DNA of 64,000 bases. Source: Isoetes taiwanensis (taxonomy: Eukaryota; Streptophyta; Lycopodiopsida; Isoetales; Isoetaceae). Of the stretch, positions 1-64,000 are shown in pieces. The stretch lies in assembly GCA_021234155.1 (NCBI GenBank), contig JAJEKV010000005.1, positions 14,177,449-14,241,448 on the forward strand, given 5' to 3'. Positions within the stretch are counted from its first letter, which is position 1. The number at the start of each line of letters is the position of its first letter. The notes beneath the pieces are model-generated. The model searched no databases and had not been told where the DNA came from. It saw only the letters and a program-made list of their open reading frames with translations. Both the position numbers and the translations under genes were made by a program.

Positions 1-170
1 AAATTTTTTTAAACCGGAACTGTTTAAACTACTTGTGCGAAAAAATCCGATAAGCGAAACAGTTGTTTTAAACCGGGCATTTTGCTAAGGAAAAAACTTT
101 TTGCGCCTTGTTTGGTCTATTTTGTGCGGTGAAATATTATATATAAGAAAAACGTGTTTAGCTCTAGAAT
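1..170. repeat. AT-rich stretch with GCGAAA/TTTAAAC motifs
   Basis: Non-coding sequence built of short recurring words such as GCGAAA and GTTTAAACTA. The same vocabulary recurs at 6,660-6,965, and a similar GCGTGTAGCGAAAAA-like segment lies near 51,670. I infer that these are end-proximal repeats of one transposon family, possibly framing the hAT relic between them. No terminal inverted repeat could be defined. The orientation of the motif is direct, not inverted, so this is tentative. Confidence 0.3.
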
Positions 171-594
171 TAAGCCTCGGCCAGATTTGACTACCCGGTC
201 GAGTCCACATACTCCTTGGGGAAGCGGTTGACCTTTGAGGTGTGGGTTTTTTTTTTTCGTCAGGGCCGATCTTGGGAATTGTGAAGGAGATTCCTCCTTC
301 CGCGAGTTTTCCGACCTTGGGTTCCTACCCTGTTCCTTAGAGATCTATAGGTTCTTGTCCTTTACTCCTTACGTTCGAACGGGACGTCGATGTAACATAT
401 GCGTAGTGAGCTTGCTCCTTCGCGTATATAGACGTCGGCCTTTAGTTTGGACGATTAAGGAGTCTTTACCCTTTAGCATACCGAAAGCGAGACGGTAATT
501 TTAGATAGCGGCCCCGGGGATGGCGGTCATGCATCTACATCCGGCGCCGCCGGCGGTCATGCGTCATCGTCTAGGGGTGCGCGGCCATGTAGCG

Positions 595-2850
595 ATGATC
601 ATGGCAGGAACGCGGGGGTTGGAACAAAGACGTGGAAGAATTATATGTTGAAATACTAGAGAGGGTCACGAGTGGGGTTTGTGAAGGAATTTGAGTGAGA
701 ATGAGTGGCAATGTGTATTTTGTGGGTACCGTCAATAAATGGATCGCGCGACAAGAATACGAGCTCATCTTTTACGGGATCCTAAAATTGGGGTGCAAAC
801 ATGTGCGGCATCCGGGCGACATATGACAAGATGCACTTGAAGTGTTGGGTTAAAAAGAATAGCGGCGAAGAACCACGGCCAAAAGGGATAGCCAAAAGGA
901 CCTTCACCATGCCAAGAAGAAGAGATCAATTACACCACCCCTCTGCCCGGTAATGTACCAACCCGGAGGGTGGACTAGGGTCGATAGAAGGGGTTAAGTA
1001 CAGGCCGAAAAAAGAATGGCGAGAGACAATTGAGATAGTGGAAAACCAGGACTAAAGCAACAGGAGGGTTGACCCGATTAGCCCAACATCGAGCAAAACC
1101 GAAGAAGCAATTGTTGAAGGTTGTAGAGGCATTTTTATATGTCGGGTTGTCTCCACATATTTTGGAGCACAAAGCAATGAAAGAAGCCTTCTAGGAAGTT
1201 GCCAAAGCGGGGGCGGCTTTTAGATTGCCTTCATACAAAAATGCCAATAACAAAATGGTGGATGAAATTCAGGGAAAATAGTCGAGAGGGTGGAAATGAA
1301 GTTAAATGGTATTATTCTTGAAGCCGGGGCCGGCCTCACTAGTGACCCGATGGTTGGAGCAATGTAAACAAGGACCATCTTATAAATTTCATGATCGTGT
1401 ATCCGAGTGGCTAAGTATTCTTGAAAATGCTGAGAAACCAAAAGCTGACCAAGTCACGGAGATTGGATTTTCAAAAAAAAGGTGATAGAGAGTTTGGACC
1501 CAGAAGAATATTTCAGGTCGTAATGGACAACATCTAATTGTAAGTTAAGCGGGTGAATTGTTGGAGTCGAATTTCGAGTTGCTGCGCGACCCGGCTATGA
1601 ATGCCATTGCCTAAACTTATTGCTGAAGGACTGGTTTTCCAGTACACTTGGTTCAAAGATCCCATTCAAGGCCCGTTATCTCGTGAAATTCATCACAAAG
1701 AAGCCCGGCAATTTCACGCCATATACAAGTCATTCGTCGGGAAGGCCCTAGCACTCATGAATCCCGGCGGACTTCGGTTTGGTTCCAATTACATTCATTT
1801 GTCTTGAAAGAGTGCTTAGGTGTCGCGACTCGATTATCTCGACCTTCAACCATACGAGTTCTTTGAATGGGAGAGGAGGCGAAGGAAAAAATGCTTCAAA
1901 ACCGCCGTGACAAAGCGCCGCCCTTCAGAAAATGCTTGGGCGGGGAGACATTCGAGAGGCGAAAGAATGTTGTCAAGTGCATGCAACCCGTTTGTCATGC
2001 CATTAAAACCCTTGATTCTTGAGGCAAGCGGAAAGGTCTGGAGGTCTTTGGCACTCCATTCAATCCTTTCTACAACGCGATGGCCCCAATGCACCCTTTG
2101 ACAATGCTAAAGCGTGGCGACCTTTGCTTAGAGACTTCAATGAGCGATGGAAGAAGTCCTACAATGATCTTCATGGCGCGCGACATACTTTAGACCCACA
2201 CAACCATGATATGGACCAGCATACGGATAAAGAAGTGATGGGTTCATTGAAGAAGGTTGCAAAAATGTTTTACCCCCCACAAATCCGGACTACAAAATTT
2301 TCATTCTTAGGAGTTAACCGAATACGAGAACTTGAGTGGAAGGTGGGCAGATGAAGAGCTTCCACGATGCCTTTGGAGAGTCACAAGAAGGAACCAAATA
2401 TGGAATCTTATGCATGATGGCAAGCCCATGGACAAAGTTCTTGTCACGTTCTGAGCCCTTGCAATGACTATCCTCTCCTTGGTATGGGAGGAACTCGTGC
2501 TTATAAGTACATACATAGTGTGACCACGAAAATCGCCTCTTGCATAAGAAGGTGACAAACTTGTATATAACTTCTCAAACCGGCCTTCTTGAATGCGGCG
2601 ATGGTGCGGTAAGTAGTTGATAAGCTACAGTTTCCTTTCATGGATCACGTCATTCTCGAAGTGGAAGAGGACAACCAAGGCGGTGAGGGCGAAGCGCTTC
2701 TTTGTCAGAAATGCCGCTAACCATGTTGATGAGGACATTCAACGTACCATTTTGTCGATGCGAAGATTTAGACAAGAACATGTTCTCGGACGACTCAAGC
2801 GGCGGCGAAGATCTGAAGAAAGTCGAGTCTGAAAGGCCAGGTCAATAAAT
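595..2850 (+). pseudogene. decayed hAT-family transposase (BED finger, DUF659, hAT C-terminal region)
   Basis: Pieces of a cut-and-paste hAT transposase appear in order but in changing frames. A BED-type zinc finger lies at about 703-835 (EWQCVFCGYR, then RIRAHLL and GVQTC, with an in-frame stop). The start of the DUF659-like RNase-H-fold region is at 1,110-1,240 (FLYVGLSPHILEH, then LPSYK). A VFQVVMDN block, matching the family's VTDN-type motif, is near 1,510-1,535. An LDYLDLQPYEFFEWERR block is at 1,825-1,880, and FNERWKK...LHGARHTLDP at about 2,135-2,200. A degraded C-terminal dimerisation segment (LVYNFSNR-like) and an acidic tail follow at about 2,430-2,700. No frame is open throughout; I count several frameshifts and stops. 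In the living family this protein excises and reinserts its own element. Here it is a relic, or an element made to look broken by consensus errors. An AATAAA at about 3,153 could be its polyadenylation signal. Confidence 0.75.
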
Positions 2851-2859
2851 CTGGGGAGA

Positions 2860-4440
2860 TCGGCTTGAGGACTTAATGATGCGTGACCCGGACGGACTCT
2901 TCAATGCCAATGACCCGACAAAACGAACAGCGTGTCGGGAAAAAACACATCTCAAGGGCGTTGTAGTAAGGGGAAAAGGGCGGAGGAGGTTGAACCTAGG
3001 CCCAGCCCAGGCCGAAGAAGAAAGGCGGAAGCCGGATGATGAAAGCCCGATGAAGGCGGTGATGTCTAGAAAAAGGATTTGATGGTACCCTCGATCTATC
3101 TATTGTAATCGTGTATGAGGATGTTCAAACTATTGTAACCATTCGGCACTATGAATAAAAAGTAAAGTTTTTGTTACAAGTTTTTGTCTTCTATATATTT
3201 ACGTCACCTTGTTTTTGTGTTTCTTTCATGTATGATGTTTCTTTCATGTATGATGGTTCATGTAACTTGGTCCATGTTTCATTCATGTCTAACATCGGTC
3301 GACCTAAGTGCCTAGGGAACCTGGCACACCCTAAGCGGGATTGACTTCCGTTGACACTTGCCTCTTAGCATGCCCGCGAATCTTAGCGATGAGGAGTAAT
3401 CTCATGTCAAAGGGTCAAGCGGCTCTGGATCGGTCGATCACGACTTTGGCCGGATCTGAGATTTCACTAGATACCACGATACACTAGGTTCACAAGGTTC
3501 AATCTTGTACATCCTCCCAACCACTAGATAGGTGAAGCATTATCTCGGTCGCCAAGTTGGACAAATGTTTAGTTCATTCATGTATGATGGTTCTTTCTAT
3601 GTTTCTTTCATGTGTATGCCAAATTAGGGAATAACCCGGTGCATGGTTGGGCTTTGAATATATCGGGACCTATAATGCATACTCTATTCCTCACGGGTGG
3701 CACATGCTCTGAATACCGGGGGATGTCACATAGTTCAAAGCATATATACCATGTGAGTGAAAAGAAGTGGGTTTTACCTAAGCCGTATGTATAAATCTGG
3801 ATAGGGGCTTGGCTAGGGGTTTTGGGGGGGAATCGATTAAATATGTATACGGGAAGGGGCATTTAGAAGGTTGGACAAAGGCGCACGGAGGGTTTTTTGC
3901 TGACCCCATTAACGCCGTGGCGTATCACCTTTATAGTAGGTGAAACCCGGTGCAATACCAAATGGGTTTGCATGGCATGTGCCACCCAAAGGAATGGAGG
4001 TACAAATTATAGGTCGATGGCATTCAAGCGCTTGATTTGGCGTACCAGGATATCAAAGTCAATAATCTCAAATGAACCCGCACGGAATCGCAAGCAACCA
4101 CTAGGCTGATATCATCCCATTGCCACAATAAAAATAGAGTACTCAAAATCCTTGTTACCTACGTCGATGTACAATCCACCACCGCCAAAGGGATCGTCCT
4201 CTAATTTCAAGTCATAGTGATGCTCAAGGTTCTCCATCAATAGCGGGAGTTAGGATGTTCCATGACTTGGTGCCTAACAGCGGCCGCTATATAGATGGAC
4301 AGCAGAGGGCCACTTTGGCTTGAAAGTAAATCGCATCTCACCTCGGCGTCATAGCAACTTCTACCTCTAGAGCGAGCGATTTTTGCTCCAGGCCCCATTG
4401 TGAGCCTCTTTTATGTAATATAACCTAGCAAAGTGACTAA
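2860..4440. other. no recognisable gene
   Basis: AT-rich to mixed sequence with short fortuitous ORFs on both strands. A repeated ATGTATGATG-like segment lies at 3,225-3,260 and again at 3,580-3,600. Translations around 3,610-4,110 (for example NPVHGWALNISGP, then GGTCSEYRGM) look protein-like in one frame but match no family I recognise. It may be the tail of the same transposable element. Confidence 0.3.
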
Positions 4441-4441
4441 G

Positions 4442-5250
4442 CTACATTGACATGGAGAGACTACACAAAGGCGAGGAGCAAAGCTTCGCTCTTTCTAGAG
4501 GAGGTAACAAAAACTCTTTATGAAGCTCTTTATGAAGCTTAAGCAAGCCGCTTAAAAACGACATAGTTAGATCACCCACTCTTTGAGCAACATATAACTC
4601 TTGCTTTCTTCGTTGCTCAAGCTTATGGACGTCGACCTGGGACATGAGGCTTATACCTAATCTCTTAAATGCATGCACGGCAAACTCATTATCTCCATGA
4701 TGCACAAAAGAGATGCACAAGAACCCCCATTCCAATAGGGAAATATCAACCTGTTCTTTCCAACCTGGTTATGCGGCCAATGCAGTATGATAGACCCATG
4801 TCAACTTTGCATTTGTGATTCCCTCATGTTTTTCATCATGGCCTTTACTATCACATCAGGGCCTAGTCGTACCTAACCGCACATCATCATTCTGAAATTT
4901 AACACACAATAGGGTTAAGTCTTTAAAGAAAACTAGAACCCAAGATATTGCATTTGAATACGGTTCCATATGTTCTGAACCAATTACGGTCTGTTCATTA
5001 TTTGAGAGGAATCCACCATTGCAAACCATATAGTCTTGGCATCGCCCTTTTTCTTGCTTCCCACTCTTTTATCGGTTTCACCCGGGGCGGCTTGGCTCTA
5101 ATAGTGCGTGCCAACACTTTCTTAACTAGGTGGGGGTTGATGGGTTTCCTTTCTAAGCTTTCGATTAAGTCCAAGGCGTGTTCCATTCCACGACCTTATC
5201 TTTCAAAGACTCTCTCAAAGGGACTAGTTAGATTTGCCACATAAAGAATC
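4442..5250 (-). pseudogene. uncharacterised minus-strand coding relic
   Basis: Two minus-strand ORFs (4,442-4,735, 97 aa; 4,998-5,186, 62 aa) lie close together. The second reads HALDLIESLERKPINPHLVK and then has many basic residues (KKVLARTIRAKPPRVKPIKE), which looks more like real protein than random sequence. I do not recognise a family. Opposite-strand accessory genes occur in some large plant DNA transposons, so this could be a second gene of the element containing the 0.6-2.85 kb hAT relic. A random ORF is equally possible. Confidence 0.2.
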
Positions 5251-6660
5251 ATATTTCGGTTATGCGGGATACATTGCCATCTATCCAAGCATACCTTTCG
5301 GTATCAATCTTTTTTCGGGTTCTAGGTCTAGCATTGAGGCCCAAAAGCTCTCTCGGCATCTCTCATGAGACTTGAGTGGAAGTCTAGCCATCCTTAGATG
5401 CATTTGTAGTAATCAACTCTAACTTCCGGATGGGTGGCGGCACATATTCACTCACAAAACCAATTCATTAAAGCGAGGTCTTAAGGAGGGACCATGGGCA
5501 TTTGGGGTCTTGATCTTTTCCTTTGCATCTTAATAGAGGACTTCGGCCTCTGGGTTCATAATGAGGCTACGCTTCTACCCTAGGTCCTTCTTTAGGGCTC
5601 ATGTGCGACTCTGGCGCTTCTAGTCTAAGCCGGATCTAACTCTTGGATTCATAGCGACTTTAGAAAAGCGTGTATAGATAGCGATATGCCAAGCTGTACC
5701 AAAGCGGCAACAATACCTAAAAGTCTGGGGAAAAAAAAAACCCACTTTAGTGAGTGTCAATAAAAGTGAAATGGTTCATTAATTTTCTAGTAAACTACTA
5801 AGTTTCAAGCTTGGCGGTTATAGGCACCCTACTCTAACTTTCGGATGAAATGCATTTCTCTCATTCTCTTCAACAAGTTTCACTTATGATCGACCCGACT
5901 CTTGCGACTCCATTAGGAAACTCCCTTATAGAGGTTGGCTGACACTCAAAAGAACATATTGCATAAGACCACCTAGCAAAGTCACAAATATTTAATGAAA
6001 TATACGCCACTTCCTATATTAGTGTTGGACTTTCGTCAACAACACCGTTAGAAAATAGGGTATATCTCATTAAATATTCTTCTAACCTTCCATAAGAGTA
6101 CAACAAGCGGCAGGAGAGGGCTATACACCTAAATGGGAGGTTGACCCTAGCAATCCTCGACATCAGCAATGACACCCACCCTCGGCATGGCACAATTCAA
6201 TGTGGCATGCGGTATCCTTGCCTCGACCAAGGATCACTCCGAACTAAAACCTAGTCTCTCTTAATGCACTCCCTACCGTAACTGCTACTGTTGTCGATGA
6301 AAGGGTAGGCAACCAAATTTCTCTTTCTTATTTTTTTATTTTTATTTCTTTTTCATTATTTTTTTTTCTTTTTTTTTATTGTTTCTGTTCTATTGTTTTT
6401 TTTTTCTTTTTTTTTTCATTATTTTTTTCACAAAAATAAATCAGTCTGGATTCGACCATAGAACGAGACGCTCACCATCGTCATGCCCCTCAATGGAGGG
6501 GGGCAACAGGCAAGGGCCTCACTATGGAGGAACCCTAGACCTACAAGAAAAAAAACAACGAAAAACGAACTAGATTTGTCTAAAAACTAAGAAAAAATGA
6601 AAAAAAGGGGAAGAAGGGCACAGGTTGTGGAGGAGGGCGCAGGTGGTTTACCTCCTTCTG
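5250..6660. other. no gene seen; T-rich tract at 6,320-6,430
   Basis: No motif or sizeable ORF was recognised. A strongly T-rich low-complexity tract (long T runs broken by A, C and G) occupies about 6,320-6,430. Microsatellite-like slippage is the simplest explanation. Confidence 0.4.
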
Positions 6661-6965
6661 CGCAAAAACAACGAAAATGCGCCTCCTTATATATATAGAA
6701 AAGTTCGGCGTGGCGAAAACTCTTGTTTAAACTACGCGACACGCTTAGCGTAGCGAAACTTATAAACCGACTTTTGTGAGCGAAAAAAATTTCGGCGTGG
6801 CGAAAATATCTATTTAAACTTCTGTGAAAGAAGTTCGCATAAAGCGAAAAATTAAAGACCAGCTTACCTTCGAAGTCGGGGAAGTCCGGCGTGTGAAAAC
6901 ATGAACTTTAAACTCTGTGAAAAGAGGTCCGCGTGAAACCGAAGGTTTAAACTTCTGTAAATTTT
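6660..6965. repeat. GCGAAA/TTTAAAC-motif repeat, second copy
   Basis: Repeats of a TTCGGCGTGGCGAAAA phrase followed by TTTAAACT occur at about 6,703-6,735 and 6,790-6,820, and a more diverged version at about 6,885-6,920. The vocabulary is shared with bases 1-170. It probably belongs to the end region of a DNA transposon, but no clean terminal repeat is visible. Confidence 0.35.
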
Positions 6966-7070
6966 TGTGGTAAAATATGATAAATGCATTATTTTTCTCA
7001 AAAATGCGTATTTTTCGGACTTCCTCGTCCCGAAAAATAATTTCATGCGTTACATAACCTATCTGCGAGG

Positions 7071-8010
7071 TCATGCGATACGCCTGTGACTATTGTTTTG
7101 CATTCGTCTGGCCTTCCAACTGGGGTCGGTCAAGGCGAATGGATGCATCCCAATACATTGAGGGCCGGAAATTCCACCCCGGTACTTGTAGGCGGGTGTG
7201 ACCCCTCTATTATCGCCCCGATAAGTGAGCACGGGGTCTTTGGATGGCGTGAGAGGATATGAGGACCACCTTAGTCTTGGCGGGTTGACCGCGTAATAAA
7301 AGTCGCTGGCGGAGAATGTGTCGGGGGCATCTAGGTGTGCTGCATGCCCTCGGTATATGGGCCAAAAGGTCCACATCATCCGCATAGATGAGCTGCAGGG
7401 GATGACTGGTGCAGAGGCGCTATCACGAGTCCCCATTGGCGACAAGCTTCGGGCTTCCGGTCAATGTAAAGTCCAAAGAGTGTGGGTGAGAGGACAACCT
7501 TGCCCTAACTCTAATGCTCTGCTGGCAAATGGCTGTCCTTCGGTTGCATGCGACTGTGCGACTCTGCGTCTATCTACAGCTGGCGTTACGTAGATCCATA
7601 GGGAGCCCGGATGGTGCAATCTAAGCCCACAACTTTTCGAGGAATGCGTGTGAAAGCTTTTGCAAAGTCCACAAAAGCAATGATCTGAGGTCCTCCAGGC
7701 GGTTCTAGCTGTCACATTAGGGCCACGAGTGTGAAGATGTGATCAATGGTCGAATGTCGAGAATTGAGGCTTGCACTGGATAAGTGCCACGATTTCAGCC
7801 CTCTGCCCATCCCGATTACATTTGTTTCGAGAATGCCCGCGCCTTATGACTTGGCAAACACCGAAATGACCATAATGGTTCTGTAATTGGTCGGCGATGT
7901 GGATCCCCTACCTTGTAGATCGGAACAATCCTGCTTATGTCAAATGGAGTGCCTAAATTCAATAATGAACATGGCCAATTTGAAATCCCTCCAATAATGG
8001 CCTTTGATCG
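7071..8010 (-). pseudogene. decayed LINE-type reverse transcriptase (ORF2 fragment)
   Basis: Reading the minus strand from 8,010 downward, the hallmarks of a non-LTR retrotransposon RT appear in order: RIVPIYKVGDPHRRPI at about 7,950-7,890 (RT N-terminal block), FVDFAKAF at about 7,690-7,660 (first catalytic Asp block), QGCPLTHTL followed in another frame by FGLYIDR at about 7,510-7,450, and a degraded Y/F-x-D-D block near 7,380. A thumb-like segment (YKYRGG, then MHPFALTDPSWKARR) follows at 7,190-7,090. Frames change between the blocks, so it cannot be expressed as one protein. Such an RT normally copies element RNA at the genomic target site. Both element ends appear to be missing. Confidence 0.75.
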
Positions 8011-8027
8011 CATACAATAGGAAATAG

Positions 8028-8172
8028 TCTCCTATTTAAAAAAATGAGTTGAGTTAAACCAACATCATGCCATTAGAATGATTAGCATCATTGATAGCAT
8101 ATAGTCTCTTATTTAAGAAAAAGGAGTTGAGTTAAACCAAGCACATCATGTCACTAGAATGATTAGCATCAG
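8028..8172. repeat. two-copy tandem duplication, about 70 bp
   Basis: Two adjacent copies of a segment containing ATAGTCTC(C/T)TATTTAA, GAGTTGAGTTAAACCAA and AGAATGATTAGCATCA, with small differences between copies. It is non-coding. Confidence 0.8.
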
Positions 8173-8174
8173 AG

Positions 8175-9300
8175 CAATGTGCAGACTCTAAGGATCCAAT
8201 ATAAATTTTGGCGAGTATAATTTATCAAGATTTAATGAAAATAACCTATCATTGAAAAACAGTATATGGTTGAGCTGATTTGAAGAATGGGATCGTAAGT
8301 GTCCAGAAGGAAAGCCTCATGTCTGCTAGTCCTAAAATATTACGGCACCAAATGTTGGCATGCCAATACATCAAGCTATGCTTCAAAAGCTTGTCAAATG
8401 CTTTAGACAGATATGTCGCATAGAAATTGAATCCAAAATCAATCAAACTAAAAGCTATTGTTGATCTACTGCATTCTGGAGAGTCTCATTGTTGGAAGAA
8501 GAGGGACTAGATATTGGAAAGAAGTCCTCTATAACAACTCCACAAATTCCTTGGCCCACTTTAATTTGGCTTCATAATCTATTAACTATGCGAAGATATG
8601 AAGATTAACTACTGATACTCCAGATTCATTTTCAGAAGCGTCTTTATCTAAGCAGCAAAGATCCTGCTTTGTTGCTAGTATCTTCATGATGGACGCAACA
8701 TGTCATCATGGCAAATTTTAGCTTTCCTAAAGGTGAACATAGAAAGAAGATGTAGAAATAAACTTACCAAAGTTGGACTTACAAACAATGCTCCTTGATT
8801 GTGGAACCTCGGGATTGCAAAAGCCTCATTTCTAGAAGTTTGCTTGTGAAGCATCACCATTCTAACCATTCTGAAGCAAATTACAGCCATGATTAGTTCA
8901 TCCAAGGACTTCCATGTGACGTTCAATGTAAGAAGTTCAATGTAAAAGCTAAAATTATGCATTTCATGTCATAGCTTCAGGCTGTAGTCCATTTAGGTCA
9001 TCTGAAACTGATGCAAGTTTAAAAATTAGTTGGAAATCTTTTTATCATACACATTCAAGCAACCAAAACCTTATTAGTTGCAGCCTGCACAAGAATGTGC
9101 TCCACCTTCCTGTGTAAGGGCATCTAGATTGATATGCAATGGTACATTCTAATACATAGTGACTAAAATCAGAGGCATAAGTTTTGCAGATGACTTCCTA
9201 AAGGCCTCTTTTCAGCAATAACAGACCATCACTTACCTGATACAGAAATAGGTCGCTTTGCAATGAAACGAACAATAGGAAGGCCAAATTTAAGAAGATT
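8175..9300. other. no recognisable gene
   Basis: AT-rich sequence with short ORFs only. The minus-strand 92-aa ORF at 8,684-8,962 shows no domain or motif that I recognise. Confidence 0.3.
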
Positions 9301-9304
9301 AAAT

Positions 9305-9500
9305 CCGGAGCTTTAAAGAAATGCATAAACAATGTTTGTCACACCCATTTACTGATATGCAGATTCGAAACCAAAGTTTGGTGCATGCCATGAGGCCGTC
9401 AAAACTCCGAACGTTTAAAGAAGTGCATAAACTTTGCTTACCACAGCCCATATGCAAACCCGAAATCAAGGTTTTATGCATGCCATGAGTCGTTTTGCAG
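9305..9500. repeat. two-copy tandem duplication, about 104 bp
   Basis: Two diverged adjacent copies share TTTAAAGAARTGCATAAAC, a CACAnCCCAT segment, CGAAAYCAAGGTTT-like sequence and GCATGCCATGAG. It is non-coding as far as can be seen. Confidence 0.75.
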
Positions 9501-9699
9501 GGAATCGATCATGAAATGGGTCGAAAAAACAAACCATTAAGCTGGACGATTTTTTCGGATGTGCAGTGCAAAGTCTTTCATCTCCACTGGTTGTTCTGGA
9601 TATGTGTTAAGGTCCAGCATGAAATAAGAGATCTCAAGCTTATAAACAAGCAACGTAAAAAGCTCTACTACAACTCCCCAAACCCACAGCCTTTCTAAA

Positions 9700-11560
9700 C
9701 CCTAGGACTGAATGCCACGATGCTTTTATACAAAATTCAAAGAAACAAGATGCTAACGCTTCAATGGGTTGTCCTTTAGAGGAGCCATTGATGCATGCAC
9801 AATTACAGACTATTGTGATTACCATCTAGGTGACAATGATCCCCGTATTTATTGACTCTTATTCGATATTTTGTGTTTATTGACTGTTATCACCCTGCAA
9901 ACGATAAGAGTCGATGTTGTACTTCCGATTAAATAGAGCGTAAAATGCTATTGTTTTCGTGATATGTATTCAATCGTTCAGTGTTGTTTAGTGGAGGGTT
10001 GCTTTATAATTATGGATTGCTTTGGCATGAATGTTTGTTAATTATAGAACATTAGGTTCCTAGTTGTTTTTATTTCCACTACTACGGTCTGTCTTATAGT
10101 TGATCCTTTCAATAACAAGCACATTGAGAACTAGTATTGTCCTAGCCATTGCCGTCAACTTTGTTATTGCAATGACAGAAGTTTTTAAAGGGAATGATAA
10201 CCCCAATAGTTTTAGCATCAGCCAAAATGATGTGTTTGAGCTTGTGTCACACTCTGAAAAAGCTTCTACTTTTAATGCATTTCTTTTTCCACCTCCTAAA
10301 GATAAGAATTGGAAGATCTTTATGTTATGAGATCGGTTGGAATTCTTGGAAAATCATGAGTGTTCAATGTCGCAAGTAAGACATCTTCTTTTTGGGTTGC
10401 CCCTAGGGGGGCAAACCCTCGTTTATGTGGGTATGTGGGCATATTCAGGTATATGCCAGCATTGGTGACTGCTAAAAACTGGCTCTTTCTTGTAAATGCT
10501 CGGTCGCATCTGTTGGTGGTCCAGCCCCAGTCGCCTGTGTTCGAACTGGCAAACCGGCATCCATTCTATAGGAGATCCGGCAGTTCACAGTATTTTCTAT
10601 CAGAGCCTATCCCTTTGGAGCGTAACATAAGGGAACAAACCAGGCCTCAGAAAAACCCAGAAACCTGGATGAGGATCAATATAAAATGCTTTCTGGCTTA
10701 TCTCAGTCCACAGCTGTATGGATTTCGGAAAGACCAGGTGAGGGGCCATTTGGACAGGATGCTGGCAAAGGGTCAGAAATGCTTTATGGGCTCTGCTTTC
10801 ATATGAAGATCAAGGTCTGAGCTTTGTTTTGGTGGGATAGGGCCAAGAAGTATGATGTGCCCCTTTCCGGCTGAAGGTATGGCCATCAACTGCTCTTTTA
10901 GAATTAGACATTCTATGGATGCTGGGAAAGGGTTTGAAATGCCTTGTGGGATCTGTTTTGCTAATTTCTAGCCGATGAGAGGACACCCTGAATTGCACTG
11001 TTAAAAATCATGTGGAGTCAATGTGGAAATGGCGTCATTGAGGTTTTCTTCCTTAGGCTAAACCCTGTAATCGCAACTGCTCTTAGACCTTTAAGAATCT
11101 GGAGCCCTTTGAACTCAATCTCAAATCCATCTAAGTTTGTATCTGGAACATTTAATTAGGAACTTGACTCACCGGGGTAAATCTACAATTTTGTGGTTGT
11201 TTTTTCTGTGATGGGTGTCGCTGATGGTTTATTGGCAATAAAATAAGAATTGACAAAGGTTAAACTAATTTCATATAACATCTGTATTGCACTACGAGGA
11301 TAATTATTGCATTTGAGATACACAGTTTCTGAGCCCTTCTGCAGTCTGCATTGCTTCACTGTAACTATCGTTTGCAGGGTTTTAACTTTTAAGAAGCAGG
11401 CAAAAATCTTGAGAAAGAATGAGAAATAAGATAGTTCCTTTGATATCCTTTTGAAGTTGCACCAAACCTTTGCAACTTAGAATTTTCCACTTAGTTTATG
11501 TTTAGCTCTTCCTTAGAAGTAGAAGGTGATAGTAATGTATTCTAAACCTTAAATGTGTGG
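9700..11560. other. no confident gene; local 150-bp duplication at 10,750-10,970
   Basis: A 148-aa ORF at 10,360-10,806 and a 76-aa ORF at 10,100-10,330 are open but show no recognised family. A segment around GGATGCTGGCAAAGGGTCAG (10,757) recurs diverged at about 10,917, so part of the longer ORF lies in duplicated DNA. These positions lie upstream of the PWP1-like exons and could hold eroded exons, but none matches that protein. Confidence 0.3.
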
Positions 11561-11569
11561 CTTCCGCAG

Positions 11570-12022
11570 GAAGATTATGCCTGAGTTGGCAGCCTTAAGT
11601 AAGAGTAAAGAGATTATGTTTGTTGATTCAGGGAATTACGTGGCAGTTGGTTCAATGCAACCAAAAATTGAAATTTGGGATCTGGATGTTGTAAGCATGA
11701 CATGGCATCAGGTTTAAGCACTGCAGTTGCTTCATTTTTTCTTATGTCAAACCTTAATGCAGTTGGACGAGGTTGAACCTGTGGTTGTCTTAGGAGGCCG
11801 AGAAAAAGATGTGAGGGCGGGCAAGAAGAGGAAAAAGAAGGTATTATAGATAATCAACCCATGGCGTTATGAAGGAAATATGCTCATTGTGCAATATCTG
11901 TTCTCGAATAATCATACAGCTAAAAACATGCATGCTTTTTCATATCAGAATTCCGAGTTCAAAAAAGGCAGGCACACAGATTTCATTCTTGGTCTTGCAT
12001 GGAACAACGAGTTTCAATTGTG
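11570..12022 (+). pseudogene. PWP1-like WD40 protein fragment (three exon pieces)
   Basis: Three pieces read as consecutive exons of a periodic tryptophan protein 1 homologue, a nucleolar/chromatin WD-repeat protein linked to ribosome production in yeast. Piece 1 (11,570-11,690, preceded by an AG acceptor and followed by GTAAGC) encodes NYVAVGSMQPKIEIWDLDV. Piece 2 (11,763-11,840, preceded by GCAG and followed by GTATTA) encodes LDEVEPVVVLGG and a Lys/Arg-rich run. Piece 3 (11,949-about 12,020, after ATATCAG) encodes FKKGRHTDFILGLAWNNEF. The order, splice sites and phase match the family's segment just before and into the first WD repeat. The rest of the WD40 propeller (five or more repeats) and the acidic N-terminus were not found nearby, so this is a partial, probably non-functional copy or captured gene fragment. 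The family assignment is from memory of motifs, without a search. Confidence 0.65.
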
Positions 12023-12024
12023 GT

Positions 12025-12790
12025 CTGACCTTATTTTGGTTCCTGTATCAGATGGTTACAGCAAACTTGCTTTGATTACTATGTTATACGTCATTCATGG
12101 CATAATCTCTTATACTCTCTGTACAATGCTTGAAGAAGTTCTTGATGAAGTTCTCTGCAAAAGAGAGCTGCAAATGTGGTTAGACTTTGCCCAGCAGGAC
12201 TATGAGAAGGGCATAAATGTTGGCTGTGATCTTCTTACATTGGACGGTGTGGTCTCTCCCTGTTTCTTACTGCATTGTGCAGATTGAGAAGTAAGGCATG
12301 TTGGCATCACATTTCCTGGTGCCAATATATCATAAGCAAGCAGGGTTTAGGGCAAATTGTTCAGGTTCAAGTCCTCTGCTTCTTCCCTAATATGGCAGCA
12401 AGCAAAAATGGGCATGAAATCAATGTGTGACGTTCTTTTTTAAGGGCTTCTTTACAACTTGAATTTCCTTTGTATGGTTTCCATTCCTTTGCATTGCCAA
12501 TTCATCATGCCCTCACAGATCATATTCGTGCTTCTTCACTAACCAGAACTAGTTTCAGTTTTGCCAAAGTAGGTTTTTTTGAGCCACACTTTATGACATT
12601 CTAGATGTTTCTATCGCAGCGTGGTAGAGATTTCTCATCCGGACGCTTTGCCTGAATAGTAGTTTGAGCATCAGAATATGAAGGCATTCAGCTTACATTG
12701 TTGGTTGTCCTCAGCTTGGTCTTGGCTAGTCTCGTGCCTCAACAGATCTATGGCAGATTTGTGGCAAGCTCGTATCAGACTGAAGACTCA
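12025..12790 (+). other. sequence downstream of the PWP1-like exons, no recognised exon
   Basis: An open frame continues from the last PWP1-like piece to 12,287 (ending with QMWLDFAQQDYEKGINVG and on to a stop), but the expected WD-repeat continuation after LAWNNEF is absent. This suggests that the gene copy breaks here or enters an intron. Confidence 0.25.
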
Positions 12791-13057
12791 ACTATTGCAA
12801 CTGCATGTAAGTTTCACATCTCTCTGATAGAATGCAATAATAGCTCTGCGGGTATAGTTTATAAATAGGCATGAAATCAACATGTGACATTATTTTAAAG
12901 GCACAAGCATTTTGATCTTGGAATGAAATCAATTTAAAATGATGCAGGGCCATGCGACATAGGGCCAGGGCCATGCAGCATGGATGTTTTATATGCAGTG
13001 CAATAGTTGTTTCACACATTGTTTAATCTTATTGCAGTTGTCTAGAAGAGTCTCATT

Positions 13058-13384
13058 TTGTTATTCTTGGATCTATACCTGCTTGCTCCTAACAGTGTTG
13101 GTGCGGCTATGGCGAGGGGACGAATTGCAATGCCATCTGCTGATAGTTTTCGGTTTCAAAAATCTAAGGCTTTGTTGGAGCATGGTGTTGATGCCATTTT
13201 TTTGTTCTATGGCTTCCAGCATGGAGCGCACATCTATGGATCTTTAGGTCTTTTTGCACTTTCTATGTTTCTTAGTGGTCTGTGTTGTTTTATTATCATA
13301 AACAACAATACAATGCTTTTGATTTTACGCTTCTGTACTCTCTGTAAACGTTCTCTCTGTATTCGTCCCTCTTTTTTTATTTAA
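13058..13384 (+). CDS. unrecognised ORF, possible exon
   Basis: A 108-aa ORF with a protein-like stretch (SADSFRFQKSKALLEHGVDA, then IFLFYGFQHG). The C-terminal half is hydrophobic and followed by low-complexity T-rich DNA. It has no domain that I recognise and no clear start context. It may be an exon of an eroded gene whose other exons are unclear; a further exon-like piece (AGQSKTTQWSIARIHPFGK) lies at about 13,962-14,020 between an AG and a GT. Function unknown. Confidence 0.2.
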   Translation: MLFLDLYLLAPNSVGAAMARGRIAMPSADSFRFQKSKALLEHGVDAIFLFYGFQHGAHIYGSLGLFALSMFLSGLCCFIIINNNTMLLILRFCTLCKRSLCIRPSFFI

Positions 13385-14019
13385 AACATTTGGTTTCTTT
13401 TTCAGATGCGACACCGTCTATTTCTGTGGCACTTTCCTCCTTTACAAATGCTGGCTTACTTGCCACAGTCTGTCTCAGGTGCACTTTCTCTTTCTTCAGC
13501 TAGTTTGGCAGCAGCAAGCAGCAGGGGCGCTTAGCAGTCGAACTGTGGGATTGGTAATGTTAGACCCTTCAAGAAACCTGCTGGTATAATACATTCTTGA
13601 ATATTCCCATTCATCAGCATCTTGAATTTTCAGGAGCTAATCTCCGTTTTGATACTGGGCATGGCTGGTCACCTTTAAGTGTTTGCTTTAACAGACTGGC
13701 TGGCAGCCACTTTGCCAATTGAATACCATGAAATTAATAAAGGCGCTGAGATGGTTAATTCCACATTCGAAGCTACCACAGAGACGCAGCACGAGCTCCA
13801 TGACTTTAGATTTGATACTACCAGCTCTATTATGAAAGCAAGATAAAGGCTTTTGACATATGGGTTACTGCCTGCATGCATGCGGAAAACAACAATAATA
13901 TGAAAGAAAGTTTGTTGCTCTGTTTATATATATATTCGCAATTTGAGTTATCAATTTGTAGGCAGGCCAATCAAAGACTACGCAGTGGTCAATTGCTCGT
14001 ATTCATCCCTTTGGAAAGG

Positions 14020-16450
14020 TTTTTCTTAATGTGAATAACAAGTTCCAAATCTGAAACAGCTTTCTGAACTTCCAGTTTGAAATGGTTTTGACATGAATTG
14101 CTCTGTGGAAAATAGAGGCATAACTTCATTCCTTGAGAAGTAAGGCCCTGCCAGAGTTGTGACTAACAATTACATTGTGCAAATGCTCTGCTCTGCCCCA
14201 CGGCGCTCGCACAGCTGGAGGAGACGCTCTAGAGCAGAACAATAAAAAAGTACCCAGGTATGTTCCCATGGAGTCGTGGTTACATGGATTACTTCTCCTA
14301 TGATCGATTAGTTCTGTACTAAACTGGATAGACTAGGAAACATTCACATAATTCATGTCCATATCTCCATTCTGGTTTTAATTACACTCATAATATCAGT
14401 GCATTTATTCTAACTCATGGGAACTGGTATGTTCCTATCAGGTATGTCCCAGGAATGCATAAATCATAATATCAGTGCATTCATTCTAACTGTTATTTCA
14501 GTTCTGGCCATCGATTTCTTTTCCTATTATTTCGTTTAAGGGGACTTCAAATCATCGATATACCATCTCAACTTTGTTTCGTATTTCTAAATCCAATAGC
14601 TAACATGTAGCCCTGTCATATACTCTCTCCCTTATCCGTTTTATACATCTGTTTGTCATTGTTGGGCATTCCTGGACAATGTTCCATTAACAGAAGCAAC
14701 ATGAGCTTTGTCTGGCTGGCTCATGTTCTTTGCAAGGTTGTTCTTTCCTATAGTTGTTGCTAATCCTTTCAATAAACTTAGGTAATTTTCAGTAGGAAAA
14801 TTTCTATAGAACTATTTCTATAGAAAGAGTTAATTGACGTACGTTGTAAAGCCTAAATCTGCATTTACAGTACATTCAGAGATATAGTCGTTGCTAATCC
14901 TTTCAATAAACTCAGGTAATTTTTTGAGCTTGTTTTTCTACCAGATAGATACATGCCATATGCAACAAGGTTAATGCAGATTCGATCACTGATTCCGCAG
15001 AATTCCAATATTTGTTGCAGAGAAAAAGCAATTTGATTGTAACTATAATCTATACCTCATGAACATTTTCCCAGAAGTTAGAAGTGGCCAGAAGAAAGAG
15101 ACCCTGGTGGCCTGCATGAAGGAAGTGTGCTGTATAATGGACATTTGTTTTGTTATTCTGGGTAATGTTTAGGATCTTGTGAAAATATATCGAAATGGAT
15201 GGTTAGGTTAACAGGAAAACTTTCACAGATACGTTCTGTATACTTTGCTCTTCCCTATGTGTTCAATGGTTCTACATCATGGAGGAAGGTAAATAACTCG
15301 TCTTAAAACTGCATTTTCCTTTCGTCTAATAAAATAGTGTGTATTTGTAGTGGAACGACAGCTGCTTGTTTGTATGCAGGGATCCCACAGGTATTGTTGA
15401 TGGTATATTACCTTCTTTAAAGTTTCATTATATTTACTGTTTTCTATATCTTGCTTTTTGTGGAGCCATAACTTTATAAACAACATAAAATGAGAGAGTA
15501 GAAACTAATCTTAGTTCTATCCATTAGCATCAAGGAAAAGAACCTTCGTGGGCATTAAGCTGGTGTTTGTGCTAGCATGGTGACCTACTATTAAGATTGG
15601 GATCCTTGCATGTCGGAAGGTGTAGTCTCGTTAGTCTAATTTACAGGTAACCTGGCCTTGTTTAAAGGACCACCACGCGGTAACTGTAGGATGGACGACT
15701 CTCATTGTGCTATGCAGAATAATTGCCTCGAAACATAGCTTTATGATTAGTCAAAGCAGACTTATCTTTTTGGAATGTTGGGTGCATATTCTCTTATATG
15801 AGGTGGAGTCCTACATGGGGTGCATGTTAAAGCCTTTTACTCATGCAATGAGAGTCAAGTCAAGTTCACAGGATGAAAGAGAGACCGTCAATGAGAGGAA
15901 TCACTTTGGCAGCTTCAGATTATTGTGTTAGCTTTAGGATAAAACCTAGATGTAGACTTGCAATGACAGAGACTAGATATATGTTCCATCTGTTTATAAC
16001 TTTCCATTGCGCTGCAGATTGTTTGTCCATTCTTGCATGACCGGTTTTTGGGGCTAAACGTTTGGCATGGATTGGGTTGCTCCTCAACCATTGAAGCTCC
16101 GAATTTGATGCTTGATGATCTTGATCACCGGTTTTGAGTCGGTGAACACTTATTGTGAGTGCAATTTTAGAAGCTTCAAGCAAGGAGTTAAGAGCACGTG
16201 CAGTTTCCTTTGCGAATGTAATTCGTAGTGAGGTGAAAGTTCTAAGGTGGTTTCTTGGATGTGTCACGGTAGCTATAGCCCTGACATAAAAGATATATAT
16301 ATTTTTGTAGGATGGTACTTCTGTGGCGTTAAAGACAATTTTGAGTTTATTGTCTCTAGAGATGTAGGAATCACTAGAGTAAATTTAAATTAAATCAATA
16401 TCCATTGAGATTCATGAGGGAATACATTTGTACCAGCAATTTTTCCTAAA
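14020..16450. other. non-coding, with small dispersed duplications
   Basis: No gene was recognised. A segment with AATATCAGTGCATTnATTCTAA occurs at about 14,392 and 14,468. A segment with GTTGCTAATCCTTTCAATAA occurs at about 14,755 and again at about 14,891. These are short local duplications in AT-rich DNA. Confidence 0.4.
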
Positions 16451-16460
16451 TTAAACCTCA

Positions 16461-16491
16461 ACTAGTAACGGGTGCCCGGCATTGCCGGGCA
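16461..16491 (-). mobile_element. Helitron-like 3' terminus (hairpin plus CTAG)
   Basis: On the minus strand an 8-bp stem with a 3-nt loop (16,473-16,491, TGCCCGGC/GCCGGGCA) is followed by a 7-nt spacer, CTAG (16,465-16,462) and then T. A short GC-rich hairpin 7-12 nt before CTRR, inserted next to a T, is the diagnostic 3' end of rolling-circle Helitron transposons. The element would extend rightward from here. I could not identify its 5' TC end or any Rep/helicase gene, so it would be non-autonomous. An almost identical terminus occurs on the plus strand at 53,437-53,467. Confidence 0.7.
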
Positions 16492-16494
16492 TAT

Positions 16495-19490
16495 ACGGAT
16501 TACGGGCTTGTGATAAGAAAATATACTGATCGTATTGGTTGTCGGGTTTGAGTGGTATTGTAGGAAAGCTTGAAGTAGCATATGTAGATTACCTTGCTAA
16601 ATTGAAGGGGAAGCAAGAAATGGGAGAACTGAAGTGGCCTTAAATATTGGTTTATTATAGGAAAGCATATCTATTGTTTAAATATAGATGAAGGTGGTAA
16701 ATGTAAATGGGGGCAAAAATTAGGAATTGAAGTTATTGCATTTGAAGGTTTTGCCCAACATTGTCAAGCTTTAGCAACAAAGTTTTACATTGGAGTTGAC
16801 ATATTGGGAAGGGGATGGAGCGACATTAGTTTAAAATAGTGTTGAATGGTCTCTAGAGTCTCCAACCATAACTCACAATGCACAATGACCTTTTTCCAAC
16901 CATAACTCACAATGCACAATGAACCAAAAGGTCATGTATTTGATGAATCTAATAATGAATTTGCAATATGCCTATTATAAGTCACTTGCACCCCTTTCAT
17001 AATAGACTTTGCGCTAACTTATAACATATGCATTTATAATAAACTTTTATTGCATCCAAGTACACCTATGATATTTTCTGACCCAAGTCAATGGTCTAAT
17101 CCTATATTATCAAGAGATGGCATCAATTTTTTGTGTGCAATTCCTCATATTATATATTTAAACATGTACAAAGTCATGGAGACCCATCTAGTCTATTTGC
17201 TTCATGATGTGGACTATGTAAATGGACTGCAATATGAAGAGAGAACATTATTATGTCTTTTGAACTACCATTGTTTAGCCTTCTATTGCATTATTGAACC
17301 TACTTAAGAAAAATAGCAGAGGTAAAGCAATATCATTTATGTAGTTCGAATTTATGAGTACTACAAATAATTTGCCCCATGAGTGGAGCTGGAAGATATA
17401 ACCGAATACTTTTTTCCCTTAGAAATAACAATCAATATTTTCTACTCTAATGCTCACTGCCATGGACATTCTCAGACCTGCAAGGAAGGTAGAGAAGAAT
17501 GCATAAAGATAATGTACTGGACTTTGTGGATGCATGTAGATAAACCCTGAACTGATGCATCAGATTGATGCAGCTCTAGACTGTTCTTTACTACCAAATA
17601 AATATATAAATCTGTACAACAAAGATTCTTCTCATGCTCACCTTCAAAATTACCTATAAGATGTTTTGCTCTAATGGCAATAAGGATGAAAAAATAAACT
17701 TTTATACTTCATGCTCTTCTATTATCTGCAAAAAGACACAGATAATTTGGATTGCACATCAAATTTGCTTCACGTAGCATAACAAAATACAGAAAAAAGA
17801 AAACCAAACAACCAAGAGCTCTATTCACCAGAAGTAGCATACGCTAATAAAGGAGTTGGGTGGTTGTAGATACATGCATGATATGCAGATATCTTTTTTC
17901 TGCAGAGAATGGAGCTTCCCTTAACACATCTTAAAGAAGGAAATGCCTGTATCTTGAGGGCCGCAACGAACTCTTGGTTGTGCATACACATTATCCCATC
18001 AGTTCAAAAGCAGGTCTACGTCGTAGAAAATGAATTTGCTCATTACTATGACTAAAAACCATGCCCTATCTTACATAGTCCATCCACTGCCAATCAACTG
18101 CAAGGATAAGAACCATGGGTATCTTCCTACTTGGAAATAAAAGGAATTGAAGAGCAAAATGGAAAAACACAAAGGAAAAAGCACAAATGTATTAAGGTGC
18201 AATTGAAAAGTTATAGACAATGATTCTAGATGAAACTAAAGCACGCTTTAAGAGGGTGGCCATCTTCTTTTCTCTCTATGGACATCCTGTAAGAGCAGAA
18301 AACAACATGAACATTATATTGAGAATATGATTAACGCAATTGCAAGGAGTTCTTTTTTTCAAAAACACATCAGACAAAATTTGTAACAATGTATTCCTGT
18401 GGTAGGTTTGTCCTAAAAGCATTTCTCATGCTCAAAAAAGGTTCCATCGAAACTTGTACACCTGCTTACATTAATTAGTACTATCACCTCCAAAACTTTC
18501 AATTGAGCCTGCTAAGTTCTGCTAACTTTCAATTGAGCCTATAAATTGCTAAGTTTAAACATACCTGCATTGACGCATCACAAACAGAAATGAATTACTG
18601 AACTTTATCTCTGACATGTAGAGGAACTGAACCTAAAGGAGCTTAGGCAGCTGGAATACACAGGCAAGACATAGAAGATTGTTACCAAGACCTTCTTGTT
18701 ATCCAACAAAAGATGCCTCTCCTAGCGTAGAAGCAGACTCAGAAGAACGGCAGTATTTGCTTAGAAGGTCCTTATTTTCTCGCATCCCATCATGATACCA
18801 TGGCCTATATCAGAGGCAAATGAAGCAGTCGGATAAAGAAAAACTCAATAATGCATGTTCGATTCCAGTAGATGCAATTGTGGCATGCGGTCTTTTGGCC
18901 AGCTGCATCGAGAAAAGAGGAATCAGGGAGGGATGGATTATAGAAAAACTGGGGAATTGAAGCACGTATGATGTATGATGACCTAGTTTTCCTCCATAGC
19001 AAGGGAACTGAAGAGCAAGCAGATGCATACAATTTCATGGCAGATTTAAGAATGGCCGATGGGCCAGCTTTGATCTGATAATTGGATATGCATTACCCTG
19101 ATCTTCTTGAAAGATGATGGGCCATATTATTAAATAGGATCCAATTTAAGTTGAGTATTTCCATCTTTAAGTTTGCAAGAACTGAGCAAAAGGCATCCTA
19201 AATTTGATGCAGTCAATGAAGAATATACAATAGCAAACATATATAGAAAGTAGAGTAGCTAAAGGACATCACAAAATTCTGGTTAGCAATATGCTGCCTC
19301 TGTCATATAACGATTATGATAAACCTTAAAGTTGAGCACGGTTGTAGTAGATAGGAGATTACCTCTATCTAACCATGGGTACCCATTAGCATGCCAATAT
19401 CCAATGCAATATACATGATTGCTACAATCATCTATCTGCATCCTAGATGTTTAAGCACAATACAAAAAGAGCCAGAAGGGAGAAAAGTGC
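16495..19490. other. no recognisable gene; probably includes the body of a non-autonomous Helitron
   Basis: AT-rich sequence without recognised coding motifs. A 37-bp segment containing CCAACCATAACTCACAATGC is tandemly duplicated at about 16,860-16,920. If the 3' terminus at 16,461 is real, the adjoining AT-rich DNA up to an undetermined point is the Helitron body. Minus-strand exons following the aquaporin-like exon would be expected at 18.8-19.4 kb, but none was found. Confidence 0.3.
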
Positions 19491-19494
19491 TTAC

Positions 19495-19771
19495 ATTGAC
19501 AGGGTTCATTGCAGGTCCAGTATAGCCAGCTCCAGCAATAATGAGGGTAACCGTTGATAAAACAATGAGACTATTTTGAATAATACTGTTTCTTGGTCCT
19601 TTAAAGATCACCAACATTATAAAGAAGCAACTCAAGAAGGCGAGCACTCCCTCTGCAATAGCTCCAGTGTGTATACCGACTTTTAACTGAGGACCCCCAA
19701 GAGTATGACCGGACTAAAGAAGGCGACATAAGCTCAAGAATTGACAATGCTCCAGCCACGGCTCCAACCAT
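19495..19771 (-). pseudogene. SIP-type aquaporin exon (partial gene)
   Basis: A minus-strand exon runs from an AG acceptor just above 19,771 to a GTAAGC donor just below 19,495. It starts MVGAVAGALSILELM, then, after a frameshift near 19,700, continues HTLGGPQLKVGIHTGAIAEG, a transmembrane stretch (FLSCFFIMLVIF), KGPRNSII, a second hydrophobic segment (LIVLSTVTLIIAGAG) and YTGPAMNPVN. This order matches the C-terminal half of plant small basic intrinsic proteins, ER-membrane water channels. MNPVN sits where the second NPA-type pore motif belongs, with Val in place of the usual Ala. A possible upstream exon end (SLSSVFAQ) lies near 20,195-20,225. The first NPT-type loop and the FGWAY-type downstream exon were not found, so the gene is partial or interrupted. 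The frameshift could be a sequencing error. Confidence 0.7.
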
Positions 19772-20239
19772 CTAAGCACATAAAATTTACATTAGTTAAA
19801 GTAGCCATGGCTGGAAAACAGACTATCAAACAAAGAATTATACAATTGAATATGGCTTCCTACAAATACCATAATATAGAGATTGCTTAACCGCAACAAC
19901 ATCACATAAGGCATAGGGTAATCATAAAAGGAGTAAGCTATTGCTTCAAAAATTAAGCGGAGGGAAAATGCACCGCACGACATATTGCAAAATAGCATCT
20001 GCATCACAATATGAAAATGCCTCCTCACAGACTACTTTCAGCAGAAAAGAAACAATAATTTCAAGAAGAGAATGAACTTCAAAACTCTTGAAGAGCGTAT
20101 TCTATAATTCTAAATGCAAATCTTGTAAGAAGGCTTCTTTTTTACAAAGGAAAGATAATCAGAAGGGAAACAAATACCAGGTTGTTCTTGTCATCTGGGC
20201 AAAGACGCTAGATAAACTTGATATTTTGCCTCGAGTTTG

Positions 20240-21900
20240 CTCCTAATCGCCACCTGTAAAGTTGATTTTAGTAATAGTCACTAAACTTATAACTGAGAGA
20301 CCAAGATTTATATAAGCAATAGCCATTAACATGAAGAACATGGATGGGTTCGAACCAAAACACAAAAGACGTCAGAAACTCCAAGCTCATCCAACTCATT
20401 TCGAAAATCACAGAGCAATCCAATGAAGATACCAACCCGTTCTGTTAATCTCAATTCTGTCGGATTAGATAGAAGGAAAATAAGGCAGTATAAGGGCATA
20501 TTTGTTGCAGAGTGTGAACCAAAAGATAGCATCAGAGCAGAAAATAAACAGTCGAGAAGATCATCAGAAGATACATTGACACTTTGAGCTTAGAAATCGT
20601 GGCATTGCATGCGTCGGTCCTCCTCGCCAGCTGCAATCGAGCCCAAAAAGGAAATAGACTAAAAATAGAGAACCTAAAATCATACGAAGGGAAAATTAGA
20701 CCCTAAAAAAACTTCTTTTGATTTTTGGATAGCCGGAATTTTTTTTCGGAGGCCAAAACCATTAAAACCTTAGGAAATCCGCCTTTAAAAAAAAACTGAA
20801 AACTTTTCCACCAAACCGGAAAAACCAAATTTAAACAATAGATAGATAGATTAGGGCCCCAAATCAGCATATCCATTATTTTAGAAAAAGACCCGTTATC
20901 TTGAATCTATCTCTGGTTTTAAAATCAGATGGAAATTTGCTGCTTGAAGAAAGGGTAGAAGATTGCTCGGAGTTAAGCCACGACAAACAAAATTTTCCAA
21001 CATTTTTAGATTCCGCAACCCTGTTTAGGAAAGCTAAATTTTATACTGAGCAAGCTGAAAAATAACAGTTCCGACAGAAGTTTAGGCTTCCAATCTCCAA
21101 GCAGGCAATAAAAGCAGAGCAAGGCCCTGTAAACAACCTACTGGGCTATAAGCATGGTCGAGCTTCGGAACATAAAATGCAAGCCTCTTGCTTCATGCGG
21201 TGCCTAAAATCTGTTGTATTTAGGAAGCAAAATCAAATAATGTCTTTATGCTTTGTTAGGCAATGCATTCGCGAGATCATTGCTTTGCCGATGGGACTGA
21301 TCCATGATCAAACTTGCCTTAAAAGCCGTAGATCCATTATAGAATTATCGAACGCGCCACAAATACAGTTTTTCCTATCCATTTCACATCAAAAAAAGGT
21401 ATCGCTCTCACAGGAATTATCTCAGGATATGTACAATGCCATCCGCTCAACATATTCGGCTCAGCAAGTATCTTGCTTCCTAGAAATGAAGACAGAGCCC
21501 AAAAAATACAAGCAACACAGATGGAATAAGGAAAAATATGAAGATGCATTGCCACACACACTCATTCTGTGGAGCTCCATCGCCATTCGATCTGCCGGAG
21601 CTTCATCTGCAGAGGGGCCGTCATGCATCGAAACAGAGTAAACAGGGAGAAAATGGACGGAAAAGGGATGAAAGTGCCACGTGGCAAAGTGGCAATTGTT
21701 CGATTTGTAATAGACAGTATTATCTGGTCCATTCAAGTTTATTTGGCATGCGTTATTTGCATAAGGTGCACACATAAGATGCACACATCCACCCATATTG
21801 TACATTCCGACAACCCTCACAACCTTCTATAATTGTAGGGATTTAATAACATCTACTTCCATTATGTCATGACAAGATTCGGCGTTAAATTAAGCAACCC
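20240..21900. other. no confident gene
   Basis: The region contains a 154-aa plus-strand ORF at 21,177-21,641 (rich in Ser, Gln and Lys, no motif recognised) overlapping a 119-aa ORF on the opposite strand. I cannot decide that either is coding. If the SIP-like gene is real, its first exon should be in this interval on the minus strand, but I did not find it. Confidence 0.25.
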
Positions 21901-21920
21901 ATTACATTTTGCGACATTAA

Positions 21921-22080
21921 ACCTTTAACAACCTTGGAACATTACCTCATTCAAGTGTTATGAATCAAGGAATTTAAACAAAGAGTTGTACTAGATTGAA
22001 CCTTTAACAACCTTGGAATATTACCTCATTCAAGTGTTATGAATCAAGGAAATTTAAACAAAGAGTTGTACTAGTTGATG
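21921..22080. repeat. two-copy tandem duplication, 80 bp
   Basis: Two adjacent, almost identical copies of a segment containing CCTTTAACAACCTTGGAA, CATTCAAGTGTTATGAATCA and AAAGAGTTGTACTAG. The close identity suggests a recent duplication. Confidence 0.9.
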
Positions 22081-22089
22081 AACATAAAT

Positions 22090-23600
22090 GCAAACCTTGG
22101 TTGACGTGCCCATGTTACTGGACTACAAATTTTAATACTTTCGAGACATAAAACATAGTCTTCACTTGTTCTTGATTCTTGTTTAGAGCCTCTGGCTGCA
22201 AGTTTCCAAACTACTTTGTGTTATAACCATGTGTGAGAAACAAAAACTGGAGTGACTAACTAGCAATTTGAAATCAAGTATTATGAAAAAAGGGCGGTGG
22301 AAGTCTATGTGCCTTATGAGTCCCACCTTAAGGCGGGCATTAATCATGGGCATGTAGAGTAGATGTAGTGGAGTGTCATGTGCAATTTGGATAAACCTTT
22401 ATTCTTAAGACCAAAATCAAGTTCAACTAATATGACTTGGCGTTGCCATTTGACAAAACTTGTGGAGCATATGCAATATTCCTAGCTTGGAGGTAAATAT
22501 AAGGTAGAGGGTAGGTTACATGAATAATCTACTCAACATAAAATTAGGGTTAAGAGTAGGGTAAATTGGGATTAGATTTGGTGTAAAAGTAAGGAATAGA
22601 GTTATACTATTGTTGATGAGACATTAGCAACATGTGCACTGAGGTCAGAGTTGCTGTCAGATTCACCATGAGCTCTGGCGTGACAAATATTTTTATCACA
22701 AGACATCTGTTGCTCAACATTGGCATGCTCAGGAGAGCCTGAGACAAATGAGGGAGACAGATTGTTGATAAAGTCGTTGTATAAGTATTCTATTGTTTTC
22801 AAGTAGCAATTTTGATTGATTGAAAAAAATAACAGACTTTGAAGTATTATTTAAGCCACTTCACCCTCCGGCCATGGAGGGCAACCCTCCGTGCACAACA
22901 CCTTGTTTATTTTTGGATGGTGTTGGAAGTTGTGCCGGGAACGCCGCATGTAACACCGCATGCGGCATTCCCTTACCGCCTGTGGGTCCCCTTCCGGGAT
23001 TATTTTTGAATTTCGTCTCTCCCCACTTGCTATTTGAATTCGTACTTCGGACCGCATGAAGGTTGTGGCTATGGCATCGGCTGCATTCCTTCCTAATTTT
23101 AGCATCAAACATGTACGCCTCAGGGGTAAGCTATTCGGCATTCATTTACAAAGGCAATATTATCAAACTAAATTTTGTCCCATTCTTGCAGACAACAGTT
23201 ACTTCTTCTGAAGAGAACGAGAAATCTTCGAAAGGTAAGGGGGAGCTTCGGACAAATGTGAGCCATCTTAATAAATCTTGAATTGGTGCCCTTTTCTCCT
23301 CATTTCTGAGACAATAACACATTAGATTCTCTGTATATTGATGGCGACGGGACATGTAGTTCGTACACGATGGATGGACAATAAAGACTTCATGAAACAG
23401 GGGTATGGGCCAAGGCACTTGGGGTATTCCTGTCTCAAGGTCACAAGGCTAACAAGGTTGCAGATAAAATCTATTGTATGTGGGCTTGAAATCTTCGCAT
23501 GCAAACCCAGGCTCTCAAACAGGTAATAGAGCTAACAAACCTTTAAAGTTATTACATTCTGATTCTTATTATATGGCAGGTACCCTTATATGCAAGCATT
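22090..23600. other. no confident gene; possible short exon near 23,191-23,235
   Basis: A short open piece (TTSSEENEKSSKG) at about 23,191-23,235 is bounded by a TTGCAG acceptor and a GTAAGG donor and looks like an exon of an unknown gene. A serine-rich minus-strand ORF (22,602-22,802) and overlapping ORFs at 22,820-23,141 show no recognised family. Confidence 0.25.
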
Positions 23601-24269
23601 GCACTTACTAAATTCTCAAATCTCCTACTCTTCCTCTCTGCCACTCCACTTTGTGAATGCATAGGGAATGATTAGCTTCCTATATGTATAAAAGCATTAT
23701 TACATAATTTTCCATTCTATGACTTTTAACCCTATCTCGGTTCTCAATGAAAATAGGCAGTTTGAGAAGAAACAATCCCCTTCTTTTAACCACTTCTCTG
23801 TAATTGTGTGGATCATGGGATGGCTCTCTCTAATTAGGCTGCAAAACTTGAAGGGTTGGTTGACCACGGTTTGCTTTTTCCACATATATGTAATCGCTCC
23901 TTTGGCATAGCATGTGATAATCTCGAAACTCTATAGAAGCAATGTGGCATTCATATAAATATTAATTTGCAAAAGAAGGTAATGAATATACCAAAGAGCC
24001 CCATGGTCTTCCTTTATGACTGGAAACGGGAGGTACAAGCTCCAAAACCTGCAGTGAATTTGGAATTGTCCCGTTTTTCTTCGTAGTACCAGCAGTATCT
24101 GGAAGTAGCACCAAGGCATCTGGATATGTTCAAAGTCGAACTAGAAAGGCATTTCAGGGCATTCGAAATGCAGTGGGCACCAGAATTCAAGAGAAATAAG
24201 AGTAAATCATTGACTCACTTACCATGTTTTTAAGCTTACCAATGTAGGCTTATTATACCGCTGAAGGTT

Positions 24270-24615
24270 TTTCATTGTTTGTGACTAGAGATGATCTTGA
24301 AGGAAGAAAACCAGATTCATTGGATAGCCACATCACAAGGTTTGTTTCTTTGCATTTGCTTTACAATACTTTTTGTTCTATGTTTGACTTAAAAAATTCA
24401 TGCAAGTTTTCTGGATCTAAGGTAGAGCTGTCGCTGTCTATGGTTAATAGACCCATTACTTGGTATGTTACAATGTGGCTACATTTTGAAGGCTGCGGAA
24501 GTATTTTTCTAACATATTTATCAGGTGATTCCATCAGGAGGTTTTCTGCTCGGCTAGCAATTAATCAGGCTAGAACAGCAAAGGTTCAAATGATACATTC
24601 TCAAAATTCTTAAGA
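24270..24615 (+). pseudogene. two-exon fragment of an unknown gene, first internal copy (unit 1)
   Basis: A piece reading TRDDLEGRKPDSLDSHITR ends at an AG|GTTTGT donor. About 190 bp later, after TTTATCAG, comes DSIRRFSARLAINQARTAK followed by AAAG|GTTCAA. The same exon-intron-exon arrangement recurs in diverged form at 25,675-26,010, and again in unit 2 (48,700-49,035 and 50,085-50,415). Other exon-like pieces nearby are EVVKLSSNLKQAMDML (about 24,916-24,985, after AAAATAG) and an FVEQFPGIMVLSQFSTSSSF frame at about 25,308-25,370. I do not recognise the protein. The arrangement resembles host gene fragments captured by a transposable element. Confidence 0.4.
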
Positions 24616-25674
24616 AGACCACTATTTGTACAAGGATTGTTCTTCGCTATTAGGGTAAGTACCTCCATTTTCTGGAATTTCGGTCTTACTTAGATTTTGT
24701 ACATGCTTTCTCCTTTTCCTAAAAGTAGTATCACTGCTACTCTTTGATTCTAACTTCGGTTTTGTTAACCCATTCCTACAAATGTTTCTGTTTCTCCCTC
24801 ACTTCAAGTAGCATCAGCTTCACAAAAAAGATAACACATGCCATCTTTTGTTTTCCAAATGCTTCTAATTCGTGCATCTTATTGCAAGCATCTCCTCTAA
24901 ATTTGTTTGAAAATAGGAAGTTGTTAAACTGAGCTCAAATTTAAAGCAAGCGATGGATATGCTTGCAGAATCCATGCCTTTCCATGATTATCTTGAATCA
25001 AAACAAAAACTAAAACATCATTAGTTGATTTTGTTGGATTTTGTATTCAGAGTTGCTTCGTCCACAAACCTACTCGACCTGTTCGCGCAAACTCATTTGA
25101 TGTACACATTATTACAACTCCATGCTTCCATGGTGTTTTGTCTTTATTTCTTAAAGAAGGCGAGGCAAGTTTGGCTTTCAGGGATCTGAGCTAAAATGCA
25201 ACTTCTTTTGCTTGGATCTTGACGATTCTCTTCAGAAGAAGCAAGTTACAATTTTTAATATTCTTGCGTTCTTAGAGATTTTGAGAGTTTGGCAATCTTA
25301 TCCTCATTTGTTTTTGTGGAGCAGTTTCCTGGAATTATGGTTCTTTCTCAATTCTCTACTAGCAGCAGCTTCGGGTCATTGGCCTTCTCTTGCGAACAGG
25401 AGCAACATCACATGCGGAATCATTGCTTACCTTTAGCAGGATTATATGGAGGAGATCGAATCCCTGTTTTATCAGTCAAACAACACTGTCACAAGAGGTA
25501 ATTTTCAACCATAATTTTAGTACTAGAGTCTTTAATTCCTTCTGGAAGTTTTCTAGCAAAGATAATGGTAGCATCAACAAGAATCAAACAGTTAATTTTA
25601 AGCGATGAATTTGAAGAATTTAGTTTAAGCATGCGCTTCCACTTCTATATGCCTCTATATGTTAAATTTCTATG

Positions 25675-26010
25675 AAGGTTATTTGTGTCTAGAGATGTTT
25701 CAAAGGAAGAAAATCAGATCCACCATCTTTGGATCGCCACAACACAAGGTTTTTTTCTTCTTGAGAATACTTTTTGTGCTACTTTTGACTTAAAATTTCA
25801 GTCAAGGTTTTTAGATCTAAGGTGGAGCTGCTGCTGCCTGTGGTTAATAGGCCCATTATACTATATATTACAATGCCTATTTTGAAGCTTGAGGAAGCAT
25901 TTCTCTTTTACATATTTATCATGTGACTCCATCGCCCGGGGTTTTACGCTTTCGGTTAGCAATCAATCCCGGTACAAGCGGCTACCAAAACCAAATGAAT
26001 GATATCTTTC
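25675..26010 (+). pseudogene. two-exon fragment, second internal copy (unit 1)
   Basis: Diverged tandem paralogue of 24,270-24,615: FVSRDVSKEENQ is followed by an intron-like segment with the same TTTGACTTAAAA and GGTTAATAG landmarks, then a corrupted DSI..F.A...AINQ exon (25,927-25,985). In unit 2 the second exon reads clearly as DSISRFSAQLAINQAATAT (about 50,331-50,390). The copy in unit 1 is damaged exactly where CAG/CTG trinucleotides are replaced. Confidence 0.4.
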
Positions 26011-27354
26011 TAGGTGCATAGGCAACAAGCTAAGAACAAATCCGATCCATTTGTCCCGCGGCGCCATTTTAGTTGCATATGAAAAAGGGAAAAGTTGTGA
26101 TTGACTGTGAACAAGCCAGGTGTAAGATCTATGTTAAACGATTGGGTTAGGATGCATTTGGCCTGCTTTAATGCATTTTAGTTGCATATGATTCGTTGGG
26201 AAAGAATGTGTTGTAGACCAATTGGTTGAAACCTAGGAGTGCCAATTATATCGGTGCATGCATTGGCATGTTTTGGTGCTTAAAATGATGCAACCTAATT
26301 TGTATTTGCTAGATATTGCATATCATGAATTTGTGCTTTTCGCCTCTCTGAAACAGATAGTTACGTATATAACCAAGTTGTGTATTTTACTTTGGTTTCT
26401 CATATCGTGCAACACAAGACCATCAAATTGATGGCGTCACAGATCTAAAATAATGAAAAAACCTTTTTTTTTTTTGTAAACTTTAAAACAAGCGAACTCA
26501 TCTAAACACGTTAGACAACATTGCCCTTTTATCCCTAATATGCATTGCATGCTAATATCACAAAGCCCAAGTGTCAGAAGTTATTTATCTGGATGTAGTA
26601 GGCAATGTTATCAACCATGTCACCACCACACTTTTGGGTTTAAAGGTTTAGTGTTTAGGATCTGGAATTTAGGATTTGTGTGGTTAGATATATCGTGACT
26701 ATGATTTTAGGTCCCATGGTTTTACGGATGGTGAATATTTTTATCCTTTTTATGGATGGAGACATTTCCAAAAGATTTTGTTTAGGGTTTAGATTTGTTA
26801 TCTTCCACAATATACCATCTTAGCATCAACTAAGGGTGCTTTCCCATGGGACTAAAACCCGGAGATTTTCTTGAGGTCAGGCCGAAGGCTCCGGTGTTCC
26901 CATGAGCGCCGTACTTGCTTGATTCAGGTTTAGGACCTGAGTCGCAAAGTATTCTCCACACAATTCTGAGCCTCAGGTTTTTGACCTTAGTATGGCTTTT
27001 TCAGGTCTGCAAATTCATGGGAAAGCACCCTAATACTCTAGAGTGTATGGGCTTCATTGTCTACCCCATCCTACTCACTCCATTATTCTATTTTATTCTA
27101 ACTATTATGTCTGCATATTCCATGTGCTCATGACCTATTACATGTATTAAACCTCTATATCTACGGACATTATTTTACATCTATGGACATGATTACATTT
27201 ACAATCCTTTATTCACCTACAAACTCCACACATATACCTATTCCATACGTCCACGACTAATGCTCGGATCTTTACACTTTGATCCATCTATAAACATAGC
27301 AAATCTATAACATTTTTGTTCCACTTACAAACTCCATTACATCCACCCATCGCC

Positions 27355-27395
27355 CCACAACTATGCCATGTCGCCACACGTTCAATGTTGGTCTT
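27355..27395 (+). mobile_element. damaged Helitron-like 3' end (copy 1)
   Basis: This is the position equivalent to the clean terminus at 53,437-53,467 in copy 2. Here the sequence reads ACTATGCCATGTCGCCACAC and then GTTCAATG, lacking both hairpin arms' CCGG cores and the CTAG. It is either a real loss or a consensus error at a GC-rich hairpin. Confidence 0.45.
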
Positions 27396-28244
27396 CATTG
27401 GCGAAATCTGGCAATCGTTGGCGATAACCTGGGAAAATCGACGGTTAACTTACTCCTACAATGTCATAAAAGAAGAGTTTTTTTAAGCTTTCACGATCAA
27501 TCGCCCCCAAGATCTCATAAAGATCGGCTATGGTGCTCGAATTTGCCTGATTTTTGCTCAGAATTTGTTACAAAATCCCCTGTTTCTCTTTGTAAACCGA
27601 GTAATTCTTATGATTTTTGCTCAAATTTAGGTTTGCAAATCCCATGTTTACGTCTCTAAATGGAGCTTTTCTTCTCCTTCTCGACTTGCTCGTGCCCGGC
27701 CTTGATTGAGTCTGTTGCAAATCATGCTAAAGCAGCCAAATCATGCTAAAGCAGGTTACCCTATTGAACATGTAACCTGGAATTAGATCCCCAACTATTA
27801 TTCCTTAAATTTTTTACGGGCAGCGTGGCAGCACGAAAATACACCACCCATCAGAAAAACGACCCTAATATGATATTGTGTCCATATTATGATGTACTTA
27901 GTTGTCTACGTAGAGAAAATATGCTTGAAATTGCTTAAAATCTTCTTCATGCGACTCTAAGATTTAGGCCAAGCATCTCCTTCAATACAAAATTCTTCAT
28001 GCACTCTTTGGATTTGGATGCTTGACATCAATATTTAGTGATATGCATTGGAAACCCGTTTTTTATAAACTTGATGGGTTTGATCCAAAATGTGGCATAT
28101 AAAGTAAATGATCGGAAAAATCAATTAATTGCGATTATGCTGAAGCAGGCTTGAATAAGGTGAAACTGGAACCAGTTCACAAAAGCCAGGAACAATCTCG
28201 TCTTCTGATATCTTCATACTTTGAATCAATTAGAGCTTGGATTG

Positions 28245-28331
28245 CAGCCCCCCTCCCCTACGTGGCTGATATCTGGCCGTCCATGTTTGAAATGAAGGGC
28301 TAGGATAGCGCCACGTAGGGGAGGGGGGCTG
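28245..28331. repeat. perfect 22-bp inverted repeat, MITE-like hairpin
   Basis: Arms at 28,245-28,266 and 28,310-28,331 (starting CAGCCCCCCTCCCC) are perfectly complementary around a 43-nt loop. The compact size and GC-rich arms suggest a miniature foldback element, or a transcript hairpin. It lies inside the copy-1-only segment. Confidence 0.85.
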
Positions 28332-29506
28332 TATAATGCACTCGTCCCCCAAATTCTGACAATCTAACAGGGGTCCGGTGGCCACATGGTAAGTAAACCG
28401 ATATAACACACTTAGAAATGGGGGTCTGTGTTTGTTTGAGAGGTACGTTCCTCATTTTGGGGCCAAGATTACCCTGGCCAATAACATGAAAACCAGGCCG
28501 GTTCAAGTAAATCAGGCTCCAAAATCTCTGGATGTTCTATGGAAACAGATGGATTGATCAAAAACAGGGATAGAACATAGTGATATTCCCATGCCGATGC
28601 TTCCATCTTCTCTTGAAATCACTCTGCTTTCCACCTTCACTCTATCTGAATCCTTGCTGGATTTGATCCAAATCTCTGTTTCAAATCTATGCCTATTGCC
28701 GGATTTGAGCCCCAAAAGTGTTTCACCCACTGTGTCATCCCAAATTTCAATCCAAACTCCACAATCTCTGTTAATTTTTTGCTCCTGCGCTCTATCATAG
28801 GCCAGATTTCAGTTTTTATCCCCTGCTTATGCCAGATTTTAATTCAATAACTATGATTCATGTCGGATTTGGGTTGAATCTCTGTGACCCATTTCGAATT
28901 TGCTCTTTTCCATGCCTCTGCGAGTTAAGCAAAAGCATAACCATGCAAGAAGGGCGCAAGGAAATGCAAAATCCAGAGTTGGATTTAAATCCAGACAATT
29001 CTTAGGGATTTGGGTAATAAATATGATACCTTTTGAAAGCCTTCTGAAAATTGCAATTCTGGTAACAACTTCTTCATAGGTTTTGACACACTGGTACTCG
29101 GATTCTTAAGGATGTTGGTGGAGAAAAAAATGTTCAACAAAAGGGTTAAAGAACCATAATTCAACAGTAAGTGCTAATTTGGTCTCAGTAGGGCAAGCCT
29201 ACTTCAACATGAGTAAATAATCCCAAACAATCACGAGCGCGGAATTAAAATATTTCATGGAATATTATATTCAAACCAAATCAAGGCCTTTTATATGTCA
29301 CTCCACCCTCCAACAAGAGGGTTGCCCCCTACGGGCAATCCAAAAAAGGGAAAATTTTGAATATCTAACTCGTAGAGTTGTAATTGCTATTTGCAAGATG
29401 CTTTTTTATCTACGTGATGACACATCTATTTTTTCGAATATTCTATGTTTCGTTGGGACAAAAAAAATAGCATATTTTTTCCCAAAAAAAAAAACAAATT
29501 TTCTAA

Positions 29507-29625
29507 CACGTTATGTCTTATGCCTTATGTTGTGTAACAAATTTATAGCACGTTATGTCTTATGCTTTATGTTGTGTAGCAAATTTATAGCACGTTATGC
29601 CTTATGTGGGTTCATTGTCCCCCCT
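29507..29625. repeat. 42-bp tandem repeat, three copies
   Basis: CACGTTATGYCTTATG starts at 29,507, 29,549 and 29,591. The first two copies share TTGTGTARCAAATTTATAG and the third is truncated. The period is 42 bp, a multiple of three, so an ORF at 29,257-29,646 stays open across it; I regard that ORF as fortuitous. Confidence 0.85.
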
Positions 29626-29984
29626 ATATTTGTCCACATCTATTGACCTATTTACTAAGAGTTTCTACATCTATTGACCTATTTACTAAGAATTTCTAGG
29701 GGAGCCCACAACTCTTAACATCCCGACATAGGAGTCTATGTCATCACAATAAACCACTTGGTCACATCTTTGGAATCACAACACAACATTTCCTATTGTT
29801 TCATCATCTCAAGGCTGGAAAGACAGAAACAAATATCACCAAAAGTGGTTCGTCGCGCAAAACATATAATTATACAATTAATTTGCTATGGTTTTTTCAT
29901 ATGATTGTGGTGTTGTATCTCTATGAGGGTATGCTAGTAATATTTATAGAGCGCGCTTTGTATTTTTAGTTAGTTTGCCCTCCT

Positions 29985-30345
29985 AACCTTTGGATTGGAT
30001 ATGCATGCCTATGCCCATGTATGCATGGCACCTTCTCTGTCGATCCAATGCATGCATACGCCCCTTCTCCCGATCAATCTTAGGTTTCCATCCACATGCT
30101 TTTGCATGTGAGACCACTTTATATCCAGTGAATCTCACGTTTATATTAACATGTTTTGCCATGCACCTTTGGTTCGGACATGCATGCCTATGTCCATGCA
30201 TACGTAGCACCTTCTGTGTCAGTCAATGCATGCATACGCCCCTTCTCACCCGGTCAATCTTAGGTTTCCATCCACATGCTTTTGCATGTGAGACCATTTT
30301 ACATCCAGTGAATCTCAAGTTCACATTAACACGTTTTTGCATAAA
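29985..30345. repeat. about 180-bp tandem pair rich in TGCATGCA (copy 1)
   Basis: Two adjacent copies contain ATGCATGCCTATG, ATGCATGCATACGCCCCTTC and CACATGCTTTTGCATGTGAG. The last is itself an inverted repeat. The equivalent in unit 2 is at 54,375-54,740. CATGCA is the RY/Sph core bound by B3-domain seed regulators in seed plants; its density here probably reflects the repeat rather than regulation. Confidence 0.8.
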
Positions 30346-31304
30346 AAGTTCCTTCTAGTCCGGTCAATCTCAATCTTCTATTTACATGAATTTGTGATTC
30401 TTTTTATTCTATATTACTCCTTCTTTATGTCGCTCCCCTCCCCTTCCCTCTCTTTGGGATGTTCATGATTGCATTCTTTTTTTTTTCACGAGATCTGAGA
30501 GAAGATGAAGAAGGCATGAATTTGAGTAAATTGCATAGGGCTTTTCACTTTCTATCATCAATCATGTAGTCAAGACACATGCTCACCTTTTTTAGCCACA
30601 TAGGTCTTTTCACATGAGAGCTTTACCCTTTCTCTAGTAAGCACCACGGTTGCAAAACCATTTACCAATGAACCGGTTTGAGAGCATGGGCGCCTTTTAA
30701 GGAGTTGGAGCGGAGTCAAGGATCTGGTAGGTGGTCAATCTATTGTGCAATCTTGACTTCCGACAAGCGTTAGGCGAGGTTAGCATCTTCTATTAGCCTT
30801 AGAGGACCTATAGATTCCAAGATCTTAGCCACTAGCAGAGGAGCCTAACCATGTATGTTTAGGTAGATAGATTAGATGTTATTTTGTATTTGGTTCTATG
30901 GATGAATCTTTCATGTTCCCTTTTCGCAAGGGTAATCAACTTCTCTTGATTTTGAGGTTCTTAACATATTTACTTGCTCTTGAAATTGCAGTGACAGGTG
31001 CTGAATGGTTTTGTAATCATGGTTCAATCCCAGATAAATATCGATTGTAGGTGTAGCTATATTGTGTTAGCTCTATAACTATTTTACATTATTATAGTGG
31101 GTTCAACTCCTAGTCTTTGATTATATTCATGTCCTTCGTCCTTTTCATTCCATCACAACTGTTTTAGTGTCATGCAACACGTGTAAATATATGGCTATTT
31201 TGCTGTGGTTTGCATATATGATTTTGTTGTTATATTTGTGTCACGGTATGTCGATAGTACTTTTAGAGCGTGTGGAGTATTTTTAGTTAGTTTCCACTCA
31301 AAAT

Positions 31305-31405
31305 CTATGGTCTTGACATGTACAAGTGCATGCATTACATGTATACAATGCATGCACACAGTGCATGCATACTATATATACATGCAATGCATGCATATTG
31401 AGCAC
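31305..31405. repeat. CATGCA/TGCATG-rich tract (copy 1)
   Basis: About 100 bp dominated by alternating purine-pyrimidine words (GTGCATGCAT, ACATGTATAC, AATGCATGCA, TATATATACATG). It recurs almost unchanged in unit 2 at 55,705-55,800. It could form Z-DNA or cruciforms; no gene is associated. Confidence 0.7.
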
Positions 31406-31924
31406 CTCTTTTACTTAACGCGGGCAAGGTATATCGTTATTAACATGCTTCTACTTCACACCGTTCAATCCCATGAGTCTTAATGTTGCCATGTCATTGT
31501 TTTGTTGTGGTGTTATGAGAAAAATGTAAAATGGCTTGTCATGCTATTCTCGTTTTTTTTTTTTTTTCTCTTACAAACTAGTATTATTTCATGTTCTATG
31601 GTCCGTCAGCGCTTATTGCAACCTAACCTTGGCCTCACACAAAATAAACGTTAGGCAAAAGACTTGGATCCATATAAACTCTATATATACAAGAAATTTA
31701 TCCGCCAGCCTAAGTTGCCACGAACATTTCTTTAGCTACGACGCTGTGATGCCCTAAACTTCAAGCCTTCTTTAATAAGACACTTATCAATAAGTACATA
31801 AGTAAATCAATAGGAAAAATACGAGAGTTGGACTTGTATTCTTATATTTTGGAGCCCATAGGATAAAGAGATCTTTTTTAGTGCATGATCCTTTTTATTT
31901 CTTACGTCTATTTATTTCATCCAA

Positions 31925-32270
31925 CAGGTTGTCAATGAGTTTGAGCTTGATGGGGATACTCGGTTCGATAACTTAACCACCCAACATCCGCCAAGATGAT
32001 CTCGTATCATTATATACCCTCCTCCCCCCCCCCCCCCTTACTTTTTTTTTTTAGTCTTTGCACATGGTGGAAACCAATGGGTTTTGAGCTTCAACAGGGG
32101 ATACCCGAGGTTGATAGCCTAACCACTAGACTGCCACAGCGATGAATGTTTTTTCCCTTCTCTATTTTTTTTTTTCAATTATCTAGTGGTAGCCAGCGAA
32201 TTGTGAAACTTGAAAGAGGATACCTTGATTCAAAGTCTGACCACTAGGCCAACACCGCGTTGATATAACA
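31925..32270 (-). mobile_element. three head-to-tail tRNA-derived SINE-like units (copy 1)
   Basis: On the minus strand three units of about 100-120 bp follow each other. The first (from 32,265) starts GCGGTGTTGGCCTAGTGGTC; the second (about 32,145) has TCTAGTGGTTAGGCTATC; the third (about 32,010) has GGGTGGTTAAGTTATCGAAC. TGGCCTAGTGG fits the tRNA A box, and TCTAGTGGTTAGG closely resembles tRNA-Glu/Asp 5' regions. About 30-40 nt on, units 2 and 3 have AGCTCAAAACCC-like B boxes; the unit 3 copy in 56,330-56,665 reads AGCTCAAAACTC. The first two units end in A-rich tails (32,166-32,177 and 32,041-32,052 as T runs on +). This fits Pol III-transcribed SINEs nested into each other. An ancient tRNA-gene cluster is less likely because no cloverleaf is complete. 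Confidence 0.5.
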
Positions 32271-32394
32271 TTTTGTTATTTCTTGGTTCATATATTGGTT
32301 TTCCTTTCTAGTCCAGTCAGCTCCACATTTTCTTTAATTTTATCATTGCGAAGCAAAGAAATTCAGGAAGGGACTCTTAAAAGAACACAAAAAC

Positions 32395-32960
32395 CGGCCA
32401 TTCTAAAATTCCATCGATCCGAGCCCTCGGATCGAGATTCTAGAGGGGGCGAGCATGCATGTCACGCATGCATGCATTGCATGCCTTCTACGGTTGGGAG
32501 ATTGCTATATTAGGCGGGGTTCTTCATCAACGTCTCATCGGGCGCTTCCTCTTCTCTCTCAACAATTACCTTATTCTCTTTTATTTGAAACCATGCGGGA
32601 GGGGCTTCTCCCTACTTGGATTGACCAATTTGGCATTTCTTTCATGTTATAGCATGTCCTTTCACCGGCCTTGCCTCTTCTTTTAGCCATAATCCTTTGA
32701 CCTTCGGTCCTCGATCCCGCTTTGATAAGGAAGTTCTCTTCTATTTGGGAGGTTTTTGTCGTTTTCATGCGAGCCCCATTCTAGAATTCCATCGATCCGA
32801 GCCCTCGGATCGAGATTCTAGAGGGGCGAGTCTCATACATATATTGCATGCCTTCTCCACGGTCTTGAAGATCGGCTATATTAGGCGGGGGTTCTTCATC
32901 AACGTCTCATCGGTAACTTCCCTCTTCTCTCTCATTAATACCTTATTCTCTATTCTTTGA
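32395..32960. repeat. about 375-bp tandem pair with ATCGATCCGAG palindrome (copy 1)
   Basis: Two tandem copies begin with a near-perfect palindrome: 10-bp arms TCGATCCGAG/CTCGGATCGA with a 2-nt spacer at 32,414-32,435 and 32,792-32,813. In the second, outer arms CTAGAAT/ATTCTAG extend it. Each is followed by GCATGCCTTCT, ATATTAGGCGGGG and TTCTTCATCAACGTCTCATC. Unit 2 has the same pair at 56,790-57,345. Confidence 0.85.
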
Positions 32961-33339
32961 AACCCACCCTCCCTCCTTTATTGTTTAATCTATTTGTCGA
33001 CCGGGTACGCACGTGACCAGCCCCCTATTTGAAGAGGTTTTTGTTTTGTTGTCGCGATGACACGCGTGATCAGCCCCTCCACTTTGGGAGGTTTATTTTT
33101 GTCACATTTGTTCTAGTGTCGGTGATGTGCGGTGCAGTGTTAGCAAGCGGCGGCGGCATCAGCTTCCACACTCACCCCTTTTTTGGTCCACTTGTTGAAA
33201 ACATCAGTTTTGGTAGGTCTACATGTCTGTTTTTCAAAGAATCCTACATGTGGATTTGTGAAGGTATAGTTTTGTTCGATAATGGTGTTCTTTTTTGATT
33301 GGACTAAAACATCCCTTTGTTGTTTTGTAGTTTCTTCTA

Positions 33340-33835
33340 TTGTGACATGTCATTTTATAATACAATCCAATTTGTAGGAAAGAGTACTTGAATTTCTACA
33401 TGTCTAATAATTCTATTGTCACATGTCTTTATAGATGTAGGAAAGAATATTTGATTCTCTACATGTCCTATACTTCCATTCACATGTCTTTATAGTAGTA
33501 GGACCAGTACTTTATTTTGCTAAGGCATTGTAGGAAAGAATACATGAATTACGACATGTGTAATACTTCTATTGTCACATGTCTTTATAGAAGTCGGAAA
33601 GAATACTTGATTCTCTACATGTCATATGCTTCCATGTCACATGTCTTTATAGTAGTAGGACAGAGTACTTTTATTTGCTAAGGCATTGTAGGAAAGAATA
33701 CATGAATTACGACATGTGTAATACTTCTATTCTCACATGTCTTTATAGAAGTAGGAAAGAGTACTTGATTCTCTACATGTCCTATCCTTCCATATCACGG
33801 GTCTTTATAGTGGTAGGGGGAGTGAGTACTTGATT
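33340..33835. repeat. 158-bp tandem repeat, about three copies
   Basis: TAAGGCATTGTAGGAAAGAA starts at 33,521 and 33,679 (period 158), and a partial earlier copy precedes them. Each copy contains several ACATGTC and CTTTATAG(A/T)AGTAGG words, i.e. a sub-repeat of about 75-80 bp. It lies just inside the 13-kb block that splits unit 1. Confidence 0.85.
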
Positions 33836-33944
33836 TGCTACATGTGATGCGTGCGATCACATGTTCTTATACTAGTATTCCATGTAACACAAGTTACTTC
33901 AACTACTTCAATTACTTAACACCTATTTTTGCATAGCATTGGGC

Positions 33945-35490
33945 ACCAACATGCCAAGGTGGCTCTAACATGCCACCTAGGCTCAAACATGCCAAGGTGG
34001 CTCCAACATGCCACCTAGGCTCCAACATGACAAAATGGCTCCAAACATGCCACCTAGGCTCCAACGTGCTCAAACATGCCACGCAGGGGGCTCCAACATG
34101 CCACCTATGCTCCAACTTGCCAAGGTGGCTCAAATATTACCGCGTGGGCTCCAACATGCCACCTAGGCTCCAACATTCCTAGGTGGCTCAAACATGCCAC
34201 ATAGGCTCAAACATGCCATCTTGGGCTCACTTAGGCTCCAACATGCCAAGGTGGCTCCAACATGCCACCTAGGCTCAAACATGCCAAGGTGGCTCAAACA
34301 TGCCACCTAGGCTCCCAACATGCCACCTAGGCTCAAACATGCCAGTGGCTCAAACATGCCAAGGTGGGCTCAAACATGCCACCTAGGCTCCAACATGCCA
34401 CCTAGGCTCAAACATGCCAAGGTGGCTCAAACATGCCACGTGGGCTCCACCATGCCACCTAGCCTCCAACATGCCAAGGTGGCTCACAACATGCCACCAC
34501 CTAGGCTTAAATATGCCAAGTTGGCTCAAACATGCCACCTAGGCTCCAACATGCCACCGTGGCTCAAACATGCCACCTAGGCTCAAACATGCCACGTGGC
34601 TCCACACATGCCGCGTGCCAGATGACTCCAACATGCCACCTAGGCTCCAACATGCTCAAACATGCCACGGGGCTCTAACATGCCACCTATGCTCCAACTT
34701 GCCAAGGTGGCTCAAATATGCCATGTGGGCTCCAACATGCCAAGGTGGCTCAAGCATGCCACACAGGGCTCCAACATGCCACCTAGGCTCTAACATGGCA
34801 AGGTGGCTCAAACATGCCACGTGGTCTCCAACATGCCACCTAGGCTCCAACATGCCAAGGTGGCTCAAACATGCCACCTAGGCTCCAACGTGCTCAAACA
34901 TGCCAAGGTGGCTCAAACATGCCACGTGGGCTCCAACATGCCAAGGTGGCTCAAACATGCCACCTAGGCTCAAACATGCCAAGGTGGTTCCCACATGCCA
35001 AGGTGGCTCCAACATGCCACCTAGGCTCAAACATGCCAAGGTGGCTCAAACATGCCACCCTAGGCAGCAACATGACAAAATGGCTCAAACATGCCACCTA
35101 GGCTCCAACGTTAACTCAAACATGCCACGGGCTCCAACATACCACCTATGCTCCAACTTGCCAAGGTGGCTCAAATATGCCACGTGGGCTCCAACATGCC
35201 ACCCTAGGCTCCAACATTCCTAGGTGGCTCAAACATGCCATCTAGGCTCCAACATGCCACCCAAAATTCAAACATGCCGTGGCTCAAACATGCCAAGGTG
35301 GGCTCAAAACATGCCACCTAGGCTCCAACATGCCAAGGTGGCTCAAACATGCCACCCACGGGCTCCAACATGCCAAGGTGGCTCAAACATGCCACCTAGG
35401 CTCAAACATGCCAAGGTGGCTCCAACATGCCATCAGGGGCTCCAACATGCCAAGGTGGCTGGGGCATGCCACCTAGTCTCAAGCATGCCA
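33945..35490. repeat. 19-bp minisatellite array 1 (forward orientation)
   Basis: About 80 units of 19 bp, of two main alternating types: GGCTCCAACATGCCACCTA and GGCTCAAACATGCCAAGGT. The core GCCACCTAGGC of the first is, but for one base, the reverse complement of GCCAAGGTGGC in the second, so neighbouring units can pair as a hairpin with an 8-nt loop. Variants with CCACGTGG also occur. Because stops are missing from the unit, long open frames run through on both strands and encode a 19-residue periodic peptide. I treat these as by-products. Confidence 0.95.
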
Positions 35491-35640
35491 CCTAGGCACC
35501 CCAAGTGGTGACATGGCATGCCAAGTGCCAAGGCAAGGTCAAGTTTTGACTAGGCCAAAAACCAAAGATGTCCATCTTTGGTCTTTTCATGGGTGGTGAT
35601 GGCAAATTTTGGGTGACATGGCTAGATGATGGTGACATGG
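35490..35640 (+). repeat. cassette flank F, copy 1
   Basis: A 150-bp sequence (CCCCAAGTGGTGACATGGCA, then AAAGATGTCCATCTTTGGTC, then GGCTAGATGATGGTGACATG) that borders array 1. Its reverse complement lies at 37,860-38,015 and again at 41,380-41,515, and in diverged form at 43,130-43,262. It always adjoins, or once adjoined, minisatellite DNA, so it acts as a boundary module. Confidence 0.85.
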
Positions 35641-35724
35641 ACCTTGGATGTCTTTGCAAACAAGGCGGGCACCTCCGGCGGGCCCCCTTTCTTGTGAAGG
35701 GGAGTCTCCGAAAGGTATATATGC

Positions 35725-36935
35725 TGGTGCATTTTCTCTTGCGTATGCAGCGTCATGCTGCACATCCTGCCAAGATTTCACCTTTTTTCGAGACCCGGAT
35801 TTTTATCTGTGTTTTTCTTTGTGTTTATGCTCCGGAAATTCATAATTAATGCATGGGGTGGGGAAAAATCCTGGTTTTCAGCCAGCTGGCTTGCCAAGGT
35901 GGCCTTGGCGTGCAGGAAAATCCCCGGTATTTTTCGGGCGAGCTTTAGACCCTCGATTTTTTATTGGGATGGCCCTAGGCTGGCCTCGGCGGGTTTAGAC
36001 CACGTTTTCGATTTTGGGGCATGGAGGAGGCCCCGGATTGGCGATCCGACCTCTCCACATCGTCTGGAACGCCGAAATTACCCTAGAGGACAAGTTTCAC
36101 TACCAAACCTTCCCCGGGGATCAATCACTTACCCCACTACTAGGAGGTATTCAAATCCACCTCCATGCCAATTGACTACAAGTGTGTAGTAAACCACCTA
36201 CTTTGGCGTTTCTTGGAGAGGGGTGGTCTTACGCCCACCAAAACTTGGTCTCCTAGGTAATGGGGATGTTCGGGTCCATTGGCGAGCCGGTTCGATTCCA
36301 GGGTGGGGGTCCGGCCCTCAGTCCCTCGGCCCCGGCTTGGACCTCAACTGCGAGAACAAGATACTTGGGGTCACCCCCCGAGGCCCAGGTAGAAGATCGA
36401 AGTGAGAGTAGCAACACTAGGGACTGCTAGGTGGTATACATGTGACCACGCGGAGAAGCAAAGCTAGCTCCATGGCCCGATGGGGCGTTACCGACCCGGT
36501 GGCCTCCCGGAAGGGGTTGGCTCGGGCTTCGTCTCATGCCTCGCTTGTGCTTCTATTGCCGGTGCATTTTCTCTTGCGTGTGCAGCGTCATCATGCACAT
36601 CCCCGCCAAGATTTCACCTTTTTCGAGACCGGATTTTTATCCGTGCTTTTTTCTTTGTGTTTATGATCCGGAAATTCATGATTAATGCATGGGGCGGGAA
36701 AAAATCATGGTTTTCAGCCAGCTGGCTTGCCAAGTGGCCCCGAGCATACAGGAAAATCCCCGGTATTTCCGGGTGAGCTTTAGACCCTCGATTTTTGATT
36801 GGGATGGCCACCGCTGGTCCGCGAGGCGGTTTAGACCACGTTTTTATTTTGGGGCATGGAGGAGGCCCCGGATTGGCGATCCGACCTCTCCATGTCATCT
36901 GGAATGCCGAAATTACCCTAGGGGACAAGTTCCAC
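35725..36935. repeat. direct repeat pair of about 400 bp with spacer
   Basis: Segments 35,725-36,130 and 36,555-36,935 are close direct copies (GCATTTTCTCTTGCGT, GATTTCACCTTTTTTCGAGA, GGAAATTCATnATTAATGCA, TTTTCAGCCAGCTGGCTTGC, GAGGAGGCCCCGGATTGGCG, GAAATTACCCTAG). The region between them (36,130-36,400) and the end of the first copy are related to the palindrome arm at 39,420-39,720 (AAACTTGGTCTCC, GGGGTGGTCTT). A GGTTCGATTCC string at 36,289 matches a tRNA B box but has no A box in place. Confidence 0.85.
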
Positions 36936-36955
36936 GGCCCTCTTGATCAGAGGAG

Positions 36956-37790
36956 CATCCCCAGAATGTAAATCCTACCAAACCCTAGGGTTTGGTAGGG
37001 TTTACATCTCGAGCGTCAAGACGGAGACTAACACATCCGAAACTTTGCATGTTCTCTGCGTATGCTGCGGGGACCATGCCCTGAGATGGGGTCAAATCCC
37101 CAATGCGGCATGCTTTTCCGCACTCCCCTTCACCGGAAGGGGCTTGTGAAGGGGAGTTCCCCAAAGGTATCTTTGACCGAAATTTGGCTCTGTCTCCCGA
37201 TGCCATGAGGGTAATCCAAAGACGGGTATTCCACGTCCGATCCCGGGCCCTCGGGTCATCCGAACATCCCCTATGTAAACCCTATCAAACCCCTAGGGTT
37301 TGCTGGGGTTTACATCTCGGCTTCAAGACGGAGACTCACACATCCGAAACTTTGCATGGAGTTCTCTGTGTATGCTATGGGGACCATGCCCGGAGATGGG
37401 GTCGAATCCCCTAGCTAAAGATGCTTTTCCGCACTCCCCTTCCTTTGGAAAGGGGCTTGTGAAGGGAGTCTCCTAAAAGGTATGCTACACCGGAAATTTG
37501 GCTCTGCCTCCCGTGCCATGAGGGTAATCCGGCCACGGGTATTCCACGTCGAGATCACGGGCCCTACGGGTCATCCAGCATCCCCATAATGTAAACCCTA
37601 TCAAACCCTAGGGTTTGCTAGGGGTTTACATCTCGAAAGCGTCAAGGCGGAGACTCACACATCCTAAACTTTGCATGGGTTCTCGTGTATGCTCACGGGG
37701 ACCATGCCCTGAGATGGGATCGAATCCCCTGCAAGAACATGCTTTTCCAGACTCCCCTTCACTGGAAAGGGGCTTGTGAGTTCTCCAAGA
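36956..37790. repeat. about 310-bp tandem repeat, three copies, with AAACCCTAGGGTTT core
   Basis: Copies start at about 36,956, 37,265 and 37,579 (periods 309 and 314; the third is truncated). Each has a palindrome built of GTAAACCC, AAACCCTAGGGTTT and GGGTTTAC (36,980-36,993, 37,287-37,301 and 37,603-37,616), GGAGACTnACACATCC, a GGGGACCATGCCC segment, and CTTCACYGGAAGGGGCTTGTGA-like sequence. AAACCCTAGGGTTT is two plant telomere units (TTTAGGG) head to head, probably by coincidence of a palindrome. Confidence 0.85.
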
Positions 37791-38015
37791 TCCTTCTATT
37801 CTATCCCTTGCCAAACTCCTCTACAAAAATTTCAAAGGTTATCATATTTCTTGCATAAAGTCCTAGTCACGTCACCACCATCTAGCCATGTCACCCAAAA
37901 TTTGCCAACATCACCCAATGAAAAGACCAAAGATGGACATCTTTTCATTTTTGGCCTAGTCAAAACTTGGCCTTGCTTACTTGACATGCCATGTCACCAC
38001 TTGGAGTGCCTAGGC
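37785..38015 (-). repeat. cassette flank F, inverted copy 2
   Basis: Reverse complement of flank F (37,860-38,015), preceded by TCTATCCCTTGCCAAACTCC and AAATTTCAAAGGTTAYCATA. The same composite sequence recurs in the same orientation at 41,295-41,515. At its minisatellite junction the array continues in the forward orientation, whereas at 41,515 it is reversed. The switch point is the palindromic word GCCTAGGC. Confidence 0.9.
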
Positions 38016-38337
38016 TCCAACATGCCACCTAGGCTCTAACATGCCAAGGTGGCTCAAACATGCCACGTGGTCTCCAACATGCCACCTAGCTCCAACATGC
38101 CAAGGTGGCTCCAACATGCCAAGGTGGCTTAAACATGCCACCTAGGCTCCAACGTGCTCAAAAATGCCAAGGTGGCTCAAACATGCCACGTGGGCTCCAA
38201 CATGCCACATAGGCTCCAACATGCCATGTGGGCTCCAACATGCCAAGGTGGCTCAAACATGCCACCTAGGCTCAAACATGCCAAGGTGGCTCCCACATGC
38301 CAAGTTGGCACCTAGGCTCGAGCATGCCACCTAGGCA
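38016..38337. repeat. 19-bp minisatellite array 2 (forward orientation)
   Basis: About 16 units of the same 19-bp pair as array 1, same orientation, including the CCACGTGGGC variant. It is bounded left by inverted flank F and right by hairpin H1. Confidence 0.95.
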
Positions 38338-38495
38338 TGTGTGTTTAACAAAGGTGCACCTAGCTATCTGAGAAACGATCACATTTTGGCCTCCCAAACG
38401 TAAACCCTACAATAACCTAGCAACACCACGGGGTTTACGTTTGAGGCCAAACGTTATCGCCATTAGATAGCTAGGTGTGCCTTGCTAAACACACA
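38338..38495. repeat. hairpin H1 (inverted repeat, arms about 65-70 bp)
   Basis: The left arm, TGTTTAACAAAGGTGCACCT to AAACGTAAACCCT (38,341-38,409), pairs with the right arm, GGGGTTTACGTTTGAGGCC to GTGCCTTGCTAAACACAC (38,430-38,494). The loop contains ACAATAACCTAGCAACACCA. Related hairpins are at 38,696-38,815 (left arm replaced), 39,815-39,900, 40,101-40,260 and 40,465-40,545. Confidence 0.9.
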
Positions 38496-38504
38496 TCTTG
38501 AATC

Positions 38505-39020
38505 CATGGCCCCGAAATAACGAGTTTGGATCTATTGGCCATCCCAATGATCCCAAACAATTTTGCTCTTGCAAAAGGCGCTCTTGACTTCTAATTGCCA
38601 CACTGGGAGGAGGATAACTCCAAACCCCATTCCATCAGTTCCTATTGCTTCATGTTCACAATTGCATCTTCTCAACCATGACCCAAGTGCAACCGACTAA
38701 AACTCGACCCCCATAACGTAAACCCTTCAATAACCTAGCAACACCACGGGGTTTATGTTTGGAGAATAAAACATGGTCGTTTTCTTGGATAACTAAGTGC
38801 ATCTTTTCGAAACATGCATGAGGAGCCATGGCAACTGAAATAACAGAGTTTGGATCTATTGGTCATCCCGAATGGTCCCAAACAATTTTGCTACTACAAA
38901 AGGCGCTCTTGACTTCTAATTGCCACACTCGGAGGAGGATAAATCCAAACCCCATTCCATGGGTTCCTATTGCTTGCGTGTTTTCAAGCTGCAACTTCTT
39001 GACCATATCTCAAGTGCAAC
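38505..39020. repeat. two direct copies of 190-bp repeat A with a half-hairpin between
   Basis: Repeat A (GAGTTTGGATCTATTGG, CAAACAATTTTGCT, AAAAGGCGCTCTTGACTTCT, CCCATTCCAT, CAAGTGCAACCG) lies at 38,505-38,696 and 38,828-39,020. Further copies are at 39,895-40,090 (inverted) and 40,265-40,465 (direct). Hairpin-like modules alternate with A, giving an H-A-H-A order. Confidence 0.9.
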
Positions 39021-39029
39021 CGAGGGGCT

Positions 39030-41331
39030 GCAGAGGAGTTTGGCAAGGGATAGAATAGAGGGAACTTGAAGAACTTAAAGCGCTGACACCCTTCCCCAAA
39101 TCGAACCAGGCCAAGACTTTGCGCGGCTTCCTCACCAGAGGGGAGAGCCCGGACCACAGGAGACAGACCTTAGAAAGGTTGTCGAGGCAGCCTTTCCTGT
39201 CAACGCTCCTCCGGGAGGGCAAATGCCAATGCCCTTCCCCCCCTCCTCCCAAGCTCGGTTTCCCTATCCGGCCGTTGAATCCGGCATTCAAGTAACTTTT
39301 GAGCGAGGTTCAAAAAAATCCAAGATCGGTCCGAGAGAACTTATCAAACCGTGAAGCGTCCTGCGGTCGACAGTGTAGAAACCCAAATGTTTTATCTTTC
39401 GGGCAGTACAAAGACTCCGGAATGGAGATTCGACTTTGCCATATCATCTGAAATGTCGAAATTACCCTAGGGGCCAAGTTATACGGTCATTTTTTGCAAC
39501 GAAAGAAACACGAACCCTCTACATGGCAACCAATTGACTACGAACCTGTTGGACATGAGCGACTTTCGCACTTCTTGGAGAAGGGGTGGTCTTCTGCTCA
39601 CGAAACTTGGTCTCCATGGTAGTATCGACATTTTGAATCCATTGGCAGTGTCAGTTCACAGGTCTGGAGTGGGAGAGTTGCCCGTCTGTGGCCAGGAGCC
39701 TTCGGGAGAGGACCTTTGGGGCGAACTGCTTCCGGAAGGTTTTAAGGGTGCTTCTTCTGGTATCAATACCCTCCCTCTACCTGATGACATTACGCAAGGT
39801 CCTGGTTGAATCTGACTAGGATATGGCCTCCGAAACGTAAACCCTGTGTGTTGCTAGGTTATTGAAGGGTTTACGTTATGGAGGTCGAGTTTTAGTCAGT
39901 TGCACTTGGGACATGGTCGAGAAGCTGCAGTTGAAAACTCGAAGCAATAGGAACTGACGGAATGGGGTTTGGATTTATCCTGCTCCCAATGTAGCAATTA
40001 GAAATCAAGAGCGCCTTTTGCAGTAGCAAAATTGTCTGGGATCATTCGGGATGGCTAATAGATCCAAACTCTATTATTTCAGTTGACATGGCTCCATATG
40101 CATGTTTAGAAAAGGTGCACCTAGTTATCTAAGAAAACGACCACGTTTTGGCCTCCGAAACATAAACCCTACAATAACCTAGCAACACACAGGGTTTATG
40201 TTTCGGAGGCCAAAACGTGGTCGTTTTCTTGGATAACTAGGTGCATCTTTTCTAAACATGTGTGCGGAGCCAAGCCAACTGAAATAACAGAGTTTGGATC
40301 TATTAGCCATCCCGAATGATCCCAAACAATTTTGCTACTGCAAAAGGTGCTCTTGACTTCTAATTGCCACCTTTCGGGGAAGATAAATCCAAATCCGTTC
40401 CCTCGGTTCCTATTGCTTCACATTTTCAACTGCAGCTTCTCGACCATGTCCCAAGTGCAACCGGCTAAAACTCGACCTCCATAACGCAAAACCTTTCAAT
40501 AACCTAGCAACACCACGGGGTTTAAATTTTGGAGGCCAGATCCTAGTCGATTCGACCGGGATCTTGCACAATGTCATCACGTAGAGGGAAGGTGTTGATG
40601 CGAAAGATGGACCCTTAAAACCTTCCGAAGTAGTTAAGCCCCAAAGGTCCTCTCCCGAAGGCCCCACACGGGCGGCAACTCTCCCACTCCAAAATCAGAA
40701 CCGACTTTGCCAATGGACTCAAAATGTCGACTTTACCACAGGGACCAAGTTTCGGGGCGTAAGACCACCCCTTCTTCAAGAAGCACCAAAGTAGCTCATG
40801 TCCAACACGTTCGAGTCAATTGGCCTAGGAGGTGGGCTGCGGAAATACCGCTATATAGAGGGTTAGTGTTTCTTTTCGTTGCCAAAAATGACCATGTAAC
40901 TTGGTCCCTGGGGTAATTTCGCCATTCCAGACGACGTGGCGAAGTTGAATCTCCATTCCAGAGCCTTTGTACTGCCCGAACGACAAAACACTTGGTTTTC
41001 TACGCGGTCAACCTGCCGGACGCTTCGTGGTTTGATAAGTTCTCCCAGACGGGATCTTGGATTTTTTGAGCACGCCGAAGGCGTTACTTGAATGATGGAT
41101 TCAGCGATTGGGATAGGAAAATTAAGCTCCCGGGATTGGTATTTGCCCTCCCAGAGGAGCGCTGATAGGAAAGGCTGCCTCGACAACCTTTCTGAGGTCC
41201 ATCTCTTGGGTGCGGCCTCTCCCCTCGTGTGAAAAGGCGCACAAAGTCCCGGCTTTGGTTCGATTTGGGGAAAGGTGTCGGCGCTTTAAGTTCTTCAAGA
41301 TCCCTCTATTCTATCCCTTGCCAAACTCCTC
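39030..41331. repeat. 2.3-kb imperfect palindrome centred at about 40,180
   Basis: Each arm is about 1,150 bp. Left-arm landmarks (CAAGGGATAGAATAGAGGG at 39,047; ACTTATCAAACC at 39,338; GGTGGTCTTCTGCTCACGAA at 39,586; GGAGAGGACCTTTGG at 39,704; repeat A at 39,895-40,090) are met in reverse-complement order on the right (repeat A at 40,265-40,465; CCAAAGGTCCTCTCCCGAAG at 40,641; GTAAGACCACCCC; GGTTTGATAAGTTC; CCCTCTATTCTATCCCTTG at 41,312). The two ends are equidistant from the centre. The arms have diverged by substitutions and small indels, so the palindrome is not an assembly mirror of a single read. ORFs in it (for example 40,863-41,186 on -, 107 aa) show no recognised domain. Confidence 0.92.
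40101..40260. repeat. central hairpin H3, 70-bp arms, 20-nt loop
   Basis: Arms 40,101-40,170 and 40,191-40,260 match at 68 of 70 positions by my hand alignment. The loop is ACAATAACCTAGCAACACAC. The arms carry CATGTTTAGAAAAG, CACCTAGTTATC and AAACGACCACGTTTTGGCC. The arms are far better conserved than the outer palindrome, so H3 is a recently formed hairpin or a younger MITE sitting at the symmetry centre. Confidence 0.95.
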
Positions 41332-41515
41332 TACAAAAATTTCAAAGGTTACCATATTTCTTGCATAAAGTCCTAGTCATCATATCCATGTCACCATCAT
41401 CTAGCCATGTCACCTACATCACCCAATGAAAAGACAAAAAATGGACATCTTTTCATTTTTGGCCTAGTCAAAACTTGACCTTGCTTACTTGGCATGCCAT
41501 GTCACCACTTGGGGT
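41295..41515 (-). repeat. cassette flank F, inverted copy 3
   Basis: Near-identical direct copy of 37,785-38,015 joining the right end of the palindrome to array 3. Unlike copy 2, it passes into the minisatellite in the same (reverse) sense as at 35,490. Confidence 0.9.
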
Positions 41516-42715
41516 GCCTGGGTGGCATGCTTGAGCCTAGGTGGCATGCATGAGCCACCTTGGCATGTTGGAGCCTAGATGGCATGTTGGAGCCTGCGTG
41601 GCATGTTAGAGCCACCTTGGCATGTTTGAGCCTAGGTGGCATGTTGGAGCCCACTTGGCATGTTTGAGCCCACCTTGGCATGTTTGAGCCTAGGTGGCAT
41701 GTTAGAGCCACAGTGGCATGTTGGAGCCTAGGTGGCATGTTTGAGCCAACTTGGCATATTTAAGCCTAGGTGGCATGTTGGAGCCACCTTGGCATGCATG
41801 TTGGAACCTAAGTGAGCCTGCATGGCATGTTTGAGCCTAGGTGGCATGTTTGAGCCACCTAGGAATGTTGGAGCCTAGGTGGCATGTTGGAGCCCACGTG
41901 GCATATTTGAGCCACCTTGGCAAGTTGGAGCATAGATGGCATGTTGGAGCCCGCGTGGCATGTTTGAGCACGTTGGAGCCTAGGTGGCATGTTTGAGCCA
42001 CTTTGTCATGTTGGAGCCTAGTTGGCATGTTGGAGCCACCTTGGCATGTTTGAGCCTAGGTGGCATGTTAGAGCCACCTTGGCATGTTGGAGCCCACGTG
42101 GCATGTTGGAGCCCACGTGCCATGTGTGCCAACATGCCAAGGTGCCTCAAATATGCCATGTGGGCCAACATGCCAAGGTGCCTCAAATATGCCAAGGTGC
42201 CAACATGCCAAGGTGCCTCAAATATGCCAAGCTGCCAACATGCCAAGGTGCCTCAAATATGCCATGTGGGCTCCAACATGCCAAGGTGGCTCAAACATTC
42301 ATCTTTGCTCCAACATGCCACCTAGGCTCAAACATGCCAAGGTGGCTCACAACATTCCACCTAGGCTACAACATGCCACCTAGGCTCAAACATGCCACCT
42401 AGGCTCAAACATGCCAAGGTGGCTCAAACATGCCATGTGGGCTCCAACATGCCACCTAGGCTTCAACATGCCAAGATGGCTCAAACATGCCACCTAGACT
42501 CCAACATGCCAAGATGGCTCAAACATGCCACCTAGACTCCAACATGCCAAGATGGCTCAAACATGCCACCTAGGCTCCAACATGCCACCTAGATTCCAAC
42601 ATGCCATTTAGCCACCCTGGCATGTTTGAGCCACCTTGGCATGTTGGAGCCTAGGTGGCACGTTTGAGCCACCTTGGCATGTTTGAGCCACCCTGGCATG
42701 TTTGAGCCTAGGTGG
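41515..42715. repeat. 19-bp minisatellite array 3 with two orientation switches
   Basis: Units run in reverse orientation (TTGGAGCCTAGGTGGCATG) from 41,515 to about 42,118, in forward orientation from about 42,130 to 42,608, and in reverse again to about 42,715. The switch points are at GCCCACGTGCCATGTGTGCC and at GCCATTTAGCCACCC. Between 42,128 and 42,260 a sub-variant (CCAAGGTGCCTCAAATATG) is locally amplified. Confidence 0.95.
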
Positions 42716-43054
42716 GGAGCAACTCCCCGGGCTCTGTCACAGAATTTGGTATGCATTGACGTTGTACAATTTGGTAGTTGAAAACCACTGGATTGGTTTT
42801 TTGGTACCCATTGACATGATGGGGTCAAAACATGCCACAAGTCTTTTCCATACGAAGCAACTAGTCAAACCCTTGACATAATGCCTTGGGGGATTACTCC
42901 GTGACTAAGAAGGCAAGGGAAGACAATAACATACCACACAAACATAACTATACCCTATCGGGGGACTTATATCACCAACATACGAATACCTATTGAGAGT
43001 TACCACCACAAGTTGACATTAAGCACGAAGGCCCCTTTTGGTAACAAAAAACTT

Positions 43055-43262
43055 ATTTAAGTTCTTAAAGTTCCCTCTATCCCTTACCAAATTCCTCTAC
43101 CGAGAACTCTGAAGGTAGTTGTATTTCTTGATTTATCAATTTCTTGCAAAAAAAATCCTAGTCATCATGTCTATGTCATCCAATGAAAAATCAAAGATGT
43201 ACATCTTTTATCATTTTTGGCCTAGTCAGAACTTCACCTTGTTGACTTGGCATGCCATGTCA
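43055..43262 (-). repeat. diverged cassette flank F, copy 4
   Basis: Weak but colinear match to 41,295-41,515 (GTTCCCTCTATCCCTTACCA, TTTTTGGCCTAGTCAGAACT, GACTTGGCATGCCATGTCAC). After CACTAGTCACATGTGGCATG no array follows. It may be an older copy of the module that lost its minisatellite. Confidence 0.8.
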
Positions 43263-43264
43263 CT

Positions 43265-46190
43265 AGTCACATGTGGCATGTTATGATAACAAAGAATTTT
43301 ATACACTTTTGGTAGTAAATGACTAGGTTAATCTTTGTACAAAGGGGTTTTCTAGGTCAAAAAATAGGAAATTGGACAATTTAGCCAAGCAGATCAAAAG
43401 GAGATGACAAAGTAATGGCAGAAATGGGAAAATGGAGTAAAAAACCATCAATCATCAATGAATATAATCGAGAACTCAATTAAGGTTTGGTCACGCGTGA
43501 AAAAGAAAAAATGATAGTTTTATGCAGCATGATAAAAGCTGCATTATATAGAGCGGTCGAGAAGAACGACCCAAAATATGTTATGCAATCTTTCATTTCA
43601 GCCCTCCTTGGAGCGATGTTAGCCTATACTCTAGTCAATCTTAGGGTATCAAGGTTCGAAGCCACCAACTTAGATGGTTGGAGCCTTCATATCCCTTTGC
43701 CATAGGTTTAAGCCGAAATTTAAGATAAAAGTTGGCTTCGGATAGATAATAATGTTATGGTAACAAGGCTTGAGTGCCTACATCAACTCAACTGGAAACC
43801 ATTGACATGGGCATTGCCATGTCAAAGCTATTTTGATTGAAAGAGAGAAACAATTAAACCATATGCCGAGGAATAAAACATATGTCGAGGAAAAAAATAG
43901 TGGTCATTCTGGTGTGGGAAAACAATATAACATCCAACGGCTAGGATTAATAAGATGAATGGCCAAGATGGCGATCCTCGCCCTTTGTTCTTATTGGCTC
44001 TAGAATTGACGGCCGAGATTAACAGGCAGATCATGATCCCATTCTTCCCGCCTTGCCGACTTGCCGCATTTGCCATGGCGCCCCTTGCCCTTCTTCCCGT
44101 TCTTCGCTCCTTGCTGACTTGCCGCCTTTGCCATGGCATGCTCAATCCCAGATGGGCGAGCACAAGGGTCTGTAACAGCCTTTGCTATGGCATGCTGAAT
44201 CCCAGATGTCACATTGGTGGCTCTGTAACAGCTCTCAGATTTTCGCCATCATGGACTAGATGTTTCTAGTTAGGACGAGGTCGCATTGGTGGCTCTGTAG
44301 CAGCTCTCAGATTTCCGCCATCAGGGACTTTAGAGGCAACGTTGGAGTAAGCTATGGGATTTCTGGCGATGGCAAGACAAAAACAGCTTATGCTTACCAT
44401 ACATAAGGATATTTTGGAATCTGCGCAGTGCTTCTGCTGGACAAAACTTCGGATTTTGCTCATTTCTCTGTGGCATCCAAGGACTGGTATGAATGAATCC
44501 ATTCAAATGCCTTTTGGAAAAGGAAACCTGCATGCAATTATGAGATACTCTATTGTTTCAATAAATCCTTGGAAGTTTCGCAGTTCCCTATGACAAGGTA
44601 AAACGTTGGGTTTTTTTTTTCGCAGTTTCGCAGATGACAAGGTAAACATTGGGGTTTTTTTTAAGCATATGAGCTTTCAGGTCTTTGATTATTGTGTCGT
44701 GTAGCAAGATCTGATCCATTTTGTGATGGATTTGCAGAGCAATGGCTGCCTTGCGACTTGTGCGCCTTGCTATGAGGCTTAAATCATCGGGTAACCAACA
44801 TTTACTCTCAGCAGCTCACTGGAATGATGCATCTCCAGCCTTGCATGGCCAAGAACAGCATACATCTCTTTTCCATTTTGGCTCTTTGCAATGATGGAGT
44901 TACAGATTAAAGGCTATCTAAAACAGATAAGGTATCTCTTTACCCTTTTTTTTTTTTCTGTAGCCCTTCCCGAACATGAATCATTCTTATCTTTTTCCTT
45001 TTTCCTCAGATCTCTTAAGGACTATAGCGGTTGCTAGCATTTAAGCTACACTCAGATCTACACATACTCCTGTTTAGCTTTGGATCACACTGCAACTAGG
45101 GTAAATGGGAATTTCATTGGCTTAATAGAATAGATTTAATAGAACAGTTCTATTTTATGCAAAATAATTGAAAAGGCGTACAAGACTCCCATGTCTAGAA
45201 TCTTTGCATTATCATAATCTACCATAACATTCTCGCAAAGTAGTAAATCCAGTTCAAGCTATTAAACATTGTGAAGTTGTACCATAAAAGAATGTTTCCG
45301 CTAGTTTCACAATGTAATCTCAAAGCTATTACGAGAATAATAGAACACATAAAAACAAATTGTACCTTTTAATGCACATTCATTTAGTTGTACAATGAAA
45401 ATACAATTATGAAATGTCTTAAGTAGTTTGCTTAAGAATAGAAACTTAAAAATTAGATTTGGTTGCAGTAAAAAAAAACATTATGTCTAAAATGGAATTG
45501 TTTGGGTTCAGTTCCCAAAAGGCTTTATTAAGATATGAATATAATTTGTGGTTATTTTTATTTTATTAAAATATTATTTTATTTAAAACTATGTGTTGTT
45601 TTGTAGACTGAAAGAGGCCATGGGTGGTTTTTTATTTTCTTGGCAAAAACAACACGTGTTGTTTTGTAAACTAAAAGAGGCCATGGGTGGCTTTTTATTT
45701 TCTTGGCAAAAACAACACTTGAACATGTGCATTATTGAGAAAAACAACATTTGAAACATCACTTCTTTGCATCTCTATGTGTTGTTATCTATGTGTTTAT
45801 TTAAAAAATAGGACACATGTCAATATTTCATTACTTACAAGGCATATTGGAAACAACACCTCGTTTTTTCTATGTGTTATAATAATGCTTTTTTACATGT
45901 CCTTATTTTAAAAAATCAATATTTAATAGCATAAAAAACAATAGCAAGATTTTAATAACATATGTGGTATTTTGCTAAATAACATGTAACTATTTATAAA
46001 AAACAATCTTACTTTCATGTTGTAATTTTGTTTTTCACGTTAATAATGTAATAATATCGAAAAACCTCACGCATATGTAATTTTTTTTATGCGTCAGGAT
46101 AAACAAGGCATGGCTCCGCTAAAAACAACGATTGAAGGAAAAAAAAACACGTTGACAAAAAAACAACCACAAAAACTATGTCAATTTTTT
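43265..46190. other. AT-rich tail of the 13-kb block; small repeats, no recognised gene
   Basis: ORFs at 43,487-43,705 (72 aa, Lys/Glu-rich start) and 44,354-44,593 show no known domain. Around 44,085-44,335, words such as TTGCCATGGC(A/G), TGCTCAATCCCAGATG and GTGGCTCTGTARCAGCTCTC are each repeated two or three times. At 45,598-45,718 a segment with GTGTTGTTTTGTARACT and GAGGCCATGGGTGG is tandemly duplicated (period about 60 bp). The remainder is AT-rich with AACAAC words. Confidence 0.4.
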
Positions 46191-47195
46191 TTGGGAGCTA
46201 TCGTGGATTTTTTTTTCCTCGCCAAAAGACCACGGTGATAAGCTTTCGGCGTACACACAAACCAAACATCTATTAGCATTGTATTTCATGGGGTCCAAGT
46301 TGTATAATTGATATTCCCTTTATTTTTCTTAGATTTTTTGCCAAAAAAAACCCCATAGGAACAATGTCGGGTCCCTTTAAAAACCGACTTTGCAAATCGG
46401 TCGCCAATGGCCCTCAATGCCCTCGAAGAGTAAGATAATGCCCTTCAAGATAAACGGGCCCGTGGTCTTTTGGGGCCATTTTGGTGTTGTTTTTGACATA
46501 AAACAACATCAATGGTATAAGTCTATATGATAATGAAACTGTAAACAACAAACACTGCCATGAGCTTGCATTGTGAGGGCTGGTCTCTTATCAAAGAGGT
46601 ATCTTACTGGGAGAAAAAAGTAGGACAACATCCTTCACAAGCAATAGGCAGCATAGTGAATAGGATGAAGCAACCCCTTTCTTCCTCGACTTTAGCAACA
46701 TAACTGTTAAGCCCATGGAGCATGGAGCATAATCTTAGGAGCATGCTCGGGAATAATCCTTGCCCCTTATTCCAGACAGAGTTCAAGCATTAAGAGTTAG
46801 AGGACGGGGAAGAAAATTCAATGGCCATTCAAAAAGCATGCCACTATTCTGGGATGCACATCGGAATCAAGAGTAAGAAAATGGCAATGTAAAATGAAGA
46901 ATTATGATGTAGATATCAATTTTTTTCAAATCTGTATTTAGCTACTGTCTATTATAGCTTGTGGAAATTCTGCAGGTATGCCATTGCCAAAACTGTTCTT
47001 GACTGTAACAAAAAACATGTTTTTTTTTTTTTATTGTGACAAAAAAACAGTGAGCTACTTTTTAGTGTAACAAATTTTTTTTTTTTGCTCATTTGGTATT
47101 TCTTTTGCTCATTTGGTATTTCTTTTGCTCATTTGTTATTTTCTTTTTTATTTTTGCAACTTGTGATCACCATGAGCACTAATAGGAAAAGAAAG
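46190..47195. repeat. 11-kb duplicated unit, copy 1, right part
   Basis: Matches 57,560-59,470: GGTGATAAGCTTTCGGC (46,234 and 57,671), CATTGTATTTCATGGGGTCC, AACTATTCTGGGATGCACAT-type landmarks, and a TTTGCTCATTTGGTATTTC 22-bp triple repeat (47,085-47,140). About 0.8 kb of sequence at 57,930-58,770 of copy 2 is missing or unrecognisable here. Confidence 0.85.
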
Positions 47196-48032
47196 CATAA
47201 CACAAGGCCCCCAAAATTGAACCATTATGATTTTTTCTTAATGGTTTATTGGTGAAAACCGAATTTATAAATCAGTACATGTTAGTGGGTTCAAAAGTTT
47301 ACAAACCATGTCTAGTTATCTAATATGGTTCATCAACATATTTTTCTAAAGTGATAAGACAATATTGTTTTATGACATGGTATTGAAACATGGCAATTTT
47401 AATTGGTCTCTGTAACAACTTAAACTATATAATTTATCAATATAGTTTTCGAAAGTGATAAGACAACATTGTTTTATGGCATGATATTGAAGCATGGCAA
47501 TTTTAATTGGTCTATGTAATAACTTAAACTATATGATATGTATTACTGTTTAGTACGTCGAGTTTATTAAACTGGTATTTGACCATATCTATCTTCTTTA
47601 ATATATTGCCATGGTAATTTTAGATGCATAATTCTCATGATTTTTTAGAGTGATTAATCACGCCAATACACAATGTGGTAAATCTTCTTGTTTAAAATAT
47701 GCTAATATGACTTTTTTAATCCTATTTTTCTCCATGGTTTCCGAAAATGCTAGAAATAACACATAGTTTTCAAGTGTGGTTTTCAGACGTAGAACATTGG
47801 TGTGGGTGTTCAATCAAGTGTGATTTTAAAATGTAGTTTTTACAAATAGAAGATTTGTGTGGTTTTCAATCGGGTGTAATTTTCAAGTGTAGTTTTCACA
47901 AATAGAAAACTTGTGTGGTTTCCAATTGGGTGTGGTTTTCAGGTGTAGTTTTCACAAATAAAAAACTTGTGTGGTTTTTTTAAGTATTATTCACGTGTTA
48001 TTTGATTTGAGAAGGGGGATTGTTTTTAGAGC
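47196..48032. repeat. spacer between duplicated units with two tandem repeats
   Basis: This stretch is unique to the junction of the two units. It contains a 111-bp tandem pair (about 47,350-47,545: GTGATAAGACAAnATTGTTT, CATGGCAATTTTAATTGGTC) and a 50-60-bp repeat in three to four copies (47,775-47,985: GTGTAGTTTTCACAAATA, ACTTGTGTGGTTT). No gene is seen. Confidence 0.75.
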
Positions 48033-48699
48033 ATTGCACTTACTAAATTCTTAAATCTCCTACTCTTCCTCTCTGCCACTCCACTTTGTGAATGCATAGG
48101 GAATGATTAGCTTCCTATATGTATAAAATCATTATTACATAATTTTCCATTCTATGACTTTTAACCCTATCTGGTTCTCAATGAAAATAGGCAGTTTTGA
48201 GAAGAAACAATCCTTGCTGCAACCACTTCTGCTGTAATTGTGTGGATCTGTAGGATGGCTCTCTCTAATTAGCTGCAAACTTGAAGGGTTGGTTGACACA
48301 GTTTGCTTTTTTCCACATATATGTAATGCGCTCCTTTGGCATGGCATGTGATAATCTCAGAAACTCTATAGAAGCAATGTAGCATTCATATAAATATTAA
48401 TTTGCAAAAGAAGGTAATGAATATACCAAAGAGCCCCATGGTCTTCCTTTATGACTGGAAACAGGAGGTACAAGCTCCAAAACCTGCAGTGAATTTGGAA
48501 TTGTCCCGTTTTTCTTCTCAGTACCAAAGAAGATTCGGAAGTAGCCAAGGCATCTGGATCTGTTCAAAGTCGAACTAGAAAGGCACTTCAGGACATTCGA
48601 AATGCAGTGGGCACCAGAATTCAAGAGAAATAAGAGTAAATCATTGACTCACTTACCATGTTTTTAAGCTTACCAATGTAGGCTTATTATACTGCTGAA

Positions 48700-50415
48700 G
48701 GTGACTAGAGATGATCTTGAAGGAAGAAAACCAGATTCATTGGATAGCCACATCACAAGGTTTGTTTCTTTGCATTTGCTTTACAATACTTTTTGTTCTA
48801 TGTTTGACTTAAAAAATTCATGCAAGTTTTCTGGATCTAAGGTAGAGCTGTCGCTGTCTATGGTTAATAGACCCATTACTTGGTATGTTACAATGTGGCT
48901 ACATTTTGAAGGCTGCGGAAGTATTTTTCTAACATATTTATCAGGTGATTCCATCAGGAGGTTTTCTGCTCGGCTAGCAATTAATCAGGCTAGAACAGCA
49001 AAGGTTCAAATGATACATTCTCAAAATTCTTAAGAAGACCGTTCTTCGCTATTAGGGTAAGTACCTCCATTTTCTGGAATTTCGGTCTTACTTAGATTTT
49101 GTACATGCTTTCTCCTTTTCCTAAAAGTAGTATCACTGCTACTCTTTGATTCTAACTTCCAGTTGCTTAACCCATTCCTACAAATGTTTCTGTTTCTCCC
49201 TCACTTCAAGTAGCATCAGCTTCACAAAAAAGATAACACATGCCATCTTTTGTTTTCCAAATGCTTCTAATTCTTGCATCTTATTGCAAGCATCTCCTCT
49301 AAATTTGTTTGAAAATAGGAAGTTGTTAAACTGAGCTCAAATTTAAAGCAAGCGATGGATATGCTTGCAGAATCCATGCCTTTCCATGATTATCTTGAAT
49401 CAAAACAAAAACTAAAACATCATTAGTTGATTTTGTTGGGTTTTGTATTCAGAGTTGCTTCGTCCACAAACCTACTCGACCTGTTCGCGCAAACTCATTT
49501 GATGTACACATTATTACAACTCCATGCTTCCATGGTGTTTTTGTCTTTATTTCTTAAAGAAGGCAGGCAAGTTTGGCTTTCAGGGATCTGAGCTAAAATG
49601 CAACTTCTTTTGCTTGGATCTTGACGATTCTCTTCAGAAGAAGCAAGTTACAATTTTTAATATTCTTGCGTTCTTAGAGATTTTGAGAGTTTGGCAATCT
49701 TATCCTCATTTGTTTTTGTGGAGCAGTTTCCTGGAATTATGGTTCTTTCTCAATTCTCTACTAGCAGCAGCTTCGGGTCGTTGGCCTTCTCTTGCGAACA
49801 GGAGCAACATCACATGCGGAATCATTGCTTACCTTTAGCAGGATTATATGGAGAAGATCGAATCCTGCTTTATCACCAAACAACAACTCACAAAGAGGTA
49901 ATTTTCAACCATAATTTTAGTACTAGAGTCTTTAATTTCTTCTGGAAGATTTCTAGCAAAGATAATGGTAGCATCAACAAGAATCAAACAGTTAATTTTA
50001 AGCGATGAATTTGAAGAATTTAGTTTAAACGCACGCTTCCACTCTGCCATGCCTCTATATGTCAACTTTCTATGAAGGTTATTTGTGTCTAGAGATGTTT
50101 CAAAGGAAGAAAATCAGATCCACCATCTTTGGATCGCCACAACACAAGGTTTTTTTCTTCTTGAGAATACTTTTTGTGCTACTTTTGACTTAAAGTTTGG
50201 TCAAAGGTTTTTAGATCTAAGGTGGAGTCACATTCTTTGCTGTGGTTAATAGGCCCATTATACTATATATTACAATGCCTATTTTGAAGCTTGAGGAAGC
50301 ATTTCTCTTTTACATATTTATCATGTGACTCCATCAGCAGGTTTTCTGCTCAGTTAGCAATCAATCAGGCTGCAACGGCTACCAAAACCAAAGTACGAAT
50401 GATATCTTTCTAGGT
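48700..50415 (+). pseudogene. exon fragments of unknown gene, unit 2 copies
   Basis: Counterparts of the unit 1 exons: TRDDLEGRKPDSLDSHITR (48,703 on), DSIRRFSARLAINQARTAK (about 48,947), VVKLSSNLKQAMDMLAESM (about 49,322), FVEQFPGIMVLSQFS (about 49,710), FVSRDVSKEENQ (about 50,081) and DSISRFSAQLAINQAATAT (about 50,331). All but the FVEQ frame are flanked by plausible splice dinucleotides. The product is unknown, with no recognised domain. The repeated exon pairs suggest an internally duplicated, captured gene segment. Confidence 0.4.
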
Positions 50416-51256
50416 GCATAGGCAACAACTGCGCAACAAATCCAGATCCATTTGTCCACGACTGCCGTTTTAGTTGCATATGAAAAAGGGAAAAGTTGTG
50501 ATTGATTGTGAACAAGCCAGGTGTAAGATCTCTGTTAAACGATTGGGTTAGGATGCATTTGGCCTGCTTTAATGCATTTTAGTTGCATATGATTCGTTGG
50601 GAAAGAATGTGTTGTAGACCAATTGGTTGAAACCTAGGAGTGCCAGTTATATCAGTGCATGCATTGGCATGTTTTGGTGCTTAAAATGATGCAACCTAAT
50701 TTGTATTTGTAACCGTTATTGCATATCATGAATTTGTGCTTTTCGCCTCTCTGAAACAGATAGTTACGTATATAACCAAGTTGTGTATTTTACTTTGGTT
50801 TCTCATATCGTGCAACACAAGACCATCAAATTGATGGCGTCACAGATCTAAAATAATGAAAAAAACTTTTTTTTTGTAAACTTTCTGAAAGCAATTGAAC
50901 TCATCTAAACACGTTAGACAACATTGCCCTTTTATCCCTAATATGCATCAAGAAATTGCATGCTAATATCACAAAGCCCAAGTGTCAAAAGTTATTTATC
51001 TGGATGTAGTAGGCAATGTTATCAACCATGTCACCACCACACTTTTGGGTTTAAAGGTTTAGTGTTTAGGATCTGGAATTTAGGATTTGTGTGGTTAGAT
51101 ATATCGTGACTATGATTTTAGGTCCCATGGTTTTACGGATGGTGAATATTTTTATCCTTTTTATGGATGGAGACATTTCCAAAAGATTTTGTTTAGGGTT
51201 TAGATTTGTTATCTTCCACAATATACCATCTTAGCATCAACTAAGGGCCGCTTTGA

Positions 51257-52930
51257 TTTCATGGAGGTCCCTCGTCCCACAAGTGCTCGGTCTAGCATAC
51301 AGCTCCATGGTCAGGGGCAAGCAGGGATAGGTTCTATAATGCAAAAATTAAAATTCGGCGATATAAAGTCAAAAATACGTATTTTTTAATAAAATACGTA
51401 TTAACGATATTAAACCCCTTTGTAGAAAAAATTTTTCACAGACGTCTGAAGCGATCTGAAAATTTTTTCACGTCAAAACGATGAAAACCGCGTCACGTTT
51501 TTTTTTCTGGCGAAACCTTCAGATCGCTACTGCGAAAATCCATATTTTTTGAATTTCACGTCACTGTGAATTTCTCAGACAATATCCACGTCTACCGGCA
51601 TCACGGAAGGTTTTTTTTGGATTTTTTTTTTTTTTTTTTTTTTTTTTGTCTGCAGTTTTTCAACTTGTTTAGCGTGTAGCGAAAAATTTTCCAGCAGCTT
51701 TCCGCGTTGTTTTTTGCGTCAAAATCTTCCTGCAGCGAATTTTTTTTTGCAGGTATTTTTTTACGTTTTATCGGCAAATATATGCCAGATCATACAATTC
51801 ATCACGTATTCCAGGTATAAAGCGTCGCAAGTATTGAACCTATCCACGGGGCAAGCCTAATTCGGTCGTAATAATGGTGCCATCTTCTCTTTTATTTGGT
51901 CCCCACCTCTTCATATCGGCACAAGCCCGGGCTGGTACATTTACCTTCAAGATCGGGAGGATCTCCAAAGTGCTCTAGACCGCAAGTTCGGTGTTCCGTC
52001 GGCACACGCCATTGACCAAGTAACGACTCATTCATTCCCGAGGGAGGAATGGCGGCCCACATCTATGATCGTGTCTATTGAGAGATGGACACACTTATTA
52101 CGATTAATACATGCCTTGTTCCGGACCCTAAAGGCCGGCGGTATGTGGGCACAAGTGATGCCTCATGCGGACACTAGATACCCAATTACGACTACGGAAG
52201 AAACATTGTGTTGAAGTGGAAGTGCGGACATTGGAAAAAGAACATGTTGAGGTGGGCGTCTGGCATCTCCACAATCCCAAGGGGACCCGAGAGTTCGCAG
52301 CTGCCGAGCTAGTAGATTAGCAGTACCCCATCTTCCTTACTAGGAGCCCCGAACTTTGCGTATTATAGGGGTTGCAGAGGCGAAGATGATGCCCTTTCGA
52401 TATGGATCTTTGCTTTGCATTTTTTCAGCGATGTCATGCATGTGAAGGTTGATGGAGTTGTCTCCGCTACTAGGGTGGGGCGGCAAGACTTGATCGCCCT
52501 CGCCATCTTTTGGTTCGGTTCAAAGACACTCTTAGCCGCTTACATGTTCTTCAAAGATGGAAACCATCTCAGAGAGGCACTAGTTTCGAAGACAGAGGAC
52601 CTCTCCCCTCTTCAATTGTGTAACCGTAAGGAGGAGCTCTGCAAGGTGAGGGCAGCCCGATCCGCAAAAGAAATGGGCGATTAATGTGGGGAGGTGCAAA
52701 GCAATTATTCTAGATCAATGGCCTTCCAATCCTTGGACCCACTATGTCTAGATAATTTTAGAAGCATAAGTTTACCTATCTTATTCTTGGTAGTCTTTTA
52801 ATATTTGGTTATTGTGTTTGGTGATGGGGCCTAGTCCCGTTTTTTAGATGGGTCGCTTGTTCCTTGCATGTGTAATCCCCATAACCCGTTGGGTTCCCGT
52901 GGACGAAAAAAATTTCTTATCTTATCTTAT
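51257..52930 (+). mobile_element. LINE-like insertion private to copy 2 (3' end with TTATC repeats)
   Basis: Copy 1 runs straight through this point (26,835-26,848). The insert ends GTGGACGAAAAAAATTTC followed by TTATCTTATCTTAT, a short-tandem 3' tail of the kind left by non-LTR retrotransposons. Its left part is AT-rich with a long T run (51,620-51,646). An ORF at 52,415-52,684 (89 aa, GRQDLIALAIFWFGSKTLLA) and an upstream protein-like stretch (LVPDPKGRRYVGTSDAS) were not assigned. No RT motif is visible, so it would be 5'-truncated or a SINE/LINE composite. A target-site duplication was not clear. Confidence 0.5.
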
Positions 52931-53436
52931 CCCATGGGACTAAAACCCTGAGATTTTCTTGAGGTCGGCCGGAGGTCTGTTCCCATGGCCGTTTGCTTGA
53001 TTCAAGGTTTAGGACCTGAGTCGCAAAGTATTCTCCACACAATTAGCCTCGGTTTTTACCTTAGTACGGCTTTTTCAGTGTCTGCAAATTCATGGGAAAG
53101 CACCCTAATACTCTAGAGTGTATGGGCTTCATTGTCTACCCCATCCTACTCACTCCATTATTCTATTTTATTCTAACTATTATGTCTGCATATTCCATGT
53201 GCTCATGACCTATTACATGTATTAAACCTCTATATCTACGGACATTATTTTACATCTATGGACATGATTACATTTACAATCCTTTATTCACCTACAAACT
53301 CCACACATATACCTATTCCACGTCCACGACTAATGCCCGGATCTTTACACTTTGATCCATCTATAAACATGGCAAATCTATAACATTTTTGTTCCACTTA
53401 CAAACTCCATTACATCCACCCATACGCCCATAACTA

Positions 53437-53467
53437 TGCCCGGCATCGCCGGGCACACGTTCCTAGT
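53437..53467 (+). mobile_element. Helitron-like 3' terminus (hairpin plus CTAG)
   Basis: Stem TGCCCGGC/GCCGGGCA with a 3-nt loop (53,437-53,455), spacer CACGTTC, CTAG (53,463-53,466), then T. It is the same design and nearly the same sequence as the minus-strand terminus at 16,461-16,491, so the two belong to one family. The element body would lie to the left, inside the duplicated unit, and may include the captured exon-like pieces. The 5' TC end was not located. Confidence 0.75.
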
Positions 53468-54374
53468 AATGTTGGTCTTCATTGGCGAAATCTGGCAATC
53501 GTTGAGCAGCTAACTGGGAAAACTGGACCGGTTAACTTACTCCTACAATGTCATAAAAGAAGAGTTTTTTTTAGCGCTTTCTGATCAATCTGCCCCCCAA
53601 GATCTCATAAAGATCGGCTATGGTGCTCGAATTTGCCTAATTTTTGCTCAGAATTTGTTACAAAATCCCCTGTTTCTCTTTGTAAACCGAGTAATTCTTA
53701 TGATTTTTGCTCAAATTTAGGTTGCAAATCCCATGTTTCTGTCTCTAAATGGAGCTTTTCTTCTTCTTCTTCTCAGCTTGCTCGTAGCCCCGGCCTTCAG
53801 CGAGCTATTGCAAATCATGCTAAAGCAGCCAAATCATGCTAAAGCAGGTTACCTATTGAACAGGTAACCTGGAATTAGATCCCCAACTATTATTCCTTAA
53901 ATTTTTGACGGGCAGCGTGGCAGCACGAAAATACACCACCCAACAGAAAAACGACCCTAATATGATATTGTGTCCATATTATGATGTACTTAGTTGTCTA
54001 CGTAGAGAAAATATGCTTGAAATTGCTTAAAAATCTTCTTCATGCAGCTACCGAATTTAGGCCAAGCATCTCCTTCAATACAAAATTCTTCATGCAGCTA
54101 CTGGATTTCGGAGGAGTCTATGTCATCACAATAAACCACTTGGTCACATCTTTGGAATCACAACATAACATTTCCTATTGTTTCATCATCTCAAGGCTGG
54201 AAAGACAGAAACAAATATCACCAAAAGTGGTTCGTCGCGCAAAACATATAATTATACAATTAATTTGCTATGGTTTTTTCATATGATTGTGGTGTTGTAT
54301 TTCTATGAGGGTATACTAGTAGTATTTATAGAGCGCACTTTGTATTTCTAGTTAGTTTGGCCTCCTAACCTTTG

Positions 54375-54740
54375 GTTTGGACATGCATGCCTATGCCCAT
54401 GTATGCATGGCACCTTCTCTGTCAGTCAATGCATGCATACGCCCCTTCTCACCCGATCAATGTTAGGTTTCAATCCACATGCTTTTGCATGTGAGACCAC
54501 TTTACATCCAGTGAATTTCAAGTTTACATTAACATGCTTTTGCATGCACCTTTGGTTTGGATATGCATGCCTATGCCCATGCATGCATAGCACCTTCTCT
54601 GTCAGTCAATGCATGTATACGCTCCTTCTCACCCGGTCAAACTTACGTTTCCATCCACATGTTGTTGCATGTGAGACCACTTGACATCTAGTGAATCTCA
54701 AGTTTACATTAACATGCTTTTGCATGCAAAGTTCCTTCTA
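54375..54740. repeat. about 180-bp TGCATGCA-rich tandem pair (copy 2)
   Basis: Equivalent of 29,985-30,345, with the same two copies and CACATGCTTTTGCATGTGAG inverted repeats. In the second copy the last has become CACATGTTGTTGCATGTGAG. Confidence 0.85.
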
Positions 54741-56329
54741 GTCAGTCAATCTCAATCTTCTATTTACATGAATTTGTGATTCTTTTATTCTATATTACTC
54801 CTTCTTTATGTCGCTCCCCCTCCCCTTCCCCTCTCTTTGGGATGTTCATGACTGCATTCTTTTTTTGCCACAGGCAGCATACAGAAGATGAAGAAGGCAT
54901 GAATTTGAGTAAATTGCATAGGGCTTTTTCACTTTCTATCATCAATCATGTAGTCAAGACACATGCTCACCTTTTTTTTAGCCACATAGGTCTTTTCACA
55001 TGAGAGCTTTACCCTTTCTCTAGCAAGCACCACGGATTTGCAAAACCATTTGCACAGACCAGTTTGAGAGCATGGACGCCTTTTAAGGAGTTGGAGCGAG
55101 TCAAGGATCTGGTAGGTGGTCAATCTATTGTGCAATGCTGACTTCCCGACAAGCGTTAGACTGAGTTAGCATCTTCTATTAGCCTTAGAGGACCTATAGA
55201 TTCCAAGATCTTAGCCACTAACGAAGGAGCCTAACCATGTATGTTTAGGTAGATAGATTAGATGTTATTTTGTATTTGGTTCTATGGATGAATCTTTCAT
55301 GTTCCCTTTTCTGCAAGGTAATCAACTTCTCTTGATTTTGAGGTTCTTAACATATTTACTTGCTCTTGAATTTGCAGTGACAGGTGCTGAATGGTTTTGT
55401 AATCATGGTTCAATCCCAGATAAATATCGATTGTAGGTGTAGCTATATTGTGTTAGCTCTATAACTATTTTACATTATTATAGTGGGTTCAACTCCTAGT
55501 CTTTGATTATATTCATGTCCTTCGTCCTTTTCATTCCATCACAACTGTTTTAGTGTCACGCAACGCAACACGTGTAAATATATGGCTATTTTGCTGTGGT
55601 TTGCATATATGATTTTGTTGTTATATTTGTGTCACGGTATGTCGATAGTACTTTTAGAGCGTGTGGAGTATTTTTAGTTAGTTTCCACTCAAAATCTATG
55701 GTCTTGACATGTACAAGTGCATGCATTACATGTATACAATGCATGCACACAGTGCATGCATACTATATATACATGCAATGCATGCATATTGAGCACCTCT
55801 TTTACTTAACGCCGTGCAAGGTATATGCGTACTTAACATGCTTCTACTTCACACCGTTCAATCCCATGAGTCTTAATGTTGCCATGTCATTGTTTTGTTG
55901 TGGTGTTATGAGAAAAATGTAAAATGGCTTGTCATGCTATTCTCGTTTTTTTTTTGTTCTCTTACAAACTAGTATTATTTCATGTTCTATGGTCTGTCAA
56001 GCAGTTATTGCAACCTAACCTTGGCCTCACACAAAATAAACGTTAGGCAAAAGACTTGGATCCATATAAACTCTATTATATACAAGAAATTTATCCGCCA
56101 GCCTAAGCTGCCGCGAACATTTCTTTAGCTACGACGTTGTGAAGTTGGATTTGCCTTAAACTTCAAGACTTCTTTAATAAGACACCTATCAATAAGTACA
56201 TAAGTAAATCAATAGGAAAAATACGAGAGTTGGACTTGTATTCTTATATTTTGGAGCCCATAGGATAAAGAGATGCTGCTTTTAGTGCATGATCCTTTTT
56301 ATTTCTTACGTCTATTTATTTCATCCAAC

Positions 56330-56665
56330 AGTTGTCAATGAGTTTTGAGCTTCGATGGGGGATACTCCAGTTCGATAACTTAACCACCCAACATCCGCCG
56401 CGATGATCTGTATCATTATATACCCTCCCCCTTTTTTTTTTTAGTCTTTGCACATGGTGGAAACCAATGGGTTTTGAGCTTCAATGGGGATACCCGAGGT
56501 TGATAGCCTAACCACTAGATCGCCACAACCGATGAATGTTTTTTCCCTTCTCTATTTTTTTTTTTCAATTATCTAGTGGTAGCCAGCGGGTTGTGAAACT
56601 TGAAAGAGGATACCTTGATTCAAAGTCTGACCACTAGGCCAACACCGCGTTGATATAACATTTTG
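56330..56665 (-). mobile_element. three tRNA-derived SINE-like units (copy 2)
   Basis: Equivalent of 31,925-32,270. The middle unit is cleaner here: on the minus strand GATCTAGTGGTTAGGCTATC, then AGCTCAAAACCC 40 nt later. Their presence in both units means that the SINE insertions predate the 11-kb duplication. Confidence 0.5.
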
Positions 56666-56789
56666 TTATTTCTTGGTTCATATATTGGTTTTCCTTTCTA
56701 GTCCAGTCAGCTCCACATTTTCTTTAATTTTATCATTGCAGTAAAGCAGCAAATTCTGGGAAGGGACTCGCAAAGAACACAAAAACCGG

Positions 56790-57345
56790 CCATTCTAAAA
56801 TTCCATCGATCCGAGCGCTCGGATCGAGATTCTAGAGGGGGCGAGCATGCATGTCTCGCATGCATGCATTGCATGCCTTCTCTGGTTGGGAGATCGCTAT
56901 ATTAGGCGGGGTTCTTCATCAACGTCTCATCGGCGCTTCCTCTTCTCTCTCAACAGTACCTTATTCTCTTTTATTTGAAACCATGCAGGGGAGGGGCTTC
57001 TCCCTATTTGGATTGACCAATTTGGCATTTCTTTCATGTTGTAGCATGTCCTTTCTCGGCCTTGCCTCTTCTTTAGCCATAATCCTTTGACCTTCATCCT
57101 CGATCCCGTTTTGATAAGGAAGTTCTCTTCTATTTGGGAGGTTTTTGTCGTTTTCATGCGAGCCCCATTCTATTCCATCGATCCGAGCCCTCGGATCGAG
57201 ATTCTAGAGGGGGCGAGTCTCGTATGCATATATTGCATGCCTTCTCTGGTTGGGAGATCGCTATATTAGGCGGGGTTCTTCATCAACGTCTCATCGGCGC
57301 TTCCTCTTCTCTCTCAGTAATACCTTATTCTCTATTCTTTGAAAC
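56790..57345. repeat. about 375-bp tandem pair with ATCGATCCGAG palindrome (copy 2)
   Basis: Equivalent of 32,395-32,960. The first palindrome here is TCGATCCGAG-CG-CTCGGATCGA (56,807-56,828), making the centre fully palindromic. The second is at about 57,177-57,198. Confidence 0.85.
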
Positions 57346-59489
57346 CCACCCTCCCCTCCTTTATTGTTTAATCTATTTGTCGACTGGCATGCGTGACCAG
57401 CCCCTCTATTTGAAGAGGTTTTTGTTTTGTTGTCGCATGGCACGCGTGATCAGCCCCTCCACTTTGGGAGGTTTATTTTGTCACATTTGTTCTAGTGTCG
57501 GTGATGTGCGGGTACAGGTTAGCAAGCGGCGGCAGCATCAACTTCGACTTCTCCATTCGTGGGTTTTTTGGGAGCAAATTCTCGGCCTTACGTTTGTCCA
57601 AGCCCCTTGCCGAAGGCCTATCACTAGGGTTTTTCCTCGAAGACCCGAAAGGGCAGGGTTTTTTAATCCTGGTGATAAGCTTTCGGCAGGTACACAAACC
57701 AAACGTCTATTAGCATTGTATTTCATGGGGTCCAAGTTGTATAATTGGATATTCCCTTCATTTTTCTTCGTGGGTAGTTCGCATGTGTGCGGCTAATCCA
57801 CTATCCACCATTGTAGAAAATCTGTTGAGATGAATGAGAAGCCTATCTATCATAGGGGTTGTCATTCATCCACCACAGCAGATATACAATGTGTGGGAAA
57901 ATCTAAATGGGGGGCTCACCATAGGAACAATGTCGAGCAACCCCATAAATGAAATAAGAAAATATGCAAAGGCAAGAGAGAGGACAATGGCGACAACTTC
58001 TCATCAGGATAAAAAACCCCGCCCTTTTGGGCTTTTTGAGGAAAACCCCAATGAGAAATGGTCGCCAATGGCCTCGACAATGCCCCAAGAGTAAAATCGA
58101 AATTGGTGAAGCTCCCAACGCCATCAACGCAATGGAATGTGTGAACCCGGAAAAAAGGAGAAATGCCTAGAAAGTCCCCATTAAACGTGAATAAAATAGA
58201 TACAACCATGGCAAAGCGAGCTATAAGGGCGGTAGGGTAAGCCAACGGATAGGAAAAAGATGTCAGAGAAGACGCCTATAACGAGCCACAAAGAAGGATG
58301 AGCACATATATAGTCGCACATCCCGCCCTGCATCAACGATCCGAGGGGCTCTGACGATGCCATTTTGGGAAGGGACTCAAAAGAACATAAAACCCGACCG
58401 ACTACTAGAGAACTTCCTTATCTATAAGCCCAGCCGCGGGAAACGCCTAAATGTTGAGCAACATCGCAAACCACATAGCTTAGAGGAAGCCGTGACCCGT
58501 GAACACGTAACATCAACACGTGGAACTCCTTGGGCGGTATTGCAGATGGAAGAGGAAGATGGCCAATGACGATGCACTAACTATGTGCACGAACAACATC
58601 ATGTATGCCCTCGTATTGGTCAGCGAGCTGAAAACATCATGGATCAAACAACAAAGAGGTTCAAGACGAGAGAATGATAAGATATCTACGGTCACATGAG
58701 AAGGAAAAAAGGAAGGTCTAAATTCTATAAGAGGATAAAACTCCATGAGTCACCCATTGCAGGAAATAACAATCCTTGGTGCAATGGTATAAGTCTATAT
58801 GATAATGAAACTGGTAAACAACAGCCACTGCCATGAGCTTGCATTGTGAGGGCTGGTCTCTTATCAAAGAGGTACCTTACTGGGAGAAAAAAGTAGGACA
58901 ACATCCTTCACAAGCAATAGGCAGCATAGTGAATAGGATGAGGCAACCCCTTTCTTCCTCGACTTTAGCAACATAACTGTTCGCCCATGGAGCATGGAGC
59001 ATAATCTTAGGAGCATGCTCGGGAATAATCCTTGCCCCTTATTCCGGGGCGAGTTCAAGCATTAAAGTTAGAGGGGCGGGGAAGAAAATTCAATGGCCAT
59101 TCAAAAAGCATGCCACTATTCTGGGATGCACATCGGAATCAAGAGTAAGAAAATGGCAATGTAAAATGAAGAATTATGATGTAGATATCAATTTTTCTCA
59201 AATTTGTATTTAGCTACTGTCTATTATAGCTTGTGGAAATTCTGCAGGTATGCCATTGCCAAAATTGTTCTTGACTGTAACAAAAAACAACATGTTTTTT
59301 TTTTATTGTGACAAAAAAACAGTGAGCTACTTTTTAGTGTAACAAATTTTTTTTTTTTGCTCATTTGGTATTTCTTTTGCCCATTTGGTATTTCTTTTGC
59401 TCATTTGTTATTTTCTTTTTTATTTTTGCAACTTGTGATCACCATGAGCACTAATAGGAAAAGAAAGCATATAAAAAATCTGAGGGCGA

Positions 59490-60005
59490 GATCCAAGTGA
59501 TTGGTGGAAAGAGGTAGAAATTGTGTTCAATGGCCAAAAACTAAGCGGAGGTTCTAGAAAATGGATATATCCTTATTGCAAGGTGCAACGCATTTCTTCC
59601 ACGATAAGAGTAAGAGGTCATTTGATTCACGAGACAAGATGTTGAGTTTGTCCAAGTATTCGAATGAAGCGACACCAACTACTAGAATTTGCAAGGCAAG
59701 CGGATGAGAAGAAAGCGTAAGAAACAAGCAAAAGAATGTGCAAGGGAGGCTGCTACTTTTGGCATTGATGATCGACGTGCTACACCTTATACACGTGATA
59801 CATGTACACATTATGATCAAGAACGACGTGAAAGTCCAGTGGAGAGAAACACACTCGCTTCTAGTAGTGGACTACGACGCTTTCTTCAACCTAAGAAGCT
59901 TGGCCAGTAGGAAATAAAGAGACTAATCGATCCCAAAAAAAAGGAGGCAGTGGATAGACAGGTTGTTAGATGGTTCTATCATAACCACATCCCGTTTCGT
60001 GTTTA
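59490..60005 (+). pseudogene. hAT transposase N-terminus: BED finger and linker
   Basis: The frame SRKWIYPYCKVQR...GHLIHETRC (about 59,553-59,642) is a BED finger, the DNA-binding module at the N-terminus of hAT transposases. The first zinc-binding Cys of the C-P-Y-C pair is Tyr (TAT in place of TGT), and a stop follows at 59,643. A Lys/Arg-rich linker (59,689-59,910) and VVRWFYHNHIPFRV (about 59,962-60,003, followed by TAG) continue in other frames. The latter matches the segment that usually precedes MVQAI. No intact start codon can be assigned. Confidence 0.7.
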
Positions 60006-60025
60006 GATCAGATTTTTTCTAAGCT

Positions 60026-60790
60026 ATGGTGCAAGCTATTGCGAGTTATGGGCTAGGATATGAGGCACCTAAATACGAGGACATTCACACAACATTCTTG
60101 GAGGGGGAAAAGCAAACTATGCATGAACTTTTGTCTGATATTAGAAGCCAATGGGCTGATTCTAGAGTCAATCTCATCTTTGATGGATGGACTGATAAGA
60201 AAGGGCGTCATATTGAAGGTTCAGTTGCCTATTATAGAGGCAAAGCATACTTCCTCATGTCTCATGACATATCTGCTTTAGGAAAAGGGGCCTCAAATCT
60301 AGTAGATATATGGAAAGAAAGCATTACATATGTGGGTGCACAAAATGTTGTGCAAATTGTATGTGATCTAGAGAATGCCAATCGTGCAGCTGGACGTATT
60401 ATTGAGGTAGAGTTCTCGCATATCTTCTTTTGCCCATGCATTGCACATTGCCTCAATAACTTGCTCAAAGATATTGGCAGCCTACCTGAAGTTGCGGATT
60501 TGGTGCAAAAAGGAAAGTCTTTGGTTACATTTGTGAATGGCCACACATCTACTCGTGCACACTTTCAAAAGCTCACACTTGCAAATCACAATGGTAAGAC
60601 TTTGTTAAAGTATTGTGAAACTAGATTTGGCTACAATTTCATAATGCTTGAAAGATTGCGTGATTTACATTGGGTATTGAGGTCATTGCTTGTTTGTTGA
60701 TGATGTCTTTCGCAAGAGTCCACCTGGAAGCTCAGCTGCAGGAAGGGCATGTAATGCTATTGTTTTTTATGATGCATTTTGGAATATGTA
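60026..60790 (+). pseudogene. hAT transposase DUF659 core
   Basis: An open 224-codon block begins MVQAIASYGLGYEAPKYEDI and carries NLIFDGWTDKKGR (first catalytic Asp region), VVQIVCDLENANRAAGRI (second Asp region), FCPCIAHCLNNLLKDIG (the CxxH block) and CETRFGYNFIMLERL. These are the usual landmarks of plant DUF659 hAT transposases, which cut element ends. After a frameshift near 60,695 the family continues as DDVFRKSPPGSSAAGRACNA up to FWNM at about 60,788, where homology stops. The ATG at 60,026 is probably internal to the original protein rather than a true start. Confidence 0.85.
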
Positions 60791-62180
60791 GCATAATAAC
60801 AGGGGGTTTTCTTTGTGTTTTTGTACGCTTTTCACTAAGGTTTTCCTATGATTTCGTGATGTATTCAAATGGATGTACTAATGCGTACATCTAGAGTACA
60901 CCATTCGAGCCATTGATTTTAGCCTTTTTTTCAATGGTCAACAACCAATGGCTCACAACAAAAGCCCTTTTTTTGTCGTGTGGTGCATAATGGGCACATG
61001 AAGGGCCATTGATTTTAGCCCAACAACCAATGGCTCACAACAAAAGCCCTTTTTTGTGCGTGTGGTGCATAATGGGCACATGAAGGACCATTGATTTTAG
61101 CCCAATAACCAATGGCTCACAACAAAAGCCCTTTTTTTGTGTGTGTGGTGCATAATGGGCACATGAAGTGCTTGAAGGGCGCATGTAGTGCAGTTTCCCC
61201 TTAACAACACATTTCTTATCATAACTTTTGATCGAGCTCTGTTTGAGATGATTTTTATTATGTTGAAAAGCTCTCTCGAGATCTTTTTGATAGTGTATGA
61301 TATGGATATGTTTGGTTTAGTTATCTATGCTAAAACAGCAATTTTTCGGCCGGGTTTGGTAGGCTAACACATCCTACCAGTTGATTAATACAGGATTGTG
61401 CTATTGGATCATTCCGAATGAAGCTTGCAAAAAATTACCATGTATTTTTAGATTTTTGAGGCAGTTATTAAGCAAATTCCAAGGCTTCTAGATCCTTGTG
61501 CTAACAAGTAGAAAAGTTTTCCACTTTGGTTTCTCACCACAAGAATCCATGGAGACCAAAGGCTGCTGTTAAATTCCAGTTGAAAAATGTTTGTGTATGA
61601 GTGTTGCAAACTTTATGACTTTCAGAATAATGGGATCAATCTGCTCTATCTTTATAGTAACTTTTACTTATGTTCTATTTGTTTTATTGTGATCAAATTC
61701 AAAAGCTACAGGTGATGAAAGCCTCAAATGAATTCTAGTTTTTTTTTTGGTTTGAGTTCTAAAATTTTTGTCACCCTTGGGGGGGGGGTCCCTAAGGCCT
61801 CAAAGGGGTTAAAAAAAAATTTTTAGCAACACAAACCATTAACATTAAATCCCCCAACACATAACAACCAACACATAACAACCATTTACATTAATAACCA
61901 ACACATAACTACCATTGACATTAATTAACACAACTATTGGGTCCAACACATTTAAATTAAAATCCCCCTTAAACCCCCTTTGGTTTGGGTGCATATTCAC
62001 ACCAGGTGGCGTAGGGCAGCGAGAGCCCTCATAATTGTATTTTTGCGTTACAAAATCAACACCATATAGTATTCCGCTTGAAATCTTATAGTATTTTGCG
62101 AATCTTGTTATACAGTATAGCAAATTTTGTACTTGCATACCCCACAAACGAGGAACTTTACGTACGGTGTAGATTAAGGA
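60789..62180. other. 1.4-kb interruption in the hAT gene: intron or nested insertion
   Basis: Coding homology stops at FWNM and resumes at about 62,188. The left edge has a GTAGCA that could be a donor; possible AG acceptors lie before 62,188. The segment contains a three-copy tandem repeat (60,905-61,175), a G run (61,780-61,788), and an array of AACCAACACATAAC words (61,855-61,915). hAT genes may contain introns, but this one would be long and full of repeats, so a nested transposon is as likely. No coding sequence was recognised inside. Confidence 0.5.
60905..61175. repeat. 82-96-bp tandem repeat, three copies
   Basis: CCATTGATTTTAGCC starts at 60,910, 61,006 and 61,088, each followed by CAATGGCTCACAACAAAAGC and GTGTGGTGCATAATGGGCAC. 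The length differences come mainly from T runs and an extra TTTTTCAATGGTCAACA in the first copy. Confidence 0.9.
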
Positions 62181-62187
62181 ATAAGGG

Positions 62188-62885
62188 GTGAAGAAGGTTA
62201 AACATTACTTGGAGGTTGTGGAGCCAATTGTTTTGATGTTGCGTCTTGTTGAGGGAAATGATCCATGCCTTGGAAATATTTATGAAGGGCTTGATAGGAT
62301 GAATGAATATATTATGAAATTGGAGAAGGATGCAACAAAAGCAGCAGAGTTGGTGGCAATGTGCAATGAAAGATGGAATAGATATGAGTCCCCAATTCAG
62401 GCTGCTGCATTTTACTTGGATCCTGAGTTCCAAGGACAAAAGCAATGGACGGATCCCGCTATCTCGAGGCACTTTCATGACGATGGTTGAGATTGAAAAT
62501 AAGAGAGCAATATGCAATCTATAAGAAGAAAGAGAGGAGTTTTGGAACATCGGATGCGCAAGCGGCTCTCTTTAAATCTGCATCCGCGCTTTGGTGGGAG
62601 GAATATGGAGGAGAGGCACTGGAATTGCAAACCATGGCAATTCGCATTCTTAGCCAAGGAGCTTTTTCCTCGGCACTTGAGAGGCTTTTTAGTGTCTTTT
62701 CACATGTGGCAAGTAAGAAAAAGAATAGACTTCTTCCATCAAGAACATTGGATTTGGCATTTGTAAGTGAAAATTTGAAATTGACTCATAGACAAGTGAG
62801 AAGAGAGCCTTACATTGGCTTTGCAAACAAGGTGTCTCTTCCACAACCACATGAATGGAATGATGATGATCATGGAATAAAATAA
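62188..62885 (+). pseudogene. hAT transposase C-terminal region with dimerisation domain
   Basis: The first frame (62,188-62,490) reads VKHYLEVVEPIVLMLRLVEG...MCNERWNRYESPIQAAAFYL, the segment that follows DUF659. It is frameshifted near 62,480 into a second frame (to 62,885) with LFKSASALWWEEYGGEALEL, MAIRILSQGAFSSALERLFS and SKKKNRLLPSRTLDLAFVSE. This is the hAT C-terminal dimerisation domain, including the WW and SKK-NRL landmarks. The natural stop is at 62,883. Apart from the single frameshift this part is well preserved, suggesting a fairly young element. Confidence 0.85.
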
Positions 62886-63519
62886 CGGCTAAGATTAGCC
62901 AAATGGCTATTTTGTAGCAGTTTTGCCAAGAAAAACGGCTAAAGTAAATAGAAAAAATGTCCAAAAAAAAGAAAATTTTAGCCCAATTTTTTTGCCTAAG
63001 TGAGTTTTTTAGGTTGAATAGCCAAACCTTTACCTCCGACATATCCATCGGGACATCGATTAGCTAAACCTAAGATAGAGTGGGCTTGGAAAAATGGATA
63101 GATTAGCCCAAAATTCAACACCAATTTATGTACTAACTTTAAGAAATTTTAAATAGGGTTTATGTTTCTTTTTTTTTCCCCTTTCTTTCTCGTTCCAAGT
63201 ATAAAGTTAAAGCATTAGAGGAAAAGGAACAATTCGTGCCCTTTTTTTTTTAGGTTTTTGAACATGTTCATATATGTTCGTGTCTTGATTTATGTATTTA
63301 CAATAAATTCAATGTCTTTGCCGGAATGCTTGGATTTTTTTAAATCATTATAGAATATTTGCCTTTCCATTTTGTGAAAGTTTAGCCAAAAGCAAGAAAC
63401 TGTGATGGAGAAAAACCATTTAATTTAGCCAAGTGTTAGAAACTTCTAGCCCCAATTTGAAGGTAGTTTAGCTTAACCTATTTTGGCTACACTAAAATAT
63501 AGGAGTAGTAATTTATTCC

Positions 63520-63798
63520 ATGATGATGATGGGGGAAGAGCAAGAGATAGATGAGCAAGTACTAGTGCAAGAGGTGGATGGCAAGGTATTGCCCTTTGAC
63601 AATGAGAATGAGATTGTTGTAGAAGAGGAGAAAGGAGATAATGATGACGATGGCGATGATGACAAGAGTGATAGTGACTATGAAGATGAGGAAGATACGG
63701 ATGCAACTTGTTACGTCTCGCCGAATTACGTTTGTTCTTCAAATCCAAATGTTCGTTACTGGGATTCTGGCACGAATCCATATTCCATGCGTTACTAG
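63520..63798 (+). CDS. acidic ORF downstream of the hAT gene
   Basis: A 92-aa ORF, very rich in Asp and Glu (EEEKGDNDDDGDDDKSDSDY-type core), ends in a Tyr/Ser/Asn-rich tail. Acidic C-terminal tails are common on hAT and other plant transposases. It could be a last exon of the element about 630 bp after the dimerisation domain, or just an ORF over a GATGAT-type simple repeat. No other evidence for expression. Confidence 0.3.
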   Translation: MMMMGEEQEIDEQVLVQEVDGKVLPFDNENEIVVEEEKGDNDDDGDDDKSDSDYEDEEDTDATCYVSPNYVCSSNPNVRYWDSGTNPYSMRY

Positions 63799-63799
63799 C

Positions 63800-64000
63800 A
63801 CTCTCTAACCTTGAACATTATAATTTTTTGATGTCATGTTACTATATAGTTTCATATTTTCTTTGTTACAAGAAAGTAAATCTTAGAGTTTATTATTCTA
63901 AGTATGCAGAATTTATCATGTGAGTTATTTAACATTAGAGTGGTCAGGTGATGGACCAGAAATGGTCCATTTGCAGTGTTCACTTTAAAATTCATATAAA
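63800..64000. other. window end, nothing recognised
   Basis: AT-rich sequence. A short inverted repeat (GATGGACCA / TGGTCCATT) lies at about 63,951-63,971. It may be subterminal sequence of the hAT element, but no terminal repeat can be confirmed. Confidence 0.25.

Follow-up and report, generated by a model that had tools for sequence, protein, structure and literature searches.

A probable non-autonomous CACTA-like transposon family underlies a composite repeat block in Isoetes taiwanensis

Introduction

Is a dense block of tandem arrays, hairpins, repeated modules and a giant palindrome a single mobile element, and if so, with which kind of ends does it move? This question is raised by a stretch of 64,000 nucleotides of the Isoetes taiwanensis genome (contig JAJEKV010000005.1, positions 14,177,449 to 14,241,448; hereafter the window, in whose coordinates all positions are given). 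A first-pass annotation of the window had proposed a single insertion-like element with several internal modules at 33170..46190, devoid of a transposase and built according to a Foldback logic. Comparison of this block with other places of the same genome allowed us to define its ends, to follow its modules from copy to copy and to weigh this reading against others.

One element in many copies

The 1.658-Gb assembly was searched with a 3-kb query taken from the left side of the block. At least 20 other places cover essentially the whole query at 90-94% identity and at least two cover most of it, besides shorter matches; with 30 of 4,989 candidates scored, these counts are lower bounds. For 10 of the 11 best places 20 kb of sequence was fetched (K02 to K11), which together with the window copy gives the set of 11 copies compared here. 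Patterns for flank F and the 19-bp array had no match among viral contigs, nor did the array pattern among prokaryote genome contigs, both collections being plant-free by their description. A literature search by the letters of the terminal inverted repeat (TIR) and of the array yielded no paper, and among the papers listed by a search with topic words none has a title on such an element.

All 11 copies display a constant left order, made of the terminus, three 158-bp repeats, a 1.5-kb array of 19-bp units, an inverted flank F and a tandem of repeat A. Beyond this tandem, the inner modules differ among copies in both presence and order. The proposal of a single insertion-like element with several internal modules is borne out by this shared left series, which was found in order at 10/10 other copies; modules solely dispersed independently of one another, the outcome that the first-pass annotation had named as fatal to its reading, are not what these copies show for the left series.

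Modular organization of the window copy

The arrays, flank F, hairpin unit H, repeat A, 310-bp repeat and palindrome named by the first-pass annotation are all present in the sequence. The element opens with the left TIR (CACACTCACC..., 33167..33197, plus strand), CACACTCACC standing at the left end of all 10 fetched copies. After it stand three subterminal repeats of 158 bp, in which GACATGTC-type motifs abound (33372..33840, plus; threefold in 11/11 copies), then the left subterminal 19-bp array of ~1.5 kb (33948..35460, plus), with 52-58 counted cores in 11/11 copies, and an inverted copy of flank F (35508..35641, minus), likewise in 11/11. The next module is a tandem arrangement of repeat A, a middle segment and repeat A (35722..36935, plus), whose A units (35722-36100 and 36557-36935) have diverged relatives inside the palindrome arms; across the 11 elements, repeat A is present in 2 to 5 copies. 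An assignment of the A-mid-A repeat to LTR or TRIM elements was rejected by eye, as it displays no TG...CA ends or target repeat.

Further inwards lies a 310-bp tandem repeat in 2.6 copies, each with a AAACCCTAGGGTTT-type hairpin (36953..37779, plus), which is present in 10/11 copies, K05 being the exception. Flank F stands directly after it (37779..37997, plus), as it does in 6/11 copies (window, K02, K03, K06, K08 and K10). An internal 19-bp array (38013..38309, plus) and two tandem hairpin units H (38342..39023, plus) come next, several whole and partial copies of H being spread between 38342 and 40538. The giant imperfect palindrome (39029..41335) is one inverted match centred at 40182, 81.5% identical over 2,370 columns (E 0.0), and its arms, 84% identical without gaps over 1,122 aligned bases, comprise a scrap of F, an outer segment, a relative of repeat A and H. 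This relative of repeat A occurs in both orientations, marking both arms, in three of the 11 copies (window, K05 and K08) and in one orientation in seven (K03, K04, K06, K07, K09, K10 and K11); it is absent from K02, and K04 additionally holds an outer-segment scrap of the other arm.

To the right of the palindrome, flank F (41285..41505, plus) is followed by internal 19-bp arrays of alternating orientation (41522..42708), namely minus at 41522-42125, plus at 42129-42606 and minus at 42610-42708. Among the copies the inner arrays vary from 3 units, the lower limit of the script, to 84, whereas the left array is near-constant. A cargo-like interior with approximate boundaries (42720..45490, plus) contains an old F copy of only 71% identity (43056..43263, plus). 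As described in the first-pass annotation, flank F is thus present in four copies and two orientations, to which we add a 51-bp scrap at 39029-39079. The right subterminal region, rich in AACAAC/GTTGTT (45491..46186, plus), has parts recognizable in 9/10 fetched copies (not K03). It gives way to a mosaic in which the right end of the element and host sequence of the empty site are interleaved (46187..46460), and then to the last recognizable right-end piece (46461..46508, plus), the terminal ~50 bp with the right TIR being absent from the assembly.

Termini and target-site duplications

The termini of the family consist of an inverted repeat of ~30 bp, CACACT...AGTGTG, located outside the arrays. 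When a representative left end, CACACTCACCCCGGTTTTTGGTCCACTGTTG, is set against a right end taken in the inward direction, CACACTGACCCCGATTTTTGGTCCACAGTTG, 28 of the first 32 positions agree. In eight fetched copies out of 10 both ends can be read, K03 and K04 lacking a readable right TIR as the window copy does, and all eight are bordered by identical 3-bp target-site duplications (TSDs): CTT, CAG, ACA, GCA, ATA, GAC, CAA and TAA. These eight elements measure 9.5 to 14.9 kb.

Allowing up to 3 mismatches, the TIR pattern in both its forms has 1,635 matches in the genome (825 forward, 810 reverse), and the reversed control has none. A hand count of the 100 exact matches listed gave 84 left-type, 12 right-type and 4 mixed ends; right ends may diverge more, or get lost more often, than left ends. 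The left side is made of arrays and 158-bp repeats and the right side is rich in AACAAC; counting either strand, words of this type occur in the rightmost 1 kb of 8/8 copies. Since the two sides differ in content, the long arrays are not terminal inverted repeats.

Empty site and right junction

The window contains a local tandem duplication, 23595-33169 (copy 1) and 48030-57548 (copy 2), continued at 46510-47199 and 58782-59471, with 95-96% identity in four stretches. Each duplicate has indels of its own, among them ~1.7 kb of additional sequence in copy 2 (51247-52930) and in copy 1 (28003-29730). The true left end of the element is 33167, flanked by the 3-bp target site TTC (33164..33166), which is matched by the empty site in copy 2 at 57545/57546 (TTC|GACTTC). 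The suggestion that the junction in copy 2 could serve as an empty-site model therefore holds on the left side, where TTC at 57543-57545 is followed by GACTTCTCC. As copy 2 is empty, the local duplication most likely preceded the insertion of the element into copy 1, the alternative being an exact loss from copy 2. Under a later insertion, the older divergence within the palindrome would have arrived together with the element.

On the right side, the sequence 46187-46510 switches ~11 times between the element right end, as found in K02, and the empty-site sequence of copy 2, while remaining collinear with both. Chained exact matches over 46183-46448 reach 161 for the host and 67 for the element, against shuffle maxima of 43 and 34 (300 mononucleotide shuffles each). 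In this segment the assembly has probably blended two haplotypes, or copies 1 and 2, into one consensus, with patchy conversion as an alternative, and the assembled right junction should be handled with caution. The mosaic makes the right boundary of the first-pass annotation unreliable: 46190, with TTTTTTGGGAGC at 46187, is one switch point within it. The block itself stands, from 33167 instead of 33170 and with recognizable element sequence up to 46508. An 8-bp duplication of TTTTTTGG (33179 and 46187) was dropped as a target site in view of the left end at 33167, revealed by comparison with other copies, and of the right mosaic.

Other features were observed in the window outside the element. 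Copy 2 has a short inverted repeat of ~60 bp (57627-57689 / 57988-58049; score 60 against a shuffle maximum of 26, n=500), possibly a small inverted-repeat element. Remnants of a hAT-type transposase occupy 60023-62885, with DUF659 (E 6e-34) and a hAT dimerisation domain (E 9e-10). No match in the window was obtained with Rfam at its gathering thresholds or with a tRNA scan.

Conserved ends and a changing interior

Identity between copies amounts to 95-99% over the left 770 bp (all 11 copies), but to 70-94% for the relative of repeat A in the palindrome region. At the right end, mean identity is 97% for the last 120 bp and 70% for the segment 250-450 bp inwards (28 pairs, 8 copies). K08 was also compared with the 10 other sequences in 250-bp bins, scored by best local matches, so that within tandem repeats a unit may have been paired with a non-equivalent one. 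Identity is 94-100% in the first bin and exceeds 90% in most bins across the 158-bp repeats and the left array (lowest 81%). The bins of repeat A lie at 84-95% and those of the 310-bp repeat and F, where present, at 86-100%; the last two, near 6 kb and under the same caveat as they fall in an inner array of K08, reach 79-85%.

The turnover is most visible between the inner arrays and the right end. Among 10 interiors compared (that of K03, cut at its second left end, may include flank), K07 and K11 form the sole pair with similarity across most of the interior; counting matches above 150 bp, three other pairs have 213-357 bp in common. Short common matches of at least 40 bp reach back ~2 kb from the right ends of K04 and K10, so the interiors are not all wholly unrelated. 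Of the 10 fetched copies, K02 alone shares a long part of the cargo-like interior of the window copy, at 98% identity over 43264-45000; K04 has one weak match of 78 bp.

Two copies depart from a simple layout. In K03 the left end is followed, after 12.75 kb, by another one of like orientation. No right end was seen between the two, and this copy is a candidate for a fused or nested element pair. K04 has a shortened right TIR adjoining an inverted 19-bp array and a 158-bp repeat, as if it were joined to a second, inverted element.

Coding content

Thirty open reading frames (ORFs) were scanned with Pfam (10 of the 45 ORFs of the window copy, 20 of the 41 ORFs of the other copies' interiors), and none passed a curated cut-off or was transposase-like; the earlier statement that the block has no transposase holds for the ORFs scanned. 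When compared with the PDB, one interior ORF of K04 resembles plant UDP-glycosyltransferases (48 distinct sequences up to E 0.1, best 4.3e-6); against Pfam UDPGT it scores 16.4 bits, below the 19.5 cut-off. A second piece resembling, by eye, the same glycosyltransferase motif lies in another frame, and the occurrence of such pieces in two frames points to a broken fragment. K04 carries this fragment but is without a complete right TIR. By this weak match in a broken frame, a capture of host sequence is modestly indicated in one of the 10 interiors.

Within the cargo of the window copy, a short ORF at 44742-44891, starting MAALRLVRLAMRLKSSG just past a TTTGCAG, looks by eye like an exon with a mitochondrial targeting start. 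It is possibly a captured host exon.

Relationship to known transposons

In our view, the block very probably belongs to a family of non-autonomous DNA transposons that move by cut and paste and behave like CACTA (En/Spm) elements of the Tpn1 type. Of the features by which CACTA elements are recognized, the 3-bp TSD is found in 8/8 copies with both ends readable, and closely spaced direct and inverted subterminal repeats are represented by the direct 158-bp and 19-bp repeats on the left and by the inverted 19-bp arrays further in. The TIR is short and inverted, yet it ends in CACACT and not in CACTA, for which reason we speak of a CACTA-like family and not of an established member of the superfamily.

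Other explanations have to be weighed against this one. A cut-and-paste transposon of another superfamily with 3-bp TSDs (PIF/Harbinger, Zator or Academ) would account for a TIR beginning with CACACT instead of CACTA. PIF/Harbinger elements, however, prefer TWA/TNA targets, which the eight TSDs do not fit, and a CAC terminus combined with long subterminal repeats is the CACTA pattern, so that we regard such an assignment as unlikely. In a Foldback-type element, long inverted arrays and the palindrome would be the functional termini that fold back. There is indeed a 2.3-kb palindrome, and the left array with F (34952-35641) recurs inverted in the right F and array (42128-41385), with 81.5% identity over 763 bp. 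This reading is nevertheless very unlikely, as the conserved termini lie beyond the arrays, by ~0.8 kb on the left and by almost 4 kb on the right, and copies with one palindrome arm or none (K02, K06, K07, K09, K10 and K11) still have identical 3-bp TSDs, against the 8-10 bp of Foldback/Mutator and P types. Long TIRs of tandem units reaching the ends, the hallmark of Foldback elements, are not what the copies display: their TIRs are short and outside the arrays, and with both palindrome arms in only 3/11 copies the Foldback logic of the first-pass annotation had to be abandoned.

The reality of the structure itself deserves the same scrutiny. The interleaving of two parental sequences at 46187-46510 does suggest a merged consensus, and one might extend the suspicion of an assembly artefact to the palindrome or to the block as a whole. 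The mosaic, however, is confined to the right 320 bp, K05 and K08 have both palindrome arms at other loci, and arms of 84% identity are too diverged for a recent inverted-duplication assembly error, which leaves the artefact highly improbable. A chance nest of unrelated repeats would be in keeping with the unequal divergence of the modules (three F pairs at 93-95% and one at 75%, A at 88%, H at 82-86%, the arms at 84%), but is practically untenable in the face of the same-order left series at 10/10 other loci, next to inner modules that vary in presence and order.

Among the closest counterparts of the CACTA-like family is the Tpn1 family of Ipomoea nil, which is En/Spm-related. According to the relevant passages of PMC5105172, Tpn1 elements are non-autonomous as well, with TIRs of 28 bp (~30 bp here), 3-bp TSDs, repetitive subterminal regions and lengths of many kb, and they retain their ends while swapping the interior for host sequence. 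The family described here differs by its CACACT ends, by palindromes in some copies and by a long left module region of roughly 4 to 7 kb made of the 158-bp, 19-bp, A and 310-bp repeats; no autonomous partner was found here. The Jozin CACTA elements of Chenopodium, as portrayed in sections of PMC8978399, also combine subterminal repeats with captured gene fragments and captured tandem arrays. An intact CACTA motif and a putatively functional ORF were the criteria by which they were selected, while our copies end otherwise and had no such ORF among those scanned. Pack-CACTA elements of Arabidopsis likewise hold host sequence between CACTA-type ends, and the origin proposed for them in part of a review (PMC13317346), the fusion of neighbouring damaged elements, would suit K03 with its second left end 12.75 kb on. 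The Tetris foldback element of Drosophila virilis resembles the present family in being non-autonomous, with tandem repeats and a variable middle; in the portion of PMC4079207 that describes it, these repeats sit in long terminal inverted repeats, whereas our family combines a short TIR with repeats in subterminal position.

A model for the family

In En/Spm, TnpA binds the subterminal repeats and TnpD the TIRs (PMC5105172, in the passages on these proteins). By analogy, a transposase supplied in trans would bind the ends of the elements, with the left 19-bp array and the 158-bp repeats as the subterminal binding region. The putative binding role of the left array is suggested by its near-constant size in 11/11 copies while the inner arrays vary. 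The inner modules, the inner arrays in two orientations and the palindromes could have arisen as side effects when arrays recombined and gaps were repaired. The inner arrays and the right end might enclose a slot, which host segments would enter through interrupted gap repair or, alternatively, through the fusion of neighbouring damaged elements.

More tentatively, and as a possibility that we would not call probable, the family could be a cargo platform with constrained ends, a near-fixed left array and one slot in which host DNA is exchanged again and again by recombination through the inverted inner arrays. Many copies throughout the genome would then carry different host segments, and CACACT would mark a distinct CACTA-like lineage.

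Conclusions

What appeared as a baffling repeat block can now be approached as a defined and countable transposon family with an empty site. It offers a clear case of near-identical ends set against the turnover of the interior. If the slot model is true, the family would constitute a natural record of the host DNA that has been captured and moved within the genome.
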